From Aequorivita soesokkakensis (GTDB lineage Bacteria > Bacteroidota > Bacteroidia > Flavobacteriales > Flavobacteriaceae), in NCBI RefSeq assembly GCF_001641085.1, contig NZ_LXIE01000051.1:1-41773 (forward strand): a stretch of DNA of 41,773 bases. The letters are read 5' to 3'. Position 1 is the first letter of the stretch, and each line of letters starts with the position of its first letter. The position numbers and the translations under genes were made by a program. Under the pieces are notes generated by a model. The model was not told the origin of the DNA. It did not search any database and saw nothing but the letters and a program-made list of their open reading frames with translations. Of the stretch, positions 1 through 41,773 are shown piece after piece.

Positions 1-19
1 AACCGAGGTTTTTTAGTTT

Positions 20-42
20 TGCTTATAACTTATAACTGAAAA
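20..42. repeat. Short heptamer array at gene 3' end
   Basis: Three consecutive seven-base units (TGCTTAT, AACTTAT, AACTGAA) run up to the stop codon of the minus-strand thioredoxin gene. The AACYNNN pattern is the same as in the arrays near 37,710 and at 41,749-41,773. Function unknown. Confidence 0.5.
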
Positions 43-1158
43 TTATTCCCCGCCTAAAAGTGTAGCGATTTTTGCTTCCAAAGCTGCTCCGCGCAAGTCT
101 TTATCGATGATCATTCCATTTTCATCTACTAAAAAAGTCGCAGGAATTGAACGCACATTGTATTGTTGAGCAATTGGATCTTGCCACCATTGAAGGTTTG
201 AAACGTGATACCAGTCCATTTTATCATCTTTTATGGCCTGTATCCATTTATCTTTTGCGTCGGCTTTATCTAAGGAAACACTGATTATATTTAAACCTTT
301 GTCGTGATATTTGTTGTAAACATTTACCACATTAGGGTTTTCCATTCTGCAAGGTTTGCACCAAGATGCCCAAAAATCTATAATGGTGTATTTCCCCATC
401 GAATCCTTTAATGACATTGTTTCACCGGTTGGAGTTGGGGCGCTAAAATTTGGAGCGGCACTTCCTACCTCGGCTTTTTTCATAGTTTCAAGATTTGTTT
501 TCAAATCCTTTACTATTTCTGATGCTGCAAGTTTTGGATCCAGATTTTCTAAATAGGCAGAAGCTTCTGCAGGTGTAATTTCTTTTCTGCTAACCATTTC
601 AGAAATAAGCATTACCGCGAAAAGGGAATTGTTGTTGTCTTTTAAGTATTGTTTTTTATAATCCGTTTCCTCGCTCACCAAATTTAAATTTTCACTTTGA
701 ATTCTGGCTATAGCCATAGTGTCGTTCGCCTGTCTTGCTTCGCGGAAACGCTCCATGCTTTCTTGTTTCTTTTTGTTGAAAGAAGTCATTTTTGAAACAA
801 AGTTGCTATAAGCTTCATTTTGTTTTCCGCCAACTATTCGTGATGCTTGAATACTGTCTTTATAGATTGTTGCGGTCATATCCTCATTTTCTGGAAAATA
901 TAAAACAGAACCATTTACTTCATTGATTCTTAAAAAATTCAAATTTAAATCTTCGCTTTTTGGATAGGTTGCAGAAAATTTTCCTTGGGTAACTTTCAAA
1001 GTGTCAATTACCTTTGGTTGTTTGTTTTCCAAGGTATAAACAAATATTTCGGTGCCATCTGCAAAACCTACGGCATCGCCTTCCAGTTTATAAGTGTTAG
1101 TATCTTTGTTACAGGAAATTAGTAAAATTGTAAGGAGTGATGCAAAAAACAGTCTCAT
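43..1158 (-). CDS. TlpA-like thioredoxin lipoprotein with DUF4369 N-terminus
   Basis: Predicted periplasm-facing thiol-disulfide oxidoreductase, 371 aa. The start at 1158 gives a clean lipoprotein signal peptide ending in LLISC. A longer frame reaches 1242, but its extra residues are polar and a -7-like box lies inside it, so 1158 is preferred. The first half fits the DUF4369 domain that precedes thioredoxins in Bacteroidota, followed by a charged helical linker. The C-terminal third is a TlpA/AhpC-TSA thioredoxin fold with the active site WASWCKPC and the cis-proline motif SIPATF. By family it would reduce disulfides or assist cytochrome c maturation, but the specific substrate cannot be seen. 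It stands alone and is divergent from the GAF-protein gene. Confidence 0.88.
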   Translation of the reverse strand: MRLFFASLLTILLISCNKDTNTYKLEGDAVGFADGTEIFVYTLENKQPKVIDTLKVTQGKFSATYPKSEDLNLNFLRINEVNGSVLYFPENEDMTATIYKDSIQASRIVGGKQNEAYSNFVSKMTSFNKKKQESMERFREARQANDTMAIARIQSENLNLVSEETDYKKQYLKDNNNSLFAVMLISEMVSRKEITPAEASAYLENLDPKLAASEIVKDLKTNLETMKKAEVGSAAPNFSAPTPTGETMSLKDSMGKYTIIDFWASWCKPCRMENPNVVNVYNKYHDKGLNIISVSLDKADAKDKWIQAIKDDKMDWYHVSNLQWWQDPIAQQYNVRSIPATFLVDENGMIIDKDLRGAALEAKIATLLGGE

Positions 1159-1180
1159 AATAGGGTTTTTAGAATTTCGA

Positions 1181-1188
1181 CAAAAATA
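1181..1188 (-). promoter_or_regulatory. Putative -7 element for thioredoxin lipoprotein gene
   Basis: The minus strand reads TATTTTTG, a full match to the Bacteroidota TAnnTTTG -7 box, 23 bases before the chosen start codon. No TTG is seen at the proper -33 distance, so it is only a half match. It supports the start at 1158. Confidence 0.45.
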
Positions 1189-1308
1189 ACGGTTTATTGT
1201 TTCATTGGAATAATTGTTGTTGATTTTATTTTTTATTAACACAATTCAAGCTTTTTAAACCTTACTTTTATTGGTTAATAGCTATGAATACAACCATTCA
1301 ACAAAAAG

Positions 1309-3675
1309 ATGACTAAAGAAAAAAAGGAATTTCCATTAAAAATAAAAATAGGCTTCAAAAAAGTGTTTGATGCCTATAGGGAAAAAGCGGGAGAAAGTGA
1401 TTTATTAAAAAAGCAGGTTTCAGAAATACTTTCTCTGGAAAAAGATTACCCAGCTTTGACTTCTGGAATTTCTGATTTTGAAAAAATTTCAAAATATAAA
1501 GAGCAGATCGATATAATTCTAAATCCGTTATTTCCTTCAGTATTGGAAAACAATGAAATTAAATTTGCTACAATTCCCTTTCAAGAAGTAGCTTTTAAAA
1601 GCACACAACGATACAAGGATATTCTGAAAAATGCCGGGAAAGATTTTTCCATGGACATCATAAATTTTGATGAGGATCAATTTTATATTATGGGCTGTAG
1701 CCTAATTTTGAGTCATCATTACGGCGAAAAGGTAGATTTTAAGCGTTCCTTTTATTACAATATTCCAGATGGAAATGGAATGGTTAAAAACTATAGATTG
1801 TTTTATAATGCCGATTTTGTTGAAATCCAAAAAACAGCAAAGGCAAAAGAAATTTCACAGGACGATATAAATGAATTGCTGGAAAGCTTTGAGGACGTTT
1901 CAGTTTGGAAAGAAAAATTTCCTCCCGGAAGCTGGATTTTTAATGGTTTTGTAATTGCGACATTAACAGACGTTACAACGGATGTGTCCATTTCCGAATT
2001 CAAAACCAATTTGCTCCGTTTGGAAAAAAATGGCGGATTTCACAATACCGAGTTCAGCCGTATTTTTCGGGCCATTTTCAATCTGAAGGAGCTCATGATT
2101 GGTTTTACGGATTATAACGAAGAAAATGAATCTTTTGAGCGTACGCTTTTCAAGGAGATTCCAAGTTTTATTCTTCAAGGGAAAAAATCACAGGTCAGCA
2201 AAGATGCGCTTTGCAGTGCTTCCTATTATACACTCTTCAAGCAAAAGGAATTTTATTGCGTAACGGATGCCGAGAGGTATCATAAAATGTATCCCGAAAA
2301 TCTGCTGTATAAAAAAATGCTGGATCAGGGAATGAAAAGCGCCATTTTTGCCGCTATCGTTTCAGATGAAAAAATTCTTGGGGTGTTGGAACTCGTTTCT
2401 CCAAACGCCAATGCGCTTAACACCATAAACGCCAATAAACTTCGGGATATTATGCCTTTTCTTATTGATTCGGTAGTGCGATCAAAGGAAAATTTTGAAA
2501 ACGAACTGGAACTGATAATCCAAGAAGAATGTACGGCCATTCACAGCAGTGTGCAATGGAAATTCCGCAAGGAGGCAAAACGCTATTTAACGTCCTTAAC
2601 AGAGGGAAACCCGACGTTTTTCCGCGAAATAGTTTTTGAGGATGTACACCCACTTTACGGACAAACCGATATAAAAGGTTCATCGGAAGCTCGAAATTTA
2701 GCTACAAAGCAAGATTTAAAGTTACAGTTGACCTATATAGAAACTGTATTGAAAAAATTATCCAATCATACTTTCTTGCCCATTCTTGAGCAAATGAATT
2801 TTACCATCACTGGCTATTTGAAAGAAATAGATGAGAATCTACAGGTAGATACCGAAAGGAATATCATGAATTTTCTGATTTCCGAAATTGTACCGTTTTT
2901 TAAATATATAAGGGAGAGAAATGAAACGTTTAAACAGTTGGTTGATGAATATTATGAACTTATAGATTCAGACACAGGGCTCGTCTATAAAAACAGGAAA
3001 GATTATGATGAATCGGTTATGCTTATAAACAAGAGGCTCGCTTCGGTATTGGACAAAAAACAGCAGGAAGCCCAAAAAATGTACCCTCATTATTTTGAGC
3101 GATTCAAAACAGATGGCGTAGAGCACAACCTCTATATTGGAGAAGCTATTACTAAGGAAAAATCTTTCAATAAAATATTTCTGAAAAATCTTAAGCTTTG
3201 GCAGTTGCAGATTATTTGCGAAATGGAAAACAATTATTACCGTTTGAAGGATAAACTGCCCGTAGAGCTGGATGTTGCCTCTATGATTTTGGCATTCAAC
3301 GGCTCGCTCTCGCTGAGATTTAGAATGGATGAAAAGCGTTTTGATGTTGATGGCACCTATAATGCACGTTACGAAGTTGTAAAAAAACGTGTGGACAAAG
3401 CAAATATAAAAAACACCGAAGAGCGCATAACTCAACCAGGAAAAATAGCAATTATATATTCCCAAAAAGAAGATGAAGAGGAATATTTAAAGTATATCCA
3501 TTTTCTTCAGCATCAAAAATTGCTTGGGGAAGAAATCGAAATTTTGGAGCTTGAAGATTTGCAGGGTGTTACAGGTTTAAAAGCGCTGCGTGTAACGGTC
3601 CTTTATTCCAAAAACAGTGATAAAGTGAAAGAATATTATACCTACGAGGATTTAATCTCACAAATCGAGGAATAA
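1309..3675 (+). CDS. Large GAF-domain protein of unknown function
   Basis: A 788-aa soluble protein with no signal peptide or membrane segment. Residues of roughly 250-400 look like a GAF sensor domain, including a strand-rich stretch around FAAIVSDEKILGVLELVSP. The rest is mostly helical, with a motif PLYGQTDIKGSSEARN near residue 455 and a conserved-looking block near 680 (FRMDEKRFDVDGTYNARYE). I believe this arrangement recurs in flavobacterial proteins annotated only as GAF-domain proteins. No histidine kinase, GGDEF or cyclase catalytic motifs were found, so it may bind a small ligand and act by protein contacts. It converges on the HD-Pycsar gene, with only three bases between the stop codons. 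Confidence 0.7.
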   Translation: MTKEKKEFPLKIKIGFKKVFDAYREKAGESDLLKKQVSEILSLEKDYPALTSGISDFEKISKYKEQIDIILNPLFPSVLENNEIKFATIPFQEVAFKSTQRYKDILKNAGKDFSMDIINFDEDQFYIMGCSLILSHHYGEKVDFKRSFYYNIPDGNGMVKNYRLFYNADFVEIQKTAKAKEISQDDINELLESFEDVSVWKEKFPPGSWIFNGFVIATLTDVTTDVSISEFKTNLLRLEKNGGFHNTEFSRIFRAIFNLKELMIGFTDYNEENESFERTLFKEIPSFILQGKKSQVSKDALCSASYYTLFKQKEFYCVTDAERYHKMYPENLLYKKMLDQGMKSAIFAAIVSDEKILGVLELVSPNANALNTINANKLRDIMPFLIDSVVRSKENFENELELIIQEECTAIHSSVQWKFRKEAKRYLTSLTEGNPTFFREIVFEDVHPLYGQTDIKGSSEARNLATKQDLKLQLTYIETVLKKLSNHTFLPILEQMNFTITGYLKEIDENLQVDTERNIMNFLISEIVPFFKYIRERNETFKQLVDEYYELIDSDTGLVYKNRKDYDESVMLINKRLASVLDKKQQEAQKMYPHYFERFKTDGVEHNLYIGEAITKEKSFNKIFLKNLKLWQLQIICEMENNYYRLKDKLPVELDVASMILAFNGSLSLRFRMDEKRFDVDGTYNARYEVVKKRVDKANIKNTEERITQPGKIAIIYSQKEDEEEYLKYIHFLQHQKLLGEEIEILELEDLQGVTGLKALRVTVLYSKNSDKVKEYYTYEDLISQIEE

Positions 3676-3678
3676 ATT

Positions 3679-4863
3679 TTATTGTTCCAGATAGAAAAAT
3701 AGGGCAAAGGCAATCAAGGAAATAATAGTTCCCGCCACGAAAATAGTGTAGGTAAGTCTTAAAATCCGGTATTTTCTGTCCAATACTTTTCCCAAAAAGT
3801 ATAAATCCTTTGTAAGCGATTTGTAAACGTAGTTTCTATCTTTCAACAATTCATCAATGGCCCATTCAAATTGGTCGAGTTCCATTTTGTGGAAATTCCC
3901 AAAAAAAGTAAGGTTTACGTTTTGCTTTTCCACATCTTCCTTGGTAAACTCTCCGCGGGTAACATTTGGCCTCGTGGCTATTACTGCCAAAACCATTGTG
4001 ATGGCGCTAAAAAGAACGAATAGGGCAGTGGGTATAATTAAATAATTATTATTGTCCAATTTTGAAATAAGGTTTGAAAGCACTAACGAAATGATAATGG
4101 CATTTACGGAAAGCATAATGTTTGCCTTTGTATCTGCAATGTCACTCAATTTCATATGATTTCTTAAAGCAGTGCGGTAAAAAGTTTGGATTCCGCGTTC
4201 CGGGCTGTCGTTTTTATATTTAGCCTTTAACTTGGCCTTCGTTTTTTCTTTCTGAAATTTCTCTTTGTTCTTTTTTCGCTTATTAAGGAGCTTTGAAAGG
4301 TTTTCTTCCTTAGTGGGTTGCCAGTTTTTCAGGGCATAATCCGTATAAAACTGATGATTCTCCACTAGAACTTTTATGTTTTCTTCAAGCCATTCCTCTG
4401 CAGTATAGTTATGAATATTTTGTGATATATATTCCTGCCTTAAAAACTCGCTGGCTTCTTCAAAATAATCTTTCCCAAAGTGCGAGGAATCCGCATCCCG
4501 AATAATTTTTTCAAGTTCGTTTTGTGGAGTTGTATTTTTGAATTTTGTAGCTAAAATGCAATTTTTCACACCTTCAATTATATCTTCCTCAACGCCTTGT
4601 TTTTTCAAAAAATCAACCGCAATTTTTACACTTTCCTCTTCGTGGTTTTCACGGGAAACGGTATAGCCAGAATCGTGTAGCAAAGCCGCAAAACGTAGTG
4701 TTTTAGCATCTTTAACATCAATTTGGGAGTTTTCAATAATTTCGTTTATACTTTTATAAACACGTTTTGTATGAGTATAATTATGATATATAAACGTGTT
4801 TGGAAGCTTATTTTTAAATAGTTGGAATATAAATTTATCAGTAGCTTCAACAGTAGTGTCCAT
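3679..4863 (-). CDS. HD-domain hydrolase fused to Pycsar-type membrane effector (PycTM/DUF5706)
   Basis: A 394-aa two-part protein. Residues of about 20-190 form an HD phosphohydrolase domain: H27/H31 in the HNYTH motif, the HD doublet at 63-64, H74, and a later aspartate in the IRDADSS stretch. This metal-site pattern is typical of nucleotide or cyclic-nucleotide phosphodiesterases. A lysine-rich linker (about 190-225) leads to a PycTM-type domain with the signature ADTKANIMLSVNAIIIS near 244-260, two adjacent membrane helices and a third at the C-terminus. PycTM proteins are the membrane effectors of cCMP/cUMP anti-phage Pycsar systems. No cyclase gene adjoins, so a role in cyclic-nucleotide sensing plus degradation is an inference. 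It is convergent with the GAF gene. Confidence 0.85.
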   Translation of the reverse strand: MDTTVEATDKFIFQLFKNKLPNTFIYHNYTHTKRVYKSINEIIENSQIDVKDAKTLRFAALLHDSGYTVSRENHEEESVKIAVDFLKKQGVEEDIIEGVKNCILATKFKNTTPQNELEKIIRDADSSHFGKDYFEEASEFLRQEYISQNIHNYTAEEWLEENIKVLVENHQFYTDYALKNWQPTKEENLSKLLNKRKKNKEKFQKEKTKAKLKAKYKNDSPERGIQTFYRTALRNHMKLSDIADTKANIMLSVNAIIISLVLSNLISKLDNNNYLIIPTALFVLFSAITMVLAVIATRPNVTRGEFTKEDVEKQNVNLTFFGNFHKMELDQFEWAIDELLKDRNYVYKSLTKDLYFLGKVLDRKYRILRLTYTIFVAGTIISLIAFALFFYLEQ

Positions 4864-4915
4864 GTAAAAAATTTAGTTATCCAAAGTACTAAAAAATCAA
4901 CACCGAAACAGATAC

Positions 4916-7900
4916 ATGAATAAAATTAACATCTTTATAACTTTTGCCGTTGCGGCAATTTTTTCTGGCTGTGCAACTTACGGCCCGCAGTACAAAACAG
5001 GTGAAAATAGCCTCCCCAGTGAAACTTCCGAAAAGGAAATAGACAAAACGTTCTATTTAATAGGAAATGCCGGAAATTCTGGGAATGAAGCTTCAAAATC
5101 CATCCAATCCCTCAAAAAATATTTAGCTGAAAACAATACCGAAGATAGTTATGTTCTGTTCTTGGGAAATAGTTTTTATCCCTCGGGAATGCAGCCAAAG
5201 GACGATGCTTTGAAAAATGAAGCTGAAAAATCTATGGACCAGCAACTTGAAGCTTTAAAGGGATTTAAAGGAAAAATAGTGGTACTTCCCGGCAACCGCG
5301 ATTGGAAAAGTGGGGTGGACGGACTGGAATTGGAAGAAGATTTCCTTAAAGCGAAATTTGACGATGCCGATGTGCTACAACCAAACAATGGCTGTGGTTT
5401 GGAAAGTATAGATATAAATGACAATGTGCATTTGCTCGCGCTGGATACCCAGTGGTTTTTGGAAGATTGGGACGATTATCCAAAAATGAACGATAAGTGC
5501 GACATAAAAACCCGCGATAAATTTTTTATAGAAATTGAGGGCGAACTAAAGAAAAATGCCAATAAAACCATTATTGTCGCACTGTACCATCCGCTTATTA
5601 CCTACGGAGAGCACGGCGGAAAATACCCGCTGATACACAAAGACTTTTTCAGCACATTTATCAAACAAGTTAAAATTCAAGGCGCGATTTCCAAACAGGA
5701 TCGTTATAATGAACGCTATAATGAATTGGCCGATAGGTTAAAAGTACTTACTAAGGATGTTGACCGTCTTGTGTTTGTTTCTGGATCGGATGAGTCGCTA
5801 CAATATATTGAGAACGGTTCGGTAAAACAAATTGTTTCCGGTGCCGGTTCTGGCGCAACTGCGGCTGCTTTGGGACAGTTTGGGGAATTTTCTTATGGAG
5901 GACAAGGTTTTGCAAGACTTGATGTTGAAAAAAACGGCGCATCGGAAGTGCGCTTTTTTAAAGCGAATGACGATGGAACTTCAGCTTTAGTTTTTCAAAA
6001 GAAAATATTTGATGCTGAAAAGCAATATGATTTTTCCACACTTCACGAAAATTTTCCGCCAACTACAAAAGCAAAGATTTACACAGATGAAATGGTTGAA
6101 AAAACGGGCTTCTACAAAACCGTTTGGGGAAAACATTACCGTAATATTTATGGCACAGATGTAACCGCTAAGAATGTACTTTTGGATACGCTTTATGGCG
6201 GACTAAAAGTAGTAAGGGCCGGAGGCGGCCACCAAACCCGCTCACTCAGGTTGGAGGATAAAGAAGGAAAAACTTACAATATGCGCGCTCTTAAAAAAAG
6301 CGCTGTGCAATTTCTACAGACTGTTATAATTAAGGACAAAATGGTAGAAGATGATTTTCGAAATACAATTCCGGAAGATTTAATCCTTGATTTTTATACC
6401 GCCGCACATCCCTATGGTGCTTTTACAATTCCCCAGTTATCGGACGCTGCTGGAATTCTTCACACAAACCCAAAACTGTATTATGTGCCAAAGCAAAAAG
6501 CCCTCGGAAAATATAATGAGGAATATGGCAATGAACTTTATATGATTGTGGAAAGGCCCGACAAGGAATTTGACGGCAAAATTTTCGGTTATCCCGATGA
6601 TGTGGAAAGCACGGACGATTTGCTTGCAAAACTTCGCGAGGATGAAAAATACAAACTGGATGAAAAAGCCTATATCCGTGCCAGGGTTTTCGATATGTTG
6701 ATTGGCGATTGGGACCGTCACAATGACCAATGGCGTTTTGCCCAACACAAAGATGACGATGGAAATTCTTTGTTTGTGCCCATTCCGAGAGATCGGGACC
6801 AAGTTTATTCAAATTTTGATGGCGGTTTGCTAGACGTGGTTAGAACCTTGTTCAACACATCGCGACAATTTCAGGTTTATGGCGAAGAGCTTAAGCACAC
6901 TAAATGGTTCAATGCGGCTGGTATAAAACTGGATCACGCTTTGATCCAAAACTTTGGAAAGGAAGCTTGGCTGGAACAGGCCGCAATCATCCAAAATAAC
7001 GTTACCGATCAAGTAATTGAAAGTGCTTTTAAGGACCTTCCGAAAGAAGCCCAGGATGAAACCGCAGCAGAAATAAAGCAAAAACTAAAAGGAAGACGCG
7101 ATAATATAGTGAAAATTGCGGGAGAATATTATGATTATCTCGCCAAACTGCAAGTAATCACAGGAACCGATAAGGATGATTATATTGAAATTACACGCCT
7201 GCCGGAAGGAAAAACAAGTATAAAAACTTACAGAATAAAAAATGGCGAAAAGGGAGATTTAATGGTCGACAGAACTTTTGATGCGAAGGAAACCAAGGAA
7301 ATTTGGGTGTATGGTTTGGACGACGACGATGTGTTTGAAGTGAAGGGAGACGGAAACAATCCAATTTTCTTAAGAATTATTGGAGGTCAAAACAACGATA
7401 CCTATAAAATTACCAACGGCAGAAAAGTGAAGGTTTACGATCAAAAAAGTAAAAAAAATACCGTGGAGGAAAAAGGTGGGGCTACTTTCCGATTTACTGA
7501 CAACTATGACTACAATACTTTTGATTACAAAAAACAAATTCAGTCTGTAAATTTATTTCTGCCGGTCATAGCTTTTAATCCAGATGATGGTCTTAAATTA
7601 GGCTTTTCGGATCTTTTCACTGTAAATGGTTTTCAACGAAATCCGTTTTCACAACAGCATCGTGTTGCCTTTGGGTATTATTTTGCTACGCAAGGATTTG
7701 ATGTGAATTACGAAGGAGAGTTTGCCAATATTTTCGGAAATTGGAATTTCTTGATTGGCGGCTATTTCCAAAATGCGAATTTTTCAGAGAATTATTTTGG
7801 TACTGGAAATGAAACCATAAACCCAGATTATGAATTTGATATTGGACTGGATTATAATCGTGTAAGAATAGGTGGTTATGGTGCTTCCTTTGGATTTAAA

Positions 7901-8593
7901 AAAGATACACCTTATGGAAGCAAATTTCAATTCAAGGCAATTTTTGATGCAATTGAAGTAGAGGGAACGGATGATAGATTTATATCAGAAGTAATTCCTG
8001 CCCCGACGGAATTGGACGAGACCAAAAATTTTGTAACCGCTGAAGGAATTTATCAGTACGAAAGTTATGATAATAAAATAAACCCAACCCGAGGAATGGA
8101 CTTTTCATTGGTTGCCGGGGGAACGCAAAATATAGAAGATAGTGAACGGATTTTCGGTTATGTGAAACCTTCAATTATATTCTATAACGCTATTACAAGG
8201 GATAGAAAATTGGTTTTGAAAACAGACGTACGCGGACAGTTTAATATTGGAAACAATTACGAGTTTTATCAGGGCGCACAGTTAGGTAGCGATACAGGAT
8301 TAAGAGCTTACAGAAATGAGCGTTTTACCGGTAGAAGTGCAGCTGTTGCCGGCGCTGACCTTCGTTATAGCTTCAATAAATTCCGTACCGCTTTGACCCC
8401 TGTGCAAATAGGTATTTTTGGTGGGTATGATGTAGGAAGGGTTTGGGTTCCGAATGATACTTCAGATGTTTTTCACAGCTCTTATGGAGGAGGACTTTGG
8501 GTAAACACAGCAGATTTGTTGAGTGGAACCTTCAATTTATTTAGTGGGGAAGAAGGATTGCGTTTCACTTTCGGCTTGGCGTTTTCAATGTAA
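4916..8593 (+). CDS. Giant outer-membrane lipoprotein: degenerate phosphoesterase, kinase-like middle domain, Omp85-type barrel
   Basis: A 1225-aa protein with a lipobox-type signal (FSGC, Cys19). Residues 43-360 align with the calcineurin-like phosphoesterase of the next gene, but the metal ligands are gone: GDA is GNA (50-52), GDN is GNS (84-86), GNHE is GNRD (126-129) and GHDH is GSDE (290-293). It is therefore probably not a working phosphatase. The middle domain (about 410-740) has a glycine-rich segment AGGGHQTRSLRL, then RALKK, GDWDRHNDQW (597-606) and PIPRDRDQ (622-629), an order resembling HipA/CotH-type atypical kinases. From about 880 to the end is a surface-antigen/Omp85-type barrel with GLRAYRNERFTG. 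It lies 7 bases upstream of its paralogue and is presumably cotranscribed with it. The kinase reading is inference. Confidence 0.8.
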   Translation: MNKINIFITFAVAAIFSGCATYGPQYKTGENSLPSETSEKEIDKTFYLIGNAGNSGNEASKSIQSLKKYLAENNTEDSYVLFLGNSFYPSGMQPKDDALKNEAEKSMDQQLEALKGFKGKIVVLPGNRDWKSGVDGLELEEDFLKAKFDDADVLQPNNGCGLESIDINDNVHLLALDTQWFLEDWDDYPKMNDKCDIKTRDKFFIEIEGELKKNANKTIIVALYHPLITYGEHGGKYPLIHKDFFSTFIKQVKIQGAISKQDRYNERYNELADRLKVLTKDVDRLVFVSGSDESLQYIENGSVKQIVSGAGSGATAAALGQFGEFSYGGQGFARLDVEKNGASEVRFFKANDDGTSALVFQKKIFDAEKQYDFSTLHENFPPTTKAKIYTDEMVEKTGFYKTVWGKHYRNIYGTDVTAKNVLLDTLYGGLKVVRAGGGHQTRSLRLEDKEGKTYNMRALKKSAVQFLQTVIIKDKMVEDDFRNTIPEDLILDFYTAAHPYGAFTIPQLSDAAGILHTNPKLYYVPKQKALGKYNEEYGNELYMIVERPDKEFDGKIFGYPDDVESTDDLLAKLREDEKYKLDEKAYIRARVFDMLIGDWDRHNDQWRFAQHKDDDGNSLFVPIPRDRDQVYSNFDGGLLDVVRTLFNTSRQFQVYGEELKHTKWFNAAGIKLDHALIQNFGKEAWLEQAAIIQNNVTDQVIESAFKDLPKEAQDETAAEIKQKLKGRRDNIVKIAGEYYDYLAKLQVITGTDKDDYIEITRLPEGKTSIKTYRIKNGEKGDLMVDRTFDAKETKEIWVYGLDDDDVFEVKGDGNNPIFLRIIGGQNNDTYKITNGRKVKVYDQKSKKNTVEEKGGATFRFTDNYDYNTFDYKKQIQSVNLFLPVIAFNPDDGLKLGFSDLFTVNGFQRNPFSQQHRVAFGYYFATQGFDVNYEGEFANIFGNWNFLIGGYFQNANFSENYFGTGNETINPDYEFDIGLDYNRVRIGGYGASFGFKKDTPYGSKFQFKAIFDAIEVEGTDDRFISEVIPAPTELDETKNFVTAEGIYQYESYDNKINPTRGMDFSLVAGGTQNIEDSERIFGYVKPSIIFYNAITRDRKLVLKTDVRGQFNIGNNYEFYQGAQLGSDTGLRAYRNERFTGRSAAVAGADLRYSFNKFRTALTPVQIGIFGGYDVGRVWVPNDTSDVFHSSYGGGLWVNTADLLSGTFNLFSGEEGLRFTFGLAFSM

Positions 8594-8600
8594 ATGATGT

Positions 8601-11600
8601 ATGATTTTTAAAAAGGTTTACTTTCTATTTTTTATTGTTTTTATTTCTTCCTGTGCTACTTATGCGCCGCAGTTTAAGGATAAAGAAGCAAATCCAGTAT
8701 ATCCTTCGGAAAAAAAAATAGAAAAAACCTTTTATTTGGTAGGTGATGCCGGGCTTTCCCCTATGGGCGGGATGAGCGATGCGCTTATTACATTTCAGAA
8801 CTATCTCAAAAACGAAAAAACGTCCGGAAACTATACAATTTTCTTAGGAGATAATATTTATCCTGCAGGAATGGATCCCGAAGGCCATCCGCGCCGAAAG
8901 GAATCTGAAAATATGATAGATGCCCAACACAAAGCTGTGGTCAATTATAATGGGCAGACTATCTTCATTCCCGGAAACCATGAATGGTACAATGGTGGCG
9001 TTTTGGGCGTTGCCCGTGAAGAGAATTATGTGGAATCCAAATTTCCCGAACAGGATGCTTTTAGACCAAGCAATGGTTGCCCTTTGGAAAGTATTGAGGT
9101 TTCCGATAATATTCAATTGATTATCATCGACACGCAATGGTTTTTGGAAGACTGGGACAAAAACCCAACCATCAATGAAATGTGCGATATAAAAACCCGT
9201 GAAAAGTTTTTTATTGAACTTCAACTGGAACTTGAAAAAAACCAAAACAAGACCGTAGTTTTTGCCATGCACCACCCCATGTTTACGAATGGAAACCATG
9301 GGGGCTACTTTGCTTTGGAAAAACACCTATATCCAACCCAGAAAAAAATTCCCTTGCCTATTTTGTCTTCACTGATTGTTCAGGTTCGTTCCCAAGGTGG
9401 CGTTTCTGTTCAGGATAGATACAATGAGCTTTATAATAATTTAATGACCCGTTTACAGCAACTTGTAAAAAACAACAAACGTCTTGTTTTTGTTTCAGGG
9501 CATGACCACAATCTACAGTATATTGAAAAAGAGGGTTTTCATCAGATTGTTTCGGGTGCTGGGTCTAAAGAATCTTATGCAGCTACTGGTGAAGACGGTT
9601 TTTTTAGTACAGGAAAACAAGGATTTGCTGTTTTGGATGTTTTTGATGATGGCTCATCCTGGGTGCGCTATTATGTGAAAGGGGAAAATTATAAGCCAGA
9701 ACTTCTTTTTCAGAAGGAAGTTATCCCCGCTTCTAAAAATTTTGATGTATCAAAATATCCTGAAATATTTCCTCAGGAATATACAGTGCCTATTTATAAA
9801 CAGGACAGCATCAGCGAACCCTTATTTTTCAAAACTGTTTGGGGCGCCAAATACAAGCAGGCCTATTCCCAACCGGTAAATGCTAAAGTAGCTTCTTTGG
9901 ACACCCTTTTTGGAGGATTGCGAGTTGTGCAGGAAGGAAATGAAGGAGATTATAATTCATTATTGCTGGCTGATAAAAATGGCAATCAGTATAGGATGCG
10001 GGCCATGCAAAAGAACGCTTTACAGATTTCAAAAAAACTGGTTTTTGAAGATAACAACACCAAACCTTCCGAAGTGGAAAAACCTGACGTGCCTTCTCTA
10101 AAAGGACAGAATGCTAGTTTTTATACCGCTTCGCATCCGTATGCGGTAATGGCAATACCAGATATGGCTCAGGCAATAAATGTTTTTTATACAACCCCTC
10201 AATTATTTTATGTGCCGAAGCAGAAACGTTTGGGTAATTACAATGAAAATTTTGGGGACGATCTGTACCTTATATCCATAGAACCTTCCGAAAGGAGTGA
10301 AGGGGAAGGACTTTTTAAATATCCCGACGATGTGGAAACCACGGATGATATTTTGATAAAACTACGCAAAACAGGAAATGTTTTCGTGGACGAGGAAAAC
10401 TATATAAAGTCCAGACTTTTTGATATGTTAATTGGCGATTGGGACCGTGAGCCTGACCATTGGCAATGGGCAGAATATTACAACAGCTACAAAAAAAATG
10501 TATATGTGCCCATCCCCAAAAACCGGGATAATGCTTTTTCAAGCTTTGATGGAAATATTTTCGACTTTACGCGTTCGTTATTTAATGGGTCTAAGCAAAC
10601 ACACGTTTATGGAAAGAATCTGACAGATCTAAGATGGTTTAATAAAGAAGGTGTAATTCTGGACAGGGCATTGCTTGAAAATTCAGGTCGGGGCCAGTGG
10701 AAATATCTCGCCAAAGTGTTACAGGATAGTATTACGGACTCTGTAATTGAAAAGGCTTTTGGCAAAATTCCTCAGGAAGTACAGGATGAATCTTTGGAAG
10801 AAATTAAGCAGAAACTGAAAGCCCGCAAAAAAAATCTGGTTGAAATTGCGGATAGTTATTACACCTACCTTTCCACGTTGCAGACCATTATTGGAACAGA
10901 TTATGACGATCTTTTTGAAATTACCCGTATGCCGGACGGAAAAACGAATATTAGAAGTTTTACTACCATAAACGGTGTTAAATCTGACACTTTAACGGAC
11001 CGGACCTATTCAAATAAAGACACCAAAGAAATCTGGATATACGGTCTTGGCGGAAAAGATAAATTTACCGTAACTGGAAAAGAGAACAACTTGATTTACA
11101 TCCGTATTATTGGAGGGCAGGATGAAGATATTTATAGCTTGAAAGAGGGACGAAGGGTAAAGGTGTATGATTATGAAAGCAAACCAAGTATTGTAGAAGA
11201 AAAGGAGGGCGGAACCCTTCGTTTTACGGATGTGTATAATTTGAACACGTATGACTATCGGAAACAGATTGACCGTTCGCAGGGCTTGGTTTCCGCAATT
11301 GGTTACAATCCCGATGATGGGTTTAGGGCCGCGCTGCAATACGTATATCGGGTAGATAATTTTCAGCGAAATCCCTTTTCACAGAAACATGTGGTGAATG
11401 CGGCTTATTTCACTGACATCAACAGTTTTGAACTTTCCTATTCCGGGGAATTTGCAAATATCCAAGACGACCTGAACCTCAGCTTTGGCGCCAGACTTAC
11501 GAGTCCAAATTTTAAAATGAACTTTTTTGGCTTCGGAAACGAGACACAGAACTTTCAAGACAGCGAAGGTTTTGAATATAATAGGGTTGAAGTGCAGCAT

Positions 11601-12311
11601 ATTTCTGCAAATATTGGACTGCTTCGCAATAGTAACTTTGGTAGTTTCTTCAAACTGCAAACCACTTTTGATGGGTATGAAGTGAACAATTCGCCAACAA
11701 ATTTTATTTCGAATATAAATTTGGAGAACAAAGGGGAAACCAATTTTTTTGGGACTTTGGAAGGAATTTATAACTATAGGAGCTATGACGATATTTTAAA
11801 TCCAACATTAGGGATGCTCTTTGATTTGAACGTGGGAATAACAGATAACCTGAAAGATACTGATGATATTTTTGGGTTTATAAAATCGCGAATTGGGTTT
11901 TACAATACCTTGGTGAAAAATAGAACTTTGGTGTTGAAGACAACCGTGAATTACCAACTTAATATTGGGGACAGATACCAGTTTTACCAAGCTGCTAATT
12001 TGGGTGGGGATAATGGCTTGAGAGGGTATAGGGAACAACGCTTTACCGGAAAGTCATTTTTGGTGGGCAGCGCAGATGTACGGTACAGCCTTCCAAAATT
12101 TAAGATTGGTTTGATTCCGTTGCAAACCGGAATTTTTGCAGGAACAGATTTGGGAAGGGTTTGGTTACCTGAGGAAGATTCCAAAAAATGGCATAATTCC
12201 TATGGCGGTGGATTTTGGATTACGGGCTCAGGAGGATTAAATGCTAACTTAAGCCTCTTTAATTCTATTGAAGGAACAAGGCTTACTTTTGGACTGGGAT
12301 TTGATTTTTAA
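8601..12311 (+). CDS. Giant outer-membrane lipoprotein: intact calcineurin-like phosphoesterase, divergent middle domain, Omp85-type barrel
   Basis: A 1236-aa tandem paralogue of the preceding gene. It has a lipoprotein signal (ISSC). The phosphoesterase motifs are complete: VGDAG (D49), GDN (83-85), GNHEW (125-129), MHHP (223-226), NGNHGG and GHDH (300-303), so metal-dependent phosphatase activity at the periplasmic side or cell surface is plausible. The middle domain is degenerate compared with the upstream copy: the glycine loop is EGNEGDYNSL, and the DRH motif is DREPDHW (615-621). The C-terminal barrel has GLRGYREQRFTG, close to the (V/I)RG(F/Y) loop motif of Omp85 proteins, and ends in a hydrophobic/aromatic strand (LGFDF). 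The substrate is unknown. A strong hairpin terminator follows 31 bases after the stop. Confidence 0.85.
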   Translation: MIFKKVYFLFFIVFISSCATYAPQFKDKEANPVYPSEKKIEKTFYLVGDAGLSPMGGMSDALITFQNYLKNEKTSGNYTIFLGDNIYPAGMDPEGHPRRKESENMIDAQHKAVVNYNGQTIFIPGNHEWYNGGVLGVAREENYVESKFPEQDAFRPSNGCPLESIEVSDNIQLIIIDTQWFLEDWDKNPTINEMCDIKTREKFFIELQLELEKNQNKTVVFAMHHPMFTNGNHGGYFALEKHLYPTQKKIPLPILSSLIVQVRSQGGVSVQDRYNELYNNLMTRLQQLVKNNKRLVFVSGHDHNLQYIEKEGFHQIVSGAGSKESYAATGEDGFFSTGKQGFAVLDVFDDGSSWVRYYVKGENYKPELLFQKEVIPASKNFDVSKYPEIFPQEYTVPIYKQDSISEPLFFKTVWGAKYKQAYSQPVNAKVASLDTLFGGLRVVQEGNEGDYNSLLLADKNGNQYRMRAMQKNALQISKKLVFEDNNTKPSEVEKPDVPSLKGQNASFYTASHPYAVMAIPDMAQAINVFYTTPQLFYVPKQKRLGNYNENFGDDLYLISIEPSERSEGEGLFKYPDDVETTDDILIKLRKTGNVFVDEENYIKSRLFDMLIGDWDREPDHWQWAEYYNSYKKNVYVPIPKNRDNAFSSFDGNIFDFTRSLFNGSKQTHVYGKNLTDLRWFNKEGVILDRALLENSGRGQWKYLAKVLQDSITDSVIEKAFGKIPQEVQDESLEEIKQKLKARKKNLVEIADSYYTYLSTLQTIIGTDYDDLFEITRMPDGKTNIRSFTTINGVKSDTLTDRTYSNKDTKEIWIYGLGGKDKFTVTGKENNLIYIRIIGGQDEDIYSLKEGRRVKVYDYESKPSIVEEKEGGTLRFTDVYNLNTYDYRKQIDRSQGLVSAIGYNPDDGFRAALQYVYRVDNFQRNPFSQKHVVNAAYFTDINSFELSYSGEFANIQDDLNLSFGARLTSPNFKMNFFGFGNETQNFQDSEGFEYNRVEVQHISANIGLLRNSNFGSFFKLQTTFDGYEVNNSPTNFISNINLENKGETNFFGTLEGIYNYRSYDDILNPTLGMLFDLNVGITDNLKDTDDIFGFIKSRIGFYNTLVKNRTLVLKTTVNYQLNIGDRYQFYQAANLGGDNGLRGYREQRFTGKSFLVGSADVRYSLPKFKIGLIPLQTGIFAGTDLGRVWLPEEDSKKWHNSYGGGFWITGSGGLNANLSLFNSIEGTRLTFGLGFDF

Positions 12312-12341
12312 TAAAAGAATTAAGAGCCAAAATACAAGGCT

Positions 12342-12380
12342 AAAAAACGGGAAGAAATTCTAAATTCCTTCCCGTTTTTT
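12342..12380. terminator. Bidirectional rho-independent terminator between convergent genes
   Basis: A 13-base perfect inverted repeat (AAAAAACGGGAAG and CTTCCCGTTTTTT) flanks a 13-base spacer that can itself pair partly. It has T-runs on both strands, so it can stop transcription from the phosphoesterase pair on the left and from dps on the right. Confidence 0.9.
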
Positions 12381-12400
12381 ATAAATTCTAATAATGAAAA

Positions 12401-12892
12401 TTAAGCTTCCGGATGGTTATCTCCAGCCTTCATCATCCAAGCATCCAACATCCAGCTTATTTTTTCGATATGCCCAATGAAACCGCCAATCATATCAATG
12501 GTTCCTTCATCGCCTGCAGCATCAGCTTTTTCAACAACATTGCGCATTTGTTTCAAAAGCTTTCCGTGGTCGTCAAGGAGTATTTTTACCATTTCAATGT
12601 CTTTAGTATCTTCAGAAGATTCTTTGATATTGCTCATCTTTAAATAATCTGTAAAATTACTGGTTGGCTGAAAGCGGAGGGTTAAAATACGTTCGGCAAT
12701 TTCGTCAACTTTCAATTTTGCGTCTTCATACATTTCCTCAAATTTTATATGAAGATCAAAAAAGTTATGGCCTACAACGTTCCAGTGGAAATTTCGAAGT
12801 TTTTGGTAATACAAATGATAATCTGCCAACAATACATTCAATTCTTTTGCTGTGGTAGTTGTTTTCTTTTTATCAAGGTTTAAATAGCCCAT
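12401..12892 (-). CDS. dps: Dps-family ferritin-like DNA-protection protein
   Basis: A Dps/miniferritin of 163 aa from the start MGYLNLDKKK. A frame nine codons longer overlaps the promoter and was not chosen. The iron-site signature is visible: FHWNVVGHNFFDLH, then FEEMYEDAKLKVDEIAERI, giving the ligand histidine, aspartate and glutamate of the inter-subunit ferroxidase site. By family it assembles into a 12-subunit shell that oxidises and stores iron using hydrogen peroxide and protects DNA in stress or stationary phase. The lysine-rich N-terminal tail (DKKKTTTTAK) could contact DNA. It is a single-gene unit with a full consensus promoter and a shared terminator. Confidence 0.93.
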   Translation of the reverse strand: MGYLNLDKKKTTTTAKELNVLLADYHLYYQKLRNFHWNVVGHNFFDLHIKFEEMYEDAKLKVDEIAERILTLRFQPTSNFTDYLKMSNIKESSEDTKDIEMVKILLDDHGKLLKQMRNVVEKADAAGDEGTIDMIGGFIGHIEKISWMLDAWMMKAGDNHPEA

Positions 12893-12916
12893 ATTTTTTG
12901 TTTTTAAGAGTTTCCT

Positions 12917-12947
12917 CAAAGATAATCAACCCCCGTGGGGCAATCAA
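12917..12947 (-). promoter_or_regulatory. dps promoter with inverted repeat in the spacer
   Basis: On the minus strand TTG (12947-12945), a 20-base spacer and TATCTTTG (12924-12917) match the flavobacterial TTG-N17-23-TAnnTTTG consensus. The -7 box lies 24 bases before the dps start. The spacer contains the inverted repeat CCCCCGTGGGG (12930-12940), a candidate operator. Confidence 0.65.
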
Positions 12948-13043
12948 TTTTTATAAGGGGTTTAGCCTTTTTTTAACTTGTGGAAATAATACATTTTTCA
13001 TAAAACTACCCTAAATCTGCCCGCCCCTTTATTCTATTTGTCG

Positions 13044-13051
13044 TACCTTCG
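13044..13051 (+). promoter_or_regulatory. Putative -7 element for the cysQ operon
   Basis: TACCTTCG, one base off TAnnTTTG, lies 21 bases before the cysQ start and is followed by the GC-rich CGCCC often seen after flavobacterial -7 boxes. No -33 TTG is at the right distance. It is the best candidate in the 180-base dps-cysQ gap, which otherwise holds only the dps promoter and a T-rich stretch. Confidence 0.4.
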
Positions 13052-13072
13052 CGCCCGAAATAAGACCTACTT

Positions 13073-13861
13073 ATGAAAACTAATTTGTCTGTAGCTATTC
13101 AAGCTGCTTTGGATGCAGGAAAGGAAATCCTTAAAATTTACGATACAGATTTCAGCGTAGAGACAAAAGGCGATGATTCTCCTTTAACTCAAGCTGATAA
13201 AAATGCAAATGATGTAATAAACGTTTTTTTAAAACCAACTAATATCCCCATTATTAGTGAAGAAAACCGTCAACTTGATTTTTCGGAAAGAAAGGATTGG
13301 AACCAATGCTGGATCGTAGATCCGCTGGATGGCACTAAGGAATTCATAAAAAGAAATGGTGAATTTACCGTAAACATTGCACTGGTTGAAAATGGCAACC
13401 CAGTGCTTGGCGTAATTTACGTGCCTGTTTCGAAAGAACTATTTTTTACTTCGGAAGACGGAAAGACCTCTAAAAAAATCACGCTTACATCAGGAACACT
13501 TTCAATAGAGGAAATTTTAGAAAAAGCTTCAATAATTAAGCCTTCAAATGTTGTTCCCCCAATAAAGATTGTGGGCAGTCGTTCCCATTTAAATGAGGAT
13601 ACGGAAAAATTTATAGCTGAAATAGAAAAGGAGAATAAAGTGGAAATTGTTTCAAAAGGAAGTTCTCTAAAATTCTGTTTGGTTGCCGAAGGTTTGGCGC
13701 ACATATATCCACGCTATGCCCCAACTATGGAATGGGATACTGCGGCTGGACACGCCATTTGTAAAGCGGCTGGTGTTAATGTGATTGACCAATATACAGG
13801 AAAACCGATGCAATACAACAAGCCAAACTTATTGAATAACTATTTTGTAGTAAAAGCCTAA
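13073..13861 (+). CDS. cysQ: 3'(2'),5'-bisphosphate nucleotidase CysQ
   Basis: An inositol-monophosphatase-fold enzyme of 262 aa that hydrolyses PAP, the by-product of PAPS-using reactions, to AMP. The lithium-sensitive metal site is clear: ISEEN (61-65), IVDPLDGTKEF (81-91) and WDTAAGHAI (221-229). It is the first gene of the block cysQ-DUF2061-cysC-cysD-cysN, and its stop codon overlaps the next ATG by one base. With three sulfotransferases downstream, PAP removal is likely its main task, since PAP inhibits sulfotransferases. Confidence 0.93.
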   Translation: MKTNLSVAIQAALDAGKEILKIYDTDFSVETKGDDSPLTQADKNANDVINVFLKPTNIPIISEENRQLDFSERKDWNQCWIVDPLDGTKEFIKRNGEFTVNIALVENGNPVLGVIYVPVSKELFFTSEDGKTSKKITLTSGTLSIEEILEKASIIKPSNVVPPIKIVGSRSHLNEDTEKFIAEIEKENKVEIVSKGSSLKFCLVAEGLAHIYPRYAPTMEWDTAAGHAICKAAGVNVIDQYTGKPMQYNKPNLLNNYFVVKA

Positions 13862-14286
13862 TGCAAGACCAATCCCGAAAAAGGCATATTGCCAAAGCCA
13901 TTACGTGGCGCATCGTTGGTACTATTGATACCATTGTGCTTTCGTGGATTATCACCGGCAACCCTTTAACAGGGTTAAAGATTGGTTTGGCTGAAGTGGT
14001 TTCCAAAATGGTTTTATATTATATACACGAACGTGTTTGGTTCAAGATCAATCTTTCCAAAAAAGGAATTGTTCGCGAAAGCAGAAAGCGTCATATTGCC
14101 AAAACCTTTACCTGGCGTGGGGTTGGAACGTTGGACACCATGTTGCTTTCTTGGTTGGTTACCGGAAATCCATTAACTGGACTCAAGATTGGTCTTTCAG
14201 AACTTTTAACGAAAATGATTTTATATTATCTTCACGAAAGAGTTTGGTACAGAACTAATTACGGATTAAAAAATAGAGTAAAATAA
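13861..14286 (+). CDS. Doubled DUF2061 membrane protein
   Basis: A 141-aa protein made of two tandem copies of a DUF2061-like unit of about 62-66 residues. Copy one starts SRKRHIAKAITWR and copy two (from about residue 73) starts SRKRHIAKTFTWR. Each continues with a hydrophobic segment, the shared TGNPLTGLKIGL block and a final YY(I/L)HERVW. The hydrophobic parts suggest four short membrane segments or two hairpins. The biochemical role of DUF2061 is unknown. Its place between cysQ and cysC with overlapping or nearly touching ends ties it to sulfate activation, for example as a sulfate permease partner or a scaffold, but this is inference. Confidence 0.85.
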   Translation: MQDQSRKRHIAKAITWRIVGTIDTIVLSWIITGNPLTGLKIGLAEVVSKMVLYYIHERVWFKINLSKKGIVRESRKRHIAKTFTWRGVGTLDTMLLSWLVTGNPLTGLKIGLSELLTKMILYYLHERVWYRTNYGLKNRVK

Positions 14287-14287
14287 T

Positions 14288-14887
14288 ATGGAAGAAAATG
14301 TAGTTCCACATAATTTCAGCATCACCCAAGCAGAGAGAAGTGCTTTAAAAAACCATGGCGCGTTTCTTATTTGGTTTACGGGGCTTTCGGGCTCTGGAAA
14401 ATCTACCATTGCGAACGTGTTGGAAAAGGAACTTATCTCACAAAACATACATACCTATCTTTTGGATGGAGACAACGTAAGGAAAGGCTTGAACAACAAT
14501 CTGTCCTTTTCACCAGAAGATAGATCTGAAAACATTCGAAGAATTGCTGAAGTGTCCAATTTAATGGTGGATGCAGGCTTGGTAGTGCTCGCTTCGTTCG
14601 TTTCGCCTTACAGAGAGGATCGCGAAAATGTGAAACGCATAGTTGGATATGATAATTTTGTTGAAATTTTCGTGAATACACCCATTGAAGAGTGTGAGCG
14701 CAGAGACGTAAAGGGATTATATGAAAAGGCGAGAGCTGGCGAAATAAAAAATTTTACAGGTGTTAATGCTCCATACGAAGCACCCATGGCGCCAGATATT
14801 GAAATTGACACCACTATGGTTTCTGTGGATGCAGCAGTTGCTATTATTTTAAAAACGATAAAGAAAAAATTGAAAGGAAATGAGTAA
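14288..14887 (+). CDS. cysC: Adenylylsulfate (APS) kinase CysC
   Basis: A 199-aa stand-alone APS kinase that phosphorylates APS to PAPS. It carries the P-loop GLSGSGKST (32-40), the APS-binding stretch LDGDNVRKGLNNNL followed by FSPEDRSENIRR, and the lid element SPYREDRE. The next gene, cysD, starts eight bases before this one ends, so translation is probably coupled. Making PAPS rather than reducing APS fits use by the downstream sulfotransferases. Confidence 0.95.
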   Translation: MEENVVPHNFSITQAERSALKNHGAFLIWFTGLSGSGKSTIANVLEKELISQNIHTYLLDGDNVRKGLNNNLSFSPEDRSENIRRIAEVSNLMVDAGLVVLASFVSPYREDRENVKRIVGYDNFVEIFVNTPIEECERRDVKGLYEKARAGEIKNFTGVNAPYEAPMAPDIEIDTTMVSVDAAVAIILKTIKKKLKGNE

Positions 14888-15785
14888 GTATTATCTTAAT
14901 TATTTGGACGAATTGGAAAGCGAAGCCATCTATATCCTTCGGGAAGTATGGGCGCAGTTTCAAAACCCTGTGATTTTATTTTCAGGAGGAAAAGATTCAA
15001 TTCTTGTAACGCATTTGGCGAAGAAAGCATTTTATCCTTCTAAAATTCCTTTTCCACTAATGCATGTGGATACAGGGCATAATTTCCCGGAAACCATTCA
15101 ATTTCGTGATGATTTAATAAAGGAATTGGGAGCCCAATTAATTGTAGGTTCAGTACAGGAATCTATTGATGCTGGAAGAGTTGCGGAAGAAAAAGGGAAG
15201 AATGCTACAAGAAATGCACTTCAAATTACAACTTTGCTTGATGCAATAGAAACCAATAAAGTGGACTGCGCCATTGGCGGTGGAAGACGTGACGAGGAAA
15301 AGGCACGAGCTAAGGAACGTTTCTTTTCACACCGTGACGATTTTGGCCAATGGGATCCAAAGAACCAACGCCCTGAACTTTGGAATTTACTTAACGGAAA
15401 ACATTTTGAAGGCGAGCATTTCCGTGCTTTTCCAATTAGTAATTGGACCGAAATGGATGTTTGGAATTATATAAAAAGAGAAGATATAAAAATTCCTTCC
15501 TTGTATTTGGCACACCAACGCGAAGTAGTTTGGCGAAGCAATTCGTGGATACCGATTTCCGAATATTTGAAATTGGAAGAAGGCGAAGAAATTCAAACAA
15601 AGAAAATACGTTTCAGGACTTTGGGAGATATCACTATTACGGGCGGAATAGAATCTGATGCGGACACTTTGGAAAAAATTGTAGCAGAGGTTGCTGCAAT
15701 GAAACAAACGGAGCGTGGTAACAGAAGCGACGATAAGCGTAGTGAAACCGCTATGGAAGATAGAAAAAGACAAGGATATTTTTAA
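14880..15785 (+). CDS. cysD: Sulfate adenylyltransferase subunit 2 CysD
   Basis: The 301-aa ATP-sulfurylase catalytic subunit, which makes APS from sulfate and ATP. It belongs to the PP-loop family: SGGKDS at 35-40, HVDTGHNFPET, GGGRRDEEKARAKER, and the C-terminal basic tail ending in DRKRQGYF typical of CysD. It forms a complex with CysN, whose GTP hydrolysis drives the reaction. It overlaps cysC by eight bases and is 12 bases before cysN. Confidence 0.96.
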   Translation: MSKYYLNYLDELESEAIYILREVWAQFQNPVILFSGGKDSILVTHLAKKAFYPSKIPFPLMHVDTGHNFPETIQFRDDLIKELGAQLIVGSVQESIDAGRVAEEKGKNATRNALQITTLLDAIETNKVDCAIGGGRRDEEKARAKERFFSHRDDFGQWDPKNQRPELWNLLNGKHFEGEHFRAFPISNWTEMDVWNYIKREDIKIPSLYLAHQREVVWRSNSWIPISEYLKLEEGEEIQTKKIRFRTLGDITITGGIESDADTLEKIVAEVAAMKQTERGNRSDDKRSETAMEDRKRQGYF

Positions 15786-15797
15786 TAGAAAAGAGTT

Positions 15798-17054
15798 ATG
15801 GAAATTGACAAGAATCAGTTATTAAGATTTACAACCGCAGGAAGTGTGGACGATGGAAAAAGCACACTAATTGGAAGGTTACTGTATGATAGCAAAGCAA
15901 TATTTGAAGACCAACTTGAAGCTGTAGAAAATACAAGTAAGAAGAAAGGCCACGAAGGTGTGGATCTCGCACTTTTCACAGATGGTTTGAAGGACGAAAG
16001 AGAACAGGGGATAACTATCGATGTTGCATATAGATATTTTACAACCCCAAAACGGAAATTTATTATAGCCGATACTCCGGGCCATATTCAGTACACTCGA
16101 AATATGGTTACAGGTGCTTCTACTGCAAATGCAGCTTTGATTTTGATAGATGCGCGTCACGGTGTAATTGAACAAACGAAGAGGCATGCTTTTATTGCTT
16201 CATTATTGCAAATTCCGCATATTATTGTTTGTATCAATAAGATGGATTTGGTGGATTATTCCGAAGAGATTTATGAAAACATCATCCATCAATTTGAGGA
16301 GTTTTCTTCAAAACTATATGTAAAAGACATTCAGTTTCTTCCAATAAGCGCATTGGATGGCGATAATGTGGTGAACCGTTCCACGAATATGGATTGGTAT
16401 CAAGGTGCACCATTATTGCACACTTTGGAAACGATGCACATCAGTAGCGACATCAATAAAATAGATGCCCGTTTTCCAGTGCAAACAGTGTTGCGCCCAC
16501 AGCGCGAAGGTTTTATAGATTATAGAGGCTATGCTGGCCGTGTGGCTAGTGGGATTTTTAGACCTGGTGATGACGTAGTTGTTATGCCTTCTGGTTTTAC
16601 TTCAAAAATAAAAGACATTGACAGTATGGATGGGAGTTTGGAAGAAGCTTTTGCACCAATGTCTGTTTCAATTACGTTAGAAGATGATATAGACATTAGC
16701 CGCGGCGATATGATTGTAAAGGAAAACAATATGCCCACATCTGTACAGGAGTTTGATGCAATGTTATGTTGGTTCAATAATAGTCCAGCCCGTGAACGTG
16801 CAAAATATACTATTATGCACACATCAAATGAGCAAAAGGCAATGATTAAGGAAGTGGTTTATAAAATAGACATCAATACCTATGCTCGTGAAGAAAATAA
16901 CAAAGAGTTAAAAATGAACGATATTGCTCGAATCACCATCCGTACAACAAGACCGTTGATGGTAGATGAATATCGTGACAATAGAATTACAGGTAGTTTT
17001 GTATTGATAGATGATGCTACCCATGAAACTGTTGCAGCGGGAATGATTGTTTAA
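15798..17054 (+). CDS. cysN: Sulfate adenylyltransferase subunit 1 CysN (GTPase)
   Basis: The 418-aa EF-Tu-like GTPase subunit of ATP sulfurylase. G motifs: AGSVDDGKST (14-23), DTPGH (92-96) and NKMD (147-150). These are followed by beta-barrel domains II and III. It has no CysC fusion at the C-terminus, consistent with the separate cysC upstream. It is the last gene of the sulfate-activation block. A 91-base gap follows, where the sequence turns sharply more AT-rich. Confidence 0.96.
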   Translation: MEIDKNQLLRFTTAGSVDDGKSTLIGRLLYDSKAIFEDQLEAVENTSKKKGHEGVDLALFTDGLKDEREQGITIDVAYRYFTTPKRKFIIADTPGHIQYTRNMVTGASTANAALILIDARHGVIEQTKRHAFIASLLQIPHIIVCINKMDLVDYSEEIYENIIHQFEEFSSKLYVKDIQFLPISALDGDNVVNRSTNMDWYQGAPLLHTLETMHISSDINKIDARFPVQTVLRPQREGFIDYRGYAGRVASGIFRPGDDVVVMPSGFTSKIKDIDSMDGSLEEAFAPMSVSITLEDDIDISRGDMIVKENNMPTSVQEFDAMLCWFNNSPARERAKYTIMHTSNEQKAMIKEVVYKIDINTYAREENNKELKMNDIARITIRTTRPLMVDEYRDNRITGSFVLIDDATHETVAAGMIV

Positions 17055-17145
17055 AAGCTCTATCTACTTGAGATAAAAATATTTGAGCATTTTTCTTTAG
17101 AAAAAATTGCCATACTTTTAGAGTGCTTCATAAAGGACTGTAATA
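17055..17145 (+). other. Gap between cysN and the first sulfotransferase gene
   Basis: Ninety-one non-coding bases. It holds a weak nested hairpin (AAAAGCTC pairing with GAGCATTTT, with TATCT/AGATA inside) that could be a weak terminator. It also has TACTTTTA at 17113-17120, a poor -7 box without a well-placed TTG. Whether transcription continues from cysN cannot be told. Confidence 0.3.
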
Positions 17146-18144
17146 ATGTCAATACCGAAATATAATTTTATTTTTTTATTACATGTCTCTAGATCTGGAA
17201 GCACTTATTTATCTCGCCTATTAGCAGAAAATTGTGGTAATCTGGCTGTTATTTCTGAAACCAATTATTTCAGGATATTAATTGCCCATCAAAAAATTTA
17301 CAAGGAATATCAGCCTAATAAACTGGCAAATCTCATACTTGAAGACCCAAAATTTAAAGCCTTTAAATTTTCATACGCAGAAGTATTGAAACAACTTCAA
17401 AGGTGTGATAATCATAAACAGGCTATTTTTTCTGTAACAAAAATGATTTTGGAAAAATTGCAAATTGAAAATATAAATAATGTACTTATAAAAGATGGCG
17501 GTCTTGTGGATTTTATGCCCGAAATAGCATCGCAATTTGAAGAATTTAAAATTATTCATATAAAAAGGGATCCAAGGGCTTGTATTAATTCCATACTACA
17601 TACACCAAAGGCATTTTATAAAGGCAGATCCAGCATGGGATGGGATGATATTGAGTTTTGTGTCAATCAATATCAAAAGTATATGGGTAAAATGGAGCGG
17701 ATAAGTTTGTCAATCGGAAGTATTTTGACAATAGCCTATGAAGATTTGGTTAAGGACAAAAATCAAGTTGTTCAAAATGTAATAACATATTTAAAATTAC
17801 AGCCTTCTACAGAAGATAAAACTAGAACAGATAATTATTTGCGCAAACAGGAATTTAGAATACATAGAAATATATATAGATCTTCCCAAATAGAAAGAAC
17901 AGATGCCTGGCAAAAGGAACTTAAGAAATGGGAAATTATATATATTGAATCAAGGCTAAAATCTTTGATACCAAATCCTTCTATACTTCATAAAAAATCA
18001 AATTTATTGGTTTCTATGTTTTTAGCAAAAAAAAATCATTTAATGGGAATGATTAACCTAAATATCTATAGAATAAGAAGATACTTACTAAAAGGAAATC
18101 TGAATATGTTTTTTTTAAAGGTTAGATTAAAGGCAAATAGGTAA
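17146..18144 (+). CDS. Sulfotransferase (PAPS-dependent), type A
   Basis: A 332-aa cytosolic sulfotransferase-fold protein. The 5'-phosphosulfate loop is SRSGSTYLSRL (15-25), and the 3'-phosphate site is IKRDPRACINS (139-149), with the arginine and serine that hold PAPS. The rest is poorly recognisable, as usual for acceptor-binding parts. By family it transfers sulfate from PAPS to a hydroxyl or amine, and the context (glycosyltransferases, Wzx) points to a glycan acceptor. Its sequence differs from the other two sulfotransferases here (RSGST rather than K-GTT loop). It opens the AT-rich part of the locus. Confidence 0.85.
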   Translation: MSIPKYNFIFLLHVSRSGSTYLSRLLAENCGNLAVISETNYFRILIAHQKIYKEYQPNKLANLILEDPKFKAFKFSYAEVLKQLQRCDNHKQAIFSVTKMILEKLQIENINNVLIKDGGLVDFMPEIASQFEEFKIIHIKRDPRACINSILHTPKAFYKGRSSMGWDDIEFCVNQYQKYMGKMERISLSIGSILTIAYEDLVKDKNQVVQNVITYLKLQPSTEDKTRTDNYLRKQEFRIHRNIYRSSQIERTDAWQKELKKWEIIYIESRLKSLIPNPSILHKKSNLLVSMFLAKKNHLMGMINLNIYRIRRYLLKGNLNMFFLKVRLKANR

Positions 18145-18163
18145 TTTATAATTTTATTTAATA

Positions 18164-18730
18164 ATGATTTTATTCGAAAAAGGAAAATACAAATTATCGC
18201 GGATGCTTTTGAATTTTAAAAGTATTAGTGACCATACAGGTATCTATATTGGCAAAGGTTCAAAAATTGCAAATAATACTTTTATCAATGACGGTACCCG
18301 GATAAACGGAAAAATAGTTATTAAGGGAAAGGGGTATACCAAAATTGGAAAATATTGTGCTATTGGCGATGGTATTAAAATAATTTCATCTAATCACGAT
18401 TCTGGAGTAGTAAACTTGCAATATGCTCTGCAAAAAAAAATACTTAAAAATACCGCGATTTCATCAAAAAGAGATGTTACTATCGGCCATAACGTTTGGA
18501 TTGGAGATAACGTGATTATTCTAGCTGGAGTCAGTATAGGAAATGGGGCTATTATAGCCGCTGGATCTGTTGTCACAAAAAATATTCCCGAATATTCAGT
18601 GTTTGGTGGCGTACCTGCAAAATTTATAAAAACTCGATTTGATAATGAAAAAATTGATGAGATAGAAACATCAAAATGGTGGGATTGGTCACTTGATAAA
18701 ATGCAAGAAAATCGATCTTTTTTTGAATAA
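18164..18730 (+). CDS. Left-handed beta-helix (hexapeptide) acyltransferase
   Basis: A 188-aa member of the hexapeptide-repeat acetyltransferases (maltose acetyltransferase/WcaF type). Repeats run from about residue 22 to 150, including VTIGHNVWIGDNVIILAG, VSIGNGAIIAAGSVV and the ending VFGGVPAKFIKTRF. SSNH (75-78) supplies the usual catalytic histidine region. It probably O-acetylates a sugar of the repeat unit. It could instead modify an amino sugar, but it does not look like PglD. It lies 19 bases after the sulfotransferase and directly abuts the flippase gene. Confidence 0.85.
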   Translation: MILFEKGKYKLSRMLLNFKSISDHTGIYIGKGSKIANNTFINDGTRINGKIVIKGKGYTKIGKYCAIGDGIKIISSNHDSGVVNLQYALQKKILKNTAISSKRDVTIGHNVWIGDNVIILAGVSIGNGAIIAAGSVVTKNIPEYSVFGGVPAKFIKTRFDNEKIDEIETSKWWDWSLDKMQENRSFFE

Positions 18731-20053
18731 TTGCAATTAAAACAGATAAGATTGAGATTTAAAAATATTATAAATAGCCAAAACATAAAAGTTTCTGCTG
18801 TAGGCAATTTGATGATCAAATTTCTATCCGCATTCTTTACCCTGCTTACGGGAATACTTATGGCAAGTGCTATGAATATTGAAGGTTATGGTTATTATGT
18901 TTTGGCATTCACCACAGTAACTTTATTGTCAATCCCATTAACTATGGGGTTGCCAAATTTAATAATTAGATATTTTTCTATTTATGACTCTAATGATCAA
19001 AAACAGGAGATGAAAGGAATGGTCATAAGAGCAAACCAAATAATTTTTTTTATTTTTTTAATAATTTTAATACTTGGATATATAACATATTTAGTATGGT
19101 GGAAATCTTATAATATTGAATTTGTAAATGCTTTATGGTTTGGATTTATTCTTTTACTTTTTATGGGTCTTAGTGCCATCAGGGCAGCTATGCTAACGGG
19201 TTTAAAATATGTTGTTTTGGGACAAATACCAGATACAATTTTAAAAAATACGCTTCTATGCTTAGGTGTTTTTCTGTATTATATAAGTAATAATGAGCTA
19301 AGCCCAGCAAAAGCAATGATTATACATGCAATTGCAGCAGGAATTTCCTTTGTAATTGGGCATTATTTTCTACATTTAAAATTACTCGGTAAAATTAAAG
19401 GCATAAAGCCTATTTACCATAACAAAAAATGGTTTAGGGAAGCTATCCCTTTTTCACTTAATAGTGGAGTACAAGTCATAAGATCAAAATCTGTTAATTA
19501 TGTTTTGGCCATTTTTGGCAGTGTGGAAGGAGTCGCAATATATGATATTGCTCTTCGCGGCGCAGGATTGGTTTCGTTCACATTAACGGCTATTAATACG
19601 GCCATTGCTCCATATATTTCAAGTGCTTTTGAAAAACAGGATTTGAAAAACCTGCAAAATATAATAACCAAGACTAGTAGAATAATTTTTGTAAGTGCCA
19701 TACCCGTAACTCTAATATTTATTTTGGGCGGAAAATCATTGATTGCCTTGATGTTTGGAAGTTCATTTAAAGATGCATATATACCATTAATTATAATGTG
19801 TGTTGGGCAACTTGTTAGCTCCATTATGGGCTCTGTTGGATTGGTATTATCAATGAGTGGAAATCAAAAATTCTTTACACGCAATAATTTATATATCACA
19901 TTAACGAACATTATTCTTAGTATACCTTTTATAATCTATTTTGATGTAATTGGCGCCGCGTTGATAACAGCTATCTTATTAATTATTCAAAACATAACAT
20001 TGTTTATATATCTCAGAAATAAATTAAAAATAAACACAACAATCTTTAGATAG
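18731..20053 (+). CDS. wzx: Polysaccharide flippase, Wzx family
   Basis: A 440-aa inner-membrane protein with 12 or more hydrophobic helices of the MATE/MOP superfamily type, for example the pairs near residues 30-80 and 335-435. By family it flips undecaprenyl-diphosphate-linked repeat units to the periplasm. The start is a TTG directly after the stop of the acetyltransferase gene, giving the N-terminus LKQIRLRFKNII common in flavobacterial Wzx. A later ATG (residue 28) would cut into the first helix. It is flanked by sulfotransferase genes, so the unit may be sulfated before flipping. Confidence 0.88.
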   Translation: MQLKQIRLRFKNIINSQNIKVSAVGNLMIKFLSAFFTLLTGILMASAMNIEGYGYYVLAFTTVTLLSIPLTMGLPNLIIRYFSIYDSNDQKQEMKGMVIRANQIIFFIFLIILILGYITYLVWWKSYNIEFVNALWFGFILLLFMGLSAIRAAMLTGLKYVVLGQIPDTILKNTLLCLGVFLYYISNNELSPAKAMIIHAIAAGISFVIGHYFLHLKLLGKIKGIKPIYHNKKWFREAIPFSLNSGVQVIRSKSVNYVLAIFGSVEGVAIYDIALRGAGLVSFTLTAINTAIAPYISSAFEKQDLKNLQNIITKTSRIIFVSAIPVTLIFILGGKSLIALMFGSSFKDAYIPLIIMCVGQLVSSIMGSVGLVLSMSGNQKFFTRNNLYITLTNIILSIPFIIYFDVIGAALITAILLIIQNITLFIYLRNKLKINTTIFR

Positions 20054-20061
20054 ATAAAAAT

Positions 20062-20943
20062 ATGAAAACCCCAAATCTATTCATATTGGGAGCCCCCAAA
20101 TGTGGCACTACATCTATGGCAGAATGGTTGGCAGACCATCCCAAAGTTTTTATGTCAAAACTTAAGGAGCCACATTATTTTAACAAAGACCACAAACATA
20201 ACTCCGTGGTGAATTATGACCACTACCTTTCTCTTTTTAATAGCGCTACAGATATACAAACTATTGTGGGTGAAGCATCGGTTTGGTATTTATATTCTGA
20301 AGTGGCAGTTAAGAATATTATTAAAAATTTGGGCAATAACTTAAAGTTTATAGTCATGCTACGTAATCCTGTTCAAATGGCATATTCACTGCATGAACAA
20401 CAGGTGTTTAATTTAAACGAGCCAGAAACTGATTTTAAAAAAGCTTGGAATTTACAAGAGGAGAGAAGGAGAAATAAAAAATTGGCAACTACAACTCGGG
20501 ATGCAAAACTTTTACTATATGGGGAAACTTGTAAGTTGGGAAATCAAGTTGAACGACTTTTGAATATAGTTGAGAGTAAAAAAATTAAATTCATATTATT
20601 GGACGATTTAAAAGAAGATGCGCTGAAAATATATAAAGAGACACTTGACTTTCTTGATGTTGAATATGATGGTAGAACAAATTTTGTAGCTGTAAATGCT
20701 GGAAAGGTCAGAAAATCAAAATCATTGGCATTTATGGTGAAAGCTTTGGGTTTATTGAAGCAAAAATTAAAAATAACAAAAGGATTTGGAATTTTAAACA
20801 AAACAAATCAGACTAATATTAAAGATTTTAAAAGAAAACCACTGAACCCAGAGTTTAGGAGCGAACTTGTTAATTTTTTTGATGATGATATAAAAAAGTT
20901 GGAAAATCTAATAAAAAGAGATTTATCCAATTGGCGAAAGTAA
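20062..20943 (+). CDS. Sulfotransferase (PAPS-dependent), type B copy 1
   Basis: A 293-aa sulfotransferase of the Sulfotransfer_1/heparan sulfotransferase-like group. The PAPS loop is LGAPKCGTTSMAEWL (9-23), then LKEPHYF (34-40), and the 3'-phosphate site is MLRNPVQMAYSLH (99-111). It resembles the third sulfotransferase (22,084) across the first 110 residues, suggesting an old duplication followed by change of acceptor specificity. It lies between wzx and a GT4 gene, with gaps of only a few bases. Confidence 0.9.
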   Translation: MKTPNLFILGAPKCGTTSMAEWLADHPKVFMSKLKEPHYFNKDHKHNSVVNYDHYLSLFNSATDIQTIVGEASVWYLYSEVAVKNIIKNLGNNLKFIVMLRNPVQMAYSLHEQQVFNLNEPETDFKKAWNLQEERRRNKKLATTTRDAKLLLYGETCKLGNQVERLLNIVESKKIKFILLDDLKEDALKIYKETLDFLDVEYDGRTNFVAVNAGKVRKSKSLAFMVKALGLLKQKLKITKGFGILNKTNQTNIKDFKRKPLNPEFRSELVNFFDDDIKKLENLIKRDLSNWRK

Positions 20944-20945
20944 TT

Positions 20946-22094
20946 ATGACGGAAAATAAAAAATTACTATTAACGATAATCCCAAGCCTTCACGGAGGTG
21001 GCGCTGAAAAATTTACGGCAGATATAAGTCATGGCCTGTCCCAAAAATTTGATCATCATCTAATTACATATAATAAAAAGGAAAACTACTCTTATAAGGG
21101 CCAATTAACACATTTATACACACCCGAATCAGAAAATATTTTAAAAAAAATAATTAGGCAATTTCAAATACAAAAAGCTATACGTTCATTTAAAAGGAAA
21201 TTAAATCCACAAGCAAGTGTTAGCCATATGCTCATGGCTAACCTGCACAATATTCTTTCCAAGGGGAATGATTATACCATTTGCGTACTTCATGGTGAAT
21301 GGAGTGTAACGAGTGGAAATAAAACTTTAGATTTTTTTGTTGGCAAAATTTATAAAAAAGCAGATCTAATTGTTTCGGTATCACACCACATAAAAAAAAT
21401 GTTTGATAAAAAATATGGATTTAATCTTCCACATTTTGTAATCCATAACGCAATTGACGTAGCTGCTGTAAAATTGGCCGCGCAGGAAAAAGCGCCATTT
21501 AATTTGCCAGAAAAATATATTGTTTACGTAGCTGGTTTTCGGCCAGTGAAAAATCATTTGCTGCTGTTAAAGCAATTGGAAAACTACCTTAAAAATAATG
21601 ATGTTCATTTAGTATTAGTGGGGGATGGGGAATTACGTCCCGAGATTGAAACAACAATAGAAAGCTTATATTTAAAGAATAAAGTTCACTTATTGGGAAA
21701 CATAACAAACCCGCACCCCGTTGTTAAAAGGGCATTACTATCCTTACTTGTTTCTTCCTCAGAATCCTTTAGTTTAGTTTTGGTGGAAGCAATGGCATTG
21801 GGTGTTCCTGTTATAGCAACTGATTGTGGTGGGCCAAGGGAAATTTTAATGGAAAATAAGATGAATGAAGCAAGCTTACCACTTAAAACATCTTACGGCA
21901 CATTAATAGAAACTCCGGAAAAATGGTCTGAAAATTCATTAATAGCTGAAATTTCTGAGATAGTCTCCAACGAAGCGTTACGAAGTGAATTCTCAAAAAA
22001 TGGAATTGAAAGGGCTAGCCATTTTGATATTTCTAAAGCAGTGGAATTGTATGTTGAATTAATTGAAACCCATCAGTTGAGTAATGGAGAATAG
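20946..22094 (+). CDS. Glycosyltransferase family 4 (first of three)
   Basis: A 382-aa retaining GT-B glycosyltransferase. The N-terminal half begins LLLTIIPSLHGGGAEKF. The C-terminal nucleotide-sugar domain shows VAGFRPVKNH and ESFSLVLVEAMALG, the EX7E motif. The ATG at 20,946 is taken as start; an in-frame TTG 15 bases earlier would overlap the previous gene. The sugar and acceptor cannot be assigned. Its last 11 bases overlap the next sulfotransferase gene, indicating coupled translation. Confidence 0.88.
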   Translation: MTENKKLLLTIIPSLHGGGAEKFTADISHGLSQKFDHHLITYNKKENYSYKGQLTHLYTPESENILKKIIRQFQIQKAIRSFKRKLNPQASVSHMLMANLHNILSKGNDYTICVLHGEWSVTSGNKTLDFFVGKIYKKADLIVSVSHHIKKMFDKKYGFNLPHFVIHNAIDVAAVKLAAQEKAPFNLPEKYIVYVAGFRPVKNHLLLLKQLENYLKNNDVHLVLVGDGELRPEIETTIESLYLKNKVHLLGNITNPHPVVKRALLSLLVSSSESFSLVLVEAMALGVPVIATDCGGPREILMENKMNEASLPLKTSYGTLIETPEKWSENSLIAEISEIVSNEALRSEFSKNGIERASHFDISKAVELYVELIETHQLSNGE

Positions 22095-22977
22095 AAAGGC
22101 AAATCTTTTTGTTGTAGGAGCTATGAAGGCTGGAACCACATCGTTTATCGAAATGCTTGCCCAGCATCCCGAAATTTATGTGAGCCCCATTAAGGAGCCA
22201 CATTATTTTGTTGAAAAACTTCCCCAAAAAATATATGAACCATCCCGCTTTTTCGATTTGGAAGCCTATTTCGAAAAAGATTTTCCACAACCATTACATA
22301 TCACTAACGTTTCAAAAGAAACCCACTATGAAAAGTTATTTTCCTTATCGAACGATAATCATAAATATTTAGCGGAAGCAAGCACAGGTTATCTTAACAA
22401 CAGTGGAACTGCAAAAAAAATATTCGATTATAATCCCGAAGCCAAAATAATTATATTGTTGAGAGACCCCTTGAAAAGGGCTTTTTCACACTATAAAATG
22501 GATTTTGGACTGGGGAGAACTTCCAAAAGTTTTCAAACAGAAATTAGCAATAATTTAAATGAGTATAAAAATGGTAATTTAGATAATTGGAGCTATTTGG
22601 CGATGAGTTTGTATGCCAATGACATTAAAGAGTATGTTGATGCATTTTGCAAAAATGTTTTGATTTTGAATTTTGAAAATCTAGAAAATAATTTGGAAAA
22701 CCTTTTTGGATTTCTTGAATTGGGAAAAATAGAAGTTGAAAGAGCACATACTAATCCATCATCAGATATCAGATTCCAAAAAGTTTTGTATGTTTTTAAA
22801 CAGATTGGGGTAAAGGATTATTTTTCTTATTTAGTTCCTAAAAAATTGAGACATAAAATTTTCAATATTCTTAAAAAGAAAAAATCGCAATCCATGGATT
22901 TGGAACTAGAAACGAAAAAATCTTTGGAAGCTATTTTTTTGGAAGATTCCAAAAACTATAAAAATCTAATTAAATGA
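22084..22977 (+). CDS. Sulfotransferase (PAPS-dependent), type B copy 2
   Basis: A 297-aa sulfotransferase. The PAPS loop is VGAMKAGTTSFIEML (11-25), then IKEPHYF, and the 3'-phosphate site is LLRDPLKRAFSHYK with R127 and D128. It is related to the protein at 20,062. The C-terminal part has many lysines and may face the membrane-bound lipid-linked glycan. It overlaps the glycosyltransferase before it (11 bases) and the membrane protein after it (ATGA, 4 bases), so it belongs to a tightly coupled operon. Confidence 0.9.
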   Translation: MENRKANLFVVGAMKAGTTSFIEMLAQHPEIYVSPIKEPHYFVEKLPQKIYEPSRFFDLEAYFEKDFPQPLHITNVSKETHYEKLFSLSNDNHKYLAEASTGYLNNSGTAKKIFDYNPEAKIIILLRDPLKRAFSHYKMDFGLGRTSKSFQTEISNNLNEYKNGNLDNWSYLAMSLYANDIKEYVDAFCKNVLILNFENLENNLENLFGFLELGKIEVERAHTNPSSDIRFQKVLYVFKQIGVKDYFSYLVPKKLRHKIFNILKKKKSQSMDLELETKKSLEAIFLEDSKNYKNLIK

Positions 22978-24161
22978 TTATTCTGGATATTGTTTTTTGT
23001 GTTATTGCCCTAATGGTTGGCTATAAGTTTAAAGACTTTTACGGCATCTTTAATCAATATGATAAAAAAGTGCTGAATCAACTTTTTGCTTATCATTTGG
23101 TTATTACAATTACATTTTTCTATTATTTATCAGAAGAAGGTGGTGATGCTTTAGGATTTTGGTTTGTAAACTACAGCAAAAATTATACGTTGGATTACAT
23201 TCTTGAAATCATGAGCTTTCGGCAAGCTTCTGGTTTTATAATGTTGTTAAATTATTTTCCTGCAAAAGTTTTAGGTCTTTCATTTTTTACCGGTACGCTT
23301 TTATACGCTGTTCTTGGGTATATTGGGTTTATTTATTTTTATTTAATCATTAAAGAAAATATACCTTCCTATCTTGATTTACGTAAATGCAAAATATTTG
23401 CAATACCAATATTTCCAATTCTTTTATTTCTCCCCAATTTACATTTTTGGTCTTCGGGAATCGGGAAGGACACCATTCTCTTTTTCTGTATTGCCTTGTT
23501 TATCTATTCTATTTCAAACATAAAAAAAAGATTTTTTGGGATATTAATAGCATTGGTTTTTTCTCTTATAATTCGCCCACATATCACCTTGTTTTTATTG
23601 GTTTCTTTTGGAATAGCATTAACGTTTAGTAGTAAGATAAAATCATATCAGAAAATCATACTCTTTTTAATTTTTTCAATTGGGTTTATATCCGTTGTAG
23701 GTTATGTGTTACAGTTTTTAAAATTGGAAAGTTTTGATGCAGATAGCATACAGAGTTATTCCACAAAAAAGATAAGTGTATTGGGTAAAGCGCGAACAGA
23801 ATCTTCAATAGATGTTAGTAGTTATCCCTTGCCATTAAAAGTATTTACATTTTTATATAGACCCTTATTTTTTGATGCCCCGGGAATTTTGGGTATTTTA
23901 TCTTCCTTTGAAAATTTAGCATTATTGCTTTTTTCATTTAAAGTATTAATAAGTAAACCTTTCGCCGCTTTTCGGAATTCAAGATTTCAACTTATGGGAT
24001 TGCCCATATTCTTTTTTATAGGCTCATTGGCCTTTTCATTAATATTGGGAAACCTGGGAATTATGCTACGTCAAAAAACGCCCTTTATAATGGCTTTGAT
24101 AATATTTGGATATTGGGTAATTCTTCGGAATGAAATGAAGAAGAGAAATGTTATTTTATGA
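22974..24161 (+). CDS. Multi-spanning membrane protein, candidate repeat-unit polymerase (Wzy)
   Basis: A 395-aa protein with about ten hydrophobic segments, no signal peptide and no clear Pfam-type motif known to me. A mid-protein stretch LPNLHFWSSGIGKDTILFF, a large loop near residues 240-300 and the arginine-histidine pair IIRPHITLF fit the loose pattern of Wzy-type polymerases. The locus has Wzx, Wza and Wzc but no other Wzy candidate. The assignment is therefore by topology and context. It overlaps both neighbours by ATGA. Confidence 0.6.
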   Translation: MIILDIVFCVIALMVGYKFKDFYGIFNQYDKKVLNQLFAYHLVITITFFYYLSEEGGDALGFWFVNYSKNYTLDYILEIMSFRQASGFIMLLNYFPAKVLGLSFFTGTLLYAVLGYIGFIYFYLIIKENIPSYLDLRKCKIFAIPIFPILLFLPNLHFWSSGIGKDTILFFCIALFIYSISNIKKRFFGILIALVFSLIIRPHITLFLLVSFGIALTFSSKIKSYQKIILFLIFSIGFISVVGYVLQFLKLESFDADSIQSYSTKKISVLGKARTESSIDVSSYPLPLKVFTFLYRPLFFDAPGILGILSSFENLALLLFSFKVLISKPFAAFRNSRFQLMGLPIFFFIGSLAFSLILGNLGIMLRQKTPFIMALIIFGYWVILRNEMKKRNVIL

Positions 24162-25240
24162 AAGTACTCCAAATAATAAACTCGTTGAATACTGGAGGCG
24201 CTGAAAAAATTCTTTGCGACACAATACCTCTCTACCGAAAAAAAGGAATAGAAATGGATCTTCTACTTTTGAACGGAACCAAATATCCACTTCTCGAAGA
24301 ACTTGAAATTAAAAGCGATTGTAAGATATTTTCATTGGGGGAAGGTAGCCCATACAATCCTTTTTTAATTTTTAAAATAATTCCCTTTTTAAAAAAATAT
24401 GATGTAGTCCATGTGCATCTTTTTCCAGCATTATATTGGGTTGCATTTGCAAAGCTACTTTCAAATTCGAAAACAAAAATTGTTTTTACGGAACATAACA
24501 CCACCAATAATAGGCGCAGCAATACATTTTTAAAATTTTCCGATAAAATCGTCTATCGGCAATACGATACTTTAATTACAATTTCTGAAATCGTAGATTC
24601 GAATCTAAAAAATTATTTACCCACTAAAAATTTTTCATTTAAACTTATAAAAAACGGTGTAGATCTATTGAAAATATTTAACGCAAAAGCATTGACCAAA
24701 AGTTCATTTGAACAAAATGAAGACAAGAAAATATTGCTTCAAGTATCAAGTTTTACGGCACAAAAGGATCAAAAAACCCTGATACGTTCATTAGTTTATT
24801 TACCCGAAAATACAGAACTATGGTTAGTGGGTGACGGCCCTTTAAAAAAAGATTGTGAAAAAGAAGTGGATTCATTATTATTAAAAAACCGAGTTAAATT
24901 CCTCGGCATTCGGATGGATGTTCCTGCCTTGTTAAAAACTGCTGATGTTGTTGTTCTTTCCTCAAAACACGAGGGGTTATCATTAGCTAGCATTGAAGGC
25001 ATGGCATCTGGTAAGCCTTTTATAGCTTCAGACGTTCCCGGGCTTACAGATGTAGTTAAAGGAGCGGGTATTCTTTTCTCCCAAGGCAATGAAAGAATGT
25101 TAGCCGAAAAGATTTTAGAATTGCTCAATAACCCATCACTTTATAGCAGTATTTCTGAGGCTTGTGTAGAGCGCTCCAAAGAATTTAATATAGAAATTAT
25201 GGTCAATAAGCATATTGATTTATACAAATCCATACTCTAA
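24158..25240 (+). CDS. Glycosyltransferase family 4 (second of three)
   Basis: A 360-aa GT-B enzyme. The N-terminus is QIINSLNTGGAEKI. VHVHLFPALYW and FTEHNTTNNRR belong to the acceptor-side domain. WLVGDGPLKKD and KHEGLSLASIEGMASG (EX7E) belong to the donor-side domain. Specificity is unknown. It overlaps the candidate polymerase gene by four bases and ends three bases before the next glycosyltransferase gene. Confidence 0.9.
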   Translation: MKVLQIINSLNTGGAEKILCDTIPLYRKKGIEMDLLLLNGTKYPLLEELEIKSDCKIFSLGEGSPYNPFLIFKIIPFLKKYDVVHVHLFPALYWVAFAKLLSNSKTKIVFTEHNTTNNRRSNTFLKFSDKIVYRQYDTLITISEIVDSNLKNYLPTKNFSFKLIKNGVDLLKIFNAKALTKSSFEQNEDKKILLQVSSFTAQKDQKTLIRSLVYLPENTELWLVGDGPLKKDCEKEVDSLLLKNRVKFLGIRMDVPALLKTADVVVLSSKHEGLSLASIEGMASGKPFIASDVPGLTDVVKGAGILFSQGNERMLAEKILELLNNPSLYSSISEACVERSKEFNIEIMVNKHIDLYKSIL

Positions 25241-25243
25241 AAA

Positions 25244-26392
25244 ATGCAAAAACCTAAACTTATCCGTATCACTACAGTACCGATGTCCCTTGAAAAATTA
25301 CTTGAAGGACAGTTGGGCTTTATGGCTTCAAATTATGAAGTTGTTGCAATTTCTGCCGATAAGGAAAGGTTGGAAAAGTTTGGAAAAGAAGAAGGTATTC
25401 GGATTTTTCATTTAGAGCTTACCCGAAAAATCACTCCTTTAAAAGACTTTGCTGCCGTTTTTAAATTATACCAATTTCTTAGGAAGGAAAAGCCTTCCAT
25501 TGTGCATACCCATACACCAAAAGCTGGGATTGTTGGGATGATGGCAGCTAGGCTAGCTAATGTGCCCAATAGATTGCATACCGTTGCGGGACTTCCGCTT
25601 ATGGAAGCGTCAGGTTTAAAAAGGAAAATTCTCAATTTTGTGGAAAAGCTTACATATCGTTTTGCAACAAAGGTTTATCCAAATTCAAAAGGATTGTATG
25701 ATTTTATAATTTCAGAGAAATTTACATCCCAAAAAAAGTTATCTATAATAGGGCAGGGAAGTAGTAACGGTATTGACACTGCAGATTTTGATCCTTCGCT
25801 TTTCACTGAAGAAATTAGAACATCATTTAGAAAAAAACTTGGTATTCCTCAAAATCAATTCGTATTTATATTTGTGGGTCGATTGGTAAAAGATAAGGGG
25901 ATAAATGAATTGGTTGCCGCTTTTTTGAATCTTGCAAATTCCAACCCGAACATCTCCCTTTTATTAGTAGGGCCTTTTGAGAGTAATCTTGACCCACTTT
26001 TACCTGAAACCCTCTCCCAAATTGAAAATCACCAAGGAATCTATTCCGTAGGTTATCAAAATGATGTGCGTTCCTATTTTTCTATTTCTGATGCCTTGGT
26101 ATTTCCTAGTTACCGCGAGGGTTTTCCAAACGTAGTTATGCAAGCGGGCGCAATGGGTTTGCCAGCAATAGTTACCAATATTAATGGCTGTAACGAGATT
26201 ATTGAAAACGAGATTAATGGCTTGATTATTTCTCCCAAAAATGTGAAAGAATTGGAAACTGCAATGAATTTAATTTCAACCGATACTTATTTGTACAAGA
26301 ATTTAAAAGCGGTTGCGAGGCAAAAAATAGTTTCGCGTTTTAGCAGATTGGAAATATGGCAAGCCCTTTTGAAAGAATATCAAACACTTTAA
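25244..26392 (+). CDS. Glycosyltransferase family 4 (third of three), possible second-sugar transferase
   Basis: A 382-aa GT-B enzyme with VHTHTPKAGIVGMMAARLA, NRLHTVAG, FVGRLVKDKGINELV and YREGFPNVVMQAGAMG (EX7E). This type is often found beside PglC-like transferases, where it adds the second sugar to the lipid-linked first sugar. Placing it at that step is inference from the neighbourhood. A promoter follows immediately, so it closes the AT-rich operon segment. Confidence 0.88.
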   Translation: MQKPKLIRITTVPMSLEKLLEGQLGFMASNYEVVAISADKERLEKFGKEEGIRIFHLELTRKITPLKDFAAVFKLYQFLRKEKPSIVHTHTPKAGIVGMMAARLANVPNRLHTVAGLPLMEASGLKRKILNFVEKLTYRFATKVYPNSKGLYDFIISEKFTSQKKLSIIGQGSSNGIDTADFDPSLFTEEIRTSFRKKLGIPQNQFVFIFVGRLVKDKGINELVAAFLNLANSNPNISLLLVGPFESNLDPLLPETLSQIENHQGIYSVGYQNDVRSYFSISDALVFPSYREGFPNVVMQAGAMGLPAIVTNINGCNEIIENEINGLIISPKNVKELETAMNLISTDTYLYKNLKAVARQKIVSRFSRLEIWQALLKEYQTL

Positions 26393-26397
26393 AACTA

Positions 26398-26426
26398 TTG
26401 CATCTCTTTCCTTTTACTTAATTTTG
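26398..26426 (+). promoter_or_regulatory. Consensus promoter inside the polysaccharide locus
   Basis: TTG (26,398-26,400), an 18-base spacer and TAATTTTG (26,419-26,426) match TTG-N17-23-TAnnTTTG completely. Transcription would begin near 26,432, 18 bases before the start codon of the first phosphoglycosyl transferase. It would give the sugar-synthesis block its own transcript. Confidence 0.65.
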
Positions 26427-26449
26427 CACGCTCAAGCATATCCCCAAAA

Positions 26450-27067
26450 ATGTACGTAAATTTAATAAAGCCTTTTTTTGATATCACTTTTGCATTGGTA
26501 TTGCTTTTAATAGCCAGTCCCATAATCATTTTGGTAATGATAGTGCTTACGTTAACAAATGGTGGCTCCCCCTTTTTCTTACAGAAAAGACCAGGCAAAA
26601 AAGGAGAAATATTTACAATTGTTAAGTTCAGAACAATGACGGACAAGAAGGACAAACTTGGAAATCTGTTGCCAGATGCCGAAAGAATTACTTCCGTTGG
26701 CCGTTTCGTTCGTTCCACCTCTCTTGATGAACTGCCCCAATTACTAAATGTTTTAAAAGCCGATATGAGTTTTGTTGGTCCAAGACCACTATTGCCCCAA
26801 TATTTGCCGTTGTATAATGATTTTCAAAAGCAAAGACACAATGTGAAACCCGGAATTACTGGATGGGCGCAAGTAAATGGTCGCAACGCAATTAGCTGGC
26901 AACAGAAATTTGAATATGACGTTTGGTATGTTAACAATATTAGTCTGGTTTTGGATTTCAAAATATTGTTTTTGACTATAAAAAAAGTATTTGTAAAAGA
27001 AGGCATCTCACAGAAAGGCCAAGCTACCACACTATATTTTAAAGGAAATGATCTCGACAATAACTAA
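26450..27067 (+). CDS. Initiating phosphoglycosyl transferase, PglC type
   Basis: A 205-aa monotopic phosphoglycosyl transferase that moves a sugar-1-phosphate from a UDP-sugar to undecaprenyl phosphate, starting repeat-unit synthesis. It has the membrane-entering helix with Ser23-Pro24, the KFRTM motif (59-63), the catalytic Asp93-Glu94 in DELPQ and the GPRP motif (110-113). Positions coincide with those of Campylobacter PglC, whose substrate is UDP-diacetylbacillosamine. The locus also encodes PglF- and PglE-like enzymes, so a UDP-4-amino-sugar derivative is the likely donor. The next gene starts inside its last 20 bases. Confidence 0.92.
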   Translation: MYVNLIKPFFDITFALVLLLIASPIIILVMIVLTLTNGGSPFFLQKRPGKKGEIFTIVKFRTMTDKKDKLGNLLPDAERITSVGRFVRSTSLDELPQLLNVLKADMSFVGPRPLLPQYLPLYNDFQKQRHNVKPGITGWAQVNGRNAISWQQKFEYDVWYVNNISLVLDFKILFLTIKKVFVKEGISQKGQATTLYFKGNDLDNN

Positions 27068-27386
27068 ACTTCAAATAGCCATTGGACGCTCCCAAGCTGC
27101 ATATAATTTATATGTCCCCGAAAAGAAATATTTTCAGGCACTTCGCATAAAGTCTGCAAACTTGAATGTTTACGAAATTTTAGAAGTGTATTTATACGAA
27201 TGTGAAGAGAATGAAAAAAAAGCAATTCAGCAGTATATATTTCATTTGGAAGATTGGTTCAATCAATTTGAGGAATTGGAAAGAACAGGGCCAGAGCTAG
27301 AATCAGAGTTCGTATTTGAGCGATTGAAAAATTCGCCTGAATTCCCAAAAACATTTGTAAATAAAATTTTATTGAAAAAACTATGA
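27048..27386 (+). CDS. Small protein of unknown function between transferase and formyltransferase
   Basis: A 112-aa soluble, acidic and helix-rich protein that I do not recognise. It has clusters such as LYECEENEKKAIQQY and FNQFEELERTGPELE, no signal peptide and no membrane segment. It overlaps the PglC-like gene by 20 bases and the formyltransferase gene by ATGA, so it is almost certainly translated with them. It could be a partner or regulator of the initiating transferase or the formyltransferase. This rests only on position. Confidence 0.7.
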   Translation: MISTITKLQIAIGRSQAAYNLYVPEKKYFQALRIKSANLNVYEILEVYLYECEENEKKAIQQYIFHLEDWFNQFEELERTGPELESEFVFERLKNSPEFPKTFVNKILLKKL

Positions 27387-28129
27387 AATATGCATTTGCG
27401 GGCGATAGAAAAATAAGCGTTGCCATTTTAAAATTTATTATTTCAAAGGGGTATAAGCCATCGGCCTTATTTATATCAGACAGCGCCAAAAGTTCACATT
27501 GCAAAGAGCTGATTGGATTATCTGGTTTAACGGATGATTTAATTTTCCGTGGAAACTCCTTTAAAGATAACTTTGAAAAAATTCAAGCGTTGAATTTGGA
27601 TTATATTTTCGGGATTCATTTTCCGTATATTATTCCAACTGAATTTTTGAAAATGCCCAAAATAGGTTTTTTAAATCTTCATCCTGCCTATTTACCCTAT
27701 AATAAGGGTTGGCATACGCCAAGTTGGGCAATAATTGACGAAACGCCTTATGGAGCTACCTTGCATTTTATGACCGAAAAACTGGACGAGGGAAACATTA
27801 TCCATCAAAAAAAAATTGAGGTTAAACCGTCAGATACCGCACACACGTTATATAAGCGAGTGATGAAGGTAGAGGAAGAAGTTTTTTGTGAAGCTTTTGA
27901 AAGTTTAAAAAATTTGAACCCAAAATCTACTCAACAAACGCATGTAGGTACCAATCATTCGAAAAAAGATTTAAAAAACGTACAGGAAATTAATCTGAAT
28001 AAATCCTATTCCGGAAAGGAATTGGTTAATTTATTGAGAGGTCTAACAACAAATAAAATTGAAGAAGCTGCTTATTTTATTGAAGGCGGTGATACTTATT
28101 ATATTCAGGTAAATATTTCTAAACAATAA
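27383..28129 (+). CDS. Sugar N-formyltransferase (Fmt-like fold)
   Basis: A 248-aa formyltransferase-fold protein. The catalytic triad is recognisable: Asn98 and His100 in GFLNLHPAYLPYNKG, and Asp135 in EKLDEGNII. It is shorter than methionyl-tRNA formyltransferase (about 310 aa) and in the size range of enzymes that use N10-formyltetrahydrofolate to formylate amino sugars. It lies in the same operon as a 4,6-dehydratase and an aminotransferase, so the likely substrate is a UDP-4-amino-4,6-dideoxy sugar. It occupies the step that the acetyltransferase PglD has in bacillosamine synthesis. Confidence 0.85.
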   Translation: MKYAFAGDRKISVAILKFIISKGYKPSALFISDSAKSSHCKELIGLSGLTDDLIFRGNSFKDNFEKIQALNLDYIFGIHFPYIIPTEFLKMPKIGFLNLHPAYLPYNKGWHTPSWAIIDETPYGATLHFMTEKLDEGNIIHQKKIEVKPSDTAHTLYKRVMKVEEEVFCEAFESLKNLNPKSTQQTHVGTNHSKKDLKNVQEINLNKSYSGKELVNLLRGLTTNKIEEAAYFIEGGDTYYIQVNISKQ

Positions 28130-28131
28130 AA

Positions 28132-28713
28132 TTGACTTTGTCCATAAAATATTTTTTTGACACCTTTTTATCGCTATTCCTTTTGATTTTTCTGGGTTGG
28201 CTCATATTGCTATGCCTCATTTTAGCAAGTGTGGATACTTTATCATTTGGATTATTCGTTCAAAAAAGGGTAGGGCAGTACGGAAAATTATTTAATATAT
28301 TTAAAATCAGAACGATAAATGATAAAACAGGCCATATTTCAAGATTTGGAATGTTTCTAAGAAAATCGAAAATTGACGAACTACCACAATTGGTGAATGT
28401 ATTTTTTGGGCAAATGAGTTTTGTGGGCCCGCGGCCTGATATTCCAGGATATTATGATAAATTAGAAGGAGATAATAGAAAAATATTAGAATTGAAACCA
28501 GGATTGACAAGTGAGGCTTCTTTAAAATATTTTAATGAAGAACATATTTTAAGCACAAAAGCAAATCCTTTGGAATATAATGACTCTGTTATTTTTCCCG
28601 ATAAATTAAAAATGAATTTAGAATATTATTATAAAAAATCATTCACTGAAGACTTAAAAATAATTTTTAAAACTGTTTCTAAGTTTTTTATGAAATCATC
28701 CCCAAAATTATAG
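28132..28713 (+). CDS. Second phosphoglycosyl transferase (bacterial sugar transferase)
   Basis: A 193-aa member of the same family as the gene at 26,450 but clearly distinct. It keeps the catalytic pair D82-E83 in DELPQ and MSFVGPRP, but has KIRTI in place of KFRTM and FLGWLIL in place of the Ser-Pro kink in the membrane helix. The start is a TTG two bases after the formyltransferase stop; no ATG lies near. It could load a different first sugar or be specific for the formylated sugar. Two such enzymes in one locus are uncommon. Confidence 0.85.
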   Translation: MTLSIKYFFDTFLSLFLLIFLGWLILLCLILASVDTLSFGLFVQKRVGQYGKLFNIFKIRTINDKTGHISRFGMFLRKSKIDELPQLVNVFFGQMSFVGPRPDIPGYYDKLEGDNRKILELKPGLTSEASLKYFNEEHILSTKANPLEYNDSVIFPDKLKMNLEYYYKKSFTEDLKIIFKTVSKFFMKSSPKL

Positions 28714-28723
28714 TTAAAAAATA

Positions 28724-29860
28724 ATGGATACTAAAATATACCTATCCTCCCCGCATATGGGCGGAACTGAACAAGACTACGTCAATGAGGCGTTTGATAC
28801 AAATTGGGTAGCGCCATTGGGTCCAAATGTGGATGGTTTTGAGAAATCTTTAGAAAGTTATCTGGGGAAGGGCAATCACGTTGCAGCCCTTAGCTCTGGC
28901 ACTGCGGCAATACATTTGGCACTTATTTTATTGGGCGTTGAAAAGGGAGATGAGGTAATCTGCCAAAGTATGACCTTTTCCGCTTCGGCAAATCCTATTA
29001 TTTATCAAGGGGCAACTCCCATTTTTGTTGATAGCGAACTAGATACTTGGAACATCTGCCCAAACCATTTGGAGGAAGCCATAAAAGATCGAATCTCTAA
29101 AGGAAAAAAACCAAAAGCAATTATCGCCGTGCATCTTTACGGAATGCCCTATAAAGTTGAAGAAATAAAGAAGATTTCAGAAAAATATGAAATTCCAGTT
29201 ATAGAGGATAGTGCAGAGGCATTGGGCAGTAGTTATAAAGATAAAAAGTGTGGCACTTTTGGGGATATTTCGATTCTTTCTTTCAATGGAAACAAAATTA
29301 TTACAACTTCTGGAGGTGGAGCTTTGGTTTCACGGAACTTAAAACATAAAGAGAAAGCAATATTTCTTGCTACACAAGCCCGGGACAATGCGCCCCACTA
29401 TCAACACTCACAAATAGGTTACAATTACAGACTTAGTAATATTTCTGCGGGAATTGGCCGCGGACAGATGGAAGTGCTTGATAAACACGTAACTTTAAGA
29501 AGAAAAATGAACCAATTTTATAAAAATATTTTTAAAAGAAAAGAAGGTATAAATTTATTTTCAGAGCCAACCTCCAATTATTTTTCCAATCACTGGTTGT
29601 CTTGTATTTTGGTGGATGCCAATATTTGTGGGTTTTCTTCTGAAGATATTCGTTTACAAATGTCTGAAAACAATATTGAATGTAGACCTTTGTGGAAACC
29701 AATGCACTTACAGCCGGTTTTTAAGGATGCACCATATTATGGAGCTACAATTTCAGAAAATCTTTTCAAAATTGGGTTGTGTTTGCCATCTGGTTCAAAT
29801 TTAAAAAGTAAAGAAAAAGTTAAGATTAACGATGTTTTGATACATTTCATCGATAATTGA
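28724..29860 (+). CDS. DegT/DnrJ/EryC1 sugar aminotransferase, PglE-like
   Basis: A 378-aa PLP-dependent aminotransferase. SSGTAAIHLAL (58-68), EDSAEALGS (161-169) and the lysine that binds PLP, K191 in FNGNKIITTSGGG, are present. By family it converts a UDP-4-keto-6-deoxy-HexNAc to the 4-amino sugar with glutamate as donor. The dehydratase gene follows 31 bases later and the formyltransferase precedes it, so the three steps keto, amino and formamido are complete in the cluster. Gene name pglE would fit but is not certain. Confidence 0.92.
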   Translation: MDTKIYLSSPHMGGTEQDYVNEAFDTNWVAPLGPNVDGFEKSLESYLGKGNHVAALSSGTAAIHLALILLGVEKGDEVICQSMTFSASANPIIYQGATPIFVDSELDTWNICPNHLEEAIKDRISKGKKPKAIIAVHLYGMPYKVEEIKKISEKYEIPVIEDSAEALGSSYKDKKCGTFGDISILSFNGNKIITTSGGGALVSRNLKHKEKAIFLATQARDNAPHYQHSQIGYNYRLSNISAGIGRGQMEVLDKHVTLRRKMNQFYKNIFKRKEGINLFSEPTSNYFSNHWLSCILVDANICGFSSEDIRLQMSENNIECRPLWKPMHLQPVFKDAPYYGATISENLFKIGLCLPSGSNLKSKEKVKINDVLIHFIDN

Positions 29861-29870
29861 GGTATATTTA
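29837..29870 (+). promoter_or_regulatory. Possible promoter of the dehydratase gene
   Basis: TTG (29,837-29,839), 23 bases, then TATATTTA, one base off TAnnTTTG, followed by CGGCCCC. The first part lies in the end of the aminotransferase gene. Modest support. Confidence 0.35.
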
Positions 29871-29891
29871 CGGCCCCAAATCGATTGAAAA

Positions 29892-31853
29892 ATGTTTGAA
29901 GAAAATTCCTTTTTAGCAAAATTTGCAATGCGTAATAAAAAATTGACATTTCTTAATCAGCGATATTTGCCTCGTTGGGCAGTATTTATGCTAGATATTA
30001 TTATCTGTATTTTTTCATTTATGATGATGTTTTTGATACTTGACGGAACTCCGCTCAAGTTTCACAAAGTATGGCCAACACCGGGCAGAGCATTGTTTTT
30101 GATTTCAATAAATGTGTTTTTCTTTTACGTACTTCGAACATATGCTGGGATTGTTCGCCATTCTACTTTTACTGATGTTTTTAAGGTTGCATCTTCTTCT
30201 TTTTTAACCGCACTTACAGCAGTAATCTTCAATTATGTTTTTTTCATTTTTACGGGACAAAAAATATTTCTGACCACCGGCATTTTGCTGTATATGTTCT
30301 TCTCTTTTACCTTGATGCTTTTTTTCAGAATAACCGTGAAGGAAGCATACCAGTATTTAAAGGCAGTGACTACAGGTAAACTTAAAAAACGAGTTGTTAT
30401 TCTTGGTATGGATGACCAAACCATCTCTTTAGGGAAAGCACTTACTACAGAATCTAATCTTCCTTATAAACTTGTAGGTTTTATAACAGAAAGCCAAATA
30501 AACAAGAATTTAAAAATCTTAAACAAACCAGTTTTTTCAGTGCCTATTAATACTGGCTCGAATGAATTTACGGAGCTATTGGCAAAATACAACCTTGATG
30601 GCGTTTTGATTGTAAGCGAATCACTTACCATTAAAGAAAAAAACCAGATTGTGGAAGCCTGTTTGGCCAATAAAGTAGAAATTTTCAACGTACCTCTTGT
30701 TGAACATTGGAACCGAAAGGAAGATATTCAAACACAGATAAAACCGATACAGATTGAAGATCTATTGGAGCGCACCCCAATTGAAATGGACGTAGAGCTC
30801 ATCAAAAATGATTTATTTGGCAAAACTATATTGGTGACGGGTGGAGCAGGTTCTATTGGTAGTGAAATTGTTAAACAATTGGCAGCTTTCAGTCCAAAGA
30901 AGATTGTAATTTTGGATAATGCCGAATCTGCACTGCACGATATGGAGCTGTTTATGAAGCAAAATTACAGCGAGATTAATTTTACGATTATACTTGCCGA
31001 CATCCGGAACCAAGAGCGCATTGAAATGCTTTTTGCAAAGTATCGTTTCGATATGGTTTATCATGCCGCTGCATATAAACACGTTCCGTTGATTGAAAAA
31101 AATCCGCATGAAGCAGTGTATGTAAATATTATGGGAACCATTAATTTGGCAGACCTTTCCGTAAAATACAATATTGAGAAGTTTGTAATGATTTCTACAG
31201 ACAAAGCTGTAAATCCAACAAATGTTATGGGGGCATCAAAACGTGCTGCTGAAATGTATGTTCAATCTCTTCAAAACCATATTACATCCAGAACACGTTT
31301 TATAACAACTCGTTTTGGAAATGTTTTGGGTTCCAATGGTTCCGTTATACCTTATTTCAGAAAACAAATTGCTGAGGGTGGCCCCGTTACCGTTACTCAT
31401 AAGGAAATAATAAGATATTTTATGACCATTAGCGAAGCTTGCCAACTTGTGTTGCAAGCAGGCACTATGGGCAATGGAGGTGAAATTTTTATTTTTGATA
31501 TGGGAAAACCCATAAAAATTCTGGATATGGCAGAGCGAATGATCCGTCTTTCGGGACTGAAGCCGTATGAAGATATAGACATTGAAATTACGGGCCTCAG
31601 ACCGGGTGAAAAATTATATGAAGAATTGTTGAACGACACTTCTACATCGTTGCCAACCTATCACCCAAAAATTATGGTTTCAAAAGTTCCAACCGTTGAA
31701 TACACTTTGATAACGGCAAGAATTAAAGAAATTGTTTCGCTTTCAGAATTTGGAAAACGAAAAGAAATCGTTAAAAAACTAAAAGATTTGATTCCTGAAT
31801 TTTTGAGCAATAATTCAGAATACGAGGTTTTGGATGTGCAAAAACAGGAATAA
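29892..31853 (+). CDS. Membrane-bound NDP-sugar 4,6-dehydratase, PglF/WbpM/CapD type
   Basis: A 653-aa protein with four N-terminal membrane helices (about residues 25-165), a first nucleotide-binding-like domain (about 175-290) and a catalytic short-chain-dehydrogenase domain. The cofactor motif TGGAGSIG begins near residue 316. The active-site segment STDKAVNPTNVMGASKR (from about 435) has the Thr-Asp-Lys arrangement of PglF/WbpM in place of the usual Tyr. It makes UDP-2-acetamido-4-keto-2,6-dideoxyhexose from UDP-GlcNAc. An ATG 12 codons in is a possible alternative start. Confidence 0.93.
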   Translation: MFEENSFLAKFAMRNKKLTFLNQRYLPRWAVFMLDIIICIFSFMMMFLILDGTPLKFHKVWPTPGRALFLISINVFFFYVLRTYAGIVRHSTFTDVFKVASSSFLTALTAVIFNYVFFIFTGQKIFLTTGILLYMFFSFTLMLFFRITVKEAYQYLKAVTTGKLKKRVVILGMDDQTISLGKALTTESNLPYKLVGFITESQINKNLKILNKPVFSVPINTGSNEFTELLAKYNLDGVLIVSESLTIKEKNQIVEACLANKVEIFNVPLVEHWNRKEDIQTQIKPIQIEDLLERTPIEMDVELIKNDLFGKTILVTGGAGSIGSEIVKQLAAFSPKKIVILDNAESALHDMELFMKQNYSEINFTIILADIRNQERIEMLFAKYRFDMVYHAAAYKHVPLIEKNPHEAVYVNIMGTINLADLSVKYNIEKFVMISTDKAVNPTNVMGASKRAAEMYVQSLQNHITSRTRFITTRFGNVLGSNGSVIPYFRKQIAEGGPVTVTHKEIIRYFMTISEACQLVLQAGTMGNGGEIFIFDMGKPIKILDMAERMIRLSGLKPYEDIDIEITGLRPGEKLYEELLNDTSTSLPTYHPKIMVSKVPTVEYTLITARIKEIVSLSEFGKRKEIVKKLKDLIPEFLSNNSEYEVLDVQKQE

Positions 31854-31913
31854 TAGATTTTTTTCTCTCCAGAGATACTTATAAAAAACACCTACTATTT
31901 TTTACGAAGGACT

Positions 31914-31921
31914 TATATTTG
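31914..31921 (+). promoter_or_regulatory. Putative -7 element for wza-wzc-wzi
   Basis: TATATTTG, a full TAnnTTTG match followed by TGCC, lies 21 bases before the wza start in an 89-base gap. No TTG at the right distance is seen. The export genes may therefore have their own transcript. Confidence 0.5.
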
Positions 31922-31942
31922 TGCCTTAAAAATTAATTTGTA

Positions 31943-32698
31943 ATGAACAAAATTGCAATACTGCTTTTACTTTCAATAACTCTTTTTTCCTGTGCAACTA
32001 AAAAGCAAATTCTCTATTTTCAGGATGCGGAAAACTTAAATTTAAAAGAAATTGAAACATCTTTTGAGCCAATTATTGAGCCTAATGACATTTTATACAT
32101 AACCGTTTCTTCCATAGATTCAGATGTAACAAAACCATTTACCCGAAATATAGCCACTGAGGGTAGTACCTCTGGAAATAACATACAGTTGCAAGGTTAT
32201 CTAGTAGATTCCGAAGGAGATATACGCTTCCCGGTATTAGGAACACTTCCTGTAATGGGCAAAACACGCGGAACTGTTGAAAAGGAATTAAAAGCTAAAC
32301 TTTCAGAATATATAAGGGATGTGGTTGTAGATGTACGAATTATTAATTTTAAAGTAACTGTAATTGGGGAAGTGAATACTCCTGGAGTTTTTAGAATCCA
32401 AGATGAGCGTGTTACTTTGCCGGAAGCCATAGCTCTTGCAGGAGATTTTACTGAAGACGGAAAAAGAAAGGAAGTTACTGTAATTAGAGAAGAGAATGGC
32501 GTTCGTAAAGTTTCTAAAATTGATTATACAAGTTCACAGATTTTCACTTCTCCATATTATTTTTTAAAACAGAATGATATTGTGTATGTAGAACCTTCCC
32601 TTAAAGGTGTCAGAAAATCTGGTTTTATACCAGATGTTCCAGCTTTGCTCTCCTTTGTAACAGTAGTTCTTAGTACAGTAATAATTTTAACACGTTAA
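31943..32698 (+). CDS. wza: Polysaccharide export lipoprotein, Wza family
   Basis: A 251-aa outer-membrane lipoprotein (signal ending LFSC) of the poly-export family with an SLBB-like part. It is shorter than the roughly 380-aa enterobacterial Wza, as is usual in Bacteroidota. Poly-export signatures include EPNDILYITVSS, GYLVDSEGDIRFPVLG and VIGEVNTPGVFRIQDERVTLPEA. The C-terminal hydrophobic segment (LLSFVTVVLSTVIIL) could be the membrane-crossing helix. It forms the exit channel for capsule or exopolysaccharide together with Wzc, whose gene follows three bases later. Confidence 0.93.
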   Translation: MNKIAILLLLSITLFSCATKKQILYFQDAENLNLKEIETSFEPIIEPNDILYITVSSIDSDVTKPFTRNIATEGSTSGNNIQLQGYLVDSEGDIRFPVLGTLPVMGKTRGTVEKELKAKLSEYIRDVVVDVRIINFKVTVIGEVNTPGVFRIQDERVTLPEAIALAGDFTEDGKRKEVTVIREENGVRKVSKIDYTSSQIFTSPYYFLKQNDIVYVEPSLKGVRKSGFIPDVPALLSFVTVVLSTVIILTR

Positions 32699-32701
32699 AA
32701 T

Positions 32702-35086
32702 TTGGATCAAAAAATTTTTCCTAAAGAAAACAAAGAAGTTTCTATAAAAGAGGCTGTTGAACAATATACTCGTTATTGGTATTTATTTTTGCTTGGCGCT
32801 TTTATAGCATTAGTAGTGGCATTTATCTATATAAGATATACTCCCAAACTTTATGAGAGTAGGGCTACTATAATCATTAAAGATGAAAAAAGTTCCAATA
32901 GTCCAATTGATTTGGCGGCATTTTCACAATTTGGTAACTTCCTTTCTCGGTTTAATAGTAGTAAAATAGAAAACGAACTTTCTATCTTTAATTCTAAAAG
33001 GATTATTGAAGCTACCGTTAAAGAACTTGGGCTTAATATTAAATATGAATCAGTTGGTGCAATAAAAACTACCGAAATGTATTCATATTTGCCATTTACG
33101 GTGCAATATCAATCTTTTAAAAAAGAAAGTTCAAACAACATTGCACCAAAGCTATATTTTGATATAATTTCCGAATCTGAATATAAAATTGAAGACGAAG
33201 CCCACACCTTTTCTGGCAATTATAAATTTGGTGAAAGTGTATCCCTTCCTTTTGGCGAAATAACTGTTCTTCCAAATACAAATGAACCGGAAAAATTTAA
33301 AGGCTTTTTGGAGAAAAAAGTATTAGTTACTTATCTTCCCGTAGAAAACGTTGCACTTAATTATCAGGCAAAGGTTTCTGTGATTAACGAAATTAAAAAT
33401 AGTAATGTTGTGGAATTAAGCATTGCTTCAGCCGTGACAGAAAAGGCAGAGGAATTTTTAAATGAACTTATAGATCAATACAACGAAGATGCAATTACAG
33501 ACCGAAATGAAATTGCCAAAAAAACATCCCAATTTATAGCTTCACGTATTGAAATAATTACAAAGGAATTGGATTCCGTTGAAAGCAATAAGGAAATCTT
33601 TAAAAGCAGTAATCGACTTACAGACATTCAGGCCGAAGCCCAGATAATCCTTGAAAATGCCAGCGAGTACAATAAAAAACAATTGGATGTTGGTACTCAA
33701 CTGGAGCTTTCCAAAACAATGATTGATTATATGGAGAATAGTTCTAAACAAGATCTGTTGCCATCAAACATTGGTATTGAATCACAAGAGGTTGCCGAAT
33801 CAGTAAACAATTACAATCAACTTATTCTATACAGAAATAAGTTGTTACAAAACTCTACCAGTAAAAACCCTGTTGTTGAGAATGTAAACAGTCAACTTGA
33901 GCAAATACGCTCCAGTATTCTTGGAAGTTTAAAAAATTCAAGTAATGCATTAAAAGTAGCGATGAAAGATCTTAATATTCAAGAATCTACATTGAACTCA
34001 AAAATATCACAAGTTCCAGCAAAAGAGAAAATTTTTAGAGGAATTGAACGCCAACAGACTATAAAAGAACAACTTTATCTTTTCCTATTGCAACAACGGG
34101 AAGAAGCATCCATTTCTTTAGCAGCAACTTCACCAAAAGCTAAAATTGTTGATTATGCCTATAGCAATAAAACTCCAGTTTCACCACAAATCCCACTTAT
34201 TTACTTAGGGGCTTTTATGGCGGGACTTTTGGTTCCATTCATGGGAATTTATGGTGTAAATCTTTTGAATACAAAGGTAACTTCACGAAGAGATGTGGAA
34301 CGCCATTTGCCCACAACGCCTATTGTTGGGGAAATACCAAAAATAAAACGCGGTGATTCTGAATTGATTCAGCATAATGATCGTAGTATTATGGCGGAGG
34401 CATATAGAATTTTACGTACCAATCTTCAGTATTTGTTCATCAACAAATTGGAGGAAAATAATACAGGTAAAACATTGATAGTTACCTCAACTATAAAAGG
34501 AGAAGGAAAAACATTCGTCGCGTTCAACCTGGCGCTGACACTTGCCCTTACTGGAAAAAAAGTTGTTTTGGTGGGTGCGGATATTCGTAACCCACAATTA
34601 CAGCGTTATTTGCCAGATCATTTAAAAACTAAAAAAGGTCTTACAGAATATATTGTTTATGGCGATATGCAAGTGGAAGACGTTGTTGCCCAAAGCGAAT
34701 ACAACTCAAACTTAAGCATTGTTCTTTCTGGAGCTATACCTCCAAATCCCGCGGAATTATTAATGCAAAAACGGACAACCACTTTTATAGACGAACTTAA
34801 AAAAGAATTTGATTTTATCATAATGGATACGGCACCATCGATGCTGGTTACAGATACCATTTTGATAAACAAACTTGCAGATATTACATTATATGTAGTC
34901 CGTGCTGGTTATACAGATAAACGTTTGCTTGACTTCCCACAAGATGCCATTAATGATGGCCGCTTGTCCAATGTGGCAATGGTGTTGAACAATGTTAATT
35001 TGAACAATTTTGGCTATGGAAATAAATATGGTTATGCATATTCTCGGGAAGAGCGTTCTTTGCTACAAAAGCTTCTGAATAAATAG
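32702..35086 (+). CDS. wzc: Wzc-type chain-length determinant and tyrosine kinase
   Basis: A 794-aa inner-membrane protein. The first membrane helix is near residues 25-45 and the second near 500-520; the Wzz-type periplasmic part between them has long coiled segments. The cytoplasmic BY-kinase follows: Walker A GEGKT (600-604), Walker A' VLVGADIRNP with D627, and Walker B IIMDTAPS with D709. The C-terminus has a tyrosine cluster (GYGNKYGYAYS), the probable autophosphorylation tail. It controls polymer length and export. The start is TTG, three bases after the wza stop; no suitable ATG exists. No tyrosine phosphatase gene is in the window. Confidence 0.94.
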   Translation: MDQKIFPKENKEVSIKEAVEQYTRYWYLFLLGAFIALVVAFIYIRYTPKLYESRATIIIKDEKSSNSPIDLAAFSQFGNFLSRFNSSKIENELSIFNSKRIIEATVKELGLNIKYESVGAIKTTEMYSYLPFTVQYQSFKKESSNNIAPKLYFDIISESEYKIEDEAHTFSGNYKFGESVSLPFGEITVLPNTNEPEKFKGFLEKKVLVTYLPVENVALNYQAKVSVINEIKNSNVVELSIASAVTEKAEEFLNELIDQYNEDAITDRNEIAKKTSQFIASRIEIITKELDSVESNKEIFKSSNRLTDIQAEAQIILENASEYNKKQLDVGTQLELSKTMIDYMENSSKQDLLPSNIGIESQEVAESVNNYNQLILYRNKLLQNSTSKNPVVENVNSQLEQIRSSILGSLKNSSNALKVAMKDLNIQESTLNSKISQVPAKEKIFRGIERQQTIKEQLYLFLLQQREEASISLAATSPKAKIVDYAYSNKTPVSPQIPLIYLGAFMAGLLVPFMGIYGVNLLNTKVTSRRDVERHLPTTPIVGEIPKIKRGDSELIQHNDRSIMAEAYRILRTNLQYLFINKLEENNTGKTLIVTSTIKGEGKTFVAFNLALTLALTGKKVVLVGADIRNPQLQRYLPDHLKTKKGLTEYIVYGDMQVEDVVAQSEYNSNLSIVLSGAIPPNPAELLMQKRTTTFIDELKKEFDFIIMDTAPSMLVTDTILINKLADITLYVVRAGYTDKRLLDFPQDAINDGRLSNVAMVLNNVNLNNFGYGNKYGYAYSREERSLLQKLLNK

Positions 35087-35096
35087 ACTAAGATTT

Positions 35097-36434
35097 ATGA
35101 AGCTTTTAAAATTTATATTTTTCCTTCTTCCTATGATAAGCTTTTCACAGGAATTCAATATTTCAGGAACTGTAGCTGCAAAAGCAATCTTATCTAATGA
35201 GGACGAAAATCCCTTTTGGTTTCACACAAATACCAACTATGCCGTTGGTGTGCTTACCAATCTTTCCGCCACTGGAGAGTTGACGGCAAGTTTAACATTT
35301 TCTTCCTTTAAGGTTAAAGGTGGCGCAGCAATATATGGTAGGGATGGTGTGGAAGATGCGGTTCAGCGAAGGGACTTATTTATTCAGTTTGAAAATTCTT
35401 GGCTATTTGCTACCGTGGGCGCAAAAAAACAAAAAGAAGTGCTCGACGGACTTTCTGCCACCAATCAAAACTTTTTGTGGTCTGGGAATGCAAGACCTTT
35501 ACCGGGAATTCTTTTGGAAGCAAATAACCCAATAAAAATTTCCAATACTTTTGGAATAGATTGGGGCATCGCCCATTATGATTTAAATGACAACCGTTTT
35601 GTGGATGCTGTTCATGTGCATTACAAAAGATTGGCTTTAATAACCAATTTCAATGAAAACCATAAACTTACTGCGCAGCTTCAACATTATGCTCAATGGG
35701 GCGGAACGTCTCCTGTTTATGGAGATTTAAAGGACGGTTTTAAAGATTTTATCAATGTTTTTTTTGCGCATAATTCAGAGGAACTCGGCATTGAAGACGA
35801 AACCATAAATAAAGTAGGAAACCACTTGGGTTCTTATTTGCTGAATTATGAATTTAAAAACAGTTGGGGAAATTTCTCTTTCTATCACGAACATCCTTTT
35901 GAAGATGGCTCTGGCACACGTTTGGCAAATTTTCCCGATGGTGTTTGGGGCATTTATTTTAAACCCCAAAATCAAAAAATAATTTCCTCCATTCTTTATG
36001 AATATATCGATACATCCGATCAAAGCGGAATATCTGTGGGTAGCGGGTTTGACGGCTATTTCGGCAATAATATTTACAGAAGCGGTTGGACTTATGAAGA
36101 AAATATAATTGGCGCACCGTTTATTTTATTTGATAAAAATATTGAGATTACAGATACTACTACTGCTTTTATTAGCAATCGCTCAAAAACCCATCATTTT
36201 GGGGTTATGGGAGAATTCGGCAATTTTCAATGGAAACTGAAAACCACCGTAACTAAATATCTGGGAACTTATCGAAAACCCTTTTCTCCTGAATGGAACT
36301 ATTGGTACAACTATGGTTCGCTATCTTATAAACATGAGAAACTAGGAACTTTTACGGTAATGGCTGGAGCAGATTTTTCAAACATAGCCAAAGCTCTTAT
36401 TGGAGGCGGAATTGAATATTCCTATAAATTTTAA
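35097..36434 (+). CDS. wzi: Capsule assembly protein, Wzi family
   Basis: A 445-aa outer-membrane beta-barrel protein with a cleavable signal (MISFSQ). Wzi-family signatures include ENPFWFHTNTNYAVG near the start and the repeated aromatic beta-strands to the end (IGGGIEYSYKF). In Escherichia coli Wzi helps anchor group 1 capsule to the cell surface, so its presence argues for an attached capsule rather than only free slime. It starts ten bases after wzc and ends the 23-gene plus-strand run. The next gene is convergent. Confidence 0.88.
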   Translation: MKLLKFIFFLLPMISFSQEFNISGTVAAKAILSNEDENPFWFHTNTNYAVGVLTNLSATGELTASLTFSSFKVKGGAAIYGRDGVEDAVQRRDLFIQFENSWLFATVGAKKQKEVLDGLSATNQNFLWSGNARPLPGILLEANNPIKISNTFGIDWGIAHYDLNDNRFVDAVHVHYKRLALITNFNENHKLTAQLQHYAQWGGTSPVYGDLKDGFKDFINVFFAHNSEELGIEDETINKVGNHLGSYLLNYEFKNSWGNFSFYHEHPFEDGSGTRLANFPDGVWGIYFKPQNQKIISSILYEYIDTSDQSGISVGSGFDGYFGNNIYRSGWTYEENIIGAPFILFDKNIEITDTTTAFISNRSKTHHFGVMGEFGNFQWKLKTTVTKYLGTYRKPFSPEWNYWYNYGSLSYKHEKLGTFTVMAGADFSNIAKALIGGGIEYSYKF

Positions 36435-36435
36435 A

Positions 36436-36576
36436 TCAATCTTCCTTTTTCTCTTTATTAAAAAGAAATCCTAAAGGCAACCATATAAAAAGGAACAAAA
36501 ACTTACCTGTAACGAACCCAATAATGGTTATCAAAGCTGCAAGAATTATTAAAAGTATTTTGTAATTACTTTTCAC
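36436..36576 (-). CDS. Small membrane protein (46 aa), GTG start
   Basis: A short frame read on the minus strand directly opposite the wzi end. The protein has two hydrophobic segments, YKILLIILAALITIIGFV and FLFLFIWLPLGFLF, then a charged tail NKEKKED, which is a classic small integral membrane protein layout. The start is GTG at 36,576, because a stop codon lies four codons upstream and there is no ATG. It lies 33 bases after the lplA stop and may be cotranscribed with lplA. Function unknown. The hydrophobic pattern and charged ends make it unlikely to be a chance frame. Confidence 0.6.
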   Translation of the reverse strand: MKSNYKILLIILAALITIIGFVTGKFLFLFIWLPLGFLFNKEKKED

Positions 36577-36610
36577 TTTAAAAAATTAATGATTTTGTAA
36601 AATTGTATTG

Positions 36611-37615
36611 TTAGAATTCATCAGCCCCATAAACCAATTCAATAAAATCAATTTTTGGAATGTCTCCGAAATATTCCTGAATCTCAATATCCTTCAATAA
36701 TTCCGAAATATCTTCTTTTTCATAACGGGCACCTTCCAATAGCTTTTCAAGATTTTCTACGGGTTCTTTTCCGAAGAAATCCCCATAAATTTTAAAATCT
36801 TTTATGTGTCCTTTTTCAACAAAAATCCTGAGGTCTATTTCGCCAACTGTAAAACGTTTGCTCCGCTGTATATTGAACTTGGGCGAACGGCCGTAATTCC
36901 AGTCCCAAGTGTCATATTTCTCTTCCTTTAGCTGGTGAACGGCTTTCCATTCTTCGGGCGTTAAATGGTAGCTTTCAAACGGTTCACTTTCCTCATAAAG
37001 TCCTTCCAGAAGTAACTGTCTAAACTCTTCGATTTTTAAGGGTTTTTTTAGGAATTCAGAAATATTTGCCACCCGACTGCGCACAGATTTGTGGCCTTTG
37101 GATTCAATCTTGCTCATTTTCACGTTTAGTGCATTTACAACTTCACCCAAATCTGTATCAAATAGAAGCGTGCCGTGGCTCACCATTCGTTTTCCAGTGG
37201 AAAATTGAGCTGTACCCGAAATCTTTTTTTCATCAACCTGTATATCGTTTCTGCCTTTAAGTTCCGCATCTAGGCCCAAAGTATTTAAAACTTTAATTAC
37301 GGGAGCAGTAAACTTTTTAAAATTGTTCAAACTTTTCACATCGTGATTGGTGATAAAACTGAAATTGAGATTTCCAAAATCATGATACACAGCTCCGCCG
37401 CCCGAAACCCTTCGTACTACGTGAATGTTGTTTTTTTCAACATACTCGTGGTTTATTTCTTCCAAAGTGTTTTGGTTACGGCCAATAATGATGGAAGGTT
37501 CATTTATGTAGAACAATAAATAGTCGTTCTCAGCACTAAAATTTCGAAGCGCAAATTCCTCCAAGGCAAGGTTCAATTGCGGGTTTGTGTTGCCTTCGTT
37601 TTCTATAAAAATCAT
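36611..37615 (-). CDS. lplA: Lipoate-protein ligase A
   Basis: A 334-aa enzyme that attaches free lipoate to the lipoyl domains of 2-oxoacid dehydrogenases and GcvH through lipoyl-AMP. Family motifs: RRVSGGGAVYHDFGNLNFSF, the adenylate-binding lysine region EKKISGTAQF, and a C-terminal accessory domain (from about residue 245) as in full-length LplA. The start MIFIENEGNTNPQLNLALEE is the standard N-terminus. Not related to the polysaccharide locus. Confidence 0.93.
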   Translation of the reverse strand: MIFIENEGNTNPQLNLALEEFALRNFSAENDYLLFYINEPSIIIGRNQNTLEEINHEYVEKNNIHVVRRVSGGGAVYHDFGNLNFSFITNHDVKSLNNFKKFTAPVIKVLNTLGLDAELKGRNDIQVDEKKISGTAQFSTGKRMVSHGTLLFDTDLGEVVNALNVKMSKIESKGHKSVRSRVANISEFLKKPLKIEEFRQLLLEGLYEESEPFESYHLTPEEWKAVHQLKEEKYDTWDWNYGRSPKFNIQRSKRFTVGEIDLRIFVEKGHIKDFKIYGDFFGKEPVENLEKLLEGARYEKEDISELLKDIEIQEYFGDIPKIDFIELVYGADEF

Positions 37616-37633
37616 TGTTTTTTATTTGGAACG

Positions 37634-37641
37634 TAAAGATA
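37634..37641 (-). promoter_or_regulatory. Weak -7 candidate for lplA
   Basis: The minus strand reads TATCTTTA, one base off TAnnTTTG, 19 bases before the lplA start. No TTG is at the right distance. Confidence 0.3.
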
Positions 37642-37653
37642 GTTTTTATTGGG

Positions 37654-37735
37654 GCTAAAAGCTAAAAGTGAATAGGTGAGTTTGTGAATGTGTGAATTAG
37701 TGAATTTGAAACCTGAAACTTTTAACTAGAAACTT
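37654..37735. repeat. Degenerate 7-8-base tandem array
   Basis: Consecutive units read GCTAAAA twice, GTGAATAG, GTGAGTTT, GTGAATGT, GTGAATTA, GTGAATTT, GAAACCT, GAAACTT, TTAACTA and GAAACTT. The first is 18 bases after the lplA start region and the last runs into the receptor stop codon. The right part shares the AACYNNN heptamer phase with the arrays at both window ends. Confidence 0.75.
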
Positions 37736-40022
37736 AAAATAAATAATCAAGCTTAAAACCACTATACCAATTTCGAGGTATTCCCGGATAATAAAAACGA
37801 GGTTCTGAATTTCCAAACCCGGTTGCATTTATTAAAACCGATGAAGCATATTTTTCATTCGTAAAATTATTTATCCCTGCATTTATTTCAAAAGTAAGCG
37901 TTTTTGAAAGTTGTTTTTTATAAGAAGCTTTTGTGTTAAAAACAGTATATTTTTCTGAATAAAGTTCGTTGGCGTCATTTATGGGAATTTCCCCAATATG
38001 AAGAAAATTCGTGTTCAATGTGAAGTTTTTAAAACCAAAGTTTATTCCGCCATTTACTTTTTTATCGGGAACTCCCGTAAGTTGGTTTCCCGAAAAGTCA
38101 TTTTCGTTATCCACAAAATCAATAAATTTATGGGCAGTGATTTCGGCATTTATATAGGGGGAAATGTATAAAAATCTTCCTATAGATTGGTTATAGGAAA
38201 TATTCAATTCAACACCTTTGTGTTCCGTTTTTCCAGCATTTCTGCCAATATATTGATCGTCCCCGATGCGTTCCGCAACAATCAAGTTGTCAATATCCAA
38301 AAGATATGCATTCAATTGAAAGTGAAGTTTTCTTTTAAAAAGGAAAAGCTCGCTTCCCAATTCATAATTAAAACCTTTTTCGGGTCCGAGATTCGGATTT
38401 ATTACTCCTTCCGGCGTAAGTGTTTCCTCAATGGAAGGATAATTAAAACCGCGACTGAAGTTGAAATAGGCGCTACTGTTTTCAGTGAATTGGTATAACA
38501 AATTTACATTCGGTGCCAAAATGGGTTCAAAGTTTCGATCAGCACTTTTGTTTGCTTCTCCTTCATTAAAGTAGTCCATAAAATCATAAGTGGTTCGATT
38601 AAAATTGACGCCGAACTGACCTTTAAGCTTTTGGGTAAAAGGAAGCGTTACGGTTATAAAAATGTTCAAATTGTCTCTCTTTTCAATATTCTCGCTCAAC
38701 AATTCGCCTTCCAAGCTTCCGTTGCCATTATTCTCCTCGTATAAATTTTCAATAGTTTTCCAATTGTATTCGTCTTTGTAAAATTCCCCGCCAAAACTGA
38801 GATTGGCTTTGTTTTTTAAAAATGAAAAGTCTTTTGCAAAGACCGTCCGCGCTCCATAACCATTAGTGAATTCATCCAAAATATTGAACGGTCGCGGTTC
38901 GTAATGATCCAAATAAGTATAAAAAACACTGCTGGTATTGCTGAAATTTTCGGAAAAGCGATGCGTAAAACTGAGGCCGACCAAAACTTGTTTGTTATCT
39001 TCAAAACCCTGTGCCTCCTTCCAGGTAAAAGCCGCTTGTGCGGGATCTTCCTCAAAAGCAGTTTTCCCTATGGAACTGGGGATTTCCGCGAAATAATCCA
39101 CATAATTCAATAAAATCCCCAACTCATTTTTAGGATTGAATTTATAGTTGGAAGTGAGTAGCAAAGTTTTCCTATCATAATTGCTGTTTTCCCTAAAACC
39201 ATCTGTTTCTAAATGATCGTAGTTTAAATTCACCAAAAATCTTTCATTTGAAATTGCGGTGGAAACGGAATTTTTTATCAATCCAAAGGAGCCAACCGTT
39301 AAATTATTTTTCACAAATGCTTCCCCAACCGCAGCTTGTTTGGAATTTAGCAGCAAAGTCCCACCCAAATTGGTGCCGTATTGTGTGGCTTTTGGGCCCT
39401 TTACTATTTCCAGCAATTGCAGATCTTCTGGATCAAAAGCATCGATTGCTGTTTCGCCAATGCCGTTTGTTATAGGAATTCCGTTGAAATAAGCTCGTAT
39501 TTTGCTGGTGCCATAAAGCGTCCGCGAACCAACCCCGCGAATAACAATTCTATTGGTATTGATAGCCCCGCTTTGGATAAAAACACCGGGAGTTTCATTT
39601 ATTGCTGAGACCAAATCTATCGGACTGTAAGCATCCAATTTTTCAGCGGAAATTTTTTCAGTGGGAATAATTACTTTGCTTTCTTTTTGATAGGTTGAAG
39701 AAATAATTATTTCATCGAGGTTTTCGCTATTTGAGAGAGGTGAAAGGATTAAATTAAAATTAGATTCCGTCATTTCAAAAGTTGCAATATAAAAATTAGG
39801 GTGCTCAAAGCGCAATTCTATTGGTAGCGTTAACTCTGTGGGCAGCAAAAATATTCCATTATTATTGGTTTCAGCAACCTTTTCAGAATTGTAAAAGACG
39901 GAAACATTCGGAATAGGAAGTCCCTTTTCAGAAAAAATAATCCCTCTATTTTGTGCCGAAACAATATTAAAAAATGCGGTTATTAAAATAGCCGCCAGTG
40001 TTATATAAAATTTCTTTCCCAT
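37734..40022 (-). CDS. TonB-dependent outer-membrane receptor
   Basis: A receptor of 762 aa from the start MGKKFYITLAA, giving a signal peptide ending VSAQ; a frame nine codons longer was rejected. Residues of about 25-95 form a carboxypeptidase-regulatory-like domain common in Bacteroidota. The plug domain follows (GVFIQSGAINTNRIVIRGVG, then EIVKGPKATQYGTNLGGTL), then a 22-strand barrel ending GFKLDYLF. The plug motif and length fit iron-siderophore receptors of the FecA type. No SusD partner and no regulator adjoin, so a polysaccharide substrate is unlikely. The ligand is unknown. Confidence 0.9.
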   Translation of the reverse strand: MGKKFYITLAAILITAFFNIVSAQNRGIIFSEKGLPIPNVSVFYNSEKVAETNNNGIFLLPTELTLPIELRFEHPNFYIATFEMTESNFNLILSPLSNSENLDEIIISSTYQKESKVIIPTEKISAEKLDAYSPIDLVSAINETPGVFIQSGAINTNRIVIRGVGSRTLYGTSKIRAYFNGIPITNGIGETAIDAFDPEDLQLLEIVKGPKATQYGTNLGGTLLLNSKQAAVGEAFVKNNLTVGSFGLIKNSVSTAISNERFLVNLNYDHLETDGFRENSNYDRKTLLLTSNYKFNPKNELGILLNYVDYFAEIPSSIGKTAFEEDPAQAAFTWKEAQGFEDNKQVLVGLSFTHRFSENFSNTSSVFYTYLDHYEPRPFNILDEFTNGYGARTVFAKDFSFLKNKANLSFGGEFYKDEYNWKTIENLYEENNGNGSLEGELLSENIEKRDNLNIFITVTLPFTQKLKGQFGVNFNRTTYDFMDYFNEGEANKSADRNFEPILAPNVNLLYQFTENSSAYFNFSRGFNYPSIEETLTPEGVINPNLGPEKGFNYELGSELFLFKRKLHFQLNAYLLDIDNLIVAERIGDDQYIGRNAGKTEHKGVELNISYNQSIGRFLYISPYINAEITAHKFIDFVDNENDFSGNQLTGVPDKKVNGGINFGFKNFTLNTNFLHIGEIPINDANELYSEKYTVFNTKASYKKQLSKTLTFEINAGINNFTNEKYASSVLINATGFGNSEPRFYYPGIPRNWYSGFKLDYLF

Positions 40023-40129
40023 AAAATTATTTGTATTAAAAATAGCCAATAACTCAACGAAAGCTGGTAGGTCACCGAAAGTTTAATCAATTTTTAACTT
40101 GTGGTCAGTGAATACCTCAGCTTTGATTA

Positions 40130-40163
40130 TTGTAAAAACTTCGCCATTAAAAATTTATATTTG
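40130..40163 (+). promoter_or_regulatory. Promoter of the FAD oxidoreductase gene
   Basis: TTG (40,130-40,132), a 23-base spacer and TATATTTG (40,156-40,163) match the flavobacterial consensus. The start codon is only seven bases after the -7 box, so the transcript would be leaderless or nearly so. This also argues for the start at 40,170. Confidence 0.55.
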
Positions 40164-40169
40164 CGGTCT

Positions 40170-41732
40170 ATGAGCAAACTGGTTCAAATAGCGATATTGC
40201 CACGGCAGCAGGAAGACTTGGATTATATCCTCGAACTTGCTTTGGAAAAGGAAAAACTTCGGAAGGAGCAAATAAGCGATTGGCGAATTAGAAAACGTTC
40301 CATTGATGCACGCCGAAAACCTATCAAACTAAATCTGCAAATTGAAATTTGGCTGAAAGGAGAAAAACGTGAAATTATTCCGCCATTTATTCCGCAGAAT
40401 GTTTCTTCATCCAAAGAAATTGCAATCATTGGAGCGGGCCCGGCTGGTCTTTACGCTGCACTAAGAGCTATTGAAGCCGGTTTGAAACCAATCGTTTTTG
40501 AACGTGGAAAAGACGTTCGGGAACGCAGAAGAGATTTGGCGGTAATCAATAAAGACCAAATTGTAAATCCAGAAAGTAACTATTGTTTTGGCGAAGGCGG
40601 CGCCGGAACCTATTCTGACGGAAAACTTTACACCCGAAGCAAAAAGCGCGGAAAGGTTTTGAAGGCTTTGGAATGGTTTGTTCACTTTGGTGCGGATGAA
40701 GATATTCTTGTAGATGCGCATCCACATATTGGAACAAATAAACTACCGAAAATCATCACTTCAATGCGGGAAGCCATTATTGAAAATGGGGGCGAAGTGC
40801 ATTTCAATTCGAAGCTAACCGATTTAATGCTGAAAGAGAATACTATTGAGGCGATTCAAATAAATAACGAAAAATGGTTTGAGTTTGAAAACATAATTCT
40901 TGCAACTGGTCATTCTGCACGGGATATTTTTTATTTACTTCAAGATAAAAATATAAAAATTGAAGCCAAGCCATTTGCCATTGGGGTTCGGGTGGAACAT
41001 CAACAGGAATTGATTGACTATATTCAATATCACGGCGAGGATGACAAACCATATTTACCACCAGCGAGTTACGCTTTGGTAGAGCAAGTTGATGGATTGG
41101 GGGTATATTCATTTTGTATGTGTCCAGGAGGAATTATTGCGCCCTGTGCAACTGAGCAGGAGGAAGTAGTTACAAATGGTTGGAGCCCAAGTAAACGTAA
41201 TAATCCGTATGCAAATAGCGGAATTGTGGTAAGTGTAGAACCCAAAGATTTACCGAATTATAAAGAAGGAGACCCTTTTGTTTGCCTCGATTTTCAAAAA
41301 GAAGTAGAAAAACGTTGTTGGGAAGCAGGAGGGAAGACGCAAAAAGTTCCCGCCCAACGGATGATTGATTTTGTGGAAGGAAAAATTTCAGAAGATTTCC
41401 CAAAAACTTCCTATCAGCCAGGAATTGTTTCTGCAGACTTAAATGAAGTTTTACCAGTGCTCATTTCAAAAAGATTGAAGAAGGCATTTGTTTCTTTTGG
41501 AAAAAAAATGAAGGGATACTATACAAACCAAGCCGTTTTACATGCTCCGGAAAGTAGAACTTCTTCGCCAGTTTCCATTCCACGGAATCCGGAAACGCTA
41601 GAACATATTGAAATAAAAGGATTATACCCTTGTGGAGAAGGTGCAGGTTATGCAGGCGGTATCATTTCCGCAGCTATTGATGGGATTAATTGTGTGGATG
41701 CAATTGCGGAGAAATTAAATCGGGACTTGTGA
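40170..41732 (+). CDS. FAD-dependent dehydrogenase, COG2509 type
   Basis: A 520-aa flavoprotein. An N-terminal domain of about 85 residues precedes the FAD-binding Rossmann motif IAIIGAGPAGLYAALRA. Further landmarks are YCFGEGGAGTYSDGKLYTR, a second nucleotide-binding part (IILATGHSARD), and the C-terminal FAD motif LYPCGEGAGYAGGIISAAIDG. The chosen ATG gives the usual start MSKLVQIAILPRQQ; a frame 23 codons longer includes the promoter and was rejected. Members of this group are annotated as NAD(P)/FAD-dependent oxidoreductases without a known substrate. A Cys-rich segment FCMCPGGIIAPCA is typical of the family. Confidence 0.85.
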   Translation: MSKLVQIAILPRQQEDLDYILELALEKEKLRKEQISDWRIRKRSIDARRKPIKLNLQIEIWLKGEKREIIPPFIPQNVSSSKEIAIIGAGPAGLYAALRAIEAGLKPIVFERGKDVRERRRDLAVINKDQIVNPESNYCFGEGGAGTYSDGKLYTRSKKRGKVLKALEWFVHFGADEDILVDAHPHIGTNKLPKIITSMREAIIENGGEVHFNSKLTDLMLKENTIEAIQINNEKWFEFENIILATGHSARDIFYLLQDKNIKIEAKPFAIGVRVEHQQELIDYIQYHGEDDKPYLPPASYALVEQVDGLGVYSFCMCPGGIIAPCATEQEEVVTNGWSPSKRNNPYANSGIVVSVEPKDLPNYKEGDPFVCLDFQKEVEKRCWEAGGKTQKVPAQRMIDFVEGKISEDFPKTSYQPGIVSADLNEVLPVLISKRLKKAFVSFGKKMKGYYTNQAVLHAPESRTSSPVSIPRNPETLEHIEIKGLYPCGEGAGYAGGIISAAIDGINCVDAIAEKLNRDL

Positions 41733-41748
41733 TTTGGGATTTTTTTTA

Positions 41749-41773
41749 AACTTTTAACCTGCAACCTGCAACC
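41749..41773. repeat. Heptamer array cut by the window end
   Basis: Units AACTTTT, AACCTGC, AACCTGC and AACC follow the oxidoreductase stop codon by 16 bases and continue past the window end. Two units are identical. Confidence 0.6.

Follow-up and report, generated by a model that had tools for sequence, protein, structure and literature searches.

Two large paralogous genes stand in tandem in the stretch of DNA analysed here (the window), 41,773 nucleotides of the Aequorivita soesokkakensis genome. Have they divided between them the activities of a bifunctional ancestor, as a first-pass annotation proposed, or does another history account for their active sites?

Gene organization

Copy 1 (4916..8593, plus strand, 1225 amino acids) and copy 2 (8601..12311, plus strand, 1236 amino acids) are separated by 7 bases (8594..8600). 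Both open reading frames are uninterrupted, start with ATG and have the coordinates given in the first-pass annotation. Pairwise alignment revealed end-to-end collinear paralogues (571/1242 identities, 46%) with a common three-part layout, in agreement with its description of the pair. A loose pattern search found a lipobox cysteine after a hydrophobic stretch (Cys 19 and Cys 18 in the two proteins), and both are predicted lipoproteins. Downstream of copy 2 lies a terminator-like stem of 19 pairs (12341-12381). On the other side, the divergent HD-PycTM gene (3679..4863, minus strand) is the conserved 5′ neighbour that serves as the marker of a common slot, followed by a 788-amino-acid gene (1309..3675, plus strand) that has no Pfam match and, in the locus comparison, is restricted to loci also having the HD-PycTM gene.

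The tandem pair was found in 18 of the 28 Aequorivita genomes searched (the window's own and G310 counted), and its order is kept across the genus. In G310, copy 2 is split, as a frameshift or misassembly might leave it, and that copy 2 was excluded from our counts. Nevertheless, we regard an artefact as an extremely improbable source of the pair: the congeners with the same pair rule out an assembly or frameshift error, both reading frames are intact, and misalignment is ruled out by the end-to-end alignment and by motifs that fall in register.

Domain architecture

We take the purple-acid-phosphatase scheme to comprise seven metal ligands (D, D, Y, N, H, H, H) over five motifs. The N-terminal domain of copy 2 (8718..9716, plus strand) matched PF00149 (5e-07) and, by profile, TRAP (2.9e-08). 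As first annotated, it keeps the full ligand set (7/7), in GDAG (8742-8753), GDNIY (8847-8861), GNHEW (8973-8987), HHPM (9270-9281) and GHDHN (9498-9512). The phosphoesterase-like domain of copy 1 (5036..6028, plus strand) was delimited by alignment to copy 2; the Pfam search returned neither PF00149 nor any other match for it. Its motifs GNAG (5063-5074), GNSFY (5165-5179), GNRDW (5291-5305), YHPL (5585-5596) and GSDES (5783-5797) align in register with those of copy 2 (GNAG/GDAG, GNSFY/GDNIY, GNRDW/GNHEW, YHP/HHP and GSDES/GHDHN). The claim that copy 1 had lost every ligand holds for five of the seven, but the Tyr and Asn are kept.

Judged by sequence, the N-terminal domain is purple-acid-phosphatase-like. 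Along with the TRAP profile match, the GNHD, H-x-P and GHDHNLQY stretches of TRAP/purple acid phosphatase (PDB 2bq8, 1ute) could be aligned with it. Unlike those enzymes, both copies have the domain fused to two more domains, and copy 1 lacks most of the ligands. A Riemerella metallophosphoesterase, listed among T9SS effectors in a section of one review (PMC10202324), was considered as a member of the same family and was not equated with it.

The middle domain and its beta-rich linker occupy 6029..7555 in copy 1 and 9747..11279 in copy 2 (both plus strand), the latter placed by sequence search and motif positions. No credible Pfam or NCBIfam match was obtained for this domain, and a PDB sequence search with its profile yielded nothing useful. 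For CotH, which we take to resemble it, the Pfam search gave no PF08757 match. Weak matches to EnY2 (24 of 66 middle-domain members, best E 0.00085) and FAM198 (one member, E 0.063) were taken as chance. An AF2 model of the copy 1 domain (509 residues, pLDDT 85.8), whose numbering is used below, gave seven Foldseek matches with E <0.001, each to a protein whose title or name marks it as a kinase or kinase-like: CtkA (four chains), a bacterial kinase complex, HipA and ADCK3. As modelled, the overall fold is protein-kinase-like at low TM-scores (query-normalised 0.33 at best among the best 50 matches); seven titles among the matches listed, the best 50, carry no evident kinase (Rv3197, MSMEG_1954, a pre-40S chain). 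Candidate kinase-type residues (glycine-rich loop, Lys, catalytic Asp and metal-binding acidic residue) occur in the correct order, their roles being assigned by that order alone.

The best Foldseek matches were the CtkA/HipA kinases (PDB 3akk, 7vkb, 3tpt; E 1.8e-04 to 6.8e-04), from which the middle domain differs in being extracytoplasmic and barrel-fused and in having no PF07804 (HipA_C) match in the Pfam search. In a profile comparison with 24 HipA_C relatives, the best local alignment, which was not significant (hhalign E 0.26), set GDWDRHNDQW over an N-D-D-H-x-K-N stretch. The FAM20 Golgi casein kinase (4kqb) was also among the Foldseek matches (E 2.0e-03).

Copy 1 has all 12 of the scored middle-domain residues, in RAGGGHQTRSL (6215-6247), NMRALKK (6278-6298), GDWDRHNDQW (6704-6733) and PRDRDQ (6785-6802), as the first reading had it. 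The motifs of copy 2 are EGNEGDYNSL (9933-9962), GDWDREPDHW (10434-10463) and PKNRDN (10515-10532). The pairs GGGHQTRSL/EGNEGDYNSL and DRHNDQW/DREPDHW sit at equivalent positions, as had been supposed, and PRDRDQ/PKNRDN is a third such pair that had been overlooked. Five of the 12 residues are replaced in copy 2, so the reported change is real, but G65, R86, K90, D227, D229, D233 and D257 remain: the kinase-like site is altered, not erased.

To our knowledge, no ATP is present in the periplasm, and a classical kinase there is therefore puzzling. The middle domain could instead serve a role other than phosphorylation, such as AMPylation or ligand binding, with the phosphatase site removing that group or acting elsewhere. 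The extracytoplasmic setting would suit such a role, as would the lack of a credible kinase-family sequence match and the low structural similarity scores, but 177 of 210 copies, copy 1 among them, retain 11 or all 12 of the scored residues, including the glycine loop, Lys and acidic residues, and we find this alternative doubtful. Transfer of a phosphoryl group (or AMP) is the activity we infer for the middle domain.

The C-terminal region of copy 1 (7526..8590, plus strand) was modelled with 16 long strands (AF2 pLDDT 84.9), and Foldseek matched this model to BamA (2.8e-11) and TamA (1.9e-09); that of copy 2 (11244..12308, plus strand) was placed by alignment. The C-terminus is thus predicted to be an Omp85 superfamily barrel of the BamA/TamA type. 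NF047779 (NCBIfam) scored 50.5 and 54.9 bits for the two proteins, below its cut-off of 200, and a PDB sequence search with the barrel profile gave nothing useful. The pertinent sections of Heinz and Lithgow (2014; PMC4104836) describe an Omp85 'Metallo' subfamily in which, as here, PF00149 precedes an Omp85-type barrel that has no POTRA domains. PF00149 is labelled a metalloprotease there, whereas the domain is purple-acid-phosphatase-like here; in those sections the word kinase is absent and site-lost copies are unmentioned.

Active-site residues across relatives

The kinase-fold family was detected in 146 of the 395 genomes sampled across the phylum Bacteroidota. We scored 210 full-length copies from 120 genomes, a sample enriched for multi-copy genomes, and called a site lost when fewer than seven of the seven phosphatase ligands, or fewer than 11 of the 12 middle-domain residues, were present. 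Both sites were found in 83 copies, the kinase-like site only in 94, the phosphatase site only in 33 and neither in none. At one locus (L291), the three domains are three adjacent genes.

According to a check set beforehand, single-copy genomes should keep both motif sets. At the residue level, 44 of the 48 genomes yielding one full-length copy have both sites in that copy. All candidates were scored in 18 of the 44, with one full-length match, and two or three candidates in the remainder; G551 and G221 have a further, unscored copy. Among the exceptions, the partner gene is split in G310 and truncated by a contig end in G202, a 68%-complete genome. The two real ones are G289, from which a phosphatase-site-lost copy alone was recovered, and G493, whose single copy has two ligands changed. 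The HD-PycTM gene is the neighbour at every one of the 30 loci that have a split pair or triple and at 42 of the 49 loci whose sole full-length copy is bifunctional; the split pair occupies the slot of the single gene.

A kinase-site-lost copy was always accompanied by an intact kinase-like site (33/33 genomes), and a phosphatase-site-lost copy by an intact phosphatase site in 72 of 76 genomes. The 33 kinase-site-lost copies mostly retain K90 (32), D229 (32) and D257 (30) and have a common new state, E231 (29), H234 (29) and N255 (28), so a changed rather than a lost activity is possible; their glycine-rich loop varies widely.

Phylogeny and divergence

We built a FastTree tree of 206 rows with the motif columns removed, in which support was below 80 at 39 of 204 inner nodes. 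The 32 phosphatase-only copies form a single clade (support 100). It nests in a larger one (support 99), whose other members are 44 kinase-only copies and a single bifunctional copy with 93% identity to Leeuwenhoekiella marinoflava. The node uniting this bifunctional sister with the copy-1 clade has a support of 72. Loss of the kinase-like site has two origins, the second being an independent case in G080 (D229N, H231R), whose congeners G704 and G705 retain both sites. Loss of the phosphatase site has about seven, about six of them elsewhere in the tree and often next to a still bifunctional copy. Paralogues of this family have thus often lost the phosphatase site, the Aequorivita pair being no special case, and kinase-like-site loss is rare. 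The copy-1 clade includes copies from G010, G087, G144, G189 and G206, genomes that also have a bifunctional copy; it may be older than the split, which weakens a simple in-place tandem duplication.

Identity to 34 bifunctional copies, again with motif columns removed, was 54.3% for the phosphatase domain in the copy-2 clade versus 42.9% in the copy-1 clade, 41.1% versus 51.9% for the middle domain and 44.8% versus 44.3% for the barrel. Divergence is therefore reciprocal: the lost-site domains drifted, the kept-site domains did so less and the barrels equally. dN/dS was about 0.1 or less in all computable domain comparisons except one short linker. Because many of the ten pairs had a dS close to or beyond saturation, and for each copy two pairs had no defined dS, we relied on identity rather than these ratios.

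These data bear on two other histories. One is neofunctionalisation, by which a new activity or ligand was gained at the altered middle site of copy 2 and perhaps also at the altered phosphoesterase site of copy 1. The common E231/H234/N255 state, the retained K90, D229 and D257 and the low dN/dS, by which no domain is decaying freely, speak for it; however, the altered middle domain is the most diverged and its glycine-rich loop is variable, both easier to reconcile with loss than with a new, tight site, and G080 lost a different residue (D229N). We consider it unlikely. The other is that no exchange of function took place: phosphatase sites are easily lost in duplicates, as suggested by the seven or so groups and by the bifunctional copies that stand beside one phosphatase-site-lost copy in 33 genomes and two in 6, and the kinase-site loss of copy 2 was a tolerated chance event. 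In mechanism, this amounts to a neutral version of that split, and it predicts neither that the kept domains are protected reciprocally nor that the tandem order is constant across the genus, which makes it distinctly unlikely in our judgement.

Discussion

The tree, the common slot and the reciprocal divergence support the first-pass proposal of a bifunctional ancestor with split activities, as far as sequence comparison can tell. We think it probable that such an ancestor, a writer and eraser of phosphate in the envelope, was duplicated and that the copies lost opposite sites. As a single outer-membrane lipoprotein, it would have joined a purple-acid-phosphatase-type site to a kinase-fold domain and an Omp85-type barrel; in the simplest view, it would have added phosphate to, and removed it from, one envelope substrate. 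Duplication-degeneration-complementation would then have taken place in the line leading to Aequorivita and its related genera. The extra copy probably lost its phosphatase site first and the resident copy its kinase-like site later, an order suggested by the more recent case of G080. In the present-day pair, the kinase-like site would come from copy 1 and the phosphatase site from copy 2. The products of these closely spaced genes (7 bases between them) probably function jointly, perhaps on a common substrate and perhaps, as the first-pass annotation suggested, as a physical pair. Since the lost-site domains are still under purifying selection, they are probably scaffold or regulatory pseudo-domains.

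Neither a kinase domain in these proteins nor the site split was described in the literature searched, in which coverage of subscription journals was thin; both are likewise absent from the relevant sections of PMC10281475, PMC4104836, PMC10202324, PMC12611786 and PMC12045153. The predicted kinase-fold family is not modelled by the Pfam and NCBIfam releases searched, and its setting is extracytoplasmic, in one protein with a phosphatase and an Omp85-type barrel. One-site copies of each kind, two-site copies and the three-gene version are natural separation-of-function alleles, through which one can test directly what such enzymes of the outer membrane write and erase. Among bacteria, the locus is also a clean example of duplicates that lost opposite sites, and within a single genus a second loss of the kinase-like site has occurred.

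More tentatively, and with somewhat more doubt than confidence, the family may constitute a Bacteroidota outer-membrane switch, one protein adding and removing a phosphoryl or nucleotidyl group, which the Aequorivita lineage divided in two. Such a switch would combine an unrecognised kinase family with a purple-acid-type phosphatase acting on an envelope substrate, and each tandem protein would catalyse one direction and be a pseudo-enzyme in the other.

Tandem paralogues and their predicted domains

Copy 1 (4916-8593, 1225 aa) and copy 2 (8601-12311, 1236 aa) both lie on the plus strand of the window, and their end-to-end identity of 46% and 7-base gap bear out the first-pass annotation's description of two adjacent paralogues with the same layout. 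All named motifs are in register between the copies rather than at non-equivalent positions. None of the listed terminator-like sites falls in the gap, and a terminator-like stem of 19 pairs lies 3′ of copy 2. A search of the Aequorivita soesokkakensis genome found no third copy. Further downstream, 13073-18730 holds a sulfate activation and transfer cluster with inositol-phosphatase-family, APS kinase, PAPS reductase, GTPase, sulfotransferase and hexapeptide-transferase genes.

Judged from its sequence, the N-terminal domain belongs to the purple acid phosphatase type: copy 2 has a PF00149 match (5e-07) and copy 1 has none, and a 33-row profile of the domain searched against the PDB retrieved tartrate-resistant acid phosphatase (2.9e-08). 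The C-terminal part is predicted to form a 16-strand barrel (pLDDT 84.9), most like BamA (2.8e-11) and TamA (1.9e-09). For the middle domain, no credible match was found in Pfam (66 members scanned; weak EnY2 matches in 24, best 0.00085), in NCBIfam (13 members scanned) or in a PDB sequence search. We modeled it with AlphaFold2 from a 66-row alignment of the window and named loci (mean pLDDT 85.8, pTM 0.87). Foldseek returned seven matches with E < 0.001, namely four CtkA chains (best E 1.8e-04, probability 1.00), a bacterial kinase complex, HipA and ADCK3. Other matches listed include FAM20-type Golgi casein kinase, PI4K II, RIO2 and JAK2, and no kinase is evident in 7 of the 50 titles listed (Rv3197, MSMEG_1954 and a pre-40S chain). 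TM-scores are low, with a query-normalised value of 0.33 at best for a model that also spans the beta-rich linker. In the model, two strands flank the GGG loop, R86 and K90 are on the following strand (509-residue numbering), and GDWDRHxDQW precedes and PRDRDQ follows two later strands. This is the order expected of a glycine loop, lysine, catalytic loop and metal-binding acidic residue, putative roles assigned to the motifs from that order. When the domain was compared by profile with 24 relatives of HipA_C, the result was not significant (E 0.26); the best local stretch placed GDWDRHNDQW on HipA N-D-D-H-x-K-N.

Complementary site loss across the family

We fetched 180 stretches and scored their copies for seven phosphatase ligands and 12 middle-domain residues, calling a site lost when fewer than seven or fewer than 11, respectively, were present. 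After omission of 21 of 225 matches that were not full-length, of duplicates and of one locus (L282), and addition of copies from later searches, the final set comprised 210 copies from 120 genomes, with multi-copy genomes enriched by choice. Both sites are intact in 83 copies, only the phosphatase site is lost in 94 and only the kinase-like site in 33; no copy has lost both. At the residue level, single-copy genomes largely keep both motif sets, as the first-pass annotation had implied: 44 of the 48 genomes yielding one full-length copy have both sites in it, all candidates having been scored in 18 of these and two or three in the remainder, with one further unscored copy each in G551 and G221. 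The other four single copies are all phosphatase-site-lost. In G310 the partner is split in two pieces, and in G202, a 68% complete genome, it is cut at a contig end. The real exceptions are G289, in which no phosphatase-site copy was found, and G493, whose single copy has two ligands changed.

An intact kinase-like site occurs elsewhere in 33 of 33 genomes holding a kinase-site-lost copy, and an intact phosphatase site in 72 of 76 holding a phosphatase-site-lost copy. Among 79 named loci, the split is seen in Aequorivita, Marixanthomonas, Altibacter and two MAGs. Most kinase-site-lost copies share E231 (29/33), H234 (29/33) and N255 (28/33), and K90, D229 and D257 are mostly kept; as read from these residues, the altered site is a conserved new state and not random decay. 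The same pattern makes a changed activity of the copy 2 middle site a serious rival to loss. At six Aquimarina loci (L183, L186, L189, L191, L192 and L195), the glycine loop reads GGGQVT instead of GGGHQT, with the other scored motifs kept.

Probable order of losses and reciprocal divergence

A FastTree tree of 206 rows was built with all scored motif columns removed (support below 80 at 39 of 204 inner nodes). Copies of copy-2 type that have lost the kinase-like site, 32 in number, form one fully supported clade, and the 44 phosphatase-site-lost copies of the copy-1 clade have support 86; a clade with support 99 unites both groups with one bifunctional copy that shares 93% identity with Leeuwenhoekiella marinoflava. 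The copy-1 clade includes copies from five genomes that also hold a bifunctional copy (G010, G087, G144, G189 and G206), which argues against simple in-place duplication. A second, separate phosphatase-site-lost group comprises 44 copies (support 93; L299-L302, L321, L327 and L340 among them), most of them from genomes that also carry a bifunctional copy. Five further phosphatase-site-lost copies stand singly in other parts of the tree. By pattern, 17 of the 44 copies in the second group have a lipobox, compared with 42 of the 44 belonging to the copy-1 clade. In G287 and G076, the kinase-like site lies in a copy of the second group. G080 shows a separate second loss of the kinase-like site (D229N and H231R), and both sites are intact in its congeners G704 and G705. 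Given that G080 and G704 each hold a phosphatase-site-lost copy, that copy probably came first in this lineage.

Relatives (E 0.001 or better) occur in 218 of 299 Flavobacteriaceae genomes and 22 of 28 Aequorivita genomes; the other six Aequorivita genomes searched gave no match. The pair is present in 18 of the 28, including G310, in which copy 2 is split. In G317, a copy-2-type gene is accompanied by a copy of the second group, and G299, G306 and G323 each have a single gene, which is bifunctional and belongs to another clade.

Compared with 34 bifunctional copies, scored motif columns left out, the copy-2 clade has mean identities of 54.3% in the phosphatase domain, 41.1% in the middle domain and 44.8% in the barrel; the copy-1 clade has 42.9, 51.9 and 44.3%. 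In each clade, the domain with the retained site is the better conserved. Across ten within-genus pairs, mean dN in the phosphatase versus middle domain was 0.079 versus 0.043 for copy 1 and 0.052 versus 0.061 for copy 2. Where computable, with dS often near saturation, dN/dS was about 0.1 or less in every domain, one linker comparison (0.36) excepted, so the lost-site domains are not drifting without constraint.

A shared locus and a proposed division of activities

Of 91 loci examined, 75 contain a homologue of HD-PycTM (3679-4863, minus strand, in the window), and in 72 of them it is located 5′ of the nearest family gene and on the opposite strand. All 30 loci carrying a split pair or triple contain it, and so do 42 of 49 with a bifunctional gene as sole full-length copy, including three Aequorivita loci (L080, L081 and L082) in which the single gene replaces the pair. 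Split pair and single gene thus fill the same slot. A 788-aa gene without a Pfam match (1309-3675, plus strand) is conserved in 65 of 91 loci, only alongside the HD-PycTM gene, and a functional link of both neighbors with the family locus is possible.

The proposal that the pair split the activities of a bifunctional ancestor gains support from the 44 two-site single copies, the shared slot and the reciprocal divergence. The ancestor is best read as a writer-eraser of a phosphoryl (or nucleotidyl) group on a putative envelope substrate, with the kinase-fold domain adding the group, the purple-acid-type phosphatase removing it, and both activities held at the outer membrane by lipid anchor and barrel. 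The two directions would then have been divided between tandem copies in the Aequorivita lineage, an order and pairing that we infer, and the lost-site domains probably remain as scaffolds or regulators. The periplasm is not known to contain ATP, which bears on the putative donor.

An Omp85 'Metallo' subfamily with PF00149 was defined by Heinz and Lithgow (2014; PMC4104836). There the PF00149 domain is called a metalloprotease, and the word 'kinase' does not appear in the text searched. In a literature search of partial coverage, neither the kinase-like domain nor the split was found described.

Other architectures

The middle domain was detected in 146 of 395 Bacteroidota genomes. It stands alone in ORFs of 428-446 aa at L312-L315 (Aequorivita and other genera), with an N-terminal hydrophobic anchor visible at L312-L314. 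It also occurs with the barrel and without the phosphatase at L289, L293, L297, L298 and L306; the kinase-like motifs are degenerate in two such proteins (L293:3549-6128 and L306:4477-7134). At L291 (2949-7094), middle domain, phosphatase and barrel are encoded by separate neighboring genes on one strand; lipobox-like signals were seen by eye in the first two of these three genes, and this un-fused occurrence of the same domain set supports a joint function.
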